Below, piece by piece: positions 1 to 64,000 of a DNA stretch of 64,000 bases. Source of the stretch: Mesorhizobium sp. Its GTDB lineage: Bacteria > Pseudomonadota > Alphaproteobacteria > Rhizobiales > Rhizobiaceae. The notes beneath the pieces were generated by a model. That model worked only from the letters and a program-made list of their open reading frames with translations, had not been told where the DNA came from and did no database searches. Positions within the stretch are counted from its first letter, which is position 1. Each line of letters starts with the position of its first letter. A program made the translations under genes and the position numbers. The DNA lies in contig NZ_JAEULZ010000039.1 in NCBI RefSeq assembly GCF_016793485.1, positions 42,363 through 106,362 on the forward strand, in the 5' to 3' direction.

Positions 1-1
1 G

Positions 2-400
2 CTTCTTGATGAAGCCGCCGCCAGTGACAAAAACCTTCGCATTGTCTTCAAGGAGTGGCCGATCCTGGGGCCAGGCTCAGAAGAAGCAGCACGGATCGCA
101 CTCGCAGCCCAAGTCCAAGGCAAGTACGAACCGTTGCACAAGGCTCTGATGGGCTACTCGGGAAGGGTAGACGGAGCGGTGGCTCTCGAGGTCGCAGCCG
201 ATCTCGGGCTGGACATCGACCGCCTGAAGGCCATTGCGGCCTCCCCTGAGGTTGCCAAAGAAATCGAACAGAACATGAGGATGGCCGGAGAACTCCGAAT
301 AAATGGCACGCCAAGCTTTGTGATTGGCGAAGAAATCATTCGTGGCCTGATCGACTTTGATACCCTGCAACAATCGATCGCCAAAGCACGATCAAGGTAG
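2..400 (+). CDS. DsbA-family thiol:disulfide oxidoreductase, C-terminal part (5' end outside window)
   Basis: The frame is open from the first bases, so the start and the expected CXXC active site lie upstream of the window. The 132 visible residues match the second half of a DsbA/Com1-like fold: an alpha-helical insert, then the cis-proline segment GTPSFVIGEE and a C-terminal helix. Such proteins oxidise or isomerise disulfides in the periplasm. The stop is 10 bases before the ccdA start, so the two are probably one operon. A thiol oxidoreductase next to a CcdA electron carrier fits a periplasmic redox relay. The family is fairly sure; the exact subfamily cannot be judged without the N-terminus. 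Confidence 0.8.
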   Translation, partial: LLDEAAASDKNLRIVFKEWPILGPGSEEAARIALAAQVQGKYEPLHKALMGYSGRVDGAVALEVAADLGLDIDRLKAIAASPEVAKEIEQNMRMAGELRINGTPSFVIGEEIIRGLIDFDTLQQSIAKARSR

Positions 401-410
401 GAGGGCGGTA

Positions 411-1151
411 GTGCTAGAAATTTCCGGAGTGGGCGCAGTAACCGCTCTGGTGGCGGGCGCGATTTCTTTTCTCTCACCCTGTGTGCTGCCGCTTGTGCCC
501 GGCTACCTCGCCTATATCGCCGGCAACACGAACGAGTCCAGCACTCGCTCAATCCGCATCACGACCTCGCCGAGGACATTGATGCTCGCGCTTTGCTTCG
601 TGCTCGGGTTCTCGACGGTATTCATTGCCCTCGGCGCGAGCGCCAGCGGGATCAGCCATCTGCTTCTGGCTTACCGATACGAGGCAAATCTTGTCGGCGG
701 CGCGGTCATAATCCTGTTCGGCATCTTCATGACGGAGCTCATCCCGATACCATGGCTCAGTCGTGAGCACCGGCTCCACGCATTGGTGAAGGGAGGTCGC
801 CCGTCAGCTGCCTATACCCTTGGACTTGCCTTCGGTTTCGGCTGGACGCCGTGCATCGGTCCAGTGCTCGGCACGATCCTCACGGTGAGCGCGCTCTCAG
901 CAACCATCTCCAGCGGGCTCGTCCTTCTCGGTCTCTACTCTATTGGTCTTGGTGTACCCTTCCTAGCCGCTGCCCTGTTCACTACGCAGCTGACGACGAT
1001 TCTGAGGCCGATGCGCAGGGCTGGCCGGATCCTTCAGACTGTGGCCGGCGTAGCGATGATTGCGATGGGGGGCGCGATGATGACGGGAAGGATTTCCGAC
1101 TTTTCATTCTGGCTCCTCGACCGCTTTCCAGCCTTTGGCGCGATGGGGTAA
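411..1151 (+). CDS. ccdA: CcdA/DsbD-like transmembrane thiol electron carrier
   Basis: A 246-residue polytopic protein with about six membrane segments. It has the two conserved cysteine loops of the CcdA family: SPCVLPLVPGYL (Cys near residue 24) and GWTPCIGPVLGT (Cys near residue 148). CcdA moves electrons from cytoplasmic thioredoxin to periplasmic thioredoxin-like proteins, for cytochrome c maturation or disulfide reduction. A GTG at 411 was chosen because a strong GGAGGG ribosome site lies just before it; the longer frame upstream overlaps dsbA. It probably forms an operon with the DsbA-like gene before it, suggesting that protein is its redox partner. Confidence 0.88.
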   Translation: MLEISGVGAVTALVAGAISFLSPCVLPLVPGYLAYIAGNTNESSTRSIRITTSPRTLMLALCFVLGFSTVFIALGASASGISHLLLAYRYEANLVGGAVIILFGIFMTELIPIPWLSREHRLHALVKGGRPSAAYTLGLAFGFGWTPCIGPVLGTILTVSALSATISSGLVLLGLYSIGLGVPFLAAALFTTQLTTILRPMRRAGRILQTVAGVAMIAMGGAMMTGRISDFSFWLLDRFPAFGAMG

Positions 1152-1281
1152 TCGGTTCCATGCCCGCCTAGGCGTTCCCCACCGCGCGCTCGTCCGGACA
1201 CTCGTTTCCAACTTGCCGTTTGGGTCACGCGCAATCGGCAGCCGGCGTCACCCAAAATGCGAGAATTTCCCGCTGCCGTCA

Positions 1282-2145
1282 TTATCGAATAGCAGCGTAT
1301 AGAACGCCGAGGAGTATTGGTTGATGCAGGAGATAGATCGCTAGGCTCTTGCGTCCGGTCCACTGCAAAGCCTTTGCGAACCGTCCCGAGAAGTGCTGCT
1401 GTGACAGCCGCGCGTATATCTGGGATCTGAGCGCCCACCGGGCGCCTCCTACGCCCAACAACGTCAGTGAAAACCATGGAAGAATCGGCACGAAGTCGAC
1501 GCTCGCCGGAGGGTTCGCAGCAAGTCCGATCCACGCGACAAATCGCGCATCGTAGGCGTCGGATGCAAGTAGGGTCGGCAAAAATGGGAGCAACGCCGCC
1601 ACAGCAAATACAACGGCTATCGGCGCCACTATGAACGGCAGCGACAGAACGCTCACGGCAACGATGGCGTGCAAGATACCGAAATACACGAACTGTTCAG
1701 GAAACAGCGCGTAGGTCGCGCCTGACACAAGCGCGGCAGCGCCCCCTATAACGGTGAGACGCCAAAGATAATCCTTCCACTTTAGTCCCCTGTCGTAGGC
1801 GAGCACCAATCCCACGCCGACAAGCACAAGAAATGTTCCTGCCACAACGCGGGCGAAAATAACCCACGCAAGGTTGCTCGTAACGTCGACGGAACTTATG
1901 CCGAAAAAATAGAGATCCCATCCAATGTGGTAGATCACCATTCCCACGATCCCCGCTCCGCGAGCTAGGTCGACCATCTCCACGCGTGGTGACGCAGGTG
2001 GTCGCGCAGACTGTATACCGCCAGCGTCTCGCTCAAACCGCGCGAGCTTACCCTTCAAATCGAGCTCGAATTTCTCAATATGTGCCGCTACCAGCTTGGC
2101 AAACAAAGCAGCCGCCCCGAGGACTGCAGTTCCACGGTCTTGCAT
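1282..2145 (-). CDS. DUF1624 (heparan-alpha-glucosaminide N-acetyltransferase-like) membrane protein
   Basis: A 287-residue integral membrane protein with about eight hydrophobic segments. It opens the domain with the DLARGAGIVGM..YH..WD signature, which is typical of DUF1624/HGSNAT-like acyltransferases of the YeiB/OpgC superfamily. Members transfer acyl groups to sugars or are of unknown substrate. The ATG at 2145 has a GGGAG ribosome site 7 bases upstream. This leaves about 55 residues of charged, partly helical sequence before the domain, which is longer than usual. It is convergent with ccdA and separated from it by 130 bases. The substrate is unknown. Confidence 0.75.
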   Translation of the reverse strand: MQDRGTAVLGAAALFAKLVAAHIEKFELDLKGKLARFERDAGGIQSARPPASPRVEMVDLARGAGIVGMVIYHIGWDLYFFGISSVDVTSNLAWVIFARVVAGTFLVLVGVGLVLAYDRGLKWKDYLWRLTVIGGAAALVSGATYALFPEQFVYFGILHAIVAVSVLSLPFIVAPIAVVFAVAALLPFLPTLLASDAYDARFVAWIGLAANPPASVDFVPILPWFSLTLLGVGGARWALRSQIYARLSQQHFSGRFAKALQWTGRKSLAIYLLHQPILLGVLYAAIR

Positions 2146-2174
2146 TGGTAGTCTCCCTTGCGCCGTAGTCGAAT

Positions 2175-2191
2175 GTCGCCCGTCGGGCGAC
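2175..2191. repeat. Perfect hairpin downstream of the small exported protein gene
   Basis: GTCGCCC-GTC-GGGCGAC is a perfect 7-bp inverted repeat, 11 bases beyond the stop of the minus-strand gene that ends at 2203. The ten bases GAATGTCGCC (2171-2180) and a GGCGAC arm recur at 24397-24416, again right after the stop of a small exported protein gene. There is no T run, so a classical terminator is doubtful. It may be a mobile REP-like hairpin or a 3'-end RNA element. Confidence 0.5.
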
Positions 2192-2202
2192 GCCTAAAGC
2201 GT

Positions 2203-2559
2203 TTAGGAGAGAAGGATGGGCGGTCGGATCAGCGGTGGTGCGCGTTCGGAGATGGGCATCCCCTCACTTCCACCGCGGGGATTGGAACTTGGTCGATTGT
2301 TCGCGATGACCGATGGGCGGTCAGTAAGTGCAGCCGCGCCGCAGTGCGGGCCATTGGCACCATTCACGATCGACGCACATCGCGTTGCGTCGAGTTCCAC
2401 CGATCCCACAGACAAATTTGCTAAGTCGTATAGAACTTCACTTTGACCAACGCTCAGAACCTCGCGCCCCGACGTCGAAGACGAATGCTCTGATTGAAAC
2501 AGCGACAGACCCAAACCCGAGCCAAGCACAAAAACTAAGATCAGGACGATCCATCGCAT
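2203..2559 (-). CDS. Small exported protein, DUF2946/CopL-like pattern
   Basis: About 118 residues: a clear N-terminal signal or membrane helix (MRWIVLILVFVLGSGLGLSL), a Cys-containing middle (PHCGAA) and a C-terminus ending in a Pro-rich RPP motif. This layout resembles the short secreted proteins, often labelled DUF2946 or CopL-like, seen near copper and redox genes in alphaproteobacteria. Two others of the same layout occur at about 19.4 and 24.4 kb. The ATG at 2559 starts the signal peptide exactly, but no clear ribosome site precedes it; a longer frame reaches 2646. The function is unknown. Confidence 0.5.
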   Translation of the reverse strand: MRWIVLILVFVLGSGLGLSLFQSEHSSSTSGREVLSVGQSEVLYDLANLSVGSVELDATRCASIVNGANGPHCGAAALTDRPSVIANNRPSSNPRGGSEGMPISERAPPLIRPPILLS

Positions 2560-2648
2560 CGGCCGAAGATACGTCAGAGACGCGGCGATGAAGAAAGGCC
2601 GCTTCTCACAAATCCGTGAAACGACGACGAAATCCAGGAGAAGCAAGC

Positions 2649-3257
2649 GTGAACTTCAAGCTGCAAGGCGTATCGCTGAATGAGAAGACGTTTCAGGGTC
2701 GCACGGCTCTTGAAGTCACTATGCCCTCGTCAGCGACCCAGGACCCGGCCAAAGAGACGCTCACCGACCGTGACTACATGGCCTGGCTCCCGCGCGACTT
2801 CGGCGACGGCATCATCAAAGTCGACGTGGCGAGTGTGTTGACGCCCGACGCGCCCGGCTACGCCCGCGGCTTCATCGGCATAGCGTTCCGCATTGATGCC
2901 CAGAACAGGTTCGAGAGCATCTACCTGCGGCCAGCCAACAGCCGGGTGGAGGATCAGGTCAGGCGCAACCACACGATTCAGTACGTGGCCTATCCCGACT
3001 TTCCTTTTCCGCTTTTGCGCCGCGATGCGCCCGAGAAGTACGAAACCTATGCCGACATCGGTCTCGGAGAGTGGATCGGCATGCGGATCGAGGTCAAAGG
3101 AACAACCGCCAGGCTATTTCTGAACGACGGGCCAAACCCTGCATTCATCGTGTGCGACTTGAAGCTTGGCGCCGACCAGCGCGGCGGCATCGGTCTATGG
3201 ATCGAAGCGGGCACCGTTGGGTATTTTGCCGACCTGCAGGTGCTCCCGTCGCCCTGA
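2649..3257 (+). CDS. DUF1080/LamG-like beta-sandwich protein
   Basis: A 202-residue soluble protein without a signal peptide. The alternating hydrophobic strands and the segments GFIGIAFRI, FESIYLRP and GGIGLWIEAGTVGYFADLQV resemble the concanavalin-like jelly roll of DUF1080/3-keto-disaccharide hydrolase or LamG domains. No catalytic residues could be assigned. The GTG at 2649 is preceded by AGGAG with 8-base spacing, preferred over the ATG at 2616, which lacks a ribosome site. It is transcribed away from the minus-strand exported protein. The role is unknown; sugar or polysaccharide binding is only an inference from the fold. Confidence 0.6.
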   Translation: MNFKLQGVSLNEKTFQGRTALEVTMPSSATQDPAKETLTDRDYMAWLPRDFGDGIIKVDVASVLTPDAPGYARGFIGIAFRIDAQNRFESIYLRPANSRVEDQVRRNHTIQYVAYPDFPFPLLRRDAPEKYETYADIGLGEWIGMRIEVKGTTARLFLNDGPNPAFIVCDLKLGADQRGGIGLWIEAGTVGYFADLQVLPSP

Positions 3258-3537
3258 CAGTCCTCAAGCAGGGCCTTCTCCAAGTCCTGCGGTGTTCTCA
3301 CGAGTTGGCGTGTGCATCGCCATCGCGGCGCGCACCCGCCGTCCGCACCGGTCCTTAACCTAGATCGAAGATGTGGCCGTCGATCCCACATAGTGAGGTC
3401 TGTAAAGGGGCAGGTTCCTGACACGCCGCGATGCGACAGCGCGTGTGGCGTCGTGGTGAGAGCCCGAAGCGAAGCCAAAGCTCTCCGGCCTCAGCCGGTC
3501 GATCAGAGTTCGCGCTAACCCAGCGGGAGTCGTCACG

Positions 3538-3987
3538 ATGTACAAGCATATCCTCATCTCTACCGACGGCTCGAAGGTGGCCCAGAGCGGCGTCGATCAT
3601 GGACTGTCGCTGGCGAAGAATCTGGGTGCACGCGTCACGCTCATCACCGTGACCGAGCGCCATCCGCTCACCGCCGGAGGTGCTGGCGTGGCGTGGGCGG
3701 GGGGCGTGCCCGACATTGCAACTTACCAGGAAGCCGAAACCCGGTACGCGAAGCAAGTTCTTGATTCCGCCAAGGCCGCCGCGGTCAGGCTCGGCGTCGA
3801 GGCGTCCGTGCTCCATGTTCCTGACGCCCATCCGGCAGAAGCCATCGTCGATGCCGCCAAGTCCGAGGGCTGCAGCCTGATCGTCATGGCATCGCACGGG
3901 CGGCGGGGGCTGGGCCGGCTGCTGCTTGGAAGTCAGACGGCCGAGGTTCTGGCGCACAGCCCGGTGCCGGTCCTCGTCGTGCGCTGA
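3538..3987 (+). CDS. Universal stress protein, UspA family
   Basis: A 149-residue single-domain protein. It opens with MYKHILISTDGS, the typical UspA beta1 strand with the Asp that contacts nucleotide. It ends with ASHGRRGLGRLLLGS and SPVPVLVV, the ATP-binding loop (first Gly of the usual motif replaced by Ala) and the last strand. UspA proteins bind ATP or cAMP and help survival under starvation, hypoxia or oxidative stress. The gene lies 34 bases before the type II GAPDH gene on the same strand, so the pair is likely co-transcribed and stress-induced. Confidence 0.92.
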   Translation: MYKHILISTDGSKVAQSGVDHGLSLAKNLGARVTLITVTERHPLTAGGAGVAWAGGVPDIATYQEAETRYAKQVLDSAKAAAVRLGVEASVLHVPDAHPAEAIVDAAKSEGCSLIVMASHGRRGLGRLLLGSQTAEVLAHSPVPVLVVR

Positions 3988-4021
3988 CCTGCAAAGAACC
4001 AACACAAGAAGGGATTGTTCA

Positions 4022-5056
4022 ATGGCGAAGCGACTTCGCGTGGCGGTCAACGGCTTCGGCGTCATCGGCAAACGTGTGGCAGAGGCCGTGCGCCGACAGG
4101 ACGACATGCAGCTCGTCGGTGTCTGCGACGTCACCACCGACTGGCGTGTCCGTATAGTTGAGGCACAGGACACCGCCCTTTTTGGGTCAACGTCCGAGAC
4201 TGCCGCCGCGATGCGCCAGGCCGGACTCCAAGTCGCCGGAACGCTCCAGGAGCTTCTCACTCAGACCGACATCGTGGTCGACTGCACGCCCAAGCGCATC
4301 GCCGCGCAGAATGTCGAGACCTATCGCAGCGCCGGGCTGAAGTTCATCGTCCACGGCGGCGAGAAGCACACCGTGACGGGCCATTCCTTCGTCGCCGAAG
4401 TCTCCTTTGCCAGCGCGATCGGCCGCGAGGCAACCAGGGTCGTTTCCTGCAACACCACCTCCATCGTCCGCACCCTTACGGCGCTCAAACGGGCCGGTCT
4501 TCTGCAGCGCGCCCGCGGCACCTTGCTCCGCCGCGCCACGGATCCCTGGGAGAGCGACGCCGGCGGCATCATGAACACGCTCGTCCCCGAGCCCGAGATC
4601 CCGAGCCATCAAGGTCCCGACGCCCGAAGCGTCGATCCCGATCTCGACGTGGTCACCATGGCCGTCAAGGTGCCGGAGACGCTCGCCCACCTGCACTACT
4701 GGTCGGTTCAACTCAGTCGGCGGGCCGACAAGGAGGAGGTGCTCGAGGCTTTCCGAGCCTCCTCCCGCATCGCTCTGATCCGGACCGGTGACGGCCTCGG
4801 TGCTCTGAACAGCGTCAAGGAGCTCATGGCCGATATCGGACGGGCACACGACAATCTGTACGAGGTCGCGCTCTGGGAAGACATGCTGCGTGTCGAAAGC
4901 GACGAAGTCTTCTACGCCTACATGGTCGACAACCAGGCCATCGTCATACCCGACACGATCGACGCCATCAGAGCCCTGTCCAACCTGGCAGCGACGGCGG
5001 ATGACTCGATCGCGACGACCAACGCGTCACTGGGCATCCGGCAGCGTTTCTTCTGA
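4022..5056 (+). CDS. Type II (archaeal-type) glyceraldehyde-3-phosphate dehydrogenase
   Basis: 344 residues. It has the archaeal GAPDH signature rather than the common bacterial GapA one: N-terminal NGFGVIGKRVAEAV Rossmann motif, HGGEKH loop and the catalytic SCNTTS with Cys at about residue 143. The length matches archaeal type II enzymes (about 335-345). These oxidise glyceraldehyde 3-phosphate to 1,3-bisphosphoglycerate with NAD or NADP. The ATG at 4022 has an AAGGGA ribosome site; the frame upstream of it overlaps uspA. Type II enzymes are rare in bacteria, so transfer is plausible. The neighbours (UspA, glycogen phosphorylase, D-lactate-type dehydrogenase) suggest a stress or fermentative glycolysis module. 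Confidence 0.85.
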   Translation: MAKRLRVAVNGFGVIGKRVAEAVRRQDDMQLVGVCDVTTDWRVRIVEAQDTALFGSTSETAAAMRQAGLQVAGTLQELLTQTDIVVDCTPKRIAAQNVETYRSAGLKFIVHGGEKHTVTGHSFVAEVSFASAIGREATRVVSCNTTSIVRTLTALKRAGLLQRARGTLLRRATDPWESDAGGIMNTLVPEPEIPSHQGPDARSVDPDLDVVTMAVKVPETLAHLHYWSVQLSRRADKEEVLEAFRASSRIALIRTGDGLGALNSVKELMADIGRAHDNLYEVALWEDMLRVESDEVFYAYMVDNQAIVIPDTIDAIRALSNLAATADDSIATTNASLGIRQRFF

Positions 5057-5105
5057 TCTGCCGGGCGGAGGTCTTTATCGACCGGCGCGCCGGGGCGGCC
5101 GCGCT

Positions 5106-5780
5106 CTATGGGCTCATGCCCGGAATGGCGGTCTTCTTCTTCCACATCAGGGCAAGCAGATAGACCGAGATCACCGCGGCGCCGAAGCAGAAGACGGAAA
5201 TGTAGGCGTAAGAGAAGAACACGTAGGTCGTCACAGTGACGGCGGCCACGAGCAGTCCGAACACCTTGATCGCCCGCTCGCGCACCAGCAGGAACGGCAC
5301 GATGACGACGGCAACGTAGATGGCATAAGTCACCCAGCGGGACACGAGGCCATCGACGAGATTGATGTCCTGGTAGCGGACGGCCCATGGCAGGAAATTG
5401 GTCGTCAGCCAGCCCGCATGCACGAAATACGGAATGAACTGCAGACCGCCAAGCATGGCGCCGGCGACGATGAACGGCAAAATCACATGGCGTCGTCCGC
5501 CCTTCTCGATGAAGTAGGCTGAGAGCGGCACCCAGATCGGCCACACGATCCAGGTGAAGAACATGTAGATGAGGGCGTAGCGGTCAACCCGCGCCCCATC
5601 GCCCGCTTGCCCCGCCGTCCAGATCAGGCCCTCGACAAGCTGCTGCAGCCCGAACAGGGCTGGCAGCGTCGCGATCATTAGATACCTGCGGTCCCCGCCC
5701 ACCGACGTTGCGGCGGCGGCGATGCCGGCCGGAATGAGGAATGCTGCCGCTCCGAAACTGACCTCAGCCGATAGGCACAT
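5106..5780 (-). CDS. DUF6629-type seven-helix membrane protein
   Basis: A 224-residue protein with about seven hydrophobic helices and almost no soluble part. The start MCLSAEVSF and the QQLVEGLIW segment are typical of the family now called DUF6629, whose function is unknown. It is the last gene of a minus-strand run glgP, CBS-BON, D-2-hydroxyacid dehydrogenase and this gene, starting 33 bases after the dehydrogenase stop. Its 3' end converges on the type II GAPDH gene, with about 50 bases between. A transport or sensing role is possible but not shown. Confidence 0.7.
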   Translation of the reverse strand: MCLSAEVSFGAAAFLIPAGIAAAATSVGGDRRYLMIATLPALFGLQQLVEGLIWTAGQAGDGARVDRYALIYMFFTWIVWPIWVPLSAYFIEKGGRRHVILPFIVAGAMLGGLQFIPYFVHAGWLTTNFLPWAVRYQDINLVDGLVSRWVTYAIYVAVVIVPFLLVRERAIKVFGLLVAAVTVTTYVFFSYAYISVFCFGAAVISVYLLALMWKKKTAIPGMSP

Positions 5781-5813
5781 TCCGTCTCCCGAGGACTGAG
5801 TGGCACGGGTCCA

Positions 5814-6824
5814 TCAGCCCGCAGTCACGATGTTTGCTGGTCGGCCTTCGGCAAATGCTTCGATGTTGGCCAAGGTGGTGGCGATGATCCGGCGAAGCGC
5901 CGCATCGGTGTTGTAGGCATTGTGCGGGGTCACCAGCACATTGGGAAAGCGCAGCAGGACATGGTTCGCCACCAGCCCCTGCAGGTCGGAAGCCGCCAGC
6001 GGGGTTTGGCGCCTGAAGATCTCCGCCTCTTCGCGAATGAGCGGCTCGTGCGGCAGGACGTCGAGGCCGGCGGCCCGCACCTTGCCCATGGCGAGCGCTC
6101 TCACCAATGCCTCGGTATCCACCACGTTGCCCCGCGCCGTGTTGATGAGGATCACACCGTCCTTCATCGCACCGAACTCGGGTTCGCCGATCAGGCCGAT
6201 CGTGGATGGAGAGGATGGAACGTGCAGCGTCACCACGTCCGCCCGTGCGAGTACTGCATGCAGTCCGCCGTACTCAAAGTTCAGACGAGCCGCCGCCTCC
6301 GCGTCTTCTTGTCTGTCGTAGGCCAGCACTCTCATGCCGAACCCGTTGCCGATCTCGATGGCCCTCCGGCCAATCCGGCCCGTGCCGATGACGGCGAGGA
6401 CCTTGTCCCGGAGTTCGAATCCTCGCACGCGAGCCATCGAGAACCCGCCGCGGCGGGTCTGTTCGACGCTGTCGACGATGTTGCGGGCGAGCGCGAGCAG
6501 CAGGGCGAAGGCGTGTTCGGCGACCGTTGCATCGCCATAGTCGGGTACGTTGGAAATGGCGATCCCGCGGCGGCGGCATGCGCTGAGGTCAATATGATCG
6601 TAACCCGCCGAGCGGGTCGCGATCAGCCGCAGGGCCGGGAGCTGGTCGATGACATCCGCGTCCAGACGCGATGTGATGAACGGGCTGACAACCTCGGCAT
6701 CGGCGAAGTCTCCGACCGTCGCGCCGCTGAGCGCGGCCCGCGTGCAGCGGACCGCGTGACGACCTTCAAGGCTGGCGCAGGCCTGCTCCTCCCAATCCTC
6801 CGCTTCGAAGATCGCTATCTTCAT
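5814..6824 (-). CDS. D-2-hydroxyacid dehydrogenase (D-lactate dehydrogenase-like)
   Basis: 336 residues. The NAD-binding Rossmann motif GTGRIGRRAIEIG lies near residues 145-158. The catalytic set is visible: Arg in NTARGNVVD, Glu in the DVLPHEP segment and His in TPHNAY. The TRSAGYDHIDL segment is typical of fermentative D-lactate dehydrogenases. It would reduce pyruvate or another 2-keto acid with NADH in the cytoplasm. Its start overlaps the stop of the CBS-BON gene by four bases (ATGA), so translation is coupled. Its place after glgP suggests regeneration of NAD when glycogen is used under low oxygen; that is inference. The substrate is not certain. Confidence 0.85.
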   Translation of the reverse strand: MKIAIFEAEDWEEQACASLEGRHAVRCTRAALSGATVGDFADAEVVSPFITSRLDADVIDQLPALRLIATRSAGYDHIDLSACRRRGIAISNVPDYGDATVAEHAFALLLALARNIVDSVEQTRRGGFSMARVRGFELRDKVLAVIGTGRIGRRAIEIGNGFGMRVLAYDRQEDAEAAARLNFEYGGLHAVLARADVVTLHVPSSPSTIGLIGEPEFGAMKDGVILINTARGNVVDTEALVRALAMGKVRAAGLDVLPHEPLIREEAEIFRRQTPLAASDLQGLVANHVLLRFPNVLVTPHNAYNTDAALRRIIATTLANIEAFAEGRPANIVTAG

Positions 6825-7483
6825 TCTCGCGCCTTCTCGATCGTCAATTCGTCGGCAAATCCAGGTCCGGCGACGCTCTCGACGATCATCCGCACCACAT
6901 CGGCTTCGGACGGTGAGGCCATCACGCCGGTTACGCGGACCGTGCCGGCCTCGACCTGGAATTCCGGCTGCCGGGTGAGCACCGTCCCGGCGTCTTGCAC
7001 ACGCGCCGCCAGCGCTCGCCGAACGGCTTCGTCGCCCCGAACTTCGGAATCGGGCTTGCCGGCCGAAACGATCCCCAGCAGGTCGGCACGACTGACGACC
7101 CCCACCAGTCGTCCGCCCCGAAGCACCGGAAGGCGCTTGATCCGATGAACGCCGAGAAGCATGGCGGCCGTACCAAGCGGCGTGTCTTCGTCGACCGTCG
7201 TGACCTTCGCCGACATGACTGCGCCGACGCGCCAGCTCCTGCTCTTGAGATAAAACAGGGCGGGGTCCTGCGGCGCATCCACGCCAGCGATCATCGCTGC
7301 ACTGCCCAGTTCGGTACGGCGTAGGAGGTCGCCCTCGGTGACGATCCCGACGAGCGACTGATCGTCATCGAGCACCGGCAGCCCGCTGACACGCTCGCTG
7401 AGCATGACATGCGCGGCATGCCAGACACTGTGGTCCGGGCACACATTGATCGGGTTCAGACTCATGATGTCGCGCACACGCAT
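6821..7483 (-). CDS. CBS-pair and BON domain protein
   Basis: 220 residues with two CBS domains (about 1-58 and 88-145), recognised from MRVRDIM..NPI..., GIVTEGDLLRR and VGVVSRADLL, followed by a C-terminal BON-like domain (about 150-215). CBS pairs bind adenine nucleotides or S-adenosylmethionine and act as energy sensors; BON domains bind membranes or ligands. It starts 4 bases after the glgP stop and overlaps the next gene, so it sits within a tight operon with glycogen phosphorylase and the D-2-hydroxyacid dehydrogenase. A regulatory role for that pathway is plausible. Confidence 0.87.
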   Translation of the reverse strand: MRVRDIMSLNPINVCPDHSVWHAAHVMLSERVSGLPVLDDDQSLVGIVTEGDLLRRTELGSAAMIAGVDAPQDPALFYLKSRSWRVGAVMSAKVTTVDEDTPLGTAAMLLGVHRIKRLPVLRGGRLVGVVSRADLLGIVSAGKPDSEVRGDEAVRRALAARVQDAGTVLTRQPEFQVEAGTVRVTGVMASPSEADVVRMIVESVAGPGFADELTIEKARE

Positions 7484-7487
7484 CGCA

Positions 7488-9188
7488 TCATCCCCCTTGC
7501 CGCATGTAAGCTTCGATCACGTACCGGCGCAGCATCCGGTGACTGCTGAAGGAGGATCCGATCTTGCTGATCGACTGCTTCATCATCCAGATCCAGCGGC
7601 CGCGGTCATCGCGATACAGCGGCAGCACCACATCCTGCAGCTTGTTGTAGAGTGGGCCGGCATCATCCGGCCTGTTCGGGTCATGGTCGATCGACCAGCC
7701 AGTCACGCCCTCGACACAGCCTTCGACCCACCAGCCATCGAGCACGCTGAAATTGAGCACGCCGTTGAGCGCCGCCTTCATGCCGCTGGTGCCGGACGCC
7801 TCGAGTGGCGGCAGGGGCGTGTTCAGCCAGATGTCACAACCGGCGACGAGTGCGCCGGCCAAGTCGAGGTTGTAGCCAGCCAGAAACGCTGCGGGGATCA
7901 CGCCGTCGAGGGCCGCGACATGAGCACCGATTGCCTGGATCGCATCCTGGCCGCCGCGGTCGCTCGGATGTGCCAGCCCGGCAACGACGATCTGGAGAGG
8001 CTGCCTGCGCGCCAGTTCCTTCAGCCGATCGATATCCGCGAACAGAAGCTCGGGGCGTTTGTAGGCAGTCATCCGGCGGGCATAGCCGATCAGCGGCACA
8101 TCGACCCGAAACGGCTTGCCCGTCGTCTCGGCGATCCGGGCGACGAGAGCCGTCTTGATGCGCTGATGCGCTTCCCAGAGCGGTTGATCATCCAGCGTGT
8201 CCGCGAAAGCGAGCACCTCCGGTTCGTGCGCCCAGTTCGGCGCCATGCGCTCGTGCAGCTTGCCGATCTCGGCATGCGTCCAGCGATGCACATGCACGCC
8301 ATTGGTGATGGACGCGATCGCGTAGCCCGGAAAGAGCGCACGCGTCGTCTCCGCGTGCCGACGCGCCACGCCGTTGACATAGCCGCTGAGGTTGAGCGCG
8401 AGACGTGTCATGTTGAGCCGGTCGGAACCGGCGAGCGCCTTCAGGACATCGAGCGGGACGTAGTCGCCGAGGACGCGTTCGACCAGGTCGTAGTCGAACT
8501 TGTCAAAGCCCGCCTCGACCGGTGTATGGGTCGTGAACACGCAGCGCGCGCGAATCCCGGCGACTTCGTAGATGTCGTCGCTGGCCACAGATTGCGGCTC
8601 GGGCCGCTGTGTGGCGCGCAGCAGTGGCAAGGTCAGCAGGGCGGCGTGGCCCTCATTGAGATGATACGTCCTGATGCTGAAGCCGAGGGCGCCCAGCAGC
8701 AGCTGGCCGCCGATGCCAAGCACGACCTCCTGCTTGAGCCTATACGCCGCATCGCCGCCGTAGAGCCGGTCGGTGATCCGGCGATCCTCGGCGGCGTTCT
8801 GCTCGAGGTCCGTGTCCAGCAGCAAGACTGGCGCGACATGCCCGAGCGGGCAGGTCAGGGCGTAAAGCCACGGACGAACCCACACCAGGCGCCCCTCGAT
8901 CGCCACGGCGACCATGTGCGGCAGAGGCTTCGCCCATTCCTGCGGCGACCACGGATCGGGATGGCTGATCTGGGTATGGTCGGCGCCGATCTCCTGGCGG
9001 ACATATCCTTGCCGGCTGATCAACGTCACGAAGACCATCGGCAGGTCAAGATCGGCGGCCGAACGGGCCGTGTCGCCAGCCAGCACGCCGAGACCGCCGC
9101 TATAAGTGTGGATCTCCGGCTGTAGCGCTATCTCCATCGAAAAATAGGCGATGTGAGCGCGGCGTATGGCGCGATCGAGAACGTCCAA
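7488..9188 (-). CDS. glgP: Alpha-glucan (glycogen) phosphorylase, short GlgP type
   Basis: About 566 residues, the short family 35 form. Visible motifs are AYFSMEIAL, YSGGLGVLAGD, YHLNEGHAA, TTHTPVEAG and the pyridoxal-phosphate lysine in EASGTSGMKAALNG. It releases glucose 1-phosphate from glycogen or maltodextrin. A TTG at 9188 was chosen because AGGAGG lies 5 bases upstream and the family's usual start (VLDRAIRRAHIAYFSMEI) follows at once. The ATG at 9230 has no ribosome site and lies inside an 8-bp inverted repeat. It heads the operon with the CBS-BON, dehydrogenase and DUF6629 genes. Confidence 0.9.
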   Translation of the reverse strand: MDVLDRAIRRAHIAYFSMEIALQPEIHTYSGGLGVLAGDTARSAADLDLPMVFVTLISRQGYVRQEIGADHTQISHPDPWSPQEWAKPLPHMVAVAIEGRLVWVRPWLYALTCPLGHVAPVLLLDTDLEQNAAEDRRITDRLYGGDAAYRLKQEVVLGIGGQLLLGALGFSIRTYHLNEGHAALLTLPLLRATQRPEPQSVASDDIYEVAGIRARCVFTTHTPVEAGFDKFDYDLVERVLGDYVPLDVLKALAGSDRLNMTRLALNLSGYVNGVARRHAETTRALFPGYAIASITNGVHVHRWTHAEIGKLHERMAPNWAHEPEVLAFADTLDDQPLWEAHQRIKTALVARIAETTGKPFRVDVPLIGYARRMTAYKRPELLFADIDRLKELARRQPLQIVVAGLAHPSDRGGQDAIQAIGAHVAALDGVIPAAFLAGYNLDLAGALVAGCDIWLNTPLPPLEASGTSGMKAALNGVLNFSVLDGWWVEGCVEGVTGWSIDHDPNRPDDAGPLYNKLQDVVLPLYRDDRGRWIWMMKQSISKIGSSFSSHRMLRRYVIEAYMRQGG

Positions 9189-9210
9189 GCGCCCCTCCTG
9201 AAATTTCGGG

Positions 9211-9230
9211 ATGCCTGCGAGGGCAGGCAT
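9211..9230. promoter_or_regulatory. Inverted repeat in the glgP leader
   Basis: ATGCCTGC-GAGG-GCAGGCAT is a perfect 8-bp inverted repeat lying 22 bases upstream of the preferred glgP TTG start. It could be an operator or an mRNA hairpin. It also traps the alternative ATG start, which argues against that start. No regulator can be named. Confidence 0.35.
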
Positions 9231-9273
9231 CGTGGGCGCTTGCCCGAATTCTAAAGCCGTCGACCCGTCGCCA

Positions 9274-9468
9274 TCATTTCGTCTTCTTGCCTACGGGCGG
9301 CTGCTCGGTCTCGGATGCGGCTTCGGCAGCGATTTCCGTCTCCGCCTGCAGCCAGTGGTCGAGGTCATGCCCGCTCGGACAGCCCTCGTGCACCCAGATC
9401 TCGTAAGCCCGCACTTCGATCTTGACGTGGATGGGATCCTCACTTTGGACGGGTTGCGTATCGGACAT
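9274..9468 (-). CDS. DUF2934 small protein
   Basis: 64 residues. The core AYEIWVHEGCPSGHDLDHWLQAE matches the DUF2934 pattern (IW...G.P.G...HW..AE), a short helical module common in Hyphomicrobiales and other proteobacteria. A GGAG ribosome site lies 7 bases before the ATG. It is followed on the same strand, after 85 bases, by the glgP leader, but probably has its own promoter. Its function is unknown; it is often seen beside stress and glycogen genes. Confidence 0.75.
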   Translation of the reverse strand: MSDTQPVQSEDPIHVKIEVRAYEIWVHEGCPSGHDLDHWLQAETEIAAEAASETEQPPVGKKTK

Positions 9469-9578
9469 GCTCGTACTCCGGCTGCGGGTTGTGACGCTGT
9501 GATGCGTCCCGAAGGTGAGCCGGTCCGGTCCGGCAATCGTTGATGGAGGTTAAACATTGCCGTGAAATGCTGAGCTGT

Positions 9579-10037
9579 TCAGTAGCGCGCAAAGACTTCG
9601 CGACCCGCGTTTCCAAACAGCACAACTTCGTAGGCATCCTTGAGGCCGGCGACTTCCATCCCCGGCGAGCCCGCCGGCATGCCCGCCACAGCGAGCCCGA
9701 TAGCCACCGGACGCTTCGCCAGAAGTCGCCGGATCTCCGCCGCGGGGACATGTCCCTCGATCACGAATCCGTCGATCGTCGCGGTATGGCAGGACTGCAG
9801 GTCGCTCGGCACACCGAGTTCGGCTTTAACGACGTCGAGGTCTTCGCGGACGGTCTCGCGGACGACAAAGCCGGCGCTGCGGACGTGCGCGACCCAGGCG
9901 CCGCAGCATCCGCAGGTCGCCGATCGCGCAACGTCCATTTGCGGCCCGCTGGTTTGCGCCCCTGCGGCCCTTGGCATCAGCGTCGCGGCGGCACCGGCCG
10001 TCGCCAGCATCATCATCGAGCGGCGGGTGATTGTCAT
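9579..10037 (-). CDS. DUF411 periplasmic metal-binding protein
   Basis: 152 residues with a twin-arginine-like signal (MTITRRSMMMLATAGAAATL) and the DUF411 core: ATCGCCGAWVAHV near residue 40, then SCHTA and GHVPA. DUF411 proteins are found in copper-resistance loci and probably bind Cu(I) through the CxCC cysteines. The ATG at 10037 has AGGAGA 6 bases upstream; a longer frame to 10079 exists without one. It is the last gene of the minus-strand copper run copA, cueR, broken membrane gene, DUF305 and this gene. Confidence 0.85.
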   Translation of the reverse strand: MTITRRSMMMLATAGAAATLMPRAAGAQTSGPQMDVARSATCGCCGAWVAHVRSAGFVVRETVREDLDVVKAELGVPSDLQSCHTATIDGFVIEGHVPAAEIRRLLAKRPVAIGLAVAGMPAGSPGMEVAGLKDAYEVVLFGNAGREVFARY

Positions 10038-10103
10038 TCCGATCTCCTGTTCTGGTGTCATGTTGTCTCGTCTGCGCATCGCGCGGCGCTGCGGACAGTA
10101 TGC

Positions 10104-10604
10104 CTAGCGGAGTCGTTCAGCGATCCTGTCCATCTGCGCGATTTCTTCGCGCTGGGTGCGCGTGATGTTCTCGCACAGCGCGACGAGCTCGGGATCGGTG
10201 AGGTTCGCTTCGCGGCACATGAGGATCGCCCCCGAATGGTGCGGGACCATCGACGCGACGAACTGGCGATCGTCGATGCCGGCCTGGCTCCGCGTTGCCC
10301 AGAACGAGCCCGCCGTCAACACAATGAACGCGACGTACAGCGCGATGTTGAGACCGCGTTTCGGGAACATGCCGGGCATGGTCGCCAGCATGAAAATGCC
10401 CATCGGCGCCCACATCGTCACGGCCATGTAGAACATGTTGAGGTTGTTGCGGAAGTCGATCCAGCCGTCGATCATCGAGAACATGACGATGTACATGACG
10501 GCGAGGCCGGGAAGCATGTTGAGCCAGAACATGAGATACGGCCGGCCGTGCGAACCGTGCCCCTCGGCCGACGATTTCGACATGGCGTGATCGCTATGGG
10601 TCAT
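10104..10604 (-). CDS. DUF305 membrane protein
   Basis: 166 residues. A His-rich N-terminus (about residues 3-20) is followed by three hydrophobic helices rich in Met and Trp (about 24-105) and a C-terminal DUF305 segment with SMVPHHSGAILMCREA near residue 120. The paired His and the Met residues are typical metal ligands, and this class is common in copper and mercury islands. A GGAG ribosome site precedes the ATG. It follows the frameshifted membrane gene by 30 bases. It probably sits in the inner membrane and handles copper; the exact role is unknown. Confidence 0.8.
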   Translation of the reverse strand: MTHSDHAMSKSSAEGHGSHGRPYLMFWLNMLPGLAVMYIVMFSMIDGWIDFRNNLNMFYMAVTMWAPMGIFMLATMPGMFPKRGLNIALYVAFIVLTAGSFWATRSQAGIDDRQFVASMVPHHSGAILMCREANLTDPELVALCENITRTQREEIAQMDRIAERLR

Positions 10605-10634
10605 GGGTTTTCTCCATTGGGAATTCTGTTTTGG

Positions 10635-10996
10635 TTAGTGACCCAGACCAGCCGGCTTGAGGATCATCCAGATCGCCATGCCGACCATCACCAGGTTCTC
10701 GGTGAGGGAGACGAAGCGCCAGTGGCACATTGCTGTCGCCGCCGACGCAGGCCGAATTTGAGCTCGCGCTCGTCGACAAAGACCGCCTTGAAGACCGAGA
10801 TCGCTCCGATCCCGCCAATGAACAGCGCCACCGCAATCGACAGCCACATCAGCGCGCCCGCGAGCATCAGCAACCCTGCGAGCGCTTTGGCGAACGCGCA
10901 GATAGTCGCGTAGCGGACCCAGCGCTGCGCAAGCAGGTATGCTAGGCGATCACCGTCCGGTGCAGTTCCGCGCGTCTGGCCAACAACGTCATTCAA
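10635..10996 (-). pseudogene. Small four-helix membrane protein gene broken by two single-base insertions
   Basis: The first frame codes for about 70 residues with two helices (YATICAFAKALAGLLMLAG and LSIAVALFIGGIGAI) and reaches ERELKF. Conserved sequence then continues in two other frames: ACVGGDSNVP, then FVSLTENLVMVGMAIWMILKP, ending at 10635. One extra base near 10752 and one near 10716 explain this. Removing both gives a continuous protein of about 120 residues resembling a small membrane protein known from copper loci. The start is uncertain (TTG at 10996 with GGGAGA upstream). It is either a real pseudogene or an assembly error; it lies between cueR and the DUF305 gene. Confidence 0.6.
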
Positions 10997-11017
10997 ACAA
11001 TCTCTCCCGTTCGATTT

Positions 11018-11506
11018 TCAGTTTTGCTTGGCGGCCTGTCGGCGAGGATTGGCGGCGCCCGGAGAACCCGACGCGACGGCACCGCGGCGCGGCTCAAGCG
11101 AGAGGTCTTCGTCGACGTCGTCGGTTTCGAGCCGCTCGATGATAGGGCAATGCGGCCGATGATCGCCCTGACAGGCTTCCACCAGGCTGGTCAGCGTCTG
11201 CGTCATGTCCTGCAGGGCAGTGATCTTGTGCTTGAGTTCCTCGATATGGCCCTGCGCCAGGCGCTTGACCTCGACGCTCTGCCGGGTGTCGTCGCGCCAC
11301 AGGCCGAGCAGCTCGGCGATATCGGTCACCGAGAATCCGAGATCCCTGGCTCGCCGGATGAAGCGCAGCACATGCACGTCCGCCTCGGAATAGTCCCGGT
11401 AGCCCGACGCAGTCCGGTCGGCCCGCGCGATGAGGCCGGTCTGTTCGTAATAGCGGATCATCTTGGCCGAAACGCCCGATGCCTTTGATGCCTGTCCGAT
11501 GTTCAT
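11018..11506 (-). CDS. cueR: Cu(I)-responsive MerR-family regulator CueR
   Basis: 162 residues. The N-terminal MerR winged helix (MNIGQASKASGVSAKMIRYYE) is followed by a dimerisation helix and the metal loop CQGDHRPHC near residue 115. Two cysteines eight residues apart are the CueR Cu(I) site. The tail of about 35 residues after the loop is longer than in E. coli CueR and low in complexity. CueR activates copper efflux genes by twisting promoters with long spacers. The gene starts 53 bases after copA and is probably co-transcribed with it. Two matching operators lie upstream of copA and copZ. Confidence 0.92.
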   Translation of the reverse strand: MNIGQASKASGVSAKMIRYYEQTGLIARADRTASGYRDYSEADVHVLRFIRRARDLGFSVTDIAELLGLWRDDTRQSVEVKRLAQGHIEELKHKITALQDMTQTLTSLVEACQGDHRPHCPIIERLETDDVDEDLSLEPRRGAVASGSPGAANPRRQAAKQN

Positions 11507-11558
11507 CTTCGGTATCTTTCTTGTCGGCGACGGTCGCAGGGACCTCGCCATTTTCTTC

Positions 11559-14063
11559 TCAATGCGCCGCCCTGAAACGGCGTAGCCGCAACGCGTTGCC
11601 GAGCACGAACACGCTCGACAGCGCCATGGCGCCAGCGGCGAAGATCGGCGACAAAAGGAGCCCGAACGCCGGATACAGAACACCGGCCGCAACGGGGATC
11701 AGGGCTGCGTTGTAGACAAAGGCCCAGAACAGGTTCTGGCGGATGTTGCCGATGGTCGCCTTGGACAGCGCGATGGCATTCGGAACGCCCTGCAGGCTAC
11801 CCGACATCAGCACGACATCGGCTGCCTCGATGGCGATATCGGTGCCGGTGCCGATCGCCAGACCGATATCGGCTTCAGCTAGCGCCGGCGCGTCATTGAT
11901 GCCGTCGCCGACGAAGGCGAGCCTGCCATGCTGCGCTTTGAGGCGGCGCACCGCTTCGACCTTGCCGTCCGGCATGACCTCGGCGACGACCTCGTCGATC
12001 CCCAGACGCGCCGCGATAGCCCGCGCGGTGCGCGCGTTGTCGCCGGTGATCATCGCGACCTTGAGGCCGAGATCATGCAGGGCGCGTATCGCAGCCGGCG
12101 TGGTCTCCTTGATCGGGTCGGCGACGGCCAGGATCGCCGCGAGCCTGCCGTCGATCCTGGCATAGAGCGGCGACTTGCCCTCGTCGGCGAGGCGTCCGGC
12201 GACATCGGCGAAGACGGCCACGTCGTGGCCGAGTTCGGCCATGTAGCGGTCGGCGCCGATCTCGACCGATCGGTCGCCTGCCAACGCCTTGACACCGAGA
12301 CCGGGCACGGCCTCGAAGCGCGAGACGGCAGGCTGCGCGAGGTTCTCCACTTCTGCGGCATCGACCAGCGCGCGGGCGATCGGATGCTCCGATCGCGCCT
12401 CGACCGCCGCGAGAAGCGCGAGGACATCGGTGCGCTCAAAGCCTTCGGCCAGCTCCATGTCGGTTAGCGCCGGCTTGCCTGCGGTCAGCGTGCCGGTCTT
12501 GTCGAGCGCGACGACGCGCGCATCCTTGAGCAACTGCAGCGCCTCGCCCTTGCGGAACAGGACACCGAGCTCGGCGCCGCGGCCAGTGCCGACCATGATC
12601 GAGGTCGGGGTGGCGAGCCCCATGGCGCAGGGGCAGGCGATGATGAGGACGGCGACCGCGTTGACCAGCGCGAAGCTCAGTGCCGGCGACGGCCCGAACG
12701 TGAGCCAGGCAACGAAGGTCAGAGCGGCCAGCGCCATCACCACCGGCACGAACCACATGGTCACCCGGTCGACCAGCGCCTGGATCGGCAGCTTGGAGCC
12801 CTGCGCCTCCTCGACCATGCGGATGATACGGGAAAGAACCGTATCGCCCCCGACGGCCGTGGCACGAAAGGCGAAGGCGCCGGTCTGGTTGACAGTGCCG
12901 CCGACGACGCTGGCCCCTGCGGCCTTGGCGACCGGCATAGGCTCGCCGGTGATCATCGACTCGTCGACGAAGCTGTCGCCTTCGACCACTTCACCGTCGA
13001 CCGGAATCCGCTCGCCGGGCCTGACCTCGACGACATCGCCGGCCACGACGGTCTCGATCGGCAAATCGCTTATCTGCCCGTCGCGGCGCACCCGGGCGGT
13101 CCTCGCCTGAAGGCCGACCAGGCGCTTGATGGCCTCGGACGTGCGTCCCTTCGCCCGCGCCTCGAGCAGGCGGCCGAGCAGAACCAGCGTGACGATGACG
13201 GCGGCGGCTTCGTAATAGACGTTGATCGTGCCGGCCGGCAGGAAGCCGGGCGCAAAGGTAGCGACCAGCGAGTAGCCATAGGCCGCCAGCGTGCCGACGG
13301 CGACCAGCGAGTTCATATCGGGCACCAGCCGCCACAGCGCCGGCAGGCCCTTGTCGTAGAAGCGGATGCCGGGAACGAACAGCACGATCGTGGTCAGGGC
13401 GAACTGGATGTACCAGCTCCACTGCATGCCGATCGTCGCGACGATGAGCTCGTGCGCGCCGGGGATCAGATGCGCGCCCATCTCGAGCACGAACACCGGC
13501 GCGGTGAGGATGGCCGCAAGCGTGACGTCACGGGTCAGGCCGCGCCGTTCCGCTTCCTTCCGGGTCGCCTGATCATCCGCCACACCGCCCTGAGGACCGG
13601 TAGCGAGCTTGGCGTCGAGCCTTGCCTCATACCCGACCGCTTTGATCGCGGCGATCAACCCAGCCACGTCCGCTGAGCCGCGAACGCTCGCCTTCTCTGT
13701 TGCGAGATTGACGATCGCTTCCGTCACGCCGGGGACGGATTGCAAGGCACGCTCGACCCGGCCGACACAGGACGCGCAATTCATGCCCTCGATCGAGAAC
13801 TGCAAAGGCGCTGGCGCGAAAGCGGCCTCAAGCACGGAGTATCCAGCCTCCTCGACCGCCTTGACGAGGTCGACGCGCGCAACGCCGGCTTTGGTCGTGA
13901 CGCTGGCGCGCTCGGTCGCCAGATTGACCGATGCGGTTTCAACGCCGGAGACGGTTTTCAGGGCGCGTTCGACCCGCGCGACACAGGACGCGCAGGTCAT
14001 GCCCTCGATGGGCAGGGAGATGGATGCGCCAGCAAAATCCTTGGCGCGGATGGGGGCGTTCAT
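11559..14063 (-). CDS. copA: Cu(I)-exporting P1B-1-type ATPase CopA
   Basis: 834 residues. Two N-terminal heavy-metal domains carry GMTCASC (Cys 24 and 27) and GMNCASC (Cys 96 and 99). Then follow eight membrane helices with the CPC motif ([11 protein letters not shown]), the phosphorylated Asp in DKTGTLT, the HP motif of the nucleotide domain (SEHPIARAL) and [10 protein letters not shown]. This is a complete Cu(I) exporter that pumps copper to the periplasm. The ATG at 14063 has GGGAGG just upstream. It is transcribed from a CueR-type promoter at 14111-14133 and followed by cueR. Confidence 0.96.
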
Positions 14064-14110
14064 ATTGGCCTCCCTTCGCTTGTTCGAGTTCAACTGACGC
14101 ACAACTTGCG

Positions 14111-14133
14111 GCTTCCAACGATGGGAAGGTCAA
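14111..14133 (-). promoter_or_regulatory. CueR-type operator/promoter for copA
   Basis: On the minus strand TTGACCTTCCCATCGTTGGAAG has the CueR/MerR layout: a TTGACC -35 box merged with an inverted repeat (CTTCC..GGAAG) placed inside an over-long spacer. It lies 48 bases before copA. The -10 box was not clear by eye. Confidence 0.65.
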
Positions 14134-14158
14134 TACGGATTTTTCTGCTCTGGCAGCC

Positions 14159-14181
14159 TTGACCTTACAACCGTTGGAAAC
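14159..14181 (+). promoter_or_regulatory. CueR-type operator/promoter for copZ
   Basis: TTGACCTTACAACCGTTGGAAA repeats the copA operator pattern on the plus strand with a weaker left arm, 43 bases before copZ. Together with the site at 14111-14133 it makes two back-to-back CueR-type promoters, so the single CueR gene probably controls both directions. Confidence 0.6.
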
Positions 14182-14223
14182 CCCACCTTTGCGGCAGGAG
14201 ATCCAGCAAAAGGAGCGTTTCTC

Positions 14224-14418
14224 ATGGAACTTCGGATTGAAGGTATGACCTGCGGCGGCTGCGCCCGCTCGGTCACCAAGGCCATCCAGGGTGTCGATCC
14301 CAACGCCAAGGTGGAGCCCAACCCCGCGACCCGCCAGGTCAAGGTCGAGACGACGGCAAGCCAGGCGCAGGTACAGCAGGCGCTTGCGAATGCGGGTTAC
14401 CCAGCAACCGCTTCGTGA
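14224..14418 (+). CDS. copZ: CopZ-like heavy-metal-associated copper chaperone
   Basis: 64 residues, one HMA domain with GMTCGGC (Cys 10 and 13) and the usual beta-alpha-beta-beta-alpha-beta spacing. It would bind Cu(I) in the cytoplasm and pass it to the HMA domains of CopA. AAGGAG lies before the ATG. It is the first gene of the rightward copper operon, 15 bases before the DUF305 gene, and is driven by its own CueR-type operator. Confidence 0.92.
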   Translation: MELRIEGMTCGGCARSVTKAIQGVDPNAKVEPNPATRQVKVETTASQAQVQQALANAGYPATAS

Positions 14419-14433
14419 TGAGGTAAGGAGACG

Positions 14434-14820
14434 ATGAACAAACTCACCCCCATCCTTATCGCGGGAGCCATCGTCGTCGTCGGCGGGCTGACGCTCGCCC
14501 AAGGCCAGATGAACATGCCGGGCCACGACATGTCCCAAATGAACATGCCGGCGGCGACGGATAGTGCTTCGACCAAGGACTACATGGATGCGATGAACCG
14601 CATGCAGCAGACCATGGTGATGGACTACACCGGCGATGCCGACGTCGATTTCATGCGCGGCATGATCCCGCACCATCAAGGCGCCATCGACATGGCGAGG
14701 GTCGCCCTCGCATACGGCAAGGATCCCGCGGTTCGTACACTCGCCGAAGAGATCATCCGAGCCCAGGAAGCCGAAATCGCGACCATCCGGCAATGGCTCG
14801 AGGCACGCGGCGTCCAGTAG
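14434..14820 (+). CDS. Exported DUF305 protein, probable copper-binding
   Basis: 128 residues with an N-terminal signal or anchor helix ([20 protein letters not shown]). A Met/His-rich linker ([15 protein letters not shown], residues about 25-40) is followed by the DUF305 domain with [17 protein letters not shown], where the His pair and Met residues are likely metal ligands. Such proteins are thought to bind copper in the periplasm. It follows copZ by 15 bases with a GGAG ribosome site and is probably in the same operon. It is a soluble or anchored counterpart of the membrane DUF305 protein at 10.1-10.6 kb. Confidence 0.87.
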
Positions 14821-14924
14821 GCGTGGAGCGGCTCAATGGCGCACGGCGTCAATGAGCGACTGTAACGAAAGGGCCAGGATTTGCGGGTCGCTTCTCTTGC
14901 TTCCGCCCGTCGGAAACGAAGATG

Positions 14925-14958
14925 AGCCGGCCGCCGGTCTGTTTTCCGGCGGCCGGCT
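14925..14958. terminator. Very strong hairpin upstream of the P1B-4 ATPase gene
   Basis: A 13-bp perfect stem (AGCCGGCCGCCGG with its complement) closes an 8-base loop TCTGTTTT. It lies between the DUF305 gene and the ATPase gene. There is no T run after it, so it may be a weak terminator, an RNA-level control or an mRNA processing signal. Because it covers the ATG at 14922, it speaks against that start for the ATPase. Confidence 0.5.
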
Positions 14959-14984
14959 GCAATGATAACAGTGGGGGGCCAGAG

Positions 14985-17536
14985 GTGGCCGACAAGCTTC
15001 GTCTGGATATTCCGATCCTGCTACCGGGTGTCCTCGACCCCAAGGACGCTCGTATCGCCCGGCTGAGTTCGGAGATTGCGAGCCAGGAAGGAGTGGAGAA
15101 GGCCCACATCGTCGGTGCCGGCGATGCAGCGCGCCTTTGTATCCACTACGACCCGGCCGTCCTGCCGTGCCTCGCATCCGCGAATTGGTGTCCAGCGCCG
15201 GAGCCAGGACCAGCGACAAATTTGGACATGTGTTGTGGCAGGTCTACGGAATCTGGCACGATCGCGGCGCGCGCGAGGTCGCCGAACAACTCCACACACT
15301 TCCCGGTGTGCTGGAGGCGGAAGCGAGCGCAATGGGCACGCTACGGGTCGGGTTCGACCGCACGCAGGGATCGGAGCAGTCGATCCGCGATGCGCTCGAC
15401 GCGATGGGGGTCACGATAAGGGACGTCGCAGTCGCCCAACCGCACCAGCCGGGGCAAGCCCTAGCCGCCGCGCCGGATGCCGCAGCACGGGATGGCGGCG
15501 ATCACACCGGGCACGATCATGTGGGCGGCGCCCCCGCGACGGGCGACGGGCATGATCACGGGCATGGTGGCCTGCTCGGCCCCAACACCGAGATGATCTT
15601 CTCGCTGACCTGCGGCGCCCTTCTCGGTATCGGCGTAGTGCTCGAAAGGCTGCTGCCAGGGATCGCTCCGGGCTGGGTTCCTACCGCGCTATACTTCGGG
15701 GCTTATGTCTTCGGCGGCGCCTACACGCTGCGCGAGGCGGTCGACAATCTGCGCCAGCGGAAATTCGAGATCGACACGCTGATGCTGGTCGCGGCGGCGG
15801 GCGCGGCGGCGCTCGGCGCCTTCGAGGAAGGCGCGCTGCTACTCTTCCTGTTCAGCCTCGGCCACGCGCTCGAGCACTACGCCATGGGTCGGGCCAAGAA
15901 GGCGATCGAGGCGCTAGCCGAGCTTGCGCCAAGGACTGCCACCGTGCGGCGCGACGGCACGACGCGCGAAGTGGCCGTCGAGGATCTGGTGCTTGGCGAC
16001 GTCGTCGTCGTGCGCCCCAACGAGCGGCTGCCCGCAGACGGCTTCCTCATAAAGGGCGAGACCAGCGTCAACCAGGCGCCGGTGACCGGCGAGAGCATTC
16101 CGGTCGACAAGCGGCCGGTCGGGGACCTCGCGGCGGCCCGCGCCCGGCCGAATGCCGTGAGCGCGGCCTCGCGCGTTTTCGCCGGCACGATCAACGGCGC
16201 CGGCGCCATTGATGTCGAAGTGACGCGCCTCTCCACCGAGACCGCGCTCGCCAAGGTCGTTCAGATGGTCAGCGAGGCGGAGACGCAGAAATCGCCGACG
16301 CAACGCTTCACCGACCGCTTCGAGCGCTACTTCGTGCCGGCCGTGCTGGCGCTCGCCTTCGTGCTGCTCTTCGCCTGGGTGGTGGTCGACGAGCCGTTCA
16401 GCGACAGCTTCTACCGCGCCATGGCCGTCCTGGTGGCGGCTAGTCCCTGCGCTTTAGCCATTGCGACGCCGAGCGCAGTGCTTTCGGGCGTGGCGCGTGC
16501 GGCACGCGGCGGCGTCCTGGTGAAGGGCGGAGGACCGCTTGAGAACCTCGGCTCGCTCAGCGCCATCGCCTTCGACAAGACCGGCACCCTGACCGAAGGG
16601 CGCCCGCGCATCACCGATGTCGTCCCCGCGGAAGGCGTCTCCGAAGACGAGCTACTCGCGGTCGCCGTGGCGGTCGAACGGCTCAGCGACCACCCACTCG
16701 CCGAAGCCATCGCCCGCGACGGCCGCGAGCGCCTTGGCGGACGCGAGATCGCCGAGGCCCAGGACCTGAAGAGCCTTACCGGGCGCGGCGTCACCGCTTT
16801 GCTCGACGGCAAGCCGGTCTGGATCGGCAAGGCCGAGATGTTCGGCGTGGACGGCATCGCGCCGCTTGGCTCGGCGATGGCCGCCGCCATCGAAAAGCTG
16901 CGGGACGGGGGACGCACGACCATGGTCGTGCGCCAGGGCAACCGCGAGCTCGGCGCGATCGGCCTGATGGACACCCCTCGTGCCGCCGCGCGCAAGGCCC
17001 TGGCGGAACTCCATGCCCTCGGCATCAGGCGGATGATCATGATCTCCGGGGACCACCAAAAGGTCGCCGATGCCATCGCCAAGGATGTCGGCCTCGACGA
17101 GGCTTGGGGCGACCTGATGCCCGAGGACAAGGTCGAGGCGATCAAGAAGCTGCGCAACGAGCAGAAAGTCGCCATGGTCGGCGACGGGGTCAACGATGCG
17201 CCGGCGATGGCGAGCGCCACCGTCGGCATCGCGATGGGCGCGGCCGGCTCCGACGTGGCGCTTGAGACGGCCGATGTCGCGCTGATGGCGGACGATCTCA
17301 GCCACCTGCCGTTTGCGGTCGGCCTCAGCCGCCACACCCGCGGCATCATCCTTCAGAACGTTTTCATCAGTCTCGGCGTGGTCGTCCTCCTGGTCCCGGC
17401 GACAATCATGGGACTTGGCATCGGTGCGGCAGTCGCGGTGCATGAAGGCTCCACGCTGGTCGTTGTCGTCAACGCACTGCGGCTGCTCGCATACCGCGAT
17501 GGGCGGCAAACTGCGGATCGGACAGCAGCGGTATGA
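14985..17536 (+). CDS. P1B-4-type heavy-metal ATPase, N-terminus split by a one-base frameshift
   Basis: The catalytic frame (from about 15170 to 17536) has a His-rich linker (HDHVGG...HDHGHGG), the membrane motif SPCALAIATPS, DKTGTLTEGRP, the SDHPLAEAI motif, GDGVNDAPAM and the last-helix motif HEGST. SPC plus HEGST is the P1B-4 pattern (Co/Zn/Fe exporters), not copper. The frame before it, from a GTG at 14985, reads VADKLRLDIPILLPGVLDP to HYDPAVLP, a typical N-terminal metal domain. It joins if one base missing near 15169 is restored. Translation could still begin inside (for example ATG 15331). The last bases overlap the next gene (ATGA). Confidence 0.8.
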
Positions 17537-17985
17537 GGCAGCGGGAGAACAATGGCCCGTCGCCGGCCAGCACCACACGCTTCCGCTGGGTCATGGCTGG
17601 CGTAGCCGCAGTTTTCATACTCCCGATCGCCGGCCTCATGAGCATTCCTTTTCTCATCGGCGATCCGCTCGCGGTCATCAGACCCGATGCCGCCCCCACG
17701 ACGATTCCGAACAACTTCGAAGATGGGGCACTTGCACGCATCCAGATGAACCGCGGCGGCTCCTTTACGCTGGAGCTCGCCTTCTCCCGCGTCCGCGAGG
17801 ATACTCCCCGCATAGAGGTACGCATGCCGGAACACGGCATGGCCACGCCGGCGCGCGCTATCCGCCCGCTCGCCCCCGGACGGTTCCAGGTCGATGGCCA
17901 GTTCGCCATGCCGGGGCGCTGGCAGATTGCTGTCGACTACGGCACCAGCTCGCAGGTGCTCGAATTCATCGTTGGCGAGTATTGA
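17533..17985 (+). CDS. FixH/YtkA-like membrane-anchored protein
   Basis: 150 residues: one N-terminal membrane helix (about 18-45) and a periplasmic beta-rich domain with MPEHGMATP and GRFQVDGQFAMPGRWQIAV, the pattern of FixH/YtkA-like domains. Such proteins are linked to copper delivery and cytochrome oxidase assembly. The start overlaps the ATPase stop by four bases, and a cytochrome c gene follows after 5 bases, so the four genes form one operon. The link to the metal ATPase supports a role in metal homeostasis or respiratory enzyme assembly. Confidence 0.65.
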   Translation: MRQRENNGPSPASTTRFRWVMAGVAAVFILPIAGLMSIPFLIGDPLAVIRPDAAPTTIPNNFEDGALARIQMNRGGSFTLELAFSRVREDTPRIEVRMPEHGMATPARAIRPLAPGRFQVDGQFAMPGRWQIAVDYGTSSQVLEFIVGEY

Positions 17986-17990
17986 CGACG

Positions 17991-18443
17991 ATGATGACGA
18001 TCGGGCGGCGCAGACTCTTTGTTGGCGGCGGCGCGGCATTTGTCCTCGTTGCAGGCGCCGTCTCCTACATCGTCTGGGATCGTCTTGCTATCGCAAGTCA
18101 ACGACGCGCGACGCTCGAGTTGGGAGCGGCTCTCTACCAATCGACCTGTGCGAGCTGCCACGGGGCGCGGCTAGAAGGCCAACCCGATTGGCAACGACGA
18201 CGAGCCGACGGACGGTTGCCCGCACCGCCCCATGACGAGAGCGGGCATACCTGGCACCACTCCAACGAGATCCTATTCAATCTCACGAAGTTTGGGCCCC
18301 AGAACTATACGTCAGCGGACTACCAATCCGACATGCCGGGTTTTGCCGGTGTCCTCAGCGACGAGGAGATCGTCGCGGTCCTTGAGTACATCAAGAGCAC
18401 CTGGAGCGAAGAAACACGTCGCCGCCAAGCGAGTCGCAAATGA
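17991..18443 (+). CDS. Membrane-anchored class I cytochrome c
   Basis: 150 residues with an N-terminal anchor helix (about 9-28) and one haem-binding site, CASCH (Cys 53, Cys 56, His 57). The probable Met ligand lies in DMPGF. The mono-haem fold faces the periplasm and carries electrons. Two ATGs (17991, 17994) are possible starts. It lies 5 bases after the FixH-like gene and 25 bases before the ferric-reductase-like gene, so it is part of the metal ATPase operon. Together with the next gene it suggests metal redox chemistry at the membrane. Confidence 0.85.
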   Translation: MMTIGRRRLFVGGGAAFVLVAGAVSYIVWDRLAIASQRRATLELGAALYQSTCASCHGARLEGQPDWQRRRADGRLPAPPHDESGHTWHHSNEILFNLTKFGPQNYTSADYQSDMPGFAGVLSDEEIVAVLEYIKSTWSEETRRRQASRK

Positions 18444-18468
18444 CTGAAACCGATGCACGGAGGTTTGA

Positions 18469-19185
18469 TTGTCGGTGATTGGAAATGCCCTCATTCGGTA
18501 CGCGCGGTGGCGCCACGCGCTCATAGTACTTCTCGCGCTCCTGCTTGTTTATCTGTTCGGCGTGGTCCACGGCCAGTGGAGCGATATGCACCGATGGAAC
18601 CGGGCGACGGCCGATGCATCGTTCGTGTTGCTGACCATCACGATGGCACTCGGGCCCACGGCGCAGCTTTGGCCGCGCCTGCGCCTCCTGATCCCTTTCC
18701 GTCGCGAGCTTGGTATCTACGCGGTTATGCTGGCGGCAATCCATACCGTGATTATTCTCGGCGGCTGGATCGTCTGGGACTTCGCGCGTCTGTTCGGGTT
18801 CGAGTTTCATCCGGGCCTCGGCCGCTACGTCATGGTTCAGCACGGCTTCGGGCTGGCCAACGCGGTCGGCGTCCTGGCGCTCGTCTATGGGCTGACGCTT
18901 GCGCTGACGTCGTCCGATCGCCTCGTCCGCCTATTGGGTGGGCCTGTGTGGAAGTTCGTGCAGCGCGCAGCCTACGTGTTGTGGGCGCTCGTGGTCGTCC
19001 ACACCGGATACTTTCTTTTCCTTCAGTTTCTCGACTATCACCGCCAGACGCCGGCGCCGAACCCGCTTCAACCCTGGTATCTCGTGTTGATCGGGCTGGT
19101 CCTGGTCCTCCGCATCTCGGCGTCTGTGCATCTGTGGATTTCGGCGCGCAAACAAGCCGTGCGACGACAAGCCTCGCTGGCCTGA
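18469..19185 (+). CDS. Ferric-reductase-like transmembrane (b-type haem) protein
   Basis: 238 residues with about six membrane helices and several membrane histidines (HTVII, QHGFGLANA, VVHTGYF). The layout matches the ferric reductase-like transmembrane / MsrQ-type haem domain. These proteins pass electrons across the membrane to metals or to a partner reductase. The start is TTG at 18469, picked because GGAGG lies 8 bases upstream. It is the last gene of the run P1B-4 ATPase, FixH-like, cytochrome c and this gene. No flavin domain is present, so an electron donor is missing here. Confidence 0.75.
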   Translation: MSVIGNALIRYARWRHALIVLLALLLVYLFGVVHGQWSDMHRWNRATADASFVLLTITMALGPTAQLWPRLRLLIPFRRELGIYAVMLAAIHTVIILGGWIVWDFARLFGFEFHPGLGRYVMVQHGFGLANAVGVLALVYGLTLALTSSDRLVRLLGGPVWKFVQRAAYVLWALVVVHTGYFLFLQFLDYHRQTPAPNPLQPWYLVLIGLVLVLRISASVHLWISARKQAVRRQASLA

Positions 19186-19378
19186 CATGACCAAGAGTTC
19201 AAGCTCGTGCCAACCCCATTTTGCGAGGACTTCGAGCCTATGCCGTCGAGCTTCGTCTGGGCTGTCAACAAGTCCCCTATTTCGGTCCTACCGTCACGTC
19301 GTAATACTGAAAGACCTTGTGGCAATCGATCAGAGGCAAAACCGGCAATACGAGGATTTGCCGATCGTGATTGATCAG

Positions 19379-19708
19379 ATGGTGGCGTGGCTAGGAAGAG
19401 CGCTCTTTTGTCTGGTGCTGGGCTTCAGCGTAGCGCCAGCGGCTGATCTCGCCATCGCGTATTCTGAGTTACCCGGCCACAAGGCGGAAGTGCTCGCCAG
19501 CCACGGCACCGATCGACCCGCCGACGAGCCCTCCGGAAGTGGCGGACGTAGCTGCCAAGGACCTGGCTCTTGCTGGGCCCTCCCGCGCGTGCTGCCCTAT
19601 GTCTTCCCATTGCGACCGCCGGAAAGCGTCGTCGCCAACTTCTCCAGCACAATGCTGCCTGAATGGATTTTGCCCCCTCTCGATCGACCGCCTCGAAGCG
19701 CTGTGTGA
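19379..19708 (+). CDS. Small exported protein, DUF2946/CopL-like pattern
   Basis: About 109 residues from the ATG at 19379, which begins a clear signal peptide (MVAWLGRALFCLVLGFSVAPAAD). The mature part has Cys residues (SCQGPGSC) and ends in LPPLDRPPRS. This signal-Cys-RPPR layout is shared with the proteins at 2.2-2.6 and 24.4-24.8 kb. The frame is open upstream to 19187, but that part looks non-coding. A GTG at 19367 is another possible start. Function unknown; similar proteins cluster with copper and redox genes. Confidence 0.5.
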   Translation: MVAWLGRALFCLVLGFSVAPAADLAIAYSELPGHKAEVLASHGTDRPADEPSGSGGRSCQGPGSCWALPRVLPYVFPLRPPESVVANFSSTMLPEWILPPLDRPPRSAV

Positions 19709-19756
19709 ACACGCACCACAAGCCGCTTTGATACTGTCATTTATCGGGAGCATCCG

Positions 19757-20500
19757 ATGGTCGATAATTATCGTCGTCATTCCAAACGCATTTCAAATGC
19801 CCTCCTCAACCGCAGGATATTTCTGCTGGGGGCAGCGTCCTTCCTGGCGGGCTGTGCCACAGCTAACGCCCAAACCGGTTCCGCGCGCGCGCCTCGCCAG
19901 TGGCCGTTCGACCCGCAGTTTGCCGCCATGTATGCGGGTATTCACGACGAACCATTCCAGATCCCGCCTGTGGACGTCCGAACGATCGATCCGCAGCTTT
20001 TCCGCCAGAGCGTCTCCTACTCAGGAGAGGAGCGGGCAGGCACAGTGGTGGTTGATCCCCACGCCAAGTTTCTCTACCTGGTCATGGAGAACGGCCAGGC
20101 CCTGCGCTATGGCGTCGGTGTCGGCCGCGATGGCTTCGAATGGTCGGGCCAAGGCGTCATACAGTACAAGCGCGTCTGGCCGCGCTGGACGCCGCCGGAT
20201 GACATGGTCGCGCGCCAGCCCGAGCTGGAGCCATATAGCATCGCCAACGGCGGCATGCCGCCCGGACTCACCAACCCACTCGGCGCGCGCGCCCTCTACA
20301 TCTTCCAGAACGGACGCGACACACTGTACCGCCTACATGGCACGAATGAACCGTTGAGCATTGGCAAGGCCGTCTCCAGCGGGTGTATCAGGCTGTTCAA
20401 TCAGGACGTGATCGACCTCTACAATCGCGTGCCCGACGGCACCCCGATCGTTGTCCGTGTAGCGCCTGGCGGCGACCCGTCGCCGCCGGTTGAACATTAG
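19757..20500 (+). CDS. L,D-transpeptidase (YkuD domain), lipoprotein-like
   Basis: 247 residues. The N-terminus has a twin Arg followed by a hydrophobic stretch and a lipobox ([16 protein letters not shown]), so it is likely exported by Tat and lipidated. The YkuD domain ends with the active site HGTNEP...SSGCIRL (His and Cys). Such enzymes cross-link peptidoglycan or tie proteins to it. It stands alone, about 50 bases after the small exported protein gene. Cell-wall strengthening under metal stress is a reasonable inference. Confidence 0.92.
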
Positions 20501-20586
20501 GCGCCTTGGCTCACCTCGTGGTCCATGCTCCGATCGATGAGCGACTGTTACACGGCGGGTTTGACGAACGTCAGGGATGACCTTGC

Positions 20587-20605
20587 TGTCAGGACTATCC
20601 TGACA
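20587..20605. promoter_or_regulatory. Perfect palindrome upstream of the zinc-finger gene
   Basis: TGTCAGGA-CTA-TCCTGACA is a perfect 8-bp inverted repeat with a 3-base centre, 16 bases before the ATG of the ClpX-type zinc-finger gene. The size and position suit an operator for a dimeric repressor. No regulator can be named from the sequence. Confidence 0.5.
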
Positions 20606-20621
20606 AGCGAGCATTCTAGAA

Positions 20622-20798
20622 ATGCGCCGCAAGTTGTGCTGTTCGTTTTGTGGCAAGTCGGAACGCGAGGTCGCCAAGCTGGCCGCCGGACGCGGAGGCA
20701 TCCACATTTGCGATGGCTGTGTGGAAGCCTGCCGGCTTTTCATGTCCGGTTCCGTCGGAGTCTCGCGCCGGACAGCCTGGGAACGCTTTGGAGCGTAA
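20622..20798 (+). CDS. 58-residue ClpX-type C4 zinc-finger protein
   Basis: [14 protein letters not shown] and [10 protein letters not shown] give four cysteines (Cys 7, 10, 30 and 33) in the exact spacing of the ClpX N-terminal zinc-binding domain. The AAA+ part is absent: the frame closes at 20798 after WERFGA. In ClpX this domain binds adaptors and substrates, so a free copy could bind them in ClpX's place or serve as an adaptor. A perfect palindrome lies 16 bases upstream; no strong ribosome site is seen. Neighbours are the L,D-transpeptidase and a small membrane protein. Confidence 0.75.
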
Positions 20799-20980
20799 TA
20801 GCGCAGCGCTTCGCCGGTCTTCGCCTGACACATCATCAGTTCGTAGAAGCGCTTGACCTTGCCACGCTGGAACCCGGTATTGAAGAAGCGGCGGAGGTCG
20901 AGCGCTGGTCTTCGTGCCCCCCGCTTTATGGAATTCAATGAAGCGGGGCGCTGGGAAACAGATGATGAGGGATGTAGGCC

Positions 20981-21442
20981 ATGATGGCACATACCTTTCC
21001 TGGGATACGCAGGGCTGCAATCGCGGTTGGTGTCGGCATTCTGTCTTTCGGTGTGCTCGGCACCGTCGCTGCTCTGTGGCCGAATCCGCTATTCATAAGG
21101 ATGACGCCTGCCGGTGGGTGGGAAATCGCTCTGCTTAGCCTGCAGTCCGTTCTCCTCGGGCTATATGCCGCCATCTGGCGGCCGACCTGTTCAATCCGGA
21201 CCGCGGGCGCCGGGGGCCTACTCAACTTTCTCGGCATCGCATGTCCGGTCTGCAACAAGATACTGCTGCTCTTGTTCGGCGCGAACGCCCTGATGACATA
21301 CTATGAGCCGCTGCGCTTGTATCTTGCCGTCCTGGGCGTGCTCCTCACTGCCTTTGTTCTTGCTCGCGAGTGGATGTTGCGTTCTTCCGAGCGCTCGAAA
21401 GATGTGGCCGCCCTGGGTGGCGCAGTAACTGAGGGGCGATGA
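20981..21442 (+). CDS. Small membrane protein with a CPVC motif
   Basis: 153 residues with about four hydrophobic helices. Between helices three and four lies FLGIACPVCNKILLLLFGANAL; the CPVC pair resembles a thiol or metal site, as in small membrane proteins of redox clusters. No family can be named with confidence. Two in-frame ATGs at 20981 and 20984 are possible starts. It is followed after 62 bases by an ICMT-like methyltransferase gene on the same strand. A role in membrane thiol chemistry is only suggested by the cysteines and neighbours (DsbB, CcdA). Confidence 0.6.
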   Translation: MMAHTFPGIRRAAIAVGVGILSFGVLGTVAALWPNPLFIRMTPAGGWEIALLSLQSVLLGLYAAIWRPTCSIRTAGAGGLLNFLGIACPVCNKILLLLFGANALMTYYEPLRLYLAVLGVLLTAFVLAREWMLRSSERSKDVAALGGAVTEGR

Positions 21443-21504
21443 TCCAGTCAGAAGCCATTTTCGAAGGAGGGGGTCAGCACCACTAAAGGTGACGCGGACT
21501 CCGT

Positions 21505-22155
21505 ATGACTGAGATGCCTGTTCAATGGGCTTGGCTCGACCTTTGGCCCTTTGCGCTTTTGATCATCGGCGCGATGTCCTGGGCCCTCTATCATTTTCTC
21601 GCGCCATCAAGTTGGCGCGAATGGACGAGCGCCGGAGTCGTCCAAGCCTTCATCATAGCGCTCTATGCCGAGATGTATGGCTTTCCGCTGACCCTATACC
21701 TCCTGAGCGGGTTTCTGCCTTTCCAGTTTCCCCCTACTCCCGCAAACGGTCATCTATGGTCGGCCCTACTCGGCGCTGGAGAGGCGGGCGCCGTTGTCGA
21801 GGCAGTCGTTGGCTACACGGTCCTTGCTCTGGGCGCCCTCCTTGTTGTGAAAGGCTGGGTTCGCATCTACTTCGCGGAACAACGTCCTGTAGAGACGGGC
21901 GTCTATGCGGTCATCCGCCATCCCCAATACGTCGGCATTTTTCTTATCATTCTTGGCGAATTGATAAACTGGCCGACAATCGTCACGGTCTTCCTCGCCC
22001 CCGTAATCCTCCTCCTGTACCTGAACCTCGCGAGACGTGAGGAGCGAGCGCTCGTTGCCGAATTTGGAGTGGCCTATCGCGACTATCAGGCACGCGTACC
22101 AATGCTCGTGCCCAATTTATACGATCTCGCGCTGCGGCTGGTTCTGCCTCGTTGA
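21505..22155 (+). CDS. Isoprenylcysteine carboxyl methyltransferase / phospholipid methyltransferase-like membrane protein
   Basis: 216 residues with about five membrane helices. The C-terminal half has VETGVYAVIRHPQYVG and REERALVAEFGVAYRDYQARVP, the RHPxY and EE...Y..Y motifs of the ICMT/PEMT family that bind S-adenosylmethionine. Bacterial members methylate lipids or unknown membrane substrates and are frequent in metal-resistance islands. It stands between the CPVC membrane protein and the sialidase-like gene on the same strand. Confidence 0.8.
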   Translation: MTEMPVQWAWLDLWPFALLIIGAMSWALYHFLAPSSWREWTSAGVVQAFIIALYAEMYGFPLTLYLLSGFLPFQFPPTPANGHLWSALLGAGEAGAVVEAVVGYTVLALGALLVVKGWVRIYFAEQRPVETGVYAVIRHPQYVGIFLIILGELINWPTIVTVFLAPVILLLYLNLARREERALVAEFGVAYRDYQARVPMLVPNLYDLALRLVLPR

Positions 22156-22427
22156 TCGCCGCCGACCTGCTCGCAACGTTGGGCCCTCGAGTGCCAAACG
22201 CGGCGGGAGCGACGCCGTTTATGGGCACCTGTTCCCAAGGAGCACCGCTTCAGAGCTCATATTCGCCCCGGCAGCATGCATCCGTCTCAAACGGGTCGCA
22301 TTCCGTTACCGGGCATATGAGGCGTCTGCGACATCTCCATCACCCGACCCGATTCTCGCGAAAACGCGCTGCCACACGCGAGATCTCTAGCGTCATTGGG
22401 AATTGAACGGTGAGGCAACAGCGTCCA

Positions 22428-23328
22428 ATGACTATTTCCGAACAAAAAAGCTGGTTCGGCGCCAAGAGCAGCCTTTTGCTCGCCGCTGCTGCGATCCTAC
22501 TTGGATTCGCAGTTATCGCTGTTTCGATACGCCTCGGGGGCGCAAGAAGCATTTCGATTGGCGCAGTGTCCCACCTCCACGGCATCGCTGTCGATGCCAT
22601 TGATTCATCGCAGCTCCTATTGGCGACGCACAGCGGGCTCTATCGCGCATCATCGGACGGCAGTGCGAGACGCGTGTCCAGCGACGCCAATGACTACATG
22701 GGTTTCACCCCACACCCGGCTGACACCAGCTTATTCTATGCAAGCGGCCACCCGGCGACGGGCGGTAACCTAGGCGTGATTTCGTCGACCGATGGAGGCC
22801 AGCGCTGGACTGAGTTATCTTCAGGCGCATTCGGCCCAGTCGACTTTCATGCGATTACCGTCAGCCAAGCGGATCCAACTGTCCTCTACGGCGCTTTTGG
22901 GGGGAATCCAGATCAGTCGCGATGGGGGTAGAACTTGGTCCATCGCCGGACTAGCACCTGCCGAGATCGTCGATCTCGCTGCCTCTTCAGAAAACTCCAA
23001 CATCGTCTATGCCGCAACAAAGCGCGGCTTGATGATCAGTCGCGACGCCGGAAAGATTTGGGAAATGGCTTTGCAGCAAACGCAGCCTGCCACGATGGTC
23101 GAAACGATGCCGGATGGGACCATCTATGCATTTGTCATCGGATCGGGCCTCATCAAGCTGCCTCTGTCTGAGCCGTCTTGGAGACCGGTCAACGAAGCAT
23201 TCGGCGATCAGCTCATCTTGCATCTTGCCGCTGATCCGACCGATCCGCTGCGACTGTTCGCGGTCACCGACGCAGGCCGAATACTGAGCAGCACCGACGG
23301 AGGGAAGACCTGGCCACCCTTCAGCTGA
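22428..23328 (+). pseudogene. Exported sialidase-fold (F510_1955-like) protein, split by one extra G
   Basis: The first frame has a membrane or signal helix (LLLAAAAILLGFAVIAVSI), then HLHGIAVD and repeated Asp-box-like ISSTDGGQRWTEL. It shifts at the six-G run 22899-22904, after PTVLYGAF. The second frame continues with ISRDGGRTW, ISRDAGKIW and LSSTDGGKTW to 23328. With five Gs the reading is continuous, about 300 residues, with four or more Asp-box repeats typical of F510_1955-family or photosystem stability-like beta-propellers seen in metal islands. An ATG at 22428 is preferred over GTG 22410. It is a pseudogene, an assembly slip or a homopolymer switch. Confidence 0.65.
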
Positions 23329-23743
23329 CCGAAATTCTCGTCCGACAACGGTGTCGACGTTTCGCGCGGCATCCGATCTGCCTCGTCGCAGCGGGCTACG
23401 ATAAGCACGCGCCGATTCATTCCTCGCGGCATTCCGAATCGCTGCGATAGACTCTCTGGCGAAAATGCCAGCAAGTTCCGTTCGGTGTTCCGGCTCCGAA
23501 CGGACCGAGAGCGCGGCAATCGCGACAACCGAAAGCACTCGTCAGAACGAGCGTTAGGATCGGGTGCCGCAACCAGGAACCAGTGCAGGATCCAACCGCT
23601 GTCCGTACCAGGCAAAATGGACAGCGGCAGACCGTCCGCGCAAGCTTTGTCTTCTCTGCGATGCGCGACCTTATCGCAGCCAGTCAACGGCCATGCTCCG
23701 CCGTTTGCCCGAACGCTCTTGGGGAACGCGCCCAGCGGGTACG
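23329..23743. other. 415-base stretch without a recognisable gene
   Basis: Open frames exist on both strands, but none has a recognisable motif or ribosome site. A minus-strand frame has a hydrophobic start and several Cys, a weak hint of another small exported protein; it is not called. Confidence 0.4.
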
Positions 23744-24274
23744 CTACGTTGCATCTCGCTTCCGCGCCGCGGCAGCGATTGCGACGATGCCCAGAGCCAG
23801 CGAGATCACCGCATTCCATCCTGCAAACGACAGTCCCCAGCCGGCAGGGAAGCGCCAGCTCGCCTCGGTGCATGAGACGATGCGAACGCTTTCGAGTTGC
23901 TCAAGCAGATTGTCCGCAGTCATCGGCATGGCGCCACCGACCGCGCAGTCGTTTGGGCCGGCCCACCATTTCCACTCGACGCCGGCATGATGGATACCGA
24001 GATATGCGCCATAGAGAAACACAAGGCCTGCCATCGCCAGCGTTCCGCGTGCCAGCCACGCGGGACGGTCTATCCATGCAGAGACCAGCGACACGAGAAC
24101 CAGGGGCAAGGCGACATAATAGGGAATGCGCTGCTCGAGGCAGAGAGCGCATGGTACGAAGCCGCCGATGATTTGGAACCCCCAGGCGGACAGAATGGTG
24201 GCGAGGCCGACCAGAAAGACGAAGCTAGCGGCCAGAGTTTCGGTGCGGCGGAAAGTGGGATCGAGCGCAAGCAT
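23744..24274 (-). CDS. dsbB: Disulfide bond formation protein B
   Basis: About 176 residues with four membrane helices. The first periplasmic loop has CALCLEQR, the DsbB quinone-linked cysteine pair. The second has PNDCAVGG and SVRIVSCTEASWRF, the other active pair. DsbB reoxidises DsbA and passes electrons to quinone. The ATG at 24274 begins MLALDPTFRRTETLA; an upstream GTG at 24322 is possible but would add an unlikely tail. With the DsbA-like and CcdA proteins at the left end of the window it points to active periplasmic thiol chemistry. Confidence 0.92.
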   Translation of the reverse strand: MLALDPTFRRTETLAASFVFLVGLATILSAWGFQIIGGFVPCALCLEQRIPYYVALPLVLVSLVSAWIDRPAWLARGTLAMAGLVFLYGAYLGIHHAGVEWKWWAGPNDCAVGGAMPMTADNLLEQLESVRIVSCTEASWRFPAGWGLSFAGWNAVISLALGIVAIAAAARKRDAT

Positions 24275-24386
24275 AGCAAATCCATAGAAAGAGCAACGAC
24301 GAAGCCCTCCAAACGAAAGCACCTTAGGCCCTGAAAGAGGTCAGGATGGTTTCTTGGTGAGGGCGCGGATCAGGCCTATAGAGGCC

Positions 24387-24426
24387 GCTAGTACTTGAAT
24401 GTCGCCTTTCGGCGACTCGCACTAGC
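24387..24426. repeat. Nested inverted repeat after the small exported protein gene
   Basis: GCTAGT...ACTAGC forms the outer arms and GTCGCC-TTTC-GGCGAC the inner hairpin (24401-24416). It directly abuts the stop at 24427. The inner part, with its flank GAATGTCGCC, matches the hairpin at 2171-2191. A further hairpin GGCCT-ATAG-AGGCC lies at 24373-24386. It reads as a structured 3' end on the minus strand or as a mobile REP-like element. Confidence 0.55.
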
Positions 24427-24798
24427 TCATGTCGCTCTCGGTGGTCGCAGCAAACCAAAGCGCATCCGCTGTACGAGCAAATCGCTCGCCGGCTCAGAAA
24501 ATATGATCCGTGGCGGTTCCTCGAAAATGTGCGAGGCGGGCGCCCCGAATACGCTGACCAGACAAGATGCCGTCCCACATGTCTGCGAACAGCAGGAGTC
24601 TATCCCACTGCGATCGCATTCCGCGGAGCTGGAGAAAACCTGTACGACTTGGTCGCTAACGAACAGTCGATCAAGATAGGTTGTCGTTTCCGCAGTTGAC
24701 CGGCGCTCTGCCCCATCAGCCGACACTGCCACTCCGCTTAGAGCGATCAGAATCGCCAAGAACACAATACTTCCGACCAGACGGACAATAGCGAACAT
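24427..24798 (-). CDS. Small exported cysteine-rich protein, DUF2946/CopL-like pattern
   Basis: 123 residues with a signal peptide (MFAIVRLVGSIVFLAILIAL...AVSADGA) and six cysteines in the middle (AECDRSG, SCCSQTCGTASC). The C-terminus reads MRFGLLRPPRAT. The cysteine cluster and RPPR tail follow the pattern of short exported proteins near copper genes, and match the layout of the proteins at 2.2 and 19.4 kb. The start is the ATG that opens the signal peptide. A nested inverted repeat follows the stop at once. Metal or thiol binding is an inference from the cysteines. Confidence 0.6.
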   Translation of the reverse strand: MFAIVRLVGSIVFLAILIALSGVAVSADGAERRSTAETTTYLDRLFVSDQVVQVFSSSAECDRSGIDSCCSQTCGTASCLVSVFGAPASHIFEEPPRIIFSEPASDLLVQRMRFGLLRPPRAT

Positions 24799-24916
24799 CG
24801 CACTTCTCAAATTATCAGCATCGTTCGAGCCTGCTGGGGTCACAGGGCAACCCGAGTTGCTGCCTGCAATCCGGAGGGCGACGGGCGACCGCCCTGGTGA
24901 GACGGCACGAGGCACC

Positions 24917-25575
24917 CTAACGGCCGATCTCCTCGATGGCGACCCTGTTCCAACGCAGGATAGAGGGACCGACGACCCAACCAACTAGGAGAAACGCTGC
25001 ACCGCCCGCTATGTGACGTGACCCAGTATGGTTAGCGGAGCCGCATCGCCCGTGTTGAATAGCTGCAGTCCCAGATTGCCTATTCCGACACTAGCCAAAG
25101 CCCCGACCATCATCGTCATCCGAGGGTAGAGCGGCACCCCACGCCGTAGCATCGAGACAAGCGCTATTGCAGGCGGAACACCCAGCAGTCCAGAGAGAGG
25201 CAAACAGACCCAAGCGCCATACCCTCCCTGTCCTGGGTCCACCGCTACCGGAAACGACCAAACGATCAGCAACCACGCCAACAGCGCGGAGAACGGCAAA
25301 GCAATCAGTCTATGTTCGCGGCCCGGTATGGTGCTAGCCAACGCTGCGATTGCCCCGAGGCCGGCTACAATCAAAGTCGCGACTTGTTGGATAGCGTAGC
25401 CGCCCTCAAGTGACAGTCGGACAGAACCTCCGACCAGACTGAAACCCAAGGTTACGGCTGCAGCATAAGCCAGCGACAATGCGAACCAGTGCGAGGCGCG
25501 CACAACCGGCGGCCGCAATGATCTCGTAGGGGTCAGGCGAGCTACCAATTGCTGAATTAGATCCTCGGTACGCAT
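24917..25575 (-). pseudogene. NrsF/DUF1109-like membrane anti-sigma factor, frameshifted near its C-terminus
   Basis: From the ATG at 25575 (MRTEDLIQQLV) the frame runs through about six membrane helices typical of NrsF (DUF1109), an inner-membrane anti-sigma factor for SigF-type sigma factors. It stops at 25009 after ILGHVT. In another frame the sequence continues with GGAAFLLVGWVVG to a stop at 24917. Deleting two bases (a CA near 25012) rejoins them. No sigma factor gene lies next to it, which is unusual. The truncated form loses the last helix, so function is doubtful. Confidence 0.6.
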
Positions 25576-25672
25576 GCCGATCCCTGACGACACTTAGGCT
25601 TCTGCTGATAGCACGATTAGCCCACCCGAGTACCGACAACTATCCTCCCGTTGCAGTCACTGACCACCCCGA

Positions 25673-26110
25673 TCAGAAGACCTTCAACGTGATCGCTGCC
25701 AACACGATGTAACGTACACCCTTGGCAATCGTTACGAGCAACACGAAACTCCAAAATGGCTCTCGCAACACACCGGCTGCCACGGTTATGGCATCGCCAC
25801 CGAGCGGCGCCCAGCTCAGCAATAGACTCCAGCGCCCCCACCGACGATACCAGTTTTTTGCGCTTTCAAGCGCTCGCTCACTGACCGGGAACCAACGTCG
25901 GCCACGATAGTGCTCGATCCAGCCGCCTAGAAGCCAATTCGTCACCGAGCCCAGCACGTTGCCAGTCGTTGCAACGATCACCAGCGTAAACGGCGATTGC
26001 TCGCCCAGAACCAATAGCCCGACCAGGGCGGCTTCCGATTGGGCGGGAAGGATCGTTGCCGCGAGAAAGGCGACCGCGAACAACCCGAAGAGCGAGAACG
26101 AATCTTCCAC
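25673..26110 (-). CDS. YqaA/DedA-like (VTT domain) membrane protein
   Basis: 145 residues with about four membrane helices. AFLAATILPAQSEAALVG and GNVLGSVTNWLLG with a following amphipathic helix are typical of the small YqaA branch of the DedA/SNARE-associated (VTT) family. These proteins are linked to lipid scrambling and membrane potential. The start is GTG at 26110 without a clear ribosome site. It lies between the NrsF-like gene and the tRNA-Arg gene, at the chromosome-side flank of the integrase. Confidence 0.8.
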   Translation of the reverse strand: MEDSFSLFGLFAVAFLAATILPAQSEAALVGLLVLGEQSPFTLVIVATTGNVLGSVTNWLLGGWIEHYRGRRWFPVSERALESAKNWYRRWGRWSLLLSWAPLGGDAITVAAGVLREPFWSFVLLVTIAKGVRYIVLAAITLKVF

Positions 26111-26236
26111 AACCCGTCAGTCGTGAGCCGGCCGGACGGCGTGCATGTAATCCTCATTCGCCACGTCGGATGCCGCGCAGACAATGCCCGACATGATGCA
26201 ACAATGAGCGATCCGCGATCCGAACCGGATTGAGAG

Positions 26237-26313
26237 ATGGCGCACCCGCCGCGATTCGAACGCGGGACCTCCACCTTCGGAGGGTGGCGCTCTATCCAGC
26301 TGAGCTACGGGTG
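26237..26313 (-). tRNA. tRNA-Arg (anticodon CCG)
   Basis: On the minus strand the 77 bases fold as a complete cloverleaf. The acceptor stem pairs GCACCCG with CGGGTGC, discriminator G and encoded CCA follow, the D-arm has AGCTCAGCTGGATAGAGC, the anticodon arm CCACC-CTCCGAA-GGTGG reads CCG, and the T-arm holds GTTCGAATC. It decodes CGG. Its 5' end faces the integrase gene and its 3' end faces the DedA-like gene. Confidence 0.95.
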
Positions 26314-26317
26314 CATC

Positions 26318-26339
26318 CTGCTTACGCGGTGCTTACGCG
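26318..26339 (+). repeat. Tandem 11-mer pair, left
   Basis: TGCTTACGCGG occurs twice with no spacer, starting 5 bases from the 5' end of the tRNA. It differs by one base from the pair at 26580-26601. Likely protein-binding arms of the recombination region. Confidence 0.65.
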
Positions 26340-26579
26340 GGATTTCCGCGCTTGTAAAGGGCTGGATACCCTTTGCGTAAGTCCTTGAATTGATAAGTCC
26401 TTTTTCTCTCTTCAAACGACCCAGCAGAGTTGACAACTGCCTTCGGAGCCCGAAAAGACGATATACGCCACAGTTTCTATTCGTACGCTAGACCACGCTA
26501 ACCCACTGTAGGCATTTATCTTTTCTGGCGATCCAATCCGAAGCCAGTATCCTGTGATGACCCCGAATTTCCGCCTGCG

Positions 26580-26601
26580 TGCTTCCGCGGTGCTTCCGCG
26601 G
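26580..26601 (+). repeat. Tandem 11-mer pair, right
   Basis: TGCTTCCGCGG occurs twice with no spacer, 42 bases before the integrase start. The second copy with the next four bases forms the palindrome GCTTCCGCGGAAGC. Binding here could also control int expression. Confidence 0.65.
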
Positions 26602-26643
26602 AAGCGGTCCAACGGAAGCGGCGCAGCCGCCGGAGTATGTCAC

Positions 26644-27987
26644 ATGGCGAAGCTAAGCAAACGTAGTGTCGATCAGGCCGAAGCCGGCGAGAAAGACTAT
26701 TTCATCTGGGACGACGAGCTGCCCGGCTTCGGGCTGCGCGTCTTCAAATCGGGGAAGCGCAGCTACCTGGTGCAGTATCGTGCCAAGGGTCGCACACGAC
26801 GCTTCACCATCGGCATGCACGGAGTCTGGACGCCGGACACTGCGCGCGTGCAGGCGCGCATCTTGCTCGGCCGCATCGCGCAAGGCGACAATCCGGCCGA
26901 AGAGCGCGAGCTCGACCATAAGGCCGTCACCATCAAGGAGCTGTGCGAGCGCTATCTCGAGGACGCGAAGAACGGATTGATCCTCGGCAAGAAGCGCCGC
27001 CCGAAAAAGGCGTCCACCATCTACACCGATGAGGGACGCATCCGGCGTCACATTATTCCGCTGCTCGGCACGCGGCGCGTGAAAGACATCACCGCCGCAG
27101 ACGTGACGCGCTTCATGCGCGACGTCGCATCCGGGAAGACCAAAGCCGATCAGAAGACCAAGAAGCGCGGCCGCTCGATCGTGCGTGGCGGCATCGGCAC
27201 GGGCACGCGCACGGTCGGCCTGCTCGGCGCCATCCTGACCTACGCCCGCGAGAGTGGGATCATCGACGCTAATCCGGCTCACGGCATCCGTAAGGCTGCC
27301 GACCAGAAGCGCACCCGGCGTCTCTCGGAGGACGAGTATCGCTTGCTAGGAAAGCTCCTCAAGAAGGCGTCTCAAGACGATCAGCTCGCAACCGCTGCGG
27401 AGATGGGGAAGGCCATCGCGCTCACGGGGTGCCGGCGTGGCGAGATCATCAATCTCATCTGGCCCGAAGTGGACAGCGATAATAGCTGCCTGCGGCTCAC
27501 CGACAGCAAGGAAGGTGCTTCAGTTCGACCGATCGGACTCCCGGTGGTCGACCTTCTCAATGCGCGCCGGCCGGAGCATGCAGCCGGCCCAGTCTTTGGC
27601 GGCACCATCGAAGGCAAGCCGCTGGTCGGGTTTCCGAAGCACTGGCACAAGATACTGGAGAACACACCGCTTGCCGGGATTACCCCGCACGTCCTGCGCC
27701 ACAGCTACGCCAGCATGGCGAACGATCTCGGCTTCACCGAATCGACAGTCGCGGCGTTGCTTGGGCACGCGCAAGGCACCGTCACCAGCCGCTACATTCA
27801 CACGGTTGATACGGCTTTGATCATGGCCGCAGATGCGGTCGCTGGTTATATCCAAGGCCTGCTCGATGGCGTGCAATTCAAGCGCAGCTCCTACGCACTC
27901 GATCGCGAGTCGCGCCAAGCAGCGATGAACCGCCTGTTCGCGCAAGCGATGCAGCCAGGAGAAGCTTTGGAGCAGTTGGCGGCGTAA
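26644..27987 (+). CDS. int: Tyrosine recombinase (P4-like ICE integrase)
   Basis: 447 residues. An N-terminal arm-binding domain (about 1-85) is followed by the SAM-like core-binding domain and the catalytic domain. Its tetrad is visible: Arg in TGCRRGEI, HVLRHSYAS (His and Arg), LLGHAQ (His) and the nucleophile Tyr in SRYIH. The ATG at 26644 has GGAG upstream; the open frame before it crosses the tandem repeats. It sits 330 bases from tRNA-Arg and heads the mobile element. It converges on hamB, whose stop is 43 bases away. It would integrate and, with RdfS, excise the ICE. Confidence 0.93.
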   Translation: MAKLSKRSVDQAEAGEKDYFIWDDELPGFGLRVFKSGKRSYLVQYRAKGRTRRFTIGMHGVWTPDTARVQARILLGRIAQGDNPAEERELDHKAVTIKELCERYLEDAKNGLILGKKRRPKKASTIYTDEGRIRRHIIPLLGTRRVKDITAADVTRFMRDVASGKTKADQKTKKRGRSIVRGGIGTGTRTVGLLGAILTYARESGIIDANPAHGIRKAADQKRTRRLSEDEYRLLGKLLKKASQDDQLATAAEMGKAIALTGCRRGEIINLIWPEVDSDNSCLRLTDSKEGASVRPIGLPVVDLLNARRPEHAAGPVFGGTIEGKPLVGFPKHWHKILENTPLAGITPHVLRHSYASMANDLGFTESTVAALLGHAQGTVTSRYIHTVDTALIMAADAVAGYIQGLLDGVQFKRSSYALDRESRQAAMNRLFAQAMQPGEALEQLAA

Positions 27988-28030
27988 GTTTCAGACAGCG
28001 CCCTCAGCCGCGGCGAAAGCTCTCGCGCTC

Positions 28031-31000
28031 TCAAGCGTCCGCGCGAGGCCATCGCAACTTGCCCCGTCCTACCCTCAGCGCATCCACGACCGCCGTCGCC
28101 CCGGGCAACCTTCCCGAGAACAGGCTGGGCTTCGGATCTACCGCCGGCTTTTTGAAGGGGACCACCCGTCGATAGTCCGGTGTCGCCAGCCATGTGCGCC
28201 CATCGCCCTCGTCCGTGATGACCCGATAAAGCCCAGCCGGCGGCGCCGAGTGCGCAGGAATGTCGAGCAACCTCTTGTAGCGTTCGATCGACCACTTCTG
28301 GATTCCGCCGCTGAGGGCCTCGGTCCTGAAACGCGCCCAGAGCGCGGCGGTATCAGGCGTTGGCCAGTCGCCGGCGTCGGTAAACGCCGTGATTTCATCG
28401 GATTCCAGCCATGCACGCATCTCGGCCGGCGTTACGAAGACGGGGTTGGTGGTCTGGATCGCCGCGATAGCCGCCCGCCTGGACGGAAGGCCCGCCCGTA
28501 TCAACATCGACATCATGAACTGCGGAACCCCTGTTTCCAGAGATGCGGCTGCGCCACCCGGAATGATGTCCGGCGACCAGCCCAAAGTCAGACGCCGGGT
28601 TCTGATAGCTTCCAATGCCCAAACCAGCCGATAGGTGAAGGCCTCTTCCACCATGCGCATGTTGTGGGGTCCGATCTGCGAGACCTCCGCGCCCGACACC
28701 CATTGCTTCAGGATCGCTTTCCAATTGCCAGGCAGCGCATTCTTCTTGTCGGGAATGAACGGCCGCATCGCCAGCAGTCGCTCCCCGAGGCCCGCCAAGG
28801 CATCGGCCAGTTCGTCGACGTCTCCTGGCAGGGACGCGGCGTCGGCTCGATCGATGAGGGCGCCCAACTCTTCCGCCATCGCGTCGATTGTCAGCCCGGC
28901 TTCCAAGCCGACGCCCATTGCGAAATGCCCGCGACGGGCCTGGGGCGTCGTCACCGACCAGATGAGATTGGCACGCGCCTCGAACACCTTGCGGTGTTGC
29001 GCCTCCATGCCTTCACCCTCGCGCGCTATTTGACGCGCCCAGAGCGATCCCTTGAGCGCTTCGTCGAGAAGCTTGGGCAGGTCGGCGCGGTCAGCATCGA
29101 GCGCCTCCACCAAGCCAAAGACCGTTGCATCAAGGCGCTCGACGAGTTCCGAGAGCGGCTCCTCGTCGATGCTTTCCTCTTCATCTCCTCCCGCCTCGTC
29201 ATCCTCGTCCTCGTCATCCGGATTAGTTCCGTCTGGAGGCACCGCAAGCTGAGCGGCGATCGCCGCTTCTTCTGCCGGCGACTTCCAGGCCTCGCGGGCG
29301 TTGGCGAGATATTCCCACGCGTCGGCGCGTCCCAGCACGTCCTCTCGAGCCAGGCGATCAAGAATCTCCGCGACGATCTGAATCAGTCCGCTCTTCAGCG
29401 TCCGGGCCTTGGAAGAGGCCACCAATCCCCGCCATTCTCCGCTCCGCCAATCGACTCGATCGAACATGACGTGGACGATGAGCCCTTCCACATCGACGAA
29501 AGCGCGGCCGGCGCGGCCGGCGACATTGGCGAACTCCTCGCCGGTGATCGGTTTGCCTGCTCGGTACAGCGCGGGGACGAGCAAGACTGCGGCGTTGAGA
29601 TTGAGCCCCTGCGACAGCGTCGGCGATGCAACGATGACCTTGAGGACGCCCTCCGACAGCAGGACTTCCAACTCGCGGAGAAACGGGCTCGGCAGGCGGC
29701 CGTGGTGAATGGCGACGCCCGCCTTAAGGCTTGCCACCGCCGGATGATCTTCGCCGAGCCATTCTTTGCCGACCTCGAGTGCGCGAGCGATCGATACTTC
29801 GTCATCCAGAAGCGAGTCCAGATAGCCGCGTTTGCAGAGGTCGACGATTTGCTTTCCGTACCCCTCAACCCAGTTCGCTTGCGTCGAGAAGATGAGTGTC
29901 CGCTTGCCCTGCGCCGCAAACTCCCAGGCCGCGAACAGGGCCAGATGTGACGTTTTTCGGGGATAGGGCTTCTTCTCACGGCCGCGGGGCGGCTTTTGAA
30001 CCACGAAATGATCCAGGAACGGGCCGTTGTTGGTCAGATCCAGGGTCAGGCGCGCATCACGCGCACGCCACGCCAGCATTCCGAAACGCTGGCGTGTTGG
30101 CCGCCAGTCAGACCGCACGGCATCGCCTGGCTCGTCCGCCCGTATCCACGCAGTCAGATCGTCGAGCTCATCTCCACTCGGGAGAATCGCCGAGAGGCAG
30201 ACAATACGGCGGTCGGCCGAATCTGCGCGGCGCAACAAGCGCTGCACCAGCGTCTCGTAGCGGATCTCACGCTCGCTCGGCCCGATCATGTGGCCTTCAT
30301 CGAGCACGATCAGCCCGACGTCGTCGATCAGGCTCGGATCGCTTCTCAGCGCGAAGTCGAGTTTCTCCGGCGTCGCTATGATGATCTCCCGCGATCGGAG
30401 CGCGTCCTCGTCACCAGCCGAGAGGCCGCTGGCGCCGTAGAGCGACGACACGCTGAATCCGAGCGGCGCGAAGGTCTTACGAAACGATCGTTCTGTCTGA
30501 GCCGAGAGCGCTCGCAGCGGCGTCACGATGAGAACTCGCCGCGCCGAAGACAGCGTCATGAGCGCGGCGATCTCAGCGACGCGCGTTTTCCCGGCGCTGG
30601 TGGGTAGGGCGACGACCAAGTCATCCTTGACATCCGTCGAGCGGCGCGCCGCCTCACGCTGCGAGGGCCACAACTCGACCTCGGAATTCTTCCGAGCGTA
30701 GAGAGACCCAATAAACAATCGTCGCAGATCGGGATACTTCTCGGCGGCGCCCTCAGGTGGCTCCGTCGGCAGGTTCTGGTGCAACGAATGTTGCCATAGG
30801 TCGTCGATCAGATGCCGGCACAGATTGGTGATCCACCACAGCGGTACGTTCTCCGCATTGTCGGCCAGGCTGACGGCCGTTGTGAGAAGCGAGCGCGCCG
30901 CGTCGAGCGGTTCCTCTTCGCCCGTCTCCAACGCGAAATCGAAGAAGGCCAACGCCCGACAGATCGTGGTGTTGAGAACGATCGCCAGGATCTCGTCGAC

Positions 31001-31546
31001 ATCGGCATCCTCACCGGACAGCCCCGCAGCAATCCGGTCGTCACCATGCGCCGCGTCGTTCAGCCAACCGCGCACGAAGGCTCGAAGCCCATCAAGGTCG
31101 CGGAGCACCAGCCGCATCACCGCCATTTCGCCCGGCGTCAAATTCAGGTCGCCCACTGCCTCGTTGAAGAGCGAATAGGCGACGGCCGAGAACCCGGCCA
31201 GATGGTAGGCCGTGGCGGCGATCGTCCTGCGGAAACCGCGATCGGCGGCTTCGGGATCGGCATTCCGCACCAAAGCTTCAAACGCGTTGCCGGCGCGCTC
31301 GAACGCCTTGTTCGTCAACTCGGAGGAGCCGGCCTGGGTGCGAAGGGCCATTGCCGCACGGAGCAACGCAAACCCATGTTCTGCAAGGTCGGTATCGATG
31401 GTCGCGCCGAGCGGCGGGGCATTTTCAGGCAGAACGCCATCACTTCGCATTAGCGACCATGCCGCCCCTCGGTACAGCAGCCGCCCTTGCACGCCGTCCT
31501 GCGTCGCGCGCGTCAAAAATGCTTGCAGTTCGTCAGTCGTCTCCAA
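28031..31546 (-). CDS. hamB: HamB, Hachiman anti-phage helicase
   Basis: 1171 residues, a Ski2-like superfamily 2 helicase. An N-terminal helical region of about 300 residues is followed by motif I LPTSAGKT (about 314-321), motif II DEGH (about 416-419), motif III LSAIL and motif VI AGRAGR near 670. An acidic linker rich in Glu/Asp lies near 810-835, then a long C-terminal domain. Paired with HamA (DUF1837) it makes the two-gene Hachiman defence system, in which HamB senses damaged or phage DNA and HamA cuts DNA. Its start overlaps hamA by 14 bases, so translation is coupled. Confidence 0.85.
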   Translation of the reverse strand: METTDELQAFLTRATQDGVQGRLLYRGAAWSLMRSDGVLPENAPPLGATIDTDLAEHGFALLRAAMALRTQAGSSELTNKAFERAGNAFEALVRNADPEAADRGFRRTIAATAYHLAGFSAVAYSLFNEAVGDLNLTPGEMAVMRLVLRDLDGLRAFVRGWLNDAAHGDDRIAAGLSGEDADVDEILAIVLNTTICRALAFFDFALETGEEEPLDAARSLLTTAVSLADNAENVPLWWITNLCRHLIDDLWQHSLHQNLPTEPPEGAAEKYPDLRRLFIGSLYARKNSEVELWPSQREAARRSTDVKDDLVVALPTSAGKTRVAEIAALMTLSSARRVLIVTPLRALSAQTERSFRKTFAPLGFSVSSLYGASGLSAGDEDALRSREIIIATPEKLDFALRSDPSLIDDVGLIVLDEGHMIGPSEREIRYETLVQRLLRRADSADRRIVCLSAILPSGDELDDLTAWIRADEPGDAVRSDWRPTRQRFGMLAWRARDARLTLDLTNNGPFLDHFVVQKPPRGREKKPYPRKTSHLALFAAWEFAAQGKRTLIFSTQANWVEGYGKQIVDLCKRGYLDSLLDDEVSIARALEVGKEWLGEDHPAVASLKAGVAIHHGRLPSPFLRELEVLLSEGVLKVIVASPTLSQGLNLNAAVLLVPALYRAGKPITGEEFANVAGRAGRAFVDVEGLIVHVMFDRVDWRSGEWRGLVASSKARTLKSGLIQIVAEILDRLAREDVLGRADAWEYLANAREAWKSPAEEAAIAAQLAVPPDGTNPDDEDEDDEAGGDEEESIDEEPLSELVERLDATVFGLVEALDADRADLPKLLDEALKGSLWARQIAREGEGMEAQHRKVFEARANLIWSVTTPQARRGHFAMGVGLEAGLTIDAMAEELGALIDRADAASLPGDVDELADALAGLGERLLAMRPFIPDKKNALPGNWKAILKQWVSGAEVSQIGPHNMRMVEEAFTYRLVWALEAIRTRRLTLGWSPDIIPGGAAASLETGVPQFMMSMLIRAGLPSRRAAIAAIQTTNPVFVTPAEMRAWLESDEITAFTDAGDWPTPDTAALWARFRTEALSGGIQKWSIERYKRLLDIPAHSAPPAGLYRVITDEGDGRTWLATPDYRRVVPFKKPAVDPKPSLFSGRLPGATAVVDALRVGRGKLRWPRADA

Positions 31547-32315
31547 GGTCTTCCGCCTTCTGATACATCTCCTTGATGAAGTCCTGGTGGTCTTCGATGT
31601 GGACGTTCACGACATACTGGTCCCGGTTCGTCCCAGCACTTTCGAGATCGCCCTTCAGCGACGCGTGAGGTCCATTGCCCGATATCGTAAAGAGCATGTG
31701 GTCGATGCGATCGGCACGCAGGGCCTTGAGACCGATTTCATCGCGAAGGTCGCGGCCCAGTTGCACATCGCCGTCGTCGTTGCTTTCGAGCAAGCGGTTC
31801 GCGACAAATGCCAGCGAGTCCGGCGTGCATCTGCCATTGTCACGATTGAGCACCTTGCGGGCGCTCGTGACGGTGGCTTTTCCGAGGACTTTGTTGCTCT
31901 TGGCTTCGCCTTTCAGCAGCCAAAGCTTGGAGTCGTCGCCTCCATAGCCTGCCCCGATAAAGTCGTCGCCTCGCATCGCCATGTTGCGCCCATCCTTGTA
32001 GCGCAGACGGCGAACGGGAACGCGTAGACCGATTTCCTCCTCGACCAACTCGGTCGCCAATATCTCGCCGAGATCACCCGAGCGGCCTTTATCTGTCTGG
32101 GGGAGCTGCGTGCGCAGAATTTCCGCTGCAACCTTGTAGCCGAGCCGCTGGACGTCATCGGCTATACGCTCAAGCCGATCGTAATGGGAGCGCATGGTCT
32201 CGGCGAGGTCGTCACGAATCTCGTCGCGGCCACCGTCCTTTTCGACATACGTCCAATAGCGCTTTCGCTTGTCCTTTTCTTTCGTGGCTTCGCACCACTT
32301 CTTATACAGCCCCAC
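31533..32315 (-). CDS. hamA: HamA, Hachiman nuclease effector (DUF1837)
   Basis: About 260 residues. The DUF1837/HamA core is seen in GDLGEILATELVEEE, PVRRLRYKDGRNMAMRGDDFIG and LLKGEAKSN. The Asp pair and the ExK-type end resemble a PD-(D/E)XK nuclease centre. The GTG at 32315 was chosen because GGGGAG lies 6 bases upstream; the frame before it overlaps the AAA/DUF4143 gene. It overlaps hamB by 14 bases downstream and the upstream gene by 14 bases. In known Hachiman systems HamA degrades DNA when released by HamB. Confidence 0.85.
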   Translation of the reverse strand: MGLYKKWCEATKEKDKRKRYWTYVEKDGGRDEIRDDLAETMRSHYDRLERIADDVQRLGYKVAAEILRTQLPQTDKGRSGDLGEILATELVEEEIGLRVPVRRLRYKDGRNMAMRGDDFIGAGYGGDDSKLWLLKGEAKSNKVLGKATVTSARKVLNRDNGRCTPDSLAFVANRLLESNDDGDVQLGRDLRDEIGLKALRADRIDHMLFTISGNGPHASLKGDLESAGTNRDQYVVNVHIEDHQDFIKEMYQKAEDLGDD

Positions 32316-33573
32316 GCGGCGCTCCCCTGCCTGCCTTGTTCGCCGGCGCCTCTCCATCCCAAAGGCTCGACAGCGGCGCCGCCGCCAGCTTGTCGCCGAA
32401 CGGCACGAAGTCCGTGCTGTCGTAGAGGACGACGCCGAATGCAAAACGGTCCCCGCAAGCCTCGGCCAATGCCCGCAGGCCGGCGAAGTCGCCAGCCTTG
32501 ACCGTGGCGCTCGCCTTCACTTCGATACCTGCGATCGTCCCGTCGTCACGCTCCAGCACGATGTCCACCTCGCGCATGTCCCGATCCCGGAAATGATGCG
32601 GCGTCAACCGCAGGTCCGAAGCCGTCATGAGCTTCAGCACTTCCGAGAACACGAAGCTCTCCAGCAGCGCGCCGAACGTCCCACGATCCGCCTTCACCCG
32701 ATCAAATGTGAGCCCGCGCACACCCGCCAACAGGCCTGAATCGAGGAAATGGAGCTTGGGCGTCTTGACGATCCGCTTCAGTGCATTGGTGAACCAGGGC
32801 TGCACGGTCGCGATCAGGAACACCTGTTCGAGCAGCCCCACATAGCGCTGACTCGTCTTGTGATTGACGTTGATGCCGCTCCCGAACTGCGAATAGTTGA
32901 CCAGCTGGCCGGAGTGCTCGGCCAGCAGCCGCACGAATTTGGGAAGCTCGGTCAGCTTCTCCACCTCGGCGATGTCCCGCATGTCGCGGGTCAGGATCGA
33001 AGTGAGATAAGATCGCAGCCAGTCCTGCCGCCGCCGCTCGCTGTCGCGGCTGATCGCTTCGGGGAAGCCGCCGACCAGGACGAGTTTGACGAGATCGTCG
33101 CCGACGATCGCACTCCGCTGTCCCTGGAGCTTCCCTTCGAAGAGGCGTTCGAGAAAGGTCGGGGTCCGGTCTGCAATCTCGGCTCTCGCCAGCGGCAGCA
33201 TACGGATGGTCTCCATCCGGCCGGCCAAGCTGTCGGCGATCCGCGGCAAGGTCAGTACATTCGCCGAGCCGGTGAGTAGGAACCGACCCGGACGGTAATC
33301 CTCGTCGACCGTCTTCTTGATCGCGAGCAGCAGGTCGGGCACGCGCTGGATCTCGTCGATGATGGCCCGATCCAGGCCTCGGATGAAACCGGCGGGATCG
33401 GATTGGGCGGCTTCGAGGACGGTCTGATCATCGAGCGTGATATAAGTCCGACCGGCTTCTCCCATCTTTCGAACGAGCGTGGTCTTGCCCGCCCGTCGCG
33501 GCCCCACGATCAGGACCACCGGGGTATCCAAAAGGGCTTCTTCCGCCCGTCGCTCCACAAACCGCTCGAACAT
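32302..33573 (-). CDS. AAA_14 ATPase with DUF4143 domain, upstream of and coupled to hamA
   Basis: 423 residues. The N-terminal AAA_14 module has the P-loop GPRRAGKTT (about 24-32), the Walker B-like IIDEIQRVPDLL near 70-81 and LLTGSANV. The C-terminal half has the DUF4143 pattern, including EVDIVLERDDG and GIEVKASATV, a nuclease-like fold found in this family. Such ATPases are widespread and their function is unclear. The 3' end overlaps the hamA start by 14 bases, so the three genes read as one operon. It could be an extra component of this defence unit or an unrelated neighbour. Confidence 0.85.
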   Translation of the reverse strand: MFERFVERRAEEALLDTPVVLIVGPRRAGKTTLVRKMGEAGRTYITLDDQTVLEAAQSDPAGFIRGLDRAIIDEIQRVPDLLLAIKKTVDEDYRPGRFLLTGSANVLTLPRIADSLAGRMETIRMLPLARAEIADRTPTFLERLFEGKLQGQRSAIVGDDLVKLVLVGGFPEAISRDSERRRQDWLRSYLTSILTRDMRDIAEVEKLTELPKFVRLLAEHSGQLVNYSQFGSGINVNHKTSQRYVGLLEQVFLIATVQPWFTNALKRIVKTPKLHFLDSGLLAGVRGLTFDRVKADRGTFGALLESFVFSEVLKLMTASDLRLTPHHFRDRDMREVDIVLERDDGTIAGIEVKASATVKAGDFAGLRALAEACGDRFAFGVVLYDSTDFVPFGDKLAAAPLSSLWDGEAPANKAGRGAPRGAV

Positions 33574-33785
33574 GCCTTCTCCGAATCTCGGCCGATCGGG
33601 ATTATCGGTATCGGCTGATTGGGAGTCAACGTTCCGCTAATTGGGAGACGGAAGGCCGCTATCTGGAAAGCCGGGAGGGGAAAGCCTTCCCCTTCGGCCG
33701 AGCCGGGGTCTCGGCCGATCCCCTTCTGCGGGGAGACCCCGCAACGCCCCCTTTAGAGTGAGAGTGCGGACCAGGTTCGCCGTGA

Positions 33786-33831
33786 CGGGTTGAGGGCTGG
33801 AGGAGAGGCCTCCGGCGCCCGTCGCGGAGAA
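33786..33831 (+). promoter_or_regulatory. Repeated structured leader, copy A (before ardC)
   Basis: CGGGTTGAGG...GCGGAGAA is shared with the leader of the ParB-like gene (35846-35892). The centre is a hairpin GGAGG-AGAGG-CCTCC (33799-33813). The other copy keeps the loop AGAGG but has a different, still paired stem. It ends just before the ardC start. It may be an RNA regulator of ICE genes. Confidence 0.5.
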
Positions 33832-33836
33832 CCGCG

Positions 33837-34784
33837 ATGTCCACCAAGACCGCTTCGGCTCGCCCCGGCCACGACCGGGCGAGCCTCTATGACGAAATCA
33901 CCGGCAAGATCATCGTCGAGCTGGAGGCCGGCCGCGTGCCCTGGGTCCAGCCCTGGGGGACGGCTGCGGCGAAGGCGCCGCTCGCCATGCCAAAGAACGC
34001 CGCCACCGGCCGGCAGTATTCGGGGATCAACGTCCTGATCCTCTGGGGCGCCGTGATCGAGCACGGCTTCCCCGCCCAGAGCTGGCTGACCTTTCGCCAG
34101 GCGCTCTCGCTCGGCGGCAATGTGCGCAAGGGCGAGCACGGAACCACCGTCGTCTATGCCGACCGCTTCGTGCCGGACGACGAGAAGCGACGCGCGCGCG
34201 AGACCGGCGAGGAAGCCGCCGCCATCCCGTTCCTGAAGCGGTTCACCGTCTTCAACGCCGCCCAATGCGAAAACCTGCCGGCCGAGGTCGCGGCCGTCGC
34301 GCCACCGCCGCCGCCGGGCCTGATCGAGCCCAGAGTCGAGGCGCTGATCCGCGCGACCGGCGTCGACTTCCGCATCGGCGGCAACCGCGCCTTCTACGCA
34401 CCGGGTCCGGACTTCGTGATGGTCCCGCCGCCGCAGGCATATTTCGAGCCAATCAACTGGCACCGCACAGCCCTGCACGAGCTGGGGCACGCCAGCGGTC
34501 ATCCGTCCCGTCTCGGCCGCGATCTCGGCGGCGTGTTCGGCAGCAAGAAGTACGCGTTCGAGGAGCTGGTGGCAGAAATGAACGCCGCCTTCTGCTGCGC
34601 GTCGCTCGGCATCGTTCCGACCGTGCGCCACGCGGACTATATCGGCTCCTGGCTCGAGGTCCTGCGCGAGGACAACCGCGCCGTCGTGCGCGCCGCCTCA
34701 CAGGCCAGCAAGGCGGCGGACTGGATCCTCGGCTTCCTGCCCGACACCGAGAGCGCCAACACCACAGCGCAGGAGGCGGCATGA
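33837..34784 (+). CDS. ardC: ArdC-like antirestriction protein
   Basis: 315 residues. The N-terminal ssDNA-binding domain (about 15-150) has LYDEITGKIIVELEAG and NAATGRQYSGINVLILW. The C-terminal zinc metalloprotease-like domain has HELGH (214-218), then FEELVAEMNAAF. ArdC proteins of conjugative elements protect incoming DNA from type I restriction. A structured leader shared with the ParB-like gene precedes the ATG. The stop overlaps the PAPS-reductase-like gene by four bases (ATGA), so the two are coupled. Confidence 0.92.
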   Translation: MSTKTASARPGHDRASLYDEITGKIIVELEAGRVPWVQPWGTAAAKAPLAMPKNAATGRQYSGINVLILWGAVIEHGFPAQSWLTFRQALSLGGNVRKGEHGTTVVYADRFVPDDEKRRARETGEEAAAIPFLKRFTVFNAAQCENLPAEVAAVAPPPPPGLIEPRVEALIRATGVDFRIGGNRAFYAPGPDFVMVPPPQAYFEPINWHRTALHELGHASGHPSRLGRDLGGVFGSKKYAFEELVAEMNAAFCCASLGIVPTVRHADYIGSWLEVLREDNRAVVRAASQASKAADWILGFLPDTESANTTAQEAA

Positions 34785-35731
34785 TGCTGGGCCTCCTCAC
34801 ATCTGCGGCCGTCAGCGGCGCGCCTGCGTCGGAATCGATCCGGCTTCGCGTTCTCAGCCTCGGCGCCGGCGTGCAGTCGACCACGCTGGCGCTGATGGCC
34901 GCCGACGGCGAGGTCGGGCCCATGCCCGACTGCGCCATCTTCTCCGACACCGGCTGGGAGCCGAAGGCCGTCTATGAGCACCTGGCCTGGCTCATGTCGC
35001 CCAATGTGCTGCCGTTCCCCATCCACATCGTCTCGGCCGGCAACATCCGCGACGATCTGATCGCCGGAGCGCAGGGTGCGCGCTGGGCGTCCATCCCCGC
35101 CTTCACCCGCAACGTCACGCCGGCCGGGACGGCCATGCCCGTGTTCGATGAGGGCGATGACGGCGAGCTGGTGGCGATCGGCGAGCGCATCCTACCGACC
35201 GACCGCGTCGACGTCGGGATGATCCGCCGGCAATGCACGAAGGACTACAAGATCGTGCCGATCCGGCGGAAGGTGCGCGAACTCGTCGACCTGACAGGAC
35301 GGCGCTCTCCGAGCACGCCGATCGTCGAGCAGTGGATCGGCATCTCGATCGACGAGGCGATCCGGATGAAGCCCTCGTTCGAGGACTGGCAGGTCAATCG
35401 CTGGCCGCTGATCGAACAGCGCCTCTCGCGGCAGGATTGCCTGCGCTGGCTGACGCGGCACGATTATCCCATCCCGCCGAAGAGCGCGTGCATCGGCTGT
35501 CCCTTCCACTCCGACGCCCATTGGCGGCGGATGCGGGACAACGATCCGGACGCCTGGGGCGACGCGGTTCTGGTCGATCGCGCCATTCGCACCGGATTTC
35601 GTGGCATTCGCGGCGAGGTCTTCCTGCATCGCTCGGCCGTGCCGCTCGACCAGGCCGACATCTCCAACGCCAGCGATCGCGGCCAGCTCGATCTCTGGCC
35701 CAACGAGTGTGAGGGCATGTGCGGGGTCTGA
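34781..35731 (+). CDS. PAPS-reductase-like / adenine nucleotide alpha hydrolase superfamily protein
   Basis: 316 residues. The PP-loop is seen near residues 26-34 (SLGAGVQST), with SDTGWEP after it. The C-terminal half has SACIGCPFHSD and a terminal CEGMC, a four-cysteine set that may bind an iron-sulfur cluster or zinc. It resembles the phage and ICE branch of PAPS reductase/FAD synthetase-like proteins, whose substrate is unknown. It is coupled to ardC by a 4-base overlap. A role in DNA or tRNA sulfur modification is possible, in analogy to DndC, but is not shown. Confidence 0.8.
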   Translation: MMLGLLTSAAVSGAPASESIRLRVLSLGAGVQSTTLALMAADGEVGPMPDCAIFSDTGWEPKAVYEHLAWLMSPNVLPFPIHIVSAGNIRDDLIAGAQGARWASIPAFTRNVTPAGTAMPVFDEGDDGELVAIGERILPTDRVDVGMIRRQCTKDYKIVPIRRKVRELVDLTGRRSPSTPIVEQWIGISIDEAIRMKPSFEDWQVNRWPLIEQRLSRQDCLRWLTRHDYPIPPKSACIGCPFHSDAHWRRMRDNDPDAWGDAVLVDRAIRTGFRGIRGEVFLHRSAVPLDQADISNASDRGQLDLWPNECEGMCGV

Positions 35732-35845
35732 AGGTCCGGAAATCCGGAAAAGCGGGCAGGCGGACTTCCGGCTTCGTGTCTTTCTGGTTCGTCGGCTTTG
35801 CGGCGCGGTCCTCCGAGAGGAAGAGGGCTGCGCCGGTTTTCGCGG

Positions 35846-35892
35846 CGGGTTGGAGGTCGAGAGAGAGGCTCTCGGCCGCCCGCCGCGGAGAC
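35846..35892 (+). promoter_or_regulatory. Repeated structured leader, copy B (before the ParB-like gene)
   Basis: Similar to copy A at 33786-33831, with the hairpin CGAGAG-AGAGG-CTCTCG (35858-35874). The loop AGAGG is the same while both stem strands have changed and still pair, the mark of a conserved RNA structure. It ends 7 bases before the ATG. Confidence 0.5.
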
Positions 35893-35899
35893 TACCCCC

Positions 35900-38032
35900 A
35901 TGGCTACTGCCATTCAGAAGATCACCCTGTCGTCCTCGCGCGACATTCCCTTCAACAAGCTGGTGCTGAGCCAGTCCAACGTGCGGCGCGTAAAGGCCGG
36001 CGTCTCGATCGAGGAACTGGCCGAGGACATCGCCCGGCGCACGCTGCTCCAGAGCTTGAACGTCCGGCCGGTCCTCGACGCCGAGGGCGCCGAGACCGGC
36101 ATGTTCGAGATCCCGGCCGGCGGCCGGCGCTACCGCGCGCTCGAGCTGCTGGTGAAGCAGAAGCGCTTGGCCAAGGCCGCGCCGGTTCCGTGCGTGGTCC
36201 GCGATCCGGGCACCGACATTCTCGGTGAGGACGATTCGCTGGCCGAGAACATCCAGCGTGCGCCGCTGCATCCGCTCGACCAGTTCCGCGCCTTCCTGGC
36301 TCTGCGCGAGAAGGGGCGCTCCGAGGAGGACATCGCCGCGGCGTTCTTCGTCGGTGTGAACGTGGTGAAGCAGCGCCTGCGCCTGGCGTCGGTCGCGCCG
36401 GCCTTGCTCGACGTCTACGCCGAGGACGGCATGTCGCTCGAGCAGCTCATGGCCTTCACCGTCACCGCCGACCATGCCCGCCAGGAGCAGGTCTGGCAGG
36501 CGATCTCCGGCTCCTGGCAGAAGGAGCCCTATCAAATCCGTCGCATGCTGACGGAGAAGACGGTGCGCGCTTCCGACCGGCGGGCGGTGTTCGTCGGCCT
36601 CGACGCCTATGAGGCCGCCGGCGGCGTGGTGCTGCGCGACCTGTTCCAGTCCGATGATGGCGGCTGGCTCGAAGACATCACGCTGCTAGACGGCCTGGTC
36701 GCCGAGAAGCTGAAGGCCGAGGCGGAGACCATCGCCGCCGGGGGCTGGAAGTGGATCGAGGTCGCCGTCGACTTCCCCTATGGCCACACCCACGGGCTGC
36801 GTGCGCTGGAGGGCGTCGCCATCGATCTCACCAGCGAGGAGCAGGCGACGATCGACGCGCTCAACGCCGAATACGCCAAGCTCGAGGCGGAGTATGACGG
36901 CGCCGACGAGCTGCCGGACGAGGTGGACGAACGGCTCGGCGAGATCGAGGCGGCGCTCGCCGCCTTCGACGATCGGCCCGTCTCCTACGATCCGGCCGAC
37001 ATCGCCCGCGCCGGCGTCTTCGTCAGCATCGGTGCCGAAGGCGCCCTGTCGATCGACCGCGGCTACGTCCGACCGCAGGACGAAGCGCCCAAGGGCGAGC
37101 CGGACCAGGACGACGAGACCGATCCCGCGATGGCCGGGGCGCACGGCGCCGATCCCGACGCGCCCGTGGTTCAGCGCGCCGTCATCACCATCGGCAGGCA
37201 GGTCGCCGGGCCGGAGGACGAGGACGACGAGGACCTGAAGCCGCTCCCGGACCGCCTCGTGACCGAGCTGACCGCGGAGCGGACGCTGGCGCTGCGCGAC
37301 AAGCTGGCGTCCACGCCCGCCGTCGCGTTCCAGGCCGTGCTGCACAAGTTCTGCCTCGACGTCTTCTCCCGCTATTTCTCCTCCGGGACGGCGATGGAGG
37401 TGTCGGTGCGCAGCGCCAGCTTCCCGGTGCAGGCGCAGGGACTGAAGGACACGCCCGCGGCGAAGGCGATCGAGGCGCGCCACAAGGGCTGGGAGGAGCG
37501 CCTGCCCAAGGACAAGGCCGATCTCTGGGACTGGCTCACCACCCTCACGGGCGACGAGCAGGCGGTGCTCTTCGCCCATTGCGCGTCCTTCGGGGTCAAT
37601 GCGCTCTACGAAAAGGGCGACCGCTACGGCGCGGGCGCCTCGTCCCACACTGTCGAGCAGCGCATCGCCGAGGCCGATCGCCTGGCCCAGGCGGTCGATC
37701 TCGACATGGTGCAGGCCGGCTGGCGTCCGACCGTCGAGAACTATCTCGGCCGCGTGCCCAAGCTCCGCATCCTCGAGGCGGTGAAGGAAGGCGCCGGCGA
37801 GCGGGCGGCGCAGCTTATCGACCATCTGAAGAAGGGCGACATGGCCAAGGAGGCCGAACGGCTCCTGGCCGACACCGGCTGGCTGCCGGAGCCGCTGCGG
37901 ATCGCCGCAGCGGACGACGTGCCCGTCGACACCACCGAAGCCGAGGATGACGGCGAAGCGCTGCCCGAATTCCTCGCCGGCGACGATGAGGAAGCGAACG
38001 CCGAGGCGCCGCAGGTGATCGCGGCCGAATAG
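35900..38032 (+). CDS. Large ParB/RepB/Spo0J-family protein
   Basis: 710 residues. An N-terminal ParB domain (about 20-120) has IPAGGRRYRALELL and SLAENIQRAPLHPLDQFRAF, followed by a helix-turn-helix (about 140-190, GVNVVKQRLRLASVAP). The rest is acidic and of unknown fold. Proteins of this size are typical of rhizobial ICEs and plasmids and may act on element maintenance or as NTP-dependent DNA clamps. The structured leader copy B precedes it. A GC-rich terminator follows at once (38038-38072). Confidence 0.88.
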   Translation: MATAIQKITLSSSRDIPFNKLVLSQSNVRRVKAGVSIEELAEDIARRTLLQSLNVRPVLDAEGAETGMFEIPAGGRRYRALELLVKQKRLAKAAPVPCVVRDPGTDILGEDDSLAENIQRAPLHPLDQFRAFLALREKGRSEEDIAAAFFVGVNVVKQRLRLASVAPALLDVYAEDGMSLEQLMAFTVTADHARQEQVWQAISGSWQKEPYQIRRMLTEKTVRASDRRAVFVGLDAYEAAGGVVLRDLFQSDDGGWLEDITLLDGLVAEKLKAEAETIAAGGWKWIEVAVDFPYGHTHGLRALEGVAIDLTSEEQATIDALNAEYAKLEAEYDGADELPDEVDERLGEIEAALAAFDDRPVSYDPADIARAGVFVSIGAEGALSIDRGYVRPQDEAPKGEPDQDDETDPAMAGAHGADPDAPVVQRAVITIGRQVAGPEDEDDEDLKPLPDRLVTELTAERTLALRDKLASTPAVAFQAVLHKFCLDVFSRYFSSGTAMEVSVRSASFPVQAQGLKDTPAAKAIEARHKGWEERLPKDKADLWDWLTTLTGDEQAVLFAHCASFGVNALYEKGDRYGAGASSHTVEQRIAEADRLAQAVDLDMVQAGWRPTVENYLGRVPKLRILEAVKEGAGERAAQLIDHLKKGDMAKEAERLLADTGWLPEPLRIAAADDVPVDTTEAEDDGEALPEFLAGDDEEANAEAPQVIAAE

Positions 38033-38037
38033 CCCAC

Positions 38038-38072
38038 GCGCGGGGCGGCTTCGGCCGTCCCGCGCCCCTTTT
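38038..38072 (+). terminator. Rho-independent terminator after the ParB-like gene
   Basis: GCGCGGG...CCCGCGC arms with a small loop around CTTC, followed by TTTT. It starts 6 bases after the ParB stop. Confidence 0.65.
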
Positions 38073-38091
38073 CCCTTTCAACCGACCCCAC

Positions 38092-38117
38092 AGCCCGGCC
38101 TTCGCGCTGGGCTTTTT
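38092..38117 (+). terminator. Terminator/leader module 1
   Basis: AGCCC...GGGCT hairpin followed by TTTTT and, after 9 bases, GGAGAC and the next ATG. The same module recurs at 39082 and 39834, always just before a small gene. Confidence 0.6.
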
Positions 38118-38134
38118 CGTTTCAGGAGACCGTC

Positions 38135-38614
38135 ATGACCGACACATCCGACACCACGCCGCAGCCCGCCGCCCCGCTTTCCGATTGGGAGATGAAGGCG
38201 GTTGCACGAGCCAAGCTCGAGGCCGAGCTTTTCACCCTCAACAAGGCCACGCTGCTCAACGCACTGACGCTCGCTGGCGTCACCCGCGTCGTCGTCAGCT
38301 TCGACGGCTACGGCGATTCCGGCCAGATCGAGAATGTCGAAGCTCAGACCGGCGACGATCCCGTCACCATGCCTGCCGCAGCCATCGAAATCGCCGAGGC
38401 CGTCTGGGACCACGCCGAACCGACGCGTTCGTCCGTCTGCATCGCCGAAGCCGTCGAGCGCCTGGCCTATGACGTTCTCGAAAAGACTCATTGCGGCTGG
38501 GAAAACAACGACGGCGCATACGGCGACATCGTCTTCGATGTCGCGGAGGAGACGATCACGCTCGATTGCAACGAGCGCTACACCGCCTCCGAAAACTACA
38601 CCCACACCTTCTGA
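38135..38614 (+). CDS. Conserved ICE protein of unknown function (DUF6878-like)
   Basis: 159 residues, acidic, no membrane helix. Conserved-looking parts are VSFDGYGDSGQIENV near residue 50, and CGWENNDGAYGDIVFDV and YTASENYTHTF at the end. It matches the family recently named DUF6878 as far as can be recalled; the function is unknown. GGAGA lies before the ATG, preceded by a hairpin and T run. It is the first of six small genes in a row on this strand. They may be anti-defence or regulatory cargo, which is inference. Confidence 0.65.
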   Translation: MTDTSDTTPQPAAPLSDWEMKAVARAKLEAELFTLNKATLLNALTLAGVTRVVVSFDGYGDSGQIENVEAQTGDDPVTMPAAAIEIAEAVWDHAEPTRSSVCIAEAVERLAYDVLEKTHCGWENNDGAYGDIVFDVAEETITLDCNERYTASENYTHTF

Positions 38615-38624
38615 GGAGGCGGCC

Positions 38625-39053
38625 ATGGGACATTGCTATCACCACGCCCTCTCCTCGGTCAGGAAATGGGGCGGCGTCGCAGAAGACTATCTGCCGCTGC
38701 ACCAATGGTTCGACGAGTCGAAGGCGACCACCGCCGATTTCCGGCATCGGGCGCTGCGGCATCACGCCGAAGGCATCTTCATGCTGGAGCGCTTCTTCGG
38801 CTCGACCATCACCATTTCGACGGGCCGCGTCGTGCCCGTCCGGCTCCTTGGCGAGCAGCATGTGGTCGAGGATCTCGGCTTCATCCCAAGCTTCGCCGAC
38901 TGGGTGCGCTGCATTCGCCCCCAGCCGTGGATGGGACGCGCCCAGCCGATCCACAAGCAGGTTGATCCCTTCGCCGCGCTTTCGGGTGCGAGCACCGACC
39001 ACGCGCCCAACGCGCCGAGCGGCACAGCCGTCGAGACGCCCCGGCGCTTCTAG
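38625..39053 (+). CDS. Conserved ICE protein of unknown function (DUF6915-like)
   Basis: 142 residues, soluble. It starts MGHCYHHALSSVRKWGG and has a His-rich middle (FRHRALRHHAEGIFMLERFFG) and the segment VRLLGEQHVVEDLGFIPSFADW. The pattern recalls DUF6915; its function is unknown. The ATG follows GAGGAGG, 10 bases after the stop of the preceding gene, so both are in one transcript. A terminator-like hairpin lies after its stop (39082-39104). Confidence 0.65.
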   Translation: MGHCYHHALSSVRKWGGVAEDYLPLHQWFDESKATTADFRHRALRHHAEGIFMLERFFGSTITISTGRVVPVRLLGEQHVVEDLGFIPSFADWVRCIRPQPWMGRAQPIHKQVDPFAALSGASTDHAPNAPSGTAVETPRRF

Positions 39054-39081
39054 CGGCAACCACCTTCCAACCGTTCCCCCG

Positions 39082-39104
39082 AGCCCGGCCCTGCCGGGCT
39101 TTTT
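39082..39104 (+). terminator. Terminator/leader module 2
   Basis: AGCCCGG-CCCTG-CCGGGCT hairpin followed by TTTT; 17 bases on come GGAGACC and the next ATG. Same layout as the modules at 38092 and 39834. Confidence 0.65.
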
Positions 39105-39121
39105 CATGTCTGGAGACCATC

Positions 39122-39538
39122 ATGACCACGTTCACCATCGAATCCACTTACCGCATTCCGATCTATCGCCAACGCAGCTACCAGGCCGACACGCTGGCCG
39201 AAGCCTGCCGTCTCGCCATCGAAGACGATGACTGGGAGGGGCAGAAGGAGGACTACGAATCCGCCGGCGAGACCTATGTGACCGGCGCCTGGCCGGGCGA
39301 CGTTCCGCCCTACACCGTCCCGGCGCTTCCGATCCCCGCCCACTTCGGCGAGGCCCTTCAGCGCAGGGCCGAGCACTTCGAAGTTCTGCTTGGCCTGCTC
39401 AAAGTTTTCGCGCTCCCGCCCGATGGCGGCCTGACCGACGAACCGTTCTGGCGCCAGCGGGCGCACGCCGCGATCGCGAAGGCCGAGGCGATTCTCGCGG
39501 GCGCACGCGATCCCGATGACGAAGGAGGCGTGTCATGA
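39122..39538 (+). CDS. Hypothetical ICE protein
   Basis: 138 residues, acidic. It opens with TFTIESTYRIPIYRQRSYQADTL, probably a beta-hairpin, followed by helices containing EDDDWEGQKEDYESAGETYV. No known domain is recognised. The ATG follows GGAGACC. Its stop overlaps the next gene by four bases, so the two are coupled. It belongs to the array of small genes between the ParB-like and helicase genes. Confidence 0.6.
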   Translation: MTTFTIESTYRIPIYRQRSYQADTLAEACRLAIEDDDWEGQKEDYESAGETYVTGAWPGDVPPYTVPALPIPAHFGEALQRRAEHFEVLLGLLKVFALPPDGGLTDEPFWRQRAHAAIAKAEAILAGARDPDDEGGVS

Positions 39539-39807
39539 CCGAATATGTCGTCAAGATTGCCTTCTGGCTGCGGGCCTTCGACAGCGCGACCATCGAGGCT
39601 GCGTCTGACGCGGAAGCGATCGAGAAGGCGAAAGTAGCCGCCACCGCCGCAATGGAGTCGACGGCGTTCCCGGAACACATCGACAGTGACGAGCGACGAG
39701 AAGGCGTCATCGCCTACATCGACCGCACCACGTCGGAGGGCTGTGAGCCCGTCATCGAGGACGTCGAATTCGACGACGACCGGATCCACGATCCGCCCGC
39801 CGCCTGA
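39535..39807 (+). CDS. Hypothetical small acidic ICE protein
   Basis: 90 residues. The N-terminus (TEYVVKIAFWLRAFDSATIEAASDAEAIEKAK) has the strand-helix look of a small domain found in ICE proteins; the C-terminus is very acidic (EDVEFDDDRIHD). No function can be given. It overlaps the previous gene by ATGA, so both are translated together. A terminator-like module follows at 39834. Confidence 0.6.
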   Translation: MTEYVVKIAFWLRAFDSATIEAASDAEAIEKAKVAATAAMESTAFPEHIDSDERREGVIAYIDRTTSEGCEPVIEDVEFDDDRIHDPPAA

Positions 39808-39833
39808 TCGCAACCACGCCCGAACCCACCCGA

Positions 39834-39857
39834 AGCCCGGCCACGCGCCGGGCTTTC
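39834..39857 (+). terminator. Terminator/leader module 3
   Basis: AGCCCGG-CCACGCG-CCGGGCT hairpin, followed by TTTC; then AAGGAGAC and the next ATG. Third copy of the intergenic module. Confidence 0.55.
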
Positions 39858-39876
39858 GCATTTTAAGGAGACTGAC

Positions 39877-40287
39877 ATGGCCGACTACTTCACTCACTTC
39901 TCATGCCTGCTCGACGTCGGCACGCCCGAAAACGCTGTGCGCGCCCTCGAGCTCTACGACAACACGCCCGAGGATGAAGATGGCCTTCGCTTCTCGGAGG
40001 GCTTCAACCTTTCAATCCAGACGGAAGGCGGATCAGGACTGTGGATTCGCGACGACTGTTCAGGAGACCCTGAGCGCGTGATCGAGTTTGTCGTGCTCTG
40101 CGCGGAGGAATTCGACCTCAAAGGCCTCTGGGGCTTCGAATACGCCAACACCTGCTCGAAGCCGCGCCTAGATGCCTTCGGCGGCGGCGCGCATGTGATC
40201 GACCTCGGCGCGCGCAAGAGCGTCGGCTGGACCAGCACCAACGAATGGCTGTGCCGCGCCTTGGAAGGAGATGATCCCGATGCCTGA
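39877..40287 (+). CDS. Hypothetical acidic ICE protein
   Basis: 136 residues, acidic and soluble. Segments such as FSEGFNLSIQTEGGSGLWIRDD and FDLKGLWGFEYANTCSKPRLDAFGGGAHVIDL look conserved, but the family is not recognised. AAGGAGAC precedes the ATG. Its end overlaps the next gene by 8 bases. Part of the small-gene array; a DNA-mimic or anti-defence role would fit the acidity but is speculation. Confidence 0.6.
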   Translation: MADYFTHFSCLLDVGTPENAVRALELYDNTPEDEDGLRFSEGFNLSIQTEGGSGLWIRDDCSGDPERVIEFVVLCAEEFDLKGLWGFEYANTCSKPRLDAFGGGAHVIDLGARKSVGWTSTNEWLCRALEGDDPDA

Positions 40288-40924
40288 GATCATCGAAACC
40301 ACGGTCTATCGCCTCGATGAACTCTCCGACGCGGCAAAGGAGAAGGCCCGTGCCTGGTATCGCCAGACCGGCTTCGACCATGACTGGTTCGAGTTCGTCT
40401 ATGACGACTTCGAGCGTATTTGCGCGATCATCGGCGTCGACCTCAAGACCGTGCCGGTTCGCCTTTACGGCGGCGGCACACGGCAGAAGCCCTGCATCTG
40501 GTTTTCCGGCTTCTGGAGTCAGGGCGACGGCGCTTGTTTCGAGGGGCGCTACGGCCATGCGACGGGCGCGCCGAGGACGATCCGCGGTCATGCGCCGAAG
40601 GACGATGAGCTTCATCGGATCGCCGATGTCCTGCAGGCGATCCAGCGACGAAACTTCTACCAACTCCACGCCACCGTGACGCATCGCGACCGCTACTACC
40701 ACGAATATAGCATGGCGATCTCGGTCGAGCGCGACAGCCCGACTTGGCAGGATATGACCGCCGACGCCGAGGAAACCGTCATCGAGGCGCTGCGCGATCT
40801 CGCCCGTTGGCTCTATCGCCAGCTCGAACGCAAATACGACTACCTGACCTCGGACCACCTCGTCGACAAGGCCATCACCGCCAACGCTTACACCTTCACC
40901 GCCGGCGGCCGCCGTTTCGGCTGA
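40280..40924 (+). CDS. Conserved ICE protein, often annotated antitoxin-like
   Basis: 214 residues. It starts MPEIIETTVYRLDELSDAAKEKARAWYRQ, a pattern seen in plasmid and ICE proteins sometimes labelled as antitoxin of a toxin-antitoxin stability system, without proof. Aromatic-rich segments (YDDFERIC, IWFSGFWSQGDGACFEG) follow. The ATG at 40280 is preferred since AAGGAG lies 10 bases upstream; ATG 40271 is too close. No toxin gene is seen beside it. Last of the small-gene array. Confidence 0.65.
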   Translation: MPEIIETTVYRLDELSDAAKEKARAWYRQTGFDHDWFEFVYDDFERICAIIGVDLKTVPVRLYGGGTRQKPCIWFSGFWSQGDGACFEGRYGHATGAPRTIRGHAPKDDELHRIADVLQAIQRRNFYQLHATVTHRDRYYHEYSMAISVERDSPTWQDMTADAEETVIEALRDLARWLYRQLERKYDYLTSDHLVDKAITANAYTFTAGGRRFG

Positions 40925-41100
40925 CGGTCAGCACCTCGCTCTCCGAACCTTGTGACACCGCCCACGATCCTCGGGCTTGTCTTGCCTGGACGCCGCGCGG
41001 CGCCGGTCAACGGGCAAGCCGTTTCCGCGCAGGGCGCGTGACCGTCGCCGCTTTACACCGTCCTTCGCCGAGACCGCTTAACGGATCGGAGGCGGAGCAG

Positions 41101-41409
41101 ATGTGCAAGGTTCTCAACAAGCGCGTGAATGGCGTCCCAGCCGGCGCCGTCTATATCGGCCGCGGCAGCAAATGGGGCAATCCGTTCCGGATCGGCCCTG
41201 ACGGCGATCGGGCCGCCGTCATCGCGAAGCATGAACGCTGGCTGGCGAATCAGCACCATCTGCTGCGTGCGCTCGACGAGCTGCGCGGCCGCGACCTTGT
41301 CTGCTTCTGCGCGCCGCTCCCCTGCCACGGCCATCTCCTGCGTCGACTGGCCAACGCCAGCCGCGACGAGCGGATTGCGTGGTGGCGCGCCGTGAAAGCG
41401 GCGGCGTGA
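41101..41409 (+). CDS. DUF4326 domain protein
   Basis: 102 residues. VLNKRVNGVPAGAVYIGRGSKWGNPF at the start and DLVCFCAPLPCHGHLL near the end are the DUF4326 hallmarks: a WGNPF motif and the CFCxPxxCHG cysteine/histidine cluster, probably a metal site. The family is common on phages and conjugative elements, function unknown. GGAGGCGGAG lies before the ATG. It is followed by a long structured leader and the methyltransferase-helicase gene. Confidence 0.82.
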   Translation: MCKVLNKRVNGVPAGAVYIGRGSKWGNPFRIGPDGDRAAVIAKHERWLANQHHLLRALDELRGRDLVCFCAPLPCHGHLLRRLANASRDERIAWWRAVKAAA

Positions 41410-41505
41410 TGAGAGGGAGAGGGCGGCCGGAAGGGGTTTGAGCCGTGCGGTCCGAGAGAGAGCGCCGGCCGGCTCGCCCTTTCCCGCTCTCCCGAGGCTC
41501 CCTTC

Positions 41506-44500
41506 ATGAACGATCTTTCTCCGATCGCGGCCGACCAGGCCGCGCCGCTGTCGCCGGTCCCTCATCCCGACGCCGCCGGCGCCATCATCGCTGCCGCCCA
41601 GCAACTCCTCCCTCATCTTGAGCGCGGCCAGCGGGTCGACGTCGCGATCCTGCGCGCGGCCATGGAAGCCGAATTCGGCGCCTCCGACGCCTCCGGCGCC
41701 TGGGACTGGAAGACGGCTTATGACGCTTGCGAGGCCGCGACCGTTCTTTTCCTGCGCAAATACGGAAAGGCGCTGTTCCGCAAAGCCGACTCTCCGGCTG
41801 CACGACTTTCCGCCCTGGTCAAGATCGCCGCGCTTCTTCCGACCCACACGCGCCGCTCCGCCGAGAGCGAGACCTTCCAGCAGTTCTCGACGCCGACCCC
41901 GCTAGGCCTCGCGGTCCTGATCGCGGCTGCCATCGGGCCGACGGACCGCGTGCTGGAGCCTTCGTCGGGAACCGGCCTCCTCGCCATCCTGGCCGAGATC
42001 GCCGGCGGTGCGCTTGTCCTGAACGAGTTGGCCGAGGCCCGGGCGACGCTGCTTTCCTCCCTCTTTCCGGGCGTGTCCGTCACACGCTTCGACGCAGCTC
42101 AGATCGACGATCACCTCGATACCGCCGTCGTCCCGAGCGTCGTCCTGATGAATCCGCCCTTCTCGGCGATGGCCAACGTCGCCGGCCGCATGGCCGACAC
42201 CGCCTATCGCCACATCGCCTCGGCCCTGGCCCGCCTCGCCGACGGCGGGCGGCTGGTGGCGATCACCGGCGCAAACTTCGGGCCCGACGCCCCGGCCTGG
42301 CGCGACGCCTTCGTCCATCTGCAGGAACGCGGCCGCATCGTCTTCACCGCCGCGATCGACGGCGCGGTCTATGCCAAGCACGGCACGACCATCGACACGC
42401 GGCTGATCGTCATCGACAAGACGCCCGCCGAGAACCCGGCCACCCTGCCGGAATCGCGGGGCATCGCGCCTGACGTGGCCACGCTGCTGAGCTGGATCGC
42501 CGAGCACGTTCCGGCGCGCCTGGCGCTCGCGCCGAGCCTCGCCATCGCCATGTCGGCCGCCGCCGCACCGCGGACGGTGCGGGGCTATCTCGCGCGTGCC
42601 GCTGCGGCGGGGCCGGTCAAGCCGTCCGTTGCCGATCCGGAGGCGATCGATCTCGCCTATGAGACGATCAACTGGACGTCGCCCGAAAGCGCGCTCCTCA
42701 GCGATGCGATCTATGAGGAATATCGGCTCCAATCGATCCAGATTCTCGGAGCCCAGGCGCACCCGACCAAGCTGGTGCAGTCCGCCGCCATGGCCTCGGT
42801 CGCGCCGCCGAAGCCGAGCTATCGGCCGCGGTTGCCGATCGACCTCGTCAGCGACGGCCTCCTCTCCGACGCCCAACTCGAGACGGTGATCTACGCCGGC
42901 GAGGCGCATGGCGACTATCTCGCCGGCGCCTGGACCGTGGATGAGACCTTCGATCTCGTCACCGCGTCCCGCGACGATGCGCCGAACGCCGTCCGCTTTC
43001 GCCGCGGCTTCATGCTGGGCGACGGCACCGGCGCCGGCAAGGGCCGTCAGTCGGCTGGCATCATTCTCGATAATTGGCTGAAGGGCCGGCGCAAGGCGGT
43101 CTGGATATCGAAGTCCGACAAGCTCCTGGAGGATGCCCAGCGCGACTGGTCGGCCCTCGGCATGGAGCGCCTGCTCATCACGCCGCTCTCGCGGTTCGCG
43201 CAGGGCAAACCGATCCGGCTGGCCGAAGGCGTCCTATTTTTAACCTACGCTACGCTGCGGTCCGACGACCGTGGCGAGAAGGTTTCGCGCGTCCGCCAGA
43301 TCGTTGAATGGTTGGGCTCCGACTTCGACGGAGTGATTATTTTCGACGAGAGCCACGCCATGCAGAACGCCGGTGGCGGCAAGGGCGAACGCGGCGACGT
43401 CGCCCCCTCGCAGCAGGGCCGCGCGGGCTTGCGCCTCCAGCACGCCCTGCCCAAGGCGCGCGTGGTCTATGTCTCGGCCACCGGCGCGACGACCGTCCAC
43501 AATCTCGCCTACGCCCAGCGGCTCGGCCTCTGGGGCGGCGAGGACTTCCCCTTCGCCACCCGCGCCGAATTCGTCGAGGCGATCGAGGATGGCGGTGTCG
43601 CCGCCATGGAGGTGTTGGCCCGCGACCTGCGTTCGCTCGGGCTCTACACCGCCCGCTCGCTTTCCTATGACGGCGTCGAGTATGAGCTGATCGAGCACCA
43701 GCTCACCGATGAACAGCGCCGCATATACGATTCCTATGCCGGGGCGTTCTCGATCATCCACAATCACCTCGACGCGGCGATGCAGGCCGCCAACATCACC
43801 GGCGAGAGCGGCACGCTGAACCGGCAGGCGAAGTCGGCGGCCCGCTCGGCCTTCGAGAGCGCCAAGCAGCGCTTCTTCGGCCATCTGCTAACCTCGATGA
43901 AGACGCCGACCTTGATCCGCCGGATTGAGCAAGACCTGGCCGACGGCCACGCCACCGTCATCCAGATCGTCTCGACCGGCGAAGCGCTGATGGAGCGCCG
44001 GCTCGCCGAGATTCCGACCGAGGATTGGAACGACGTCCGCGTCGACATCACGCCGCGCGAGTACGTTCTCGATTACCTCGCCCACTCCTTCCCGGTGCAA
44101 CTCTACGAGCCGTTCACCGACAGCGAGGGCAATCTCTCGTCCCGGCCCGTCTTTCGGGACGGCCAGCCTGTGCAAAGCCGCGAGGCCGTCGCCCGCCGCA
44201 ACGAGCTGATCGAGCGTTTGGCTTCGCTCCCGCCGGTGCCCGGTGCGCTTGACCAGATCGTCCAGCGCTTCGGCACCGACCTCGTCGCCGAAGTGACCGG
44301 ACGCTCGCGCCGCGTCGTGCGCAAAAGCGACCGCCTCGTCGTAGAGAACCGCGCCGCCTCCGCCAATCTCGCCGAGACCGCCGCCTTCATGGACGACCTG
44401 AAGCGCATCCTTGTGTTCTCGGAGGCGGGTGGCACTGGGCGCAGCTATCACGCCGAACTGTCAGCGCGGAACCGCCGGCTGCGTGTCCACTATCTGCTCG

Positions 44501-45840
44501 AACCCGGCTGGAAGGCCGACGCCGCGATCCAAGGCCTCGGGCGGACGAACCGCACCAACCAGGCCCAGCCACCGCTCTTCCGGCCGATCGCCACCGACGT
44601 GAAGGCGGAGAAACGCTTCCTCTCGACCATCGCTCGCCGCCTCGACACGCTGGGCGCGATCACGCGCGGCCAGCGCCAGACCGGCGGTCAGGGGCTGTTC
44701 CGGCCCGAGGACAACCTCGAATCCCACTACGCCCGCGACGCGCTGCGCCAGCTCTATCTGCTGCTCGTCCGCGGCAAGATCGAAGACTGCTCGCTCCAGA
44801 TGTTCGAGGACGCCACGGGCCTCAAGCTCATGGACGCGAACGGCATCAAGGACGAGTTGCCGCCGATCACGACCTTCCTCAACCGCCTGCTGGCGCTCAC
44901 CATCGATCTGCAAGGCGTGCTGTTCACCGCGTTCGAGCAGTTGCTGAACGCCAAGATCGAAGGCGCCATCGCCAGCGGCGTCTATGACCTCGGCCTGGAG
45001 ACGCTGCGGGCCGAGAGCTTCGTCGTCACTGATCGCCGCGCGATCTACACCCATCCCGCGACGGGCGCGGAGACCCGGCTGCTCACCATCACCGAACGCC
45101 GGCGCAATCGCCCGGTGACGCTCGATGAGGCGCTGGACCACCTCGCCGATCCCCGCGCCATGCTTCTCGTCAACGAGCGCTCGGGCCGCGCCGCCGTGCA
45201 GATCCCGGCGCCGAGCCTGATGCTCGATGATGGCGAGATCGAACGCCGCGTGCGGCTGATCCGGCCGATGGAGCACCATCACGCTTCGCTGAAGATGATG
45301 GACGAGAGCCACTGGCAGGCGGCAGAGCGGGAGGCCTTTGCGGCCGCCTGGACTCGTGAACTGGCCGAGGTCCCCGAGTTCGCCGACAGCACGATCCATA
45401 TCGTCGCCGGTTTGCTGCTGCCGATTTGGAAGCGCCTGCCGAACGAGTCGACGCGCGTGTATCGGCTTCAGACCGACGCGGGCGAGCGCATCATCGGCCG
45501 CAGAGTCTCGCCGGCCTGGGCGGCGAACGCGACCGTGACCGGAACCACCGCCCTGACACCGGATGCCGCCTTCGCAGCGCTGATGGAAGGCCGCACCGTT
45601 CTCGACCTCGCCGAGGGCCTGCAGCTCCACCGCGTGCGCGTGATGGGCGCTCACCGCATCGAGCTGTCGGGCTTCTCCGACACGATGCGCGACCGCCTGC
45701 GCGCCTACGGCCTCTTCGGCGAAATCATCTCGTGGAAGCTGCGCATGTTCGTGCCGACCGATCCCGCCGGCGCCGGAGTGCTGGCCAAAGTCCTCGACCA
45801 CTATCCGGTCGAGCGTATTGGCGAGCGGGAGGCGGCGTGA
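41506..45840 (+). CDS. Methyltransferase-strawberry notch helicase fusion (DarB-like)
   Basis: 1444 residues. The N-terminal third is a methyltransferase: motif I EPSSGTG (from residue 151) and motif IV NPPF (from residue 216), typical of N6-adenine enzymes. The remainder is a strawberry-notch superfamily 2 helicase, with Walker A GDGTGAGKGRQ (from 505), Walker B DESH (from 614), and GLGRTNRTNQ in the C-terminal helicase domain. The same pairing is known in phage P1 DarB, an anti-restriction protein. Its stop overlaps the toprim gene (TGATG). With ArdC it could protect the element on entry into a new host; this is inference. Confidence 0.88.
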   Translation: MNDLSPIAADQAAPLSPVPHPDAAGAIIAAAQQLLPHLERGQRVDVAILRAAMEAEFGASDASGAWDWKTAYDACEAATVLFLRKYGKALFRKADSPAARLSALVKIAALLPTHTRRSAESETFQQFSTPTPLGLAVLIAAAIGPTDRVLEPSSGTGLLAILAEIAGGALVLNELAEARATLLSSLFPGVSVTRFDAAQIDDHLDTAVVPSVVLMNPPFSAMANVAGRMADTAYRHIASALARLADGGRLVAITGANFGPDAPAWRDAFVHLQERGRIVFTAAIDGAVYAKHGTTIDTRLIVIDKTPAENPATLPESRGIAPDVATLLSWIAEHVPARLALAPSLAIAMSAAAAPRTVRGYLARAAAAGPVKPSVADPEAIDLAYETINWTSPESALLSDAIYEEYRLQSIQILGAQAHPTKLVQSAAMASVAPPKPSYRPRLPIDLVSDGLLSDAQLETVIYAGEAHGDYLAGAWTVDETFDLVTASRDDAPNAVRFRRGFMLGDGTGAGKGRQSAGIILDNWLKGRRKAVWISKSDKLLEDAQRDWSALGMERLLITPLSRFAQGKPIRLAEGVLFLTYATLRSDDRGEKVSRVRQIVEWLGSDFDGVIIFDESHAMQNAGGGKGERGDVAPSQQGRAGLRLQHALPKARVVYVSATGATTVHNLAYAQRLGLWGGEDFPFATRAEFVEAIEDGGVAAMEVLARDLRSLGLYTARSLSYDGVEYELIEHQLTDEQRRIYDSYAGAFSIIHNHLDAAMQAANITGESGTLNRQAKSAARSAFESAKQRFFGHLLTSMKTPTLIRRIEQDLADGHATVIQIVSTGEALMERRLAEIPTEDWNDVRVDITPREYVLDYLAHSFPVQLYEPFTDSEGNLSSRPVFRDGQPVQSREAVARRNELIERLASLPPVPGALDQIVQRFGTDLVAEVTGRSRRVVRKSDRLVVENRAASANLAETAAFMDDLKRILVFSEAGGTGRSYHAELSARNRRLRVHYLLEPGWKADAAIQGLGRTNRTNQAQPPLFRPIATDVKAEKRFLSTIARRLDTLGAITRGQRQTGGQGLFRPEDNLESHYARDALRQLYLLLVRGKIEDCSLQMFEDATGLKLMDANGIKDELPPITTFLNRLLALTIDLQGVLFTAFEQLLNAKIEGAIASGVYDLGLETLRAESFVVTDRRAIYTHPATGAETRLLTITERRRNRPVTLDEALDHLADPRAMLLVNERSGRAAVQIPAPSLMLDDGEIERRVRLIRPMEHHHASLKMMDESHWQAAEREAFAAAWTRELAEVPEFADSTIHIVAGLLLPIWKRLPNESTRVYRLQTDAGERIIGRRVSPAWAANATVTGTTALTPDAAFAALMEGRTVLDLAEGLQLHRVRVMGAHRIELSGFSDTMRDRLRAYGLFGEIISWKLRMFVPTDPAGAGVLAKVLDHYPVERIGEREAA

Positions 45841-46895
45841 TGGCCCGCCAAGACGCCTCCGAACTGGCACACCGTCTCGCGCGTGACGCCGAAGCGGTGT
45901 GCCGCCATTACCTCTCCGCCGGCCGCCGCGAAGGCGGCTACTGGCTCGTGGGCGACGTGCGCAATACTCCGGGCCGCTCGATGTTCGTCCGGCTCAAGGA
46001 GTCGCCGAAAGGGCCTGCCGGCAAATGGACCGACGCCGCCACGGGCGAACATGGCGACTTGCTCGATGTCATCCGCGAAAGCTGCGGCCTGATCGACTTC
46101 AAGGATGTCGCCGATGAGGCACGTTCGTTCCTCAGCCTGCCGCATCCTGAGCCCGAGCTTGATCGTGCCCGCTCGCGCAAGCCCAGCGCACCGGCAGGAT
46201 CGCCGGAGGCGGCGCGGCGACTCTTCGCGATGTCGCAGCCGATGGAACGCAGCCCCGTAGAGTCGTATTTGCGTCGTCGCGGCATTACGGCTTTGCACCG
46301 AACCGGAAGCCTGCGCTTCCATCCACGCTGCTACTATCGGCCCGACGACCACAGCCCGACCGAGACTTGGCCGGCGATGATCGCCGCCGTCACCGATCTC
46401 TCCGGCCATCTGACCGGCGCGCATCGCACCTGGCTCGATCCCGGCGGCTTCAGCGAGACGACGCTCGGCAAGGCGCCGATCGACACGCCGAGACGGGCGA
46501 TGGGTGACCTTCTCGGTCACGCCGTTCGATTTGGCGTGGCGGGCGAGGTCATGGCGGCCGGCGAGGGCATCGAGACGATGCTCTCGCTCCGATGCGTCTT
46601 GCCGACCATGCCGATGGTCGCAGCCCTCTCGGCGGCGCATCTCTCCGCCATCCTGTTCCCGGACACGCTGCGGCGACTCTACATCGCCCGCGACGATGAT
46701 CCGGCCGGTAACGGCGCGATGGCGACGTTGATCGACCGGGCGCAGGAGGCCGGGATCGAGGCGATCGTGATCTCGCCACGGCTCGGCGACTTCAACGAGG
46801 ATCTCCGCCTGCTCGGCATCGACGCGCTTCGAGCAGCCAGCCGGGTGCAGATCGCTGCGCAGGACGTCGCCCGCTTCATGGAGCTGGCGGCGTAG
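45840..46895 (+). CDS. Toprim-domain primase-like protein (DUF7146)
   Basis: 351 residues. An N-terminal zinc-finger-less primase-like part has GRREGGYWLVGDVRNTPGRSMFVRL and GKWTDAATGEHGDLLDVI. The toprim domain follows with AGEGIETMLSL (about 235-245) and the acidic YIARDDDPAG. It resembles phage and ICE toprim proteins that prime or repair DNA. It overlaps the helicase gene by two bases, so the pair probably acts together during transfer or in replication of the incoming strand. Confidence 0.85.
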   Translation: MARQDASELAHRLARDAEAVCRHYLSAGRREGGYWLVGDVRNTPGRSMFVRLKESPKGPAGKWTDAATGEHGDLLDVIRESCGLIDFKDVADEARSFLSLPHPEPELDRARSRKPSAPAGSPEAARRLFAMSQPMERSPVESYLRRRGITALHRTGSLRFHPRCYYRPDDHSPTETWPAMIAAVTDLSGHLTGAHRTWLDPGGFSETTLGKAPIDTPRRAMGDLLGHAVRFGVAGEVMAAGEGIETMLSLRCVLPTMPMVAALSAAHLSAILFPDTLRRLYIARDDDPAGNGAMATLIDRAQEAGIEAIVISPRLGDFNEDLRLLGIDALRAASRVQIAAQDVARFMELAA

Positions 46896-47209
46896 CCGGA
46901 ACGGGGATGGGGCGCGGGCAGCGTCGTCGCCATAAGGTCGGCGGCCATCTTTCCCTCGGCGCCGGAGAGGACCACGCCCACGGCCTTCTGAGAGGGCGAT
47001 CGGGCTCACAGTCGGGCCGGCCGGGCAATGGCGGCGGCCGACTATTTTCCGGCGCGGCCCAGTGGGCCGCTTTCCATCGCGAAACAAAATAGCCGGCCTT
47101 AGCCATCAAGGCCCTCGCTGCGCTCGGGCTGCCAGTCCGCCCCGCCGGTGAGCCTTCGTCGCCATGAAGGCCGCGATGGGCGCGGCCGATCAAGCGAAGG
47201 AAAACTGCG
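46896..47209. other. 314-base intergenic region with palindrome
   Basis: No convincing gene. A 17-base perfect palindrome GCGGCCCA-G-TGGGCCGC lies at 47054-47070. The sequence near 47150-47205 ends in GAAGGAAAA before the DUF2493 gene. It likely holds that gene's promoter and leader. Confidence 0.45.
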
Positions 47210-48139
47210 ATGACCCCCGACCACGACGACGCTTTCGAACCGCACCACAGTTCATCCCCGACCGACCAAGTCCTCCATGAACTCCAGCTCTATGGCTATC
47301 GTCCCTTCCATGACGAGCCCGATGCCAGGCCGCTTCCGGAAGCGAACATCCTCGCCGGCAGCATCTCCGACATCTTCGACGCCCTCGTGGTGGCGCTTGG
47401 TGACACTCGCCTCGAACCCGACCTCGAGGACCTGCTCTGGTCGACGGTGAACGTCTTCCATCGGGCCATCGAACGGATCGAACGTGAACTCGACGACAAC
47501 GAGCTGTCCCAGCAGCGCTCGCAACGGGAGCAGGACGGCAGCGAGGTCAAATCCGTCGAGCTGGAGCGACTGACGGCGGAAGGCCAGACGCTGATCGAAC
47601 GCCGCAACGCCTTCGAGCTGATGCGCGACCAGGCCGCCGACCAGTTCGAGCACCACACCCATTCGGCCTGGCGGCCGCGCAACGGATCGAAGGTCAACCA
47701 TCGCAACCTGACCTCGGCGATGATCGATAGCCGCGATTTCCTGGCGGCGAAGAAGCGCGCCGAGAATCAGGTGCTCTTCCCAGCGGGGCCGAAGGTGGCA
47801 TTGACTGGCGGGCTCGACTTCAACGATCACCGGCTGGTCTGGGCCAAGCTCGATCAAGTTCACACCAAGCACCCGGACATGGTGCTGCTGCACGGCGGAT
47901 CGCCGAGGGGTGCGGAGCTAATCGCCGCCAAATGGGCCGACAACCGCAAGGTGCCGCAGATCGCCTTCAAGCCCGACTGGACGAAGCACGCCAAAGCCGC
48001 ACCGTTCAAGCGCAACGACTCGTTGCTGGAGACCCTGCCGATCGGCGTCCTGCACTTCCCGGGCACCGGCATCCAGGACAACCTCGCTGACAAGGCGAAG
48101 AAGCTCGGCATCCCGGTCTGGAAGTTCGGCGGCGCGTGA
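47210..48139 (+). CDS. DUF2493 (SLOG/YspA-like) protein
   Basis: 309 residues. A long charged helical N-terminal part (about 1-190) precedes the DUF2493 domain: KVALTGGLDFNDHRLVW, MVLLHGGSPRGAELIAAKWA and FKPDWTKHAKAAPFKRND. This is the Rossmann-like SLOG fold that probably binds a nucleotide signal. SLOG proteins are found in conflict systems and on mobile elements; the ligand here is unknown. AAGGAA precedes the ATG. Confidence 0.85.
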   Translation: MTPDHDDAFEPHHSSSPTDQVLHELQLYGYRPFHDEPDARPLPEANILAGSISDIFDALVVALGDTRLEPDLEDLLWSTVNVFHRAIERIERELDDNELSQQRSQREQDGSEVKSVELERLTAEGQTLIERRNAFELMRDQAADQFEHHTHSAWRPRNGSKVNHRNLTSAMIDSRDFLAAKKRAENQVLFPAGPKVALTGGLDFNDHRLVWAKLDQVHTKHPDMVLLHGGSPRGAELIAAKWADNRKVPQIAFKPDWTKHAKAAPFKRNDSLLETLPIGVLHFPGTGIQDNLADKAKKLGIPVWKFGGA

Positions 48140-48213
48140 GCGCCGCCTTACCCTTCCCGTGCAATGACGTGAAACCGCAACGGCGGGTCAACGGCTTTCC
48201 GCAAAACCGCCTT

Positions 48214-48423
48214 TCAGTCCGCTTCACCCGTCACCGCGAGCCGGGCCGCACGAGCATAGTGCGCCAACTCCGTGTCGTTCTCGATCAGGCCGTCGAGCAG
48301 CGCCTTCATATCGCTCTGATCGGACGCCGATTGAAACGGTCCCGCCTGTCGCTCGATCGCCAGCACCGCAATCGCGAGCGCCTTCTTCACCAGATGCAAC
48401 TCGCGTCCCGTGAACTCCGTCAT
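48214..48423 (-). CDS. Hypothetical small helical protein
   Basis: 69 residues from the ATG at 48423 (MTEFTGRELHLVKKALAIAVLAIE). It appears all-helical and is typical of short hypothetical ICE proteins. GAGG lies 9 bases upstream; the frame is open further to 48510. It is transcribed opposite to its neighbours. No function can be suggested. Confidence 0.5.
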   Translation of the reverse strand: MTEFTGRELHLVKKALAIAVLAIERQAGPFQSASDQSDMKALLDGLIENDTELAHYARAARLAVTGEAD

Positions 48424-48744
48424 GCCGCATGCCTCAACCATCATGTCGACTCGTAAGCGCACCTTAGCCGATCGGTCAGCGCACCGTGAGGATAGCGAGG
48501 TTTCACGCATGGTCGGCGACGGCCTTTGAGTAACGGCTCCTGCCGACGGGCGCCACCCCGCGTCTACCAGCGCTGATCCTTGGTCCGGCCGAGGGGCCTG
48601 ACGCCATCAACCCACAAGGGGTCGGCTTACGCTGAAGCGTGCCGCCGCTCCGTCTTTGCCTGCGCGGTGATTGCGGCCCTCGGTCGGACACATCGGGCGC
48701 CTGTCGCGCGGGGATGGCCCCGCCTCAACACAGGAGCCGGATCA
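48424..48744. other. 321-base intergenic region between divergent small genes
   Basis: It lies between the minus-strand 69-residue gene and the plus-strand 55-residue gene, so both promoters should be here. No clear operator or repeat was recognised. Confidence 0.4.
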
Positions 48745-48912
48745 ATGTCTCAAGCCCTCGCACTCGCAAACGGCTGGAACCTCGCCACCACCCTCATGGC
48801 CTGCGTCGTCGTCTTTCATGCTGACGCTGGCAACTACGGCGTCATGCTCGCCGCCGAGTATGACGGCGATCCCGGCACCGTCATCCACGAATTCGACCCC
48901 TTCCAACCATGA
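48745..48912 (+). CDS. Hypothetical 55-residue protein
   Basis: MSQALALANGWNLATTLMAC... to FDPFQP, 55 residues, with GGAG 8 bases before the ATG. It may have one short hydrophobic helix and an acidic end. A strong terminator follows its stop after 33 bases. It has no recognised family. The ribosome site and terminator support a real short gene. Confidence 0.5.
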   Translation: MSQALALANGWNLATTLMACVVVFHADAGNYGVMLAAEYDGDPGTVIHEFDPFQP

Positions 48913-48945
48913 AGGGGCGAAGTGCCACGCAAGCTGCACCGCAGA

Positions 48946-48984
48946 ACGCCAACGGGAATTCTCCTCCCGCTGGCGTCTGTTTTC
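48946..48984 (+). terminator. Rho-independent terminator
   Basis: Arms ACGCCAACGGGA (48946-48957) and TCCCGCTGGCGT (48965-48976) pair over 11 bp with one A/C mismatch, followed by CTGTTTTC. It separates the 55-residue gene from the next membrane gene. Confidence 0.75.
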
Positions 48985-49060
48985 AGCTATACTTCTGCTC
49001 GCGCCGCGGTGGTGGTGGATGGCGCGACCGTCAAACATTCTCTCACGGGAGACCATCGCC

Positions 49061-49504
49061 ATGATCTTCATTGGTATCATCGCCAGCATCGCCGCGATCG
49101 GCGTTCTCTGCTGCTTGATGTTCTATCTCGCGGTCTATGCGCTGCCCTTGTTCGCTGGCGTCACAGTTGGCGCATGGGCTTACGGCACAGGCGCGGGATG
49201 GCTCGGAGCTATTGCCGTTGGATTTGTCGCGGGCTTGGTCACACTCGGCGTGGGCCAACTCCTGCTCGTGTTCGTGAAACCGCTCTGGCTGAGGCTCGCG
49301 ATCGCCATCGCCTTCGTCGCGCCGGCCGCAATCGCCGGCTATCACGCCACCCACGGCATCGTGAAACACACTATGCCGTCCGAGACGTGGCCGATCATCT
49401 TCTCTGTGATCGGCGCCATCGCAGTCGGCGTCACCGCATTCGTTCGCGTGACGACGTTGGCTGGGACCGCGCCTACGGGACAAGGCGGCATGGCGCGCGC
49501 TTAA
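49061..49504 (+). CDS. Hypothetical membrane protein with about five helices
   Basis: 147 residues, mostly hydrophobic helices: FIGIIASIAAIGVLCCLMFYL, FAGVTVGAWAYG, IAVGFVAGLVTLGVGQLLL, AIAIAFVAPAAIAGY and IIFSVIGAIAVGVTAF. No family is recognised. GGGAG lies before the ATG, and a terminator upstream gives it its own transcript. Such proteins on ICEs may act in surface or entry exclusion, but nothing here proves it. Confidence 0.6.
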   Translation: MIFIGIIASIAAIGVLCCLMFYLAVYALPLFAGVTVGAWAYGTGAGWLGAIAVGFVAGLVTLGVGQLLLVFVKPLWLRLAIAIAFVAPAAIAGYHATHGIVKHTMPSETWPIIFSVIGAIAVGVTAFVRVTTLAGTAPTGQGGMARA

Positions 49505-50087
49505 GCGGGCTGCACGGCAGGGGCGGCCGAGCAAGGCTTGCATACGCCGTCCTAGTCGTTTGTTGGCGAGACGATGCCATAGAGCGCCTCTCGACTAGAC
49601 GTGAGCAGCCCACATCGAAGCCCGCCGGGAACACAAGCCAATCGGCGAAGCTGCTCCTCAACTCCACAATGGTGGATCCCTGAGACGTCTTTCGTCTACG
49701 CGGCCGGGCGACGATCCCACTTTCGTCCGCCGGACGCCGATACGGAATGTTGCGCTAAACGTGCCGGTCCATTGGGGAAGGCGACGGGTCGAGCCACGTT
49801 CTCCTCGATACACCTCTGTCTGATCGAGCACTCCAAGCGGCCTCTTCGATGGGCTGATCTGGCCGAAGGCCGGCTGCGCCTCGACCGCCTATGCCGCAAT
49901 GGCGCCGATCGACTTTCTTCCCCTGCCGGCTTCGCCGGCATTCCTCGCGAAACAACAAAGTCGCCTGGCTGCCATCCTCCGCTGCGCTTCGGCCTGCAAG
50001 CAGGTGCGGCGCCGATCGCCTCCGGCCAACCGATCGCCATCGAGGCCGCATGGTGCGGGCTCGAAACAGAGATCAAGGAGAACTACC
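49505..50087. other. 583-base region without a supported gene
   Basis: It contains an inverted repeat CTAGTCG/CGACTAG (49552-49558 and 49592-49598) and a strong hairpin TGCCGGC-TTC-GCCGGCA (49924-49940). An ATG at 49899 is in frame with the DUF736 gene but would add a Pro/Arg/Ser-rich tail unlike that family. Long leaders of this kind may hold promoters, an origin of transfer or a small RNA; none was identified. Confidence 0.4.
49924..49940. repeat. Hairpin in the DUF736 leader
   Basis: TGCCGGC-TTC-GCCGGCA, a perfect 7-bp stem with a three-base loop and no T run. Possible RNA structure in the leader of the DUF736 gene. Confidence 0.4.
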
Positions 50088-50411
50088 ATGGCGACCATCG
50101 GCACCTTCAAGAAGACCGGCAACGAGTTCAGCGGCCAAATCGTCACCCTCAGTGTCCAGGCGAAGAACGTCCGCATCGTTCCCGAGGCCAACCGCTCCGG
50201 CGAGAACGCCCCCAGCCACCGCGTCTTCGTGGGCCGCGTCGAGATCGGCGCCGCCTGGGCCAAGCGCTCCAACGAGGGCCGCGATTATCTGGGCCTCAAG
50301 CTCGACGACCCGAGCTTTACCGCCCCGATCTACGCCAACCTCTTCGACGACGAGGACGGCGAGGGCTACAGCCTGATTTGGTCTCGTCCCAACGGCCGCC
50401 GCGCCGACTAA
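50088..50411 (+). CDS. DUF736 protein, copy 1
   Basis: 107 residues. The DUF736 pattern is clear: MATIGTFKKTGNEFSGQIVTLSVQAKNVRIVP, GAAWAKRSNEGRDYLGLKLDDPSF, ANLFDDEDGEGYSLIWSRP. This short beta-rich family is abundant on rhizobial plasmids and ICEs; function unknown. GGAG lies 8 bases before the ATG. A second family member is at 54638. It lies just before the qseC switch. Confidence 0.88.
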   Translation: MATIGTFKKTGNEFSGQIVTLSVQAKNVRIVPEANRSGENAPSHRVFVGRVEIGAAWAKRSNEGRDYLGLKLDDPSFTAPIYANLFDDEDGEGYSLIWSRPNGRRAD

Positions 50412-50632
50412 CCGCCAGCGACGCCCCGCCCGATCCTCGGGCGGGGCAGTCCTTCAAGGCCCCGCCAAGGCACGCACGCGAAACCACCTCGAGGCTGGCC
50501 CGAACGGGCTGGCCTTCCGGCTTTGCACCTTGTCGCTTTTCCGGATCGCCGGTTGGCCAACCCTACGCGTTTCCGCAGGTCCGGTTGGTCGGATCGGGAC
50601 GCGAGCTGAATTGTAACGCGACTCGCGTAGAG

Positions 50633-50860
50633 TCATGTTTCAGTGACTTCCACCGTCTCATCGAGGAGGTCGGCGGGTTTCACGTTCAACGCTTCCGCCA
50701 AATGCCACATCGTCAACAGCGTGACATTTTGCTGGCCCCGCTCCATGCCGCTCACATAGGCGCGGTCCACACCCATTTTCACGGCGACCGCTTCCTGGCT
50801 CAGACCGGCAGCGACGCGATACCTCCTGACGTTGGCTCCAAAGATTCTGCGAATGTCCAT
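50633..50860 (-). CDS. qseC: QseC-like XRE-family repressor
   Basis: 75 residues, one HTH_XRE domain: IFGANVRRYRVAAGLSQEAVAVKMGVDRAYVSGMERGQQN. It is transcribed divergently from a qseM-like DUF2285 gene. In ICEMlSymR7A the same arrangement holds QseC, a repressor that controls its own gene and qseM. An inverted repeat between the two genes (50881-50911) could be its operator. A TTG at 50878 lies about 7 bases after the leftward -10 box, so a leaderless message is possible. The assignment rests on arrangement and size. Confidence 0.75.
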   Translation of the reverse strand: MDIRRIFGANVRRYRVAAGLSQEAVAVKMGVDRAYVSGMERGQQNVTLLTMWHLAEALNVKPADLLDETVEVTET

Positions 50861-50880
50861 CCGCAGGATAGGAGACAATA

Positions 50881-50911
50881 GTGCATTATATCGCTACGTG
50901 TTATAATACAC
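50881..50911. promoter_or_regulatory. Probable QseC operator with overlapping divergent -10 boxes
   Basis: GTGCATTATA and TATAATACAC are 10-bp inverted arms (one mismatch) around an 11-base centre. Each arm holds a TATAAT hexamer pointing outward: leftward for qseC (ATTATA on plus, 50885-50890), rightward for qseM (50902-50907). The two promoters overlap, so their use may exclude each other. Confidence 0.65.
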
Positions 50912-51034
50912 GGCCGCGTCGGCTGAGCGTGATGCCGCCAGCGGGCTGCCGTGATGCGTGAAAAGCATCGGGAAATTTCACTTGTCGGTCTGGTGTGCCT
51001 TGGCGGAGCCGATACGATCAATTAACCAAGACAG

Positions 51035-51310
51035 ATGGACGCGCCGATGATCACGATGGACTTCCTGGATCGTCCGCCCGAGAGCAACCGTCTCACGGCT
51101 TACGATGAAAGCCATCTCGCCGCCTACATCCGGTTGCTGGACGCCGACGCGGAAGGGGCCGATTGGCGTGAGGCGGTGCAAATCATCTTCGGATTCGACC
51201 CCGACGATGACCCCGACCGCGCTCGCGTTATTCATCAAAGCCATCTCGCCCGCGCCCGCTGGATGACCACGACGGGCTATCGCGAGCTCCTCCGTCCCCG
51301 CGTGTCCTAG
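51035..51310 (+). CDS. qseM: QseM-like antiactivator (DUF2285)
   Basis: 91 residues from 51035, with other ATGs at 51047 and 51056. The core LTAYDESHLAAYIRLLDADAEGADWREAVQIIFGFDP, then SHLARARWMTTTGYRELL, follows the short DUF2285 form of QseM. In ICEMlSymR7A, QseM binds and blocks both TraR and the activator FseA. The gene is divergent from the XRE repressor and 126 bases before fseA, so the whole control switch lies together. No strong ribosome site is seen. Confidence 0.75.
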   Translation: MDAPMITMDFLDRPPESNRLTAYDESHLAAYIRLLDADAEGADWREAVQIIFGFDPDDDPDRARVIHQSHLARARWMTTTGYRELLRPRVS

Positions 51311-51436
51311 AGCGGGACACTCCTCCCGGTTGTGCAAGGCATCGCGCCCCGCAGTTTTGGGGACTTCCGCCGAGCCTCGTCGGCGGCGAGGCTTAACGCG
51401 CAGGGGGCCACTCAGAGCGCGGACGAGGAGACGCGT

Positions 51437-52217
51437 ATGGCCGAGCCGCCGGATTGGCGATTGCAGACAACCGAACGCGCGCTGAACCGCTTGGAACGGC
51501 AAGGGTTCGCGTGGGAGTTTCTGCGCCGCAATCCCGACTATCGCAGCGACTATGACCGCCTGCGCGGCACCCCGGCCAGCCGCGAGAGCGCTTCATTGCC
51601 GCATAGGAGCGCCACCCCGCAATGGGGGTTGCGCTTTCCTGCTCGATCCCGACCGCTCCGCTAGCGAGACCGCGATCTTCTGGCGGCCAGAGCTTGTCGC
51701 CAGCGTCTTGCTGATTGAACCAGCGCCGGCCGTCTTTCTCGCCGCCAAGCGACTCGACCAGCTCGACCTAACTCACGCCACACTGCACGCGCAACCCGGA
51801 GGCGAAGGTGCGATCATTTTAGCCGATCCCGACGGCGATCATCATTTGGTCGTCGGCGCCATCGACCCGGCTCAACCGCTCGCCGTTCTGCTGCCGCTCG
51901 ACGACAACTTCCACATCCGCGCCGAAGCGGCATTGCGATTCCAACGCCGCCTATTTGGACGCGCCCCCGGTCCGCTACCGCGCGCGCTCACGCTCACACC
52001 GCGCCGCCGCCTGCGGCTGGTGCGCATGGTGCGTGCGCTCGATGGCCGATCCGCAGGCGCGACTTATCGCGAAATCGCCGGCGTGCTTTTCGACACGCCG
52101 CGGCAGTCCGCCACCGAATGGAAAACGTCGTCCATCCGCGCCCAGACAATCCGTTTGGTCAAGGATGCCGAGACGATGGTGCGCGGCGGCTATCTCCGCT
52201 TGCTGGCCGGCCGCTGA
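51437..52217 (+). CDS. fseA: FseA-like excision activator made by +1 ribosomal frameshift (DUF6499-DUF2285)
   Basis: Frame one runs 51437-51664 (MAEPPDWRLQ..., DUF6499-like, with GAGGAG upstream). Frame two ends at 52217 with DUF2285 (RLVRMVRALDGRSAGATYREIAGVLF, TIRLVKDAETMVRGGYLRLL). At 51635 frame one reads QWGLR-F with TTT followed by C. A +1 slip from TTT to TTC (51636-51638) leads into LLDPDRSASETAIFW. The fusion has about 259 residues. This is the arrangement known for msi172-msi171 of ICEMlSymR7A, where tRNA-Phe slips from UUU to UUC. FseA turns on rdfS; an rdfS-like gene follows here. Confidence 0.8.
51635..51638 (+). promoter_or_regulatory. Programmed +1 frameshift site of fseA
   Basis: TTTC after codons for GLR: frame one reads TTT (51635-51637), the shifted frame TTC (51636-51638) and then CTG. 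Without the slip, translation stops at 51664. Site, protein motif and direction match the frameshift described for ICEMlSymR7A fseA. Confidence 0.75.
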
Positions 52218-52370
52218 CTCCCTGCGGTCCCCATCGAACGAGGGGCACAAGGGGGGTACGCGCACAGAGGGGTCTCACTCCGTCATCCACCCTGACGCCG
52301 GTGGTTCGCCATCGTGGTCGCCGCTTCGCCACTGCACGCCGGCGGGGCAGCCGATCCACCGGAGGCCCCA

Positions 52371-52661
52371 ATGTCAGCAGCGCGACTCGACCCCCCGCCA
52401 CGCTATCTCCGCACATCCGAGGCGGCGCGCTTCCTCGGCCTATCCGGTCGCACGCTGGAGAAGCACCGCACCTACGGCACGGGACCGGTCTATCGCAAGC
52501 TCGGCGGACGCATTGTCTATGCCCTCGACGATCTTCAGGCTTGGGCGGATCGCGGCACACGGCAGTCGACATCAGATCCGGGCCACGGTGTTGTCCACCC
52601 TGCAAAACGACAGGCGACGCCCGCCGGGGGAATGCCCGTGCGACGCGGCGGCGCGTCATGA
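52371..52661 (+). CDS. rdfS: RdfS-like excisionase (AlpA/MerR-type helix-turn-helix)
   Basis: 96 residues. YLRTSEAARFLGLSGRTLEKHRTYGTGPVYRKLGGRIVYALDDLQAWAD is a single HTH_17-type domain as in recombination directionality factors. The C-terminal 30 residues are disordered. GGAGG lies 7 bases before the ATG, and the stop overlaps parA by ATGA. In ICEMlSymR7A, RdfS drives excision with the integrase and its gene is the FseA target. Its position just after fseA and before parA and traF supports this role. Confidence 0.82.
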   Translation: MSAARLDPPPRYLRTSEAARFLGLSGRTLEKHRTYGTGPVYRKLGGRIVYALDDLQAWADRGTRQSTSDPGHGVVHPAKRQATPAGGMPVRRGGAS

Positions 52662-53296
52662 TCGTCGCGCTCCTCAATCAGAAGGGTGGCGTCGGCAAGA
52701 CGACGCTCACGCTGCATGTCGCCGGCGAATGGGCGAGCAAGGGAAGGCGCGTCCTACTCATTGACGCGGACCCACAGGGCTCCGCGCTCGATTGGTCCCA
52801 GCAGCGGGCACGCGAAGGCCTGCCGCGACTCTTCGGTGTCATCGGCCTGGCGCGGGATACGCTTCACAGCGAAGCGCCGGAGCTGGCGCGAGACGCCGAT
52901 CATGTGGTGATCGACGGGCCACCGCGCGTCGCCAGCCTGATGCGGTCCGCGCTGCTTGCCGCCGACCTGGTACTGATCCCCGTGCAGCCATCGCCTTTCG
53001 ATGGCTGGGCGTCCGCGGAGATGCTCTCGCTGCTGGGCGAGGCGCGGATCTACCGCCCCCAGCTCGCCGCCCGCTTCGTGCTGAATCGCTGCGGAGCGCG
53101 AACCGTCATCGCGCGCGAGACGGCCGAGACGCTCGCCGATCACGATCCGCCGGTACTCACCAGCACCGTCGGCCAGCGCGTCACCTTCGCCGACGCGGCA
53201 CGCTCCGGCCGCCTGGTCTCCGAGATCAACGAACGCAGCCCCGCTGCGCGCGAGATCACCGCACTCTGCACTGAGGTCGGGAGGATCGCACCATGA
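52658..53296 (+). CDS. parA: ParA-family ATPase
   Basis: 212 residues, with the deviant Walker A KGGVGKTT near residues 9-16, DADPQGSALDW, and DHVVIDGPP as the Walker B region. Small ParA proteins move DNA or protein complexes; on ICEs they may help to position or maintain the excised circle or the relaxosome. It overlaps rdfS and the next gene by four bases each, so it is part of a tight transfer operon. Confidence 0.93.
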   Translation: MIVALLNQKGGVGKTTLTLHVAGEWASKGRRVLLIDADPQGSALDWSQQRAREGLPRLFGVIGLARDTLHSEAPELARDADHVVIDGPPRVASLMRSALLAADLVLIPVQPSPFDGWASAEMLSLLGEARIYRPQLAARFVLNRCGARTVIARETAETLADHDPPVLTSTVGQRVTFADAARSGRLVSEINERSPAAREITALCTEVGRIAP

Positions 53297-53547
53297 CGGA
53301 GCGGCCCCACAAACGCGCCTTCACTGCACGTCCAGCCGATCCAGAGAGCTGGGTGAAAGCCCCCAATCCGCGGCACCCGCGCGGCGGCGACACCGCCACC
53401 TTCACCGCGCGCCTCACCATCGACGTCACGCCCGACATGCGTGGCCAGATCAAGATCGCCGCGTTTCAGCGTGGGGTCACCGTCGCCGACATGCTGCGCG
53501 AGCTACTCGCCCGCGAGTTTCCCCCAACCGATGGAGCAACGCCATGA
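53293..53547 (+). CDS. Small ribbon-helix-helix-like protein after ParA
   Basis: 84 residues. A disordered start (about 1-35) is followed by TARLTIDVTPDMRGQIKIAAFQRGVTVADMLRELLAREF, the strand-helix-helix of a ribbon-helix-helix DNA-binding domain. It may be the partner of ParA (a ParG-like centromere protein) or a repressor of the operon. It overlaps both neighbours by ATGA. Confidence 0.7.
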   Translation: MTERPHKRAFTARPADPESWVKAPNPRHPRGGDTATFTARLTIDVTPDMRGQIKIAAFQRGVTVADMLRELLAREFPPTDGATP

Positions 53548-54050
53548 ACGGCGCAGCCGACTTGCGTCGCGCCGCGACGCCGAACGTCGCCGGCCTGACC
53601 CATGTCGAGCTGACCTGGATCGAGAAAAGGATCGAATATTGGATCCGGTTCGGACAGGAGGTCCACGAACAGATTCTCGACCGCCGCCGGCGCGTCGTCA
53701 GCTTCCCGCCCCACAGCGTTTTCGCGCTTGTCCGCTGGGCGTCCAACGACTTCGGAACGGTCCTCTCGCGCATCGACATCGTGCGCGCGGTTTCGCCGGG
53801 CGAACCCTATCAGACGTTGCCCTTCGTGCGCCCCGGCGGCGACATTCTGCTGAAGGCCGAGAGCTGGCGACACGTCGAGCGCGTCCTGCAGATCGTCGAC
53901 GCGATCGAGTCCAGCGGCATCAATCCCGCCGAGGTCTCGCCGCACCATTGGCGCCACGTTCATAACCGGCTCGTCGCCGGCCAGGAACCGCGCAACTACA
54001 CCGCGCAGCAGCACCGGGCCATCCTCTTGCGCCGAAGGGTCGAGCCATGA
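53544..54050 (+). CDS. DUF2840 protein
   Basis: 168 residues. LTHVELTWIEKRIEYWIRFG, VVSFPPHSVFALVRWASNDFGTVLSRIDI and the GINPAEVSPHHWRHVHNRL segment are typical of DUF2840, found only between parA and traF on rhizobial-type ICEs and plasmids. No function is known. It overlaps both neighbours by four bases, which implies a role tied to conjugation. Confidence 0.85.
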   Translation: MNGAADLRRAATPNVAGLTHVELTWIEKRIEYWIRFGQEVHEQILDRRRRVVSFPPHSVFALVRWASNDFGTVLSRIDIVRAVSPGEPYQTLPFVRPGGDILLKAESWRHVERVLQIVDAIESSGINPAEVSPHHWRHVHNRLVAGQEPRNYTAQQHRAILLRRRVEP

Positions 54051-54592
54051 CCCGCTTCGGCTACGTCATCACGACGTACTTCACCGTGATGCTGATCGGT
54101 GGCCTGTCCTTCATCCACATCACGCCCCGGCTGATCTGGAACGCGTCCGCCAGCACGCCGATCGGACTCTATTCGCTCGACCGGTCGCCACGCCTTCAAG
54201 TGACTGACCTCGTCGCCGTGGACGCCCCTGAGCCGCTCGCATCGTTCCTCGCCGAGCGTGGCTACGTGCCGCGCGGCGTCCCCCTCATGAAACGCGTCGC
54301 CGCCCTTCCCGGCCAGCAGGTCTGCCGCACCGGCGCACACGTCACCGTCGATGGCGTCGCGATGGGTGAAGCGCTGACGCGCGACCGTCTCGGCCGCCAT
54401 CTGCCCGTCTGGCAGGGCTGCCGGCGCATCGCCGACGGCGAGATCTTCCTCATGAACTGGTCCGTCGAGGACAGCCTCGACGGGCGCTACTTCGGTCCGA
54501 TTTCCACCCGCTCGATCATCGGCCGCGCAACGCCTGTGTGGACCGATGAAGACGGCGGCGGCCGCTTCCAATGGCGCGCCGCGACGCGGTGA
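54047..54592 (+). CDS. traF: TraF-like S26 signal peptidase for pilin
   Basis: 181 residues. An N-terminal membrane helix (about 8-27) is followed by the catalytic Ser in NASASTPIGLY (near residue 36) and the Lys of MKRVAALPG (near 82), then NWSVEDSLDGRYFGPI. TraF matures and cyclises TrbC pilin in the periplasm. TrbC is present at 61.3 kb. The gene is coupled to DUF2840 by a 4-base overlap. Confidence 0.92.
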   Translation: MTRFGYVITTYFTVMLIGGLSFIHITPRLIWNASASTPIGLYSLDRSPRLQVTDLVAVDAPEPLASFLAERGYVPRGVPLMKRVAALPGQQVCRTGAHVTVDGVAMGEALTRDRLGRHLPVWQGCRRIADGEIFLMNWSVEDSLDGRYFGPISTRSIIGRATPVWTDEDGGGRFQWRAATR

Positions 54593-54637
54593 ACGACGCG
54601 CCTATCCGACCTCACCGCACAGCAAAGGAGTCTTCCC

Positions 54638-54973
54638 ATGCCGCAGATCGGCGAATTCACCCGCACGAAGAACGGCTACGCCGGCCACATCCGCACGCTC
54701 TCGCTCGACGCCGAAATCGTGCTCGTCCCCGCCGAGCACACCGACGCTGAGAACGCGCCGGACTACCGTGTTCACCACGGCAGCGATGACGGCCCCGAGA
54801 TCGGCGCCGGATGGAAACGCACCGGTGAGAAAGCCGGCGACTACGTCTCCCTGCAGATCGACGATCCCACCTTGGCCCAGCCAATCCGCGCCAATCTGTT
54901 CCAATCGGCCGAAGACAAATCCGCCTGGAATCTGCACTGGAACCGCCCGCCCAAGCGCGGCGAGCGGGACTGA
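54638..54973 (+). CDS. DUF736 protein, copy 2
   Basis: 111 residues with the DUF736 pattern: MPQIGEFTRTKNGYAGHIRTLSLDAEIVLVP, GAGWKRTGEKAGDYVSLQIDDPTL, ANLFQSAEDKSAWNLHWNRP. It is a clear paralogue of the protein at 50088. AAGGAG precedes the ATG. It lies between traF and the lytic transglycosylase gene, which starts 3 bases after its stop, so it belongs to the transfer operon. Function unknown. Confidence 0.88.
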   Translation: MPQIGEFTRTKNGYAGHIRTLSLDAEIVLVPAEHTDAENAPDYRVHHGSDDGPEIGAGWKRTGEKAGDYVSLQIDDPTLAQPIRANLFQSAEDKSAWNLHWNRPPKRGERD

Positions 54974-54976
54974 ACG

Positions 54977-55738
54977 ATGTCCGGCCCGCGCCATCAAGCT
55001 GTCGTCGGGCGGCCAAGCGCCGTCCGACTGACATGCCTCCTTCTCCTTTCCGGCCTGCTGCTCGCCGTGCCGTTTAACGCCACAGCGAGCGCGCAGAACC
55101 CACCGGGCACGCGGACGGCGACGGCCCATCCGTTCGCCGCCTACATTGAAGAGGCCGCACGGCGCTTCCGCATCCCGGCCGCGTGGATTCGCGCCGTCAT
55201 GCGCGCGGAAAGCGCCGGCGATGTGCGCGCGATCTCCTCTGCCGGGGCGATGGGCTTGATGCAGATCATGCCTGCTACCTGGGCGGAGCTGCGCGTCCGC
55301 CATGGTCTCGGGCGAAACCCATACGATCCGCGCGACAATATATTGGCTGGCGCAGCTTACTTGCGCGAGATGCATGATCGCTACGGTTCGCCGGGGTTTC
55401 TTGCAGCCTACAATGCGGGGCCAGGGCGCTACGAAGAATATCTCGCGGGCCGCCCGTTGCCGGCCGAGACCCGCGCCTATGTGGCCGCATTGATCCCTTC
55501 CTTCGGCGGCGGTGACCTGCCGGGTGCAACCACCGTCGCCGCGGCTGATCCTCGCGCCTGGACTCGCGCGCCGCTGTTCATCACGCGCGCCAACAACGTG
55601 ACCAGCGTCGATCCAGCGCAGGCGGAAAGCACTCCGGACGACGCTCTGGCAGCAACTCGGGCGCGCGAGACTTCCGCGATCGTCCCGCAATCCTCGGGCC
55701 TGTTCGTGGCGCGCTCGGATGGCGGAGGCCCGCGATGA
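54977..55738 (+). CDS. VirB1-like lytic transglycosylase
   Basis: 253 residues. A signal helix (about 17-38) is followed by the SLT domain with the catalytic Glu in VMRAESAGDVRAISSAGAMG (Glu 78) and LMQIMPATW, then YNAGPGRY. It would open peptidoglycan for the conjugation channel. The C-terminal 80 residues are low in complexity. The gene follows DUF736 by 3 bases and precedes the relaxase by about 245 bases. Confidence 0.9.
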   Translation: MSGPRHQAVVGRPSAVRLTCLLLLSGLLLAVPFNATASAQNPPGTRTATAHPFAAYIEEAARRFRIPAAWIRAVMRAESAGDVRAISSAGAMGLMQIMPATWAELRVRHGLGRNPYDPRDNILAGAAYLREMHDRYGSPGFLAAYNAGPGRYEEYLAGRPLPAETRAYVAALIPSFGGGDLPGATTVAAADPRAWTRAPLFITRANNVTSVDPAQAESTPDDALAATRARETSAIVPQSSGLFVARSDGGGPR

Positions 55739-55811
55739 CGGCGCTTCGTTCGGATCGCGGTCTGGCGGGCTCCAGCGCATCATGGAGTGCGTGGAGGGGG
55801 AAGCAGGACAA

Positions 55812-55873
55812 CACAACCGCACGATGGCAGGATAAAGGGGCGCGATGTGCGCCTCGGTTCGGTTGTGCTTTTT
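55812..55873. other. Hairpin region before the relaxase gene, candidate oriT or terminator
   Basis: CACAACCG (55812-55819) pairs with CGGTTGTG (55860-55867); inside it is GGCGC-GATGT-GCGCC (55839-55853). TTTTT follows at 55869. The T run suits a terminator; the place just before the relaxase gene and the nested repeats suit an origin of transfer. The sequence alone does not decide. Confidence 0.45.
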
Positions 55874-55982
55874 CAATGGCTTACGCTGCGAATTCGCGAG
55901 GTGCGCCTGTTCGGCGCAGCCTGCGGCTCCGGCGATTTCATAAGCAAATCAGCGCTATCGCGCGATGTGCGGTCTTGCCGCC

Positions 55983-57722
55983 ATGAGCGACGACAACGAT
56001 TTCCGCGTCCGGCCAGGCCGCATCCGATCGACCAGCGCGCAGCGCGCGAGGCCGTTCATCGCCCAAGCCTTGGCCGCCGCCCAGCGCGCCGGCGGCTCGG
56101 TCTCCCGCAAGGGGACGATCGGCCCGAACCACCGCTCCCGGTTCGGCCGGGGCCAGCGCGCATCAGTGCAGGCCAATCGGTTCATCACGTCCCGCTCGCG
56201 CGGCGCCGTCGTCAAGGCGCGTGTCGTCCGTCACGGCGGACGGAGCGCGCCGCTCGCGACCCACCTGAACTATCTGGGCCGCGAGGGCGTCACCCGGGAC
56301 GGAGAGAAGGCCCGGCTGTTCGGGCCTGGCGCCGATGACGCTGATCCGAAGGCGTTCGCGGAACGGTGCGAGGATGACCGGCATCATTTCCGGTTCATCG
56401 TCTCGCCGGACGACGCCGTGGAGATGTCAGACCTCAAGACCTTCGCCCGCGATTTGGTCGGCCAGATGGAGAAGGACCTCGGCACCAAGCTCGAATGGGT
56501 CGCCGTCGATCACTGGAATACCGAACATCCGCACGTCCATTTAATTGTGCGTGGCGTGCGCGAGGATGGCGAAAACCTCGTCATCTCCCGCGACTATATC
56601 AAGGAAGGCATGCGTGATCGGGCGCGGGATCTGATCACGCAGGAATTGGGGCCGCGCACGGATCACGAGATCCGTCGCACCCTGGAACGTCAGATCGACA
56701 CCGAGCGCTGGACCAACCTCGATCGGCAGCTCGCACGCGACGGCTATCGCACCGGCGTCATCGACCTCGCGCCACATCCCAACCGCCAGCCCGACGAATT
56801 TCATGCGCTCAAGGTCGGGCGCCTTCGCAAACTGGAATCGCTCGGGCTTGCCGACCAGGTCGGCCCCGGCCAGTGGACTGTTTCCGAAAATGCCGAGACG
56901 ACGCTGCGCGAGCTCGGCGAACGCGGCGACATCATCAAGCGCATCCATCGCGGCCTTTCAGAACACAGCATCGAACGCGGCGCGTCCAACTATGTGCTCG
57001 CCGGGGAAAGTCTGGACGATCCTGTGGTCGGCCGGCTGGTCGCCCGCGGTCTCGACGATGAGCTGAAGGGTACAGCCTATGCCGTGGTCGACGGCATGGA
57101 CGGCCGCACCCATCACATCAAGCTGCCCGATCTCGACGCCGCCGGCGATAGCGCGCCCGGCTCAATCGTCGAGCTGCGCAGGTTCGACGACGCGAAGGGG
57201 CAGCGTCGCGTCGCGATGGCGGTCCGATCAGACCTCACCATCGAGCAGCAGATCACCGCGACCGGCGCCACTTGGCTTGATCGACAGGCGATCGCCCGCG
57301 AGCCGGTTGCGCTCGGTGGCGGGGGCTTCGGCGCGGAGGTGCGCGACGCCCTGGACCGGCGCGCCGAACACCTGATTGGGCGAGGTCTGGCCGAACGTCA
57401 GAACCGCGGCGTCAGCTTCAGCCGCAACCTGATCGAGACGCTCCGCCGGCGCGAGTTGGACGCCGTGGGCGCCAAGATCGCGGCAGAGAGCGGCCGCCCA
57501 TTCAATAAGGCCGCGGCGGGGGAATACGTCGCTGGCGCCTACCAGCGGCGCATCGCGCTCGCCTCCGGCCGCTTCGCGATGATCGATGACGGCCTCGGCT
57601 TCCAGCTCGTGCCCTGGTCGCCCTCACTCGAAAAGAAACTCGGCCGGCATGTCTCCGGTCTCGCGCGCAGCGATGGCGGCATCGACTGGAGCTTCGGCCG
57701 CAAGCGGAGGCTGGGCCTGTGA
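55983..57722 (+). CDS. rlxS: RlxS-like relaxase (DUF3363)
   Basis: 579 residues. The histidine motif HPHVHLIVRG (His 182, 184 and 186) is the metal site of a HUH relaxase. The N-terminal VRPGRIRSTSAQRARPFIAQALAAA and the DUF3363 region after residue 250 match the relaxases of ICEMlSym-type elements. It would nick oriT and lead the strand into the recipient. The ATG at 55983 fits the family start; ATG 55965 is also in frame. TraG follows after 31 bases. Confidence 0.9.
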   Translation: MSDDNDFRVRPGRIRSTSAQRARPFIAQALAAAQRAGGSVSRKGTIGPNHRSRFGRGQRASVQANRFITSRSRGAVVKARVVRHGGRSAPLATHLNYLGREGVTRDGEKARLFGPGADDADPKAFAERCEDDRHHFRFIVSPDDAVEMSDLKTFARDLVGQMEKDLGTKLEWVAVDHWNTEHPHVHLIVRGVREDGENLVISRDYIKEGMRDRARDLITQELGPRTDHEIRRTLERQIDTERWTNLDRQLARDGYRTGVIDLAPHPNRQPDEFHALKVGRLRKLESLGLADQVGPGQWTVSENAETTLRELGERGDIIKRIHRGLSEHSIERGASNYVLAGESLDDPVVGRLVARGLDDELKGTAYAVVDGMDGRTHHIKLPDLDAAGDSAPGSIVELRRFDDAKGQRRVAMAVRSDLTIEQQITATGATWLDRQAIAREPVALGGGGFGAEVRDALDRRAEHLIGRGLAERQNRGVSFSRNLIETLRRRELDAVGAKIAAESGRPFNKAAAGEYVAGAYQRRIALASGRFAMIDDGLGFQLVPWSPSLEKKLGRHVSGLARSDGGIDWSFGRKRRLGL

Positions 57723-57753
57723 ACAGCGCGCCTCATCAAGAAAGGACTCCACT

Positions 57754-59742
57754 ATGTCGGCCACCAAAATCCTCTGGGGCCAGATCCTTGTCGTCTCCCT
57801 GATTGTGCTCGCGACCACCTGGGCCGCGACGCAGTGGACGGCATGGCAGCTCGGCTTCCAGCCGCAGCTCGGCCGGCCATGGTTCGAACTCTTCGGCTGG
57901 CCGATCTACTATCCGCCGGCCTTCTTCTGGTGGTGGTACTTCTACGATGCCTATGCACCGCACGTTTTCGTCGAGGGCGCCTATATCGCGGCATCCGGCG
58001 GCTTCATCGCCATCGCGGTCGCCATCGGTATGTCGGTCTGGCGCGCGCGCGAGGCCAAGAATGTCGAGACCTACGGCTCGGCGCGGTGGGCGCGAGCCGA
58101 TGAAGTCCGGGCGGCCGGCCTGCTTGGACCCGATGGTGTGGTGCTCGGCAGGTTCGACGGCGCCTATCTTCGTCATGACGGACCTGAGCATGTGCTGTGC
58201 TTCGCCCCGACCCGCTCCGGCAAGGGCGTCGGCCTTGTTGTGCCGTCGCTGCTGACCTGGCCAGGCTCCGCCATTGTTCACGACATCAAGGGCGAGAACT
58301 GGCAGCTCACCGCCGGCTTCCGCGCCCGACACGGCCGGGTGCTGCTGTTCGACCCGACCAACGCGAAGTCGTCCGCCTACAACCCGCTGCTCGAGGTCCG
58401 CCGCGGCGAATGGGAGGTTCGCGACGTCCAGAACATCGCCGACATTCTCGTCGATCCCGAAGGGAGTTTGGAACGCCGCAATCATTGGGAGAAGACGTCC
58501 CACGCGCTGCTGGTCGGCGCCATTCTGCACGTTCTATACGCCGAGACCGACAAGACGCTCGCCGGCGTCGCCGCCTTCCTGTCCGACCCCAAGCGGCCGA
58601 TCGAGTCGACGCTCGCCGCCATGATGAAGACGGCGCATCTCGGCGAAGCGGGTCCACATCCCGTCATCGCCTCGGCCGCGCGCGAGCTGCTGAACAAGTC
58701 CGACAACGAGCGGTCGGGCGTCTTGTCGACCGCGATGTCGTTTCTCGGCCTCTATCGCGATCCGGTTGTGGCCGAAGTAACTCGCCGCTGCGATTGGCGC
58801 ATCACCGACATTGTCGGCGGGACGCGACCATCGACCCTGTATCTCGTTGTTCCCCCATCCGACATCGCGCGCACCAAGCCGTTGATCCGCCTGATCCTCA
58901 ATCAGATCGGACGCCGATTGACGGAGGATCTCAACGCCAAAGGCAGGCGGCATCGGCTGCTGCTCATGCTCGACGAGTTTCCCGCGCTCGGGCGCCTCGA
59001 CTTCTTCGAGAGTGCCTTGGCGTTCATGGCGGGCTATGGGCTGAAGAGCTTCCTCATCGCACAATCGCTGAACCAGATCGAGAAAGCCTATGGCCCGAAC
59101 AACTCGATCCTCGACAACTGCCATGTCCGCGTCAGCTTCGCGACCAATGACGAGCGGACGGCCAAGCGCGTGTCGGATGCGCTTGGCACCGCGACCGAGA
59201 TGCGGGCAATGCGGAACTATGCCGGGCACAGGCTGAGCCCATGGCTCGGCCATCTGATGGTGTCGCGATCGGAGACCGCGCGCCCGCTGCTGACGCCGGG
59301 CGAGGTGATGCAGCTCCCACCCGCCGACGAGATCGTCATGGTTTCCGGAACGCCGCCGATCCGCGCGAAGAAGGCGCGCTACTTCGAGGATCGTCGGTTT
59401 CAGGAACGCATCCTGCCACCGCCGGCGCTGGCAAAGACAGCGGCGGCAAAGTCGGACGACTGGAGCAAGATGCCGCTGCCGCCGCGGCCGGAGATCGAGG
59501 GCGCCGCCGCAAAGGATGGCCAGGGCGACGACGAGGATCCGACCGGCTCGGAACGCCGCCACCAGCCCGAGCTGAACAAGGCCGGGACCGTCGAGAAGAA
59601 GGCGCCGATCAACAACGAGTTCGACCTCGATGGTCCCGACGACGCCGATGACGACGCCGCGCGCGCACGCCGGCTGAACCAGGTGATGCAGGGCATCGCG
59701 CGGCAGGTCTCGCTCGATCCCAACGATGGGATGGACCTCTGA
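57754..59742 (+). CDS. traG: VirD4/TraG-type coupling protein
   Basis: 662 residues. Two N-terminal membrane helices (about 8-30 and 70-100) are followed by the Walker A APTRSGKGVG (about 150-159), Walker B LLLMLDEFPALGRL (about 400-413) and FLIAQSLNQI. The C-terminal tail of about 80 residues is acidic. The coupling protein carries the relaxase-DNA complex to the secretion channel. AAAGGA precedes the ATG. A ribbon-helix-helix gene follows 2 bases after. Confidence 0.94.
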   Translation: MSATKILWGQILVVSLIVLATTWAATQWTAWQLGFQPQLGRPWFELFGWPIYYPPAFFWWWYFYDAYAPHVFVEGAYIAASGGFIAIAVAIGMSVWRAREAKNVETYGSARWARADEVRAAGLLGPDGVVLGRFDGAYLRHDGPEHVLCFAPTRSGKGVGLVVPSLLTWPGSAIVHDIKGENWQLTAGFRARHGRVLLFDPTNAKSSAYNPLLEVRRGEWEVRDVQNIADILVDPEGSLERRNHWEKTSHALLVGAILHVLYAETDKTLAGVAAFLSDPKRPIESTLAAMMKTAHLGEAGPHPVIASAARELLNKSDNERSGVLSTAMSFLGLYRDPVVAEVTRRCDWRITDIVGGTRPSTLYLVVPPSDIARTKPLIRLILNQIGRRLTEDLNAKGRRHRLLLMLDEFPALGRLDFFESALAFMAGYGLKSFLIAQSLNQIEKAYGPNNSILDNCHVRVSFATNDERTAKRVSDALGTATEMRAMRNYAGHRLSPWLGHLMVSRSETARPLLTPGEVMQLPPADEIVMVSGTPPIRAKKARYFEDRRFQERILPPPALAKTAAAKSDDWSKMPLPPRPEIEGAAAKDGQGDDEDPTGSERRHQPELNKAGTVEKKAPINNEFDLDGPDDADDDAARARRLNQVMQGIARQVSLDPNDGMDL

Positions 59743-59744
59743 GC

Positions 59745-60185
59745 GTGGCGATCATGAAGATTCCGAAGAAGCAGCGCCTCTCGGTCTATCTCGATCCGGA
59801 CATCATGAAGGCGCTCACCGCTTATGCCGCGCGTCGCGATCAATCGCGATCCCTGGTCGCGGAAGCGGCGATCGCATCCTTCCTGTCACCCGACACCGCC
59901 GAGCGCCAGGAAGCCGCGACCACCAAGCGATTGGACCAGCTCGACCGGCGCATGACACGCATGGAACGCGACCTCGGCATTTCCGTGGAAATGCTCGCGG
60001 TGTTCGTCCGCCACTGGCTCACCACCAACCCGCCGTTGCCGGAGCCAGCCCAGGCGGCCGCACGCGCACAGGCGGGCGAGCGGTACGACGCCTTCGTCGC
60101 CGCGCTCGGCCGGCGACTCGCGAAGGGACCGAAGGTGCGTGAGGAGATTTCCGAAGACGTCACGGGCATCGCGGGCGCGGAATAA
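59745..60185 (+). CDS. CopG/ribbon-helix-helix accessory protein
   Basis: 146 residues from GTG 59745 (or ATG 59754). KKQRLSVYLDPDIMKALTAYAARRDQSRSLVAEAAIASFL is a ribbon-helix-helix domain; a helical tail follows, with a coiled-coil-like TKRLDQLDRRMTRMERDL. Such proteins between traG and trbB are common in this ICE class and may repress the trb operon or help the relaxosome. It begins 2 bases after traG. Confidence 0.8.
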   Translation: MAIMKIPKKQRLSVYLDPDIMKALTAYAARRDQSRSLVAEAAIASFLSPDTAERQEAATTKRLDQLDRRMTRMERDLGISVEMLAVFVRHWLTTNPPLPEPAQAAARAQAGERYDAFVAALGRRLAKGPKVREEISEDVTGIAGAE

Positions 60186-60354
60186 CCATCGCGTAACGTG
60201 TCGCAAGCGTCCGGCAGTTCCGCCCTGTCCCTGTCTTTGTACGCCAGAGCACTACGACCCCGTTCTGCTTGTTGTCATGCCCTGATTTCTGCCTCTTCTA
60301 CTGATCCCCGATCCAGGGCCGCGTGTTCGCGGTCCCGCACAGAACGGGGACGAC

Positions 60355-61338
60355 ATGGCGGTTTCTCACCAGCAATCAGAGGCGACCCTGCGAGGCGCGC
60401 GCATGTTGCGCACAGCCCTCGGCCCCGCCATCGCCGGATTCCTGGAAGACCCGTCGATCGTCGAGGTGATGCTCAATCCCGACGGGCGGCTCTGGATCGA
60501 CCGCCTGTCCGAGGGGCTCTCCGACACCGGAGAACGGCTCTCGCCCGCCGACGGCGAACGCATTGTTCGCCTCGTCGCGCATCACGTCGGCGCCGAGGTT
60601 CATTCCGGTTCGCCGCGGGTTTCGGCCGAACTGCCCGAGACGGGGGAGCGGTTCGAAGGGCTTCTGCCGCCCGTCGTCGCCGCGCCGGCGTTCGCGATCC
60701 GCAAACCTGCCGTCGCCGTCTTCACGCTCGCTGACTACGTCGCCGCCGAGATCATGTCGGCCGAACAGGCTGAGATCCTCTGCCGCGCCGTCGTGGACCG
60801 CCGCAACATCTTGGTCGCCGGCGGCACCTCAACCGGCAAGACGACACTCACCAACGCCTTGCTCGCCGAAGTGTCGAAGACCTTCGACCGCGTCGTTCTG
60901 ATCGAGGACACGCGCGAGCTGCAATGCGCCGCGCCCAACCTGGTCGCCATGCGGACGAAGGATGGCGTCGCATCGCTCTCCGATCTCGTCCGCTCCTCGC
61001 TTCGCTTGCGCCCCGATCGCATTCCGATCGGAGAGGTGCGCGGCGCCGAGGCGCTGGATTTGCTCAAGGCCTGGGGGACGGGCCACCCGGGCGGCATCGG
61101 CACCATCCACGCCGGCACCGCGATCGGCGCGCTGCGCCGCCTCGAGCAGCTCATTCAGGAAGCCGTCATCACGGTCCCGCGCGCGCTGATCGCCGAGACC
61201 ATCGATCTCGTCGCGGTGCTCAGCGGCCGCGGCTCGACCCGCCGCCTCGCCGAACTCGCCCGCGTCGAAGGCCTTCAGCCGGACGGCGACTACCGCGTCA
61301 TCCCCGCAACCCAGCCCGTCTCAGGAGACCCCGCATGA
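60355..61338 (+). CDS. trbB: TrbB, conjugal transfer ATPase
   Basis: 327 residues, a VirB11-type ATPase. The N-terminal domain ends near 125. [15 protein letters not shown] is the Walker A (about 158-168), then [10 protein letters not shown] (Asp box) and [14 protein letters not shown] (His box). It powers assembly of the mating pore. A GGGGAC ribosome site precedes the ATG. The 169-base gap upstream has small hairpins and probably holds the trb promoter. It overlaps trbC by ATGA. Confidence 0.95.
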
Positions 61339-61667
61339 TCCGCCATGCCCTGCGCGCTCGCCGTCATATCGCAACCGCCATGTCCGCGGCGGTGGTCAGC
61401 ATGATGCTGGCCCCTGCAGCCCATGCTTCCGGCTCATCGATGCCGTGGGAAGCGCCGCTGCAATCGATCCTCGAATCCATCGAGGGTCCGGTCGCCAAGA
61501 TCATCGCCGTGATGATCATCATCATCACCGGCCTGACACTGGCCTTCGGCGACACGTCGGGCGGCGCCCGAAAGTTGATTCAGATCGTGTTCGGCCTCTC
61601 GATCGCCTTCGCCGCGTCGAGCTTCTTCCTGTCGTTCTTCTCGTTCGGCGGCGGAGCGCTCGTCTGA
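61335..61667 (+). CDS. trbC: TrbC, conjugal pilin precursor
   Basis: 110 residues: a long signal helix ending at AHA (about residue 31), then SGSSMPWEAPLQSIL and two hydrophobic helices (IIAVMIIIITGLTLAFG and IVFGLSIAFAASSFFLSFFSF). This is the VirB2/TrbC pilin, probably cyclised by the TraF peptidase found at 54.0 kb. It overlaps trbB by four bases and trbD by one, so the genes are translated together. Confidence 0.93.
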   Translation: MIRHALRARRHIATAMSAAVVSMMLAPAAHASGSSMPWEAPLQSILESIEGPVAKIIAVMIIIITGLTLAFGDTSGGARKLIQIVFGLSIAFAASSFFLSFFSFGGGALV

Positions 61668-61948
61668 TGGCGAGCTTGATCGACAGCGCCAGCGAAGTGC
61701 CGGGCTACGCCGTCCCGGTCCATCGGGCGCTCACCGAACACATCCTGCTCGGCGGCGCGCCGCGCTCGATCGCCATCCTCAACGGCACGCTGGCAGCGGC
61801 CCTCGGCCTGGGCCTGCGCCTCTGGCTGGTCGGTCTCGGGCTCTGGGCGATCGGCCATTTCGCCGCCGTATGGGCGGCAAAACGCGATCCGCAATTCGTC
61901 GACGTGGTGCGCCGCCACCTGCGCATCCCCGGCCATCTGAGCGCGTGA
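61667..61948 (+). CDS. trbD: TrbD, conjugal transfer membrane protein
   Basis: 93 residues, VirB3-like. VPGYAVPVHRALTEHILLGGAPRSIAILNGTLAAALGLG is the typical start with one hydrophobic hairpin (about 35-70). It is a small inner-membrane part of the mating pore that works with TrbE. Its ATG overlaps the trbC stop by one base; trbE follows after 10 bases. Confidence 0.93.
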   Translation: MASLIDSASEVPGYAVPVHRALTEHILLGGAPRSIAILNGTLAAALGLGLRLWLVGLGLWAIGHFAAVWAAKRDPQFVDVVRRHLRIPGHLSA

Positions 61949-61958
61949 GGCCACTCCG

Positions 61959-64000
61959 ATGATGAACCTCGCCGAATATCGCCGGACCTCAACCCGCCTT
62001 GCGGATTTCCTGCCCTGGGCCGCGCTCGCGGGCGAGGGCATCGTCCTCAACAAGGACGGCAGCTTCCAGCGCACCGCTCGCTTTCGCGGTCCCGACCTCG
62101 ACTCCGCAGTGCCGGCCGAACTCGTCGCCGTCGCCGGCCGTCTCAACAACGCCTTCCGCCGCCTCGGCTCGGGATGGGCGATCTTCGTCGAGGCGCAGCG
62201 GCATGGCGCAGGAGCTTATCCGGCGAGCCGCTTTCCCGAGGCCGCGTCGGCCTTGGTCGACGCCGAACGCAAGGCCGATTTCGAGGAAGACGCCTCGCAT
62301 TTCGAGTCCAGCTACTTCCTCACTTTCGTCCACCTGCCGCCGGCCGAGGACGCCGCCCGCGCCGAGAGCTGGCTCTATGAAGGCAAGGCCGACAACGGCC
62401 TTGACCCTCATGAGGCGTTGCGCGGCTTCGCCGATCGCACCGACCGCGTGCTTCAGCTCATCGAGAACTTCATGCCGGAATGCGCATGGCTCGATGACGG
62501 CGAAACGCTGACCTATCTGCATTCGACCGTCTCGACCAAACGCCATCGCGTGCGCGTGCCCGAGACGCCGATGTATCTCGATGCGCTGCTGGCCGATCAG
62601 CCGCTCACCGGCGGACTGGAGCCGCGCCTGGGCGACTCGCATCTCCGCATCCTCACCATTGTCGGTTTTCCGACCGCGACCACGCCCGGGCTGCTCGACG
62701 ACTTGAACCGGCTCGCCTTTCCGTATCGCTGGTCGACGCGCGCCGTCCTTCTCGACAAGACCGACGCCACCAAGCTGCTCACCAAGATCCGGCGGCAGTG
62801 GTTCGCCAAGCGCAAGAGCATCATGGCGATCCTGAAAGAGGTGATGACCAACGAGGCTTCGGTGCTCGTCGACACCGATGCGGCGAACAAGGCGGCCGAT
62901 GCCGACCTCGCTCTGCAGGAACTCGGCGCGGACTATGCCGGTCAGGCCTATGTCACCGCGACGGTCGCCGTCTGGGACGCCGATCCACGCATCGCAGCCG
63001 AGAAGCTGCGCCTGGTGGAGAAGATCGTTCAGGGCCGCGACTTCACCGCGATGACGGAGACGATCAACGCCGTCGACGCCTGGCTTGGGTCGCTGCCAGG
63101 CCATGTCTACGCCAACGTCCGGCAACCGCCGATCTCGACGCTCAATCTCGCCCACATGATTCCGCTGTCGGCGGTGTGGGCGGGGCCGGAACGGGACGAG
63201 CATTTCGGGCAACCCCCCTTGCTTTATGGCAGGACCGAAGGCTCGACCCCGTTCCGGTTTTCCCTTCATGTCGGCGATGTCGGTCACACGCTCGTCGTTG
63301 GGCCGACCGGCGCCGGCAAATCAGTGCTGCTGGCGCTGATGGCGCTGCAGTTCCGGCGCTATTCGGGCTCGCAGGTCTTCGCCTTCGATTTCGGCGGCTC
63401 GATCCGCGCCGCGGCGCTCGCCATGGGCGGCGATTGGCACGATCTCGGCGGCGGGCTGACCGAGGGCGCGGCCGACAGCGTGTCGCTGCAACCGCTCGCC
63501 GGCATCCACCACGTGCCGGAACGCGCGTGGGCGGCGGATTGGATCGTCGCGATCCTGCAGCGCGAGGGCGTGACGATCGCGCCGGAGGTGAAGGAATATA
63601 TCTGGACGGCGCTGACCTCGCTCGCGAGCGCGCCTGTTAGCGAACGCACCATCACCGGGCTTGCAGTCCTCCTTCAATCGAACGACCTCAAACAGGCGCT
63701 ACGACCCTATTGCGTCGGAGGCGCCTATGGTCGCCTGCTCGACGCCGAGAACGAGCATCTTGGCGAAGCCTCTGTGCAGGCGTTCGAGACCGAGGGCCTG
63801 ATCGGCACGGGCGCGGCGCCGGCCGTGCTCGCCTACCTGTTCCATCGCATCGAGGATCGCCTGGATGGCAGCCCCACGCTGCTCATCGTCGACGAAGGCT
63901 GGCTGGCGCTCGACGACGAGGATTTCGCTGGTCAGCTCCGCGAATGGCTGAAGACGCTGCGCAAGAAGAACGCCTCCGTCGTCTTCGCCACCCAGTCGCT
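61959..64000 (+). CDS. trbE: TrbE, VirB4-type conjugal transfer ATPase (3' end outside window)
   Basis: About 680 residues are visible and the frame is open at the window edge. It starts MMNLAEYRRT (ATG at 61959 or 61962). The N-terminal CagE/TrbE domain runs to about 400. Walker A GPTGAGKS lies near residue 448, and Walker B LLIVDEGWLALDD near 645. TrbE is the main ATPase of the mating pore. It is the fourth gene of the trb operon, and trbJLFGI would be expected after it. Confidence 0.95.
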   Translation, partial: MMNLAEYRRTSTRLADFLPWAALAGEGIVLNKDGSFQRTARFRGPDLDSAVPAELVAVAGRLNNAFRRLGSGWAIFVEAQRHGAGAYPASRFPEAASALVDAERKADFEEDASHFESSYFLTFVHLPPAEDAARAESWLYEGKADNGLDPHEALRGFADRTDRVLQLIENFMPECAWLDDGETLTYLHSTVSTKRHRVRVPETPMYLDALLADQPLTGGLEPRLGDSHLRILTIVGFPTATTPGLLDDLNRLAFPYRWSTRAVLLDKTDATKLLTKIRRQWFAKRKSIMAILKEVMTNEASVLVDTDAANKAADADLALQELGADYAGQAYVTATVAVWDADPRIAAEKLRLVEKIVQGRDFTAMTETINAVDAWLGSLPGHVYANVRQPPISTLNLAHMIPLSAVWAGPERDEHFGQPPLLYGRTEGSTPFRFSLHVGDVGHTLVVGPTGAGKSVLLALMALQFRRYSGSQVFAFDFGGSIRAAALAMGGDWHDLGGGLTEGAADSVSLQPLAGIHHVPERAWAADWIVAILQREGVTIAPEVKEYIWTALTSLASAPVSERTITGLAVLLQSNDLKQALRPYCVGGAYGRLLDAENEHLGEASVQAFETEGLIGTGAAPAVLAYLFHRIEDRLDGSPTLLIVDEGWLALDDEDFAGQLREWLKTLRKKNASVVFATQS

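Follow-up and report, generated by a model that had tools for sequence, protein, structure and literature searches.

A homologue of fseA in Mesorhizobium sp., probably joined by a +1 slip at UUU-C: base-level anatomy of a conserved frameshift site

Introduction

Among described systems, the fseA gene (msi172-msi171) of ICEMlSymR7A in Mesorhizobium japonicum stands nearest to the locus presented here. FseA is reported to be made by +1 programmed frameshifting, and about 61% of 4709 homologues are reported to have the +1 site (PMC10359603). In R7A, as in the gene described below, DUF6499 is encoded in frame 0 and DUF2285 in frame +1 (PMC10359603, PMC5882170), and the UUU shift site lies just behind a Trp-Gly pair (PMC10359603, PMC5882170, PMC5009743). 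The control of rdfS and the partnership with QseM are likewise held in common, in our case by homology (PMC10359603, PMC5882170). The Trp-Gly-Leu codons are described as forming a ribosome-binding-site-like UGGGGG that may stall translation (PMC10359603), while in another account conservation of the Gly codon is limited to its first two bases, and an action of the Trp-Gly peptide is reported as a suggestion (PMC5009743).

The release factor 2 gene, prfB, offers a second comparison: like fseA, it has a pyrimidine-rich slip site preceded by a Shine-Dalgarno-like GGGGG (PMC12421855). The G run ends 3 nt before the slip codon in prfB and 6 nt before it in fseA (PMC12421855), and the slip codon is Leu in the former and Phe in the latter. 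Unlike prfB, the fseA gene described here has no stop codon at its slip site, so autoregulation by a release factor is not expected. At the level of the protein family, the joined FseA also resembles RovC of Yersinia (PDB 6xz5; phmmer, E 7.4e-8), which is reported to activate a type VI secretion system (PMC10359603).

This report focuses on a stretch of 64,000 nucleotides of a Mesorhizobium sp. contig, hereafter the window, in which two overlapping frames had been predicted to form a single fseA-like gene read through a ribosomal frameshift. The gene is a new copy of an already published mechanism; what is added is the anatomy of the site, base by base, across its homologues.

Loci, Counts and Tree

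Gene structure, register, slip-site conservation, codon bias and gene context were all taken from the present analysis. Loci came from two sources, a scan of public genomes with peptide patterns of the joined protein that exclude the junction, and searches with PF20109, which miss homologues with no recognisable DUF6499. The latter covered 385 genomes of the class, 297 of the order and 398 of the phylum, in overlapping samples, with matches in 25, 61 and 43 genomes, respectively. At most 30 loci were taken per PF20109 search, and 77 further stretches were added, two of them from the window's own genome. The resulting 198 sequences gave 183 with the domain pair, the 15 others being left uncounted, and 167 distinct loci once copies that resemble each other in the first 150 bases of the domain match were removed. 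Domain matches were made with stops masked, and counts among the 167 loci take copies irrespective of their intactness.

For codon background, the DUF2285 and DUF6499 parts of the same genes were counted separately. Fisher p-values were computed regardless of relatedness, and counts weighted by cluster agree with them. The tree was built from the 152 rows with Trp-Gly, of which 139 were long enough and 123, including 14 single-frame rows, remained after removal of near-copies; it comes from a quick search under a simple model and carries a warning of long branches that meet.

Structure of fseA in the Window

The following features make up the gene:

51425..51430, + strand: likely ribosome-binding site GAGGAG of fseA, with the same letters in 11 of 12 aligned loci
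51437..51664, + strand: fseA frame 0 (msi172-like), with DUF6499 and the AWEFLRRN motif; 75 amino acids without a shift
51623..51629, + strand: TGGGGGT, putative internal Shine-Dalgarno-like element for pairing with 16S rRNA; start of the Trp-Gly-Leu codons
51632..51634, + strand: Arg codon preceding the slip codon, CGC here and CGA in 62 of the 80 +1 loci with Arg
51635..51638, + strand: predicted slip site UUU-C; UUU-C/U in 132 of 133 +1 loci
51639..52217, + strand: fseA +1 frame (msi171-like), with the DUF2285 DNA-binding domain

Frame 0 runs for 75 codons from the ATG at 51437 to the stop at 51662-51664 and matches PF20109 (DUF6499) in a profile search with E 2.5e-19. In the +1 register, an open reading frame that begins with an ATG at 51552 extends to 52217 and matches PF10074 (DUF2285; Pfam name RovC_DNA-bd) with E 2e-37. 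The two domains are continuous at UUU-C, where joining yields a product of 259 residues, and the conserved +1 site, UUU-C behind TGGGG, is present. The two halves had thus been rightly assigned to overlapping frames of one gene, and the coordinates, the run of five Gs at 51624-51628 and the TTTC at 51635-51638 were exact. The A-site codon at the slip site is CCU and not a stop, and eight codons separate the slip site from the frame-0 stop (median 17 in 124 +1 loci). The expectation that annotation would split the gene in two was borne out in the three public records viewed (3/3). Taken together at the level of sequence, the two frames are probably one gene, a homologue of fseA and a probable starter of mobile-element transfer.

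Frame Register and Slip Site across Homologues

The peptide-pattern scan returned 33 loci, in 31 of which both halves were recovered by tblastn, all 31 in the +1 register; in the remaining two (L028, L029) the frame-0 half gave no tblastn match, yet the same junction DNA is present. Both domains are present in 167 distinct loci, of which 133 are in the +1 register, 33 in a single frame and one in another arrangement (L100); relatives with as little as about 30% identity retain the +1 register. Single-frame homologues had been named beforehand as the case that would speak against a frameshift; they do exist (33/167), but the nine rows of the starred clade that holds the window are all +1.

UUU followed by C or U stands at the junction of 132 of the 133 +1 loci. 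The TTT occupies the expected codon in 122 and the next codon in two (L058, L157), and in nine +1 loci with no Trp-Gly in the search range a targeted look, which is weaker evidence, located TTT-C/T in eight. At the expected codon, the base after UUU is C in 116 loci and T in six, never A or G (0/122), as re-pairing of tRNA-Phe to UUC requires; the predicted slip of tRNA-Phe from UUU to UUC is supported by these counts. None of these 122 loci has a stop codon next to the slip TTT. As a side observation, L157 (G473:C3), with one extra codon between Trp-Gly and the slip codon, reads TTT-TGA as in prfB, and in L083, L103 and L144 UGA comes three codons after the slip codon. The sole +1 locus without UUU-C/U, L047 (G361:C1 near 1503061), has TGT-C at the junction and TGG-AGG in place of TGG-GGG, and is perhaps a decayed copy and a natural example of loss of the shift. 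The window's own genome holds two further fseA loci, L196 (G000:C21:388000-396000) and L197 (G000:C43:31000-39000), both +1, with the junction TGGGGGTTR-CGA-TTTC.

Alignment of the junction upheld the conservation of TTTC and not that of GLRF as an invariant motif: what is kept is Trp-Gly in the protein and TGGGG-N7-TTT-C/T in the DNA, while the residue before Phe varies (R, S, L, H, C and others) and Leu may be replaced by Val. A search of 295 genomes of the order found the motif TGGGGGTTRCGATTTC 30 times, in 26 genomes; 29 of these occurrences have a DUF6499 frame directly upstream, the lone unrelated match being L228, and the reversed control has no occurrence in the same 295 genomes. As the motif was derived from loci including many of these genomes, the figures test specificity and not prediction. 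In viral contigs the motif has 11 matches, none at an fseA gene.

Codon Bias at the Junction

Each of the codons leading to the slip site departs from the background of the same genes. In +1 loci, Trp is followed by GGG as the Gly codon in 90 of 124, against 188/1591 in the DUF2285 part and 60/275 in the DUF6499 part; the next Leu is TTA or TTG in 79/113 (background 366/2968 and 99/615, respectively); the Arg before UUU is CGA in 62/80 (246/2705 and 140/1009); and Phe is TTT in 122/122 at the site versus 150 of 634 Phe codons in the DUF2285 part. Weighting by clusters at 60% identity agrees, with 47.0/65 for GGG and 31.3/37 for CGA. Single-frame loci have GGG in 4/28 and CGA in 0/12, both at background, and TTA/TTG is raised in them too (12/26 vs 108/512, p 0.006).

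Shared ancestry alone does not account for the CGA bias: 77 of the 124 +1 loci have a WEFLRRN-like motif, and at each of its two Arg positions only 5/77 codons are CGA (the first position includes at least one Lys). Nor is the bias a mere preference for A, as only three of the 44 non-Arg codons before UUU (44/124 +1 loci) end in A. The window copy has CGC, like several close relatives, whereas others of its clade have CGA. GGG is found in 6/17 +1 loci of a deeper branch versus 84/107 of the remaining ones.

On the 123-row tree the frame state changes at least eight times, five of the changes being forced by starred branches. Comparison of GGG with frame state over supported branches leaves only five independent pairs (on average 1.0 in agreement, 0.2 opposite and 3.8 unchanged), and that of CGA only two. 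At the level of sequence, the biased codons suggest selection within the main lineage; a link between this bias and the frame state is phylogenetically unproven.

The qseC-qseM-fseA-rdfS Cassette and its Control Sites

The fseA gene lies in a cassette with the following features:

50633..50878, − strand: qseC-like XRE/HTH_3 gene, predicted repressor; PF01381 E 4.6e-15; start TTG at 50878, with an ATG six codons in
50881..50911, no strand: candidate QseC operator, inverted repeat GTGCATTATA / TATAATACAC, 11 nt apart
51035..51310, + strand: qseM-like putative antiactivator, a lone DUF2285 without DUF6499; PF10074 E 3.3e-8
52254..52288, no strand: candidate FseA box before rdfS, GGGTACG-N20-CGTCATCC, imperfect inverted repeat
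52371..52661, + strand: rdfS-like excisionase gene (HTH_17); PF12728 E 2.2e-8; after fseA in the window clade

As predicted, qseC, qseM, fseA and rdfS lie within about 2 kb (50633-52661). The window fseA is located 3′ of qseM, on the same strand, and before rdfS, whereas fseA of R7A is described behind traI2 (PMC5882170). The window QseM matches PDB 7uqt (“Quorum sensing master protein”) with E 5.9e-21. The qseC-like gene is kept divergent to qseM in the window clade, and the inverted repeat between them, the candidate QseC operator, is largely conserved in 12 aligned loci. The candidate FseA box is also largely conserved in 12 loci. FseA boxes are known as two inverted hexamers 15-16 bp apart; the window's repeat before rdfS is imperfect, and some relatives have clearer repeats at a similar place. 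Counted by spacing in 120 loci, inverted repeats before rdfS exceed shuffled sequences at many spacings, no single one being prominent. A sigma-70 promoter scan of 50600-52700, of little information value, found none.

Within the window clade (L009-L018), QseM has 73-88% identity to the window protein and FseA 67-94%, while RdfS, ParA and QseC have 87-99%. From these sequences, the antiactivator QseM and its target FseA may co-diverge.

The Element around the Cassette

Apart from the window, 14 loci of its clade were examined, and 10 of them (L008-L016, L018) have the full order DUF736, qseC (divergent), qseM, fseA, rdfS, parA, DUF2840, S26 peptidase and DUF736; L007, L048 and L067 end within the order at the edge of their stretch and L017 lacks the first DUF736. 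These 14 loci are not all independent, as L007 and L008 are 100% identical to the window proteins and L048 looks like a different part of the locus of L014. L196, L197 and the plasmids L202 and L203 have a replication initiator gene between rdfS and parA; at this place none was found in the window, nor in those clade loci whose sequence extends to parA.

Farther to the right lie genes for an SLT transglycosylase, a DUF3363 relaxase, a TraG-like coupling protein, a T2SSE ATPase, which we name TrbB-like, and a TrbC pilin. The genes expected of an element like ICEMlSymR7A (integrase, relaxase, coupling protein, Trb genes, rdfS) are present, and the contig ends with the window. The cassette is probably part of a conjugative element. 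The notion of a compact version of the full excision switch holds for qseC-qseM-fseA-rdfS and not for an AHL synthase, as no PF00765 match was found on this contig.

No ends of the element were found. A tRNA-Arg (CCG) adjoins a tyrosine integrase gene at window positions 26238-27987. The left end is unsure, because the integrase is on the 5′-end side of the tRNA and no attachment repeat was found: barring an internal palindrome, no stretch of 14 bases or more from 26100-26800 recurs elsewhere in the window or within the 19.4 kb on its left side. Near the integrase (28034-32444), a HamA gene (PF08878) stands beside a DEAD-box helicase gene, a pair that we take to look like Hachiman anti-phage defence. 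At 41506-46895, a gene for a Strawberry-notch-like helicase of 1444 residues (AAA_34, Helicase_C_4) is followed by a DUF7146 + Toprim_3 gene.

A near relative of the window fseA is found in Sphingosinicella (86% over 250 columns), whereas in 40 relatives of the host its DNA has no match beyond patches of 36-37 bases in two; this distribution fits a mobile element. One of these 40 genomes (G944) has a more distant fseA (L104). A megablast search of a plasmid collection gave no match to the window fseA DNA.

Proposed Mechanism and Alternatives

In the preferred reading, to which a probability of about 0.92 is given, the two frames form a single fseA gene, joined at UUU-C by a +1 slip of tRNA-Phe from UUU to UUC, whose product activates excision of the element. 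Activity, low efficiency and regulation of the window FseA are carried over from R7A; on this model, most ribosomes would end at the 75-residue DUF6499 product. A minority would be paused by pairing of GGGGGU with the 3′ end of the 16S rRNA at the moment when the preceding Arg codon is occupied by a tRNA; this pairing and the role of the Arg codon are our own proposal. In the paused ribosome, tRNA-Phe would move from UUU to UUC, one base would be skipped and the DUF2285 frame would be read. The fused FseA, of about 259 residues, would bind the box before rdfS and turn excision on, while QseM, encoded just upstream, would block FseA by binding DUF6499, and QseC would control qseM.

That the split is a sequencing or assembly error or a decayed gene, with one surplus base most likely in the G run, might be suggested by frames lying one base apart beside a homopolymer. 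The same site nevertheless recurs in 132 of 133 +1 loci; two further copies in the same genome are +1 with TTTC; 34 of 124 +1 loci have just four Gs and hold the register, so that a shorter G run, named in the original prediction as a refuting outcome, fails as an explanation; and removal of one G from the window would give Trp-Gly-Cys-Ala-Phe, unlike the Trp-Gly-Leu-x of most single-frame homologues (Leu in 26/28). As a general account this reading is refuted by the comparative sequence data, and for the window it is close to negligible. Transcriptional slippage on the G run, for which the five Gs of the window might be invoked, meets the same loci with four Gs as well as the conservation of UUU-C/U downstream, and is hardly credible. 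Two separate proteins, the second initiated inside the first at the ATG at 51552 that opens the second frame or via the internal Shine-Dalgarno element, would agree with the two genes annotated in the public records. This is very improbable: a second-frame start codon lies within 22 nt after the Gly codon in just 8/124 +1 loci, the second frame opens less than 30 nt before Trp, or later, in 32/124, and the conservation of UUU-C/U and of the +1 register would have no reason.

Two further alternatives accept the shift and differ from the preferred slip in how it would come about. In a Ty3-like event, no slip would take place on UUU. While CGA, or a different weak codon, occupies the P site, the tRNA-Phe entering the ribosome would pair out of frame with UUC, and one U would be left unread. 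The prevalence of CGA among Arg codons before UUU favours it, as do the Shine-Dalgarno-like element 3 nt before the Arg codon, which equals the spacing of prfB to its slip codon (PMC12421855), and the report of CGA among the few codons able to replace GCG in Ty3 (PMC5009743). Such an event predicts a free first base of the 0-frame codon, yet TTT is found in 122 of the 124 +1 loci with Trp-Gly and one codon later in the other two; moreover, a non-Arg codon precedes TTT in 44/124, with A as last base in only three, and the window itself has CGC. The Ty3-like event is therefore unlikely. A nascent Trp-Gly peptide as the stimulator in place of RNA, the suggestion reported in PMC5009743, agrees with the presence of Trp-Gly in 124 of 133 +1 loci, but the pair is also present in 28 of 33 single-frame loci that need no shift, where Gly is GGG in only 4/28, and this origin of the stimulus seems rather improbable. 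Since Trp-Gly is kept in single-frame loci and the third G is not, the stimulating signal, as read from the sequences, looks like RNA and not like the nascent peptide.

For the slip of tRNA-Phe itself, a more specific model, on which the odds appear even, is that the main alphaproteobacterial fseA signal would be a three-part RNA, GGGGGUUR-CGA-UUU-Y, in which an internal Shine-Dalgarno element and a chosen CGA would loosen the hold of the ribosome and let tRNA-Phe slip +1 without a stop, with swaps of CGA to CGC tuning the frequency of transfer. In these hosts CGA is presumably read by inosine, with a weak I:A pair; if the model is true, fseA would be a bacterial +1 shift with an inosine-read codon as conserved stimulator. 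Work cited in PMC6321510 found more +1 shifting at the prfB site when the E-site codon is less stable, an effect that would fit CGA in fseA by analogy, while the E-site changes made in PMC6321510 itself are reported to show that stability is not the main cause of the +1/-1 switch. In the literature searched, no mention of a CGA preference in fseA was found; it may stand in Ramsay et al. 2015. As to a downstream RNA structure as stimulator, six of six folds, all from the window clade, were ordinary (z -0.93 to 1.44), and Rfam gave no match in 49500-54500.

Significance

By homology, fseA, a gene that annotation divides in two, would switch on the movement of a large DNA element from one bacterium to another. 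The “conserved +1 site” is now resolved base by base, which bears on the choice between the peptide and the RNA explanations and favours the latter. The short motif TGGGGGTTRCGATTTC can serve to spot fseA genes of the frameshifting type in raw genomes (29 of 30 occurrences, in a sample that is partly its source), and the codon before the slip site gains a testable role.
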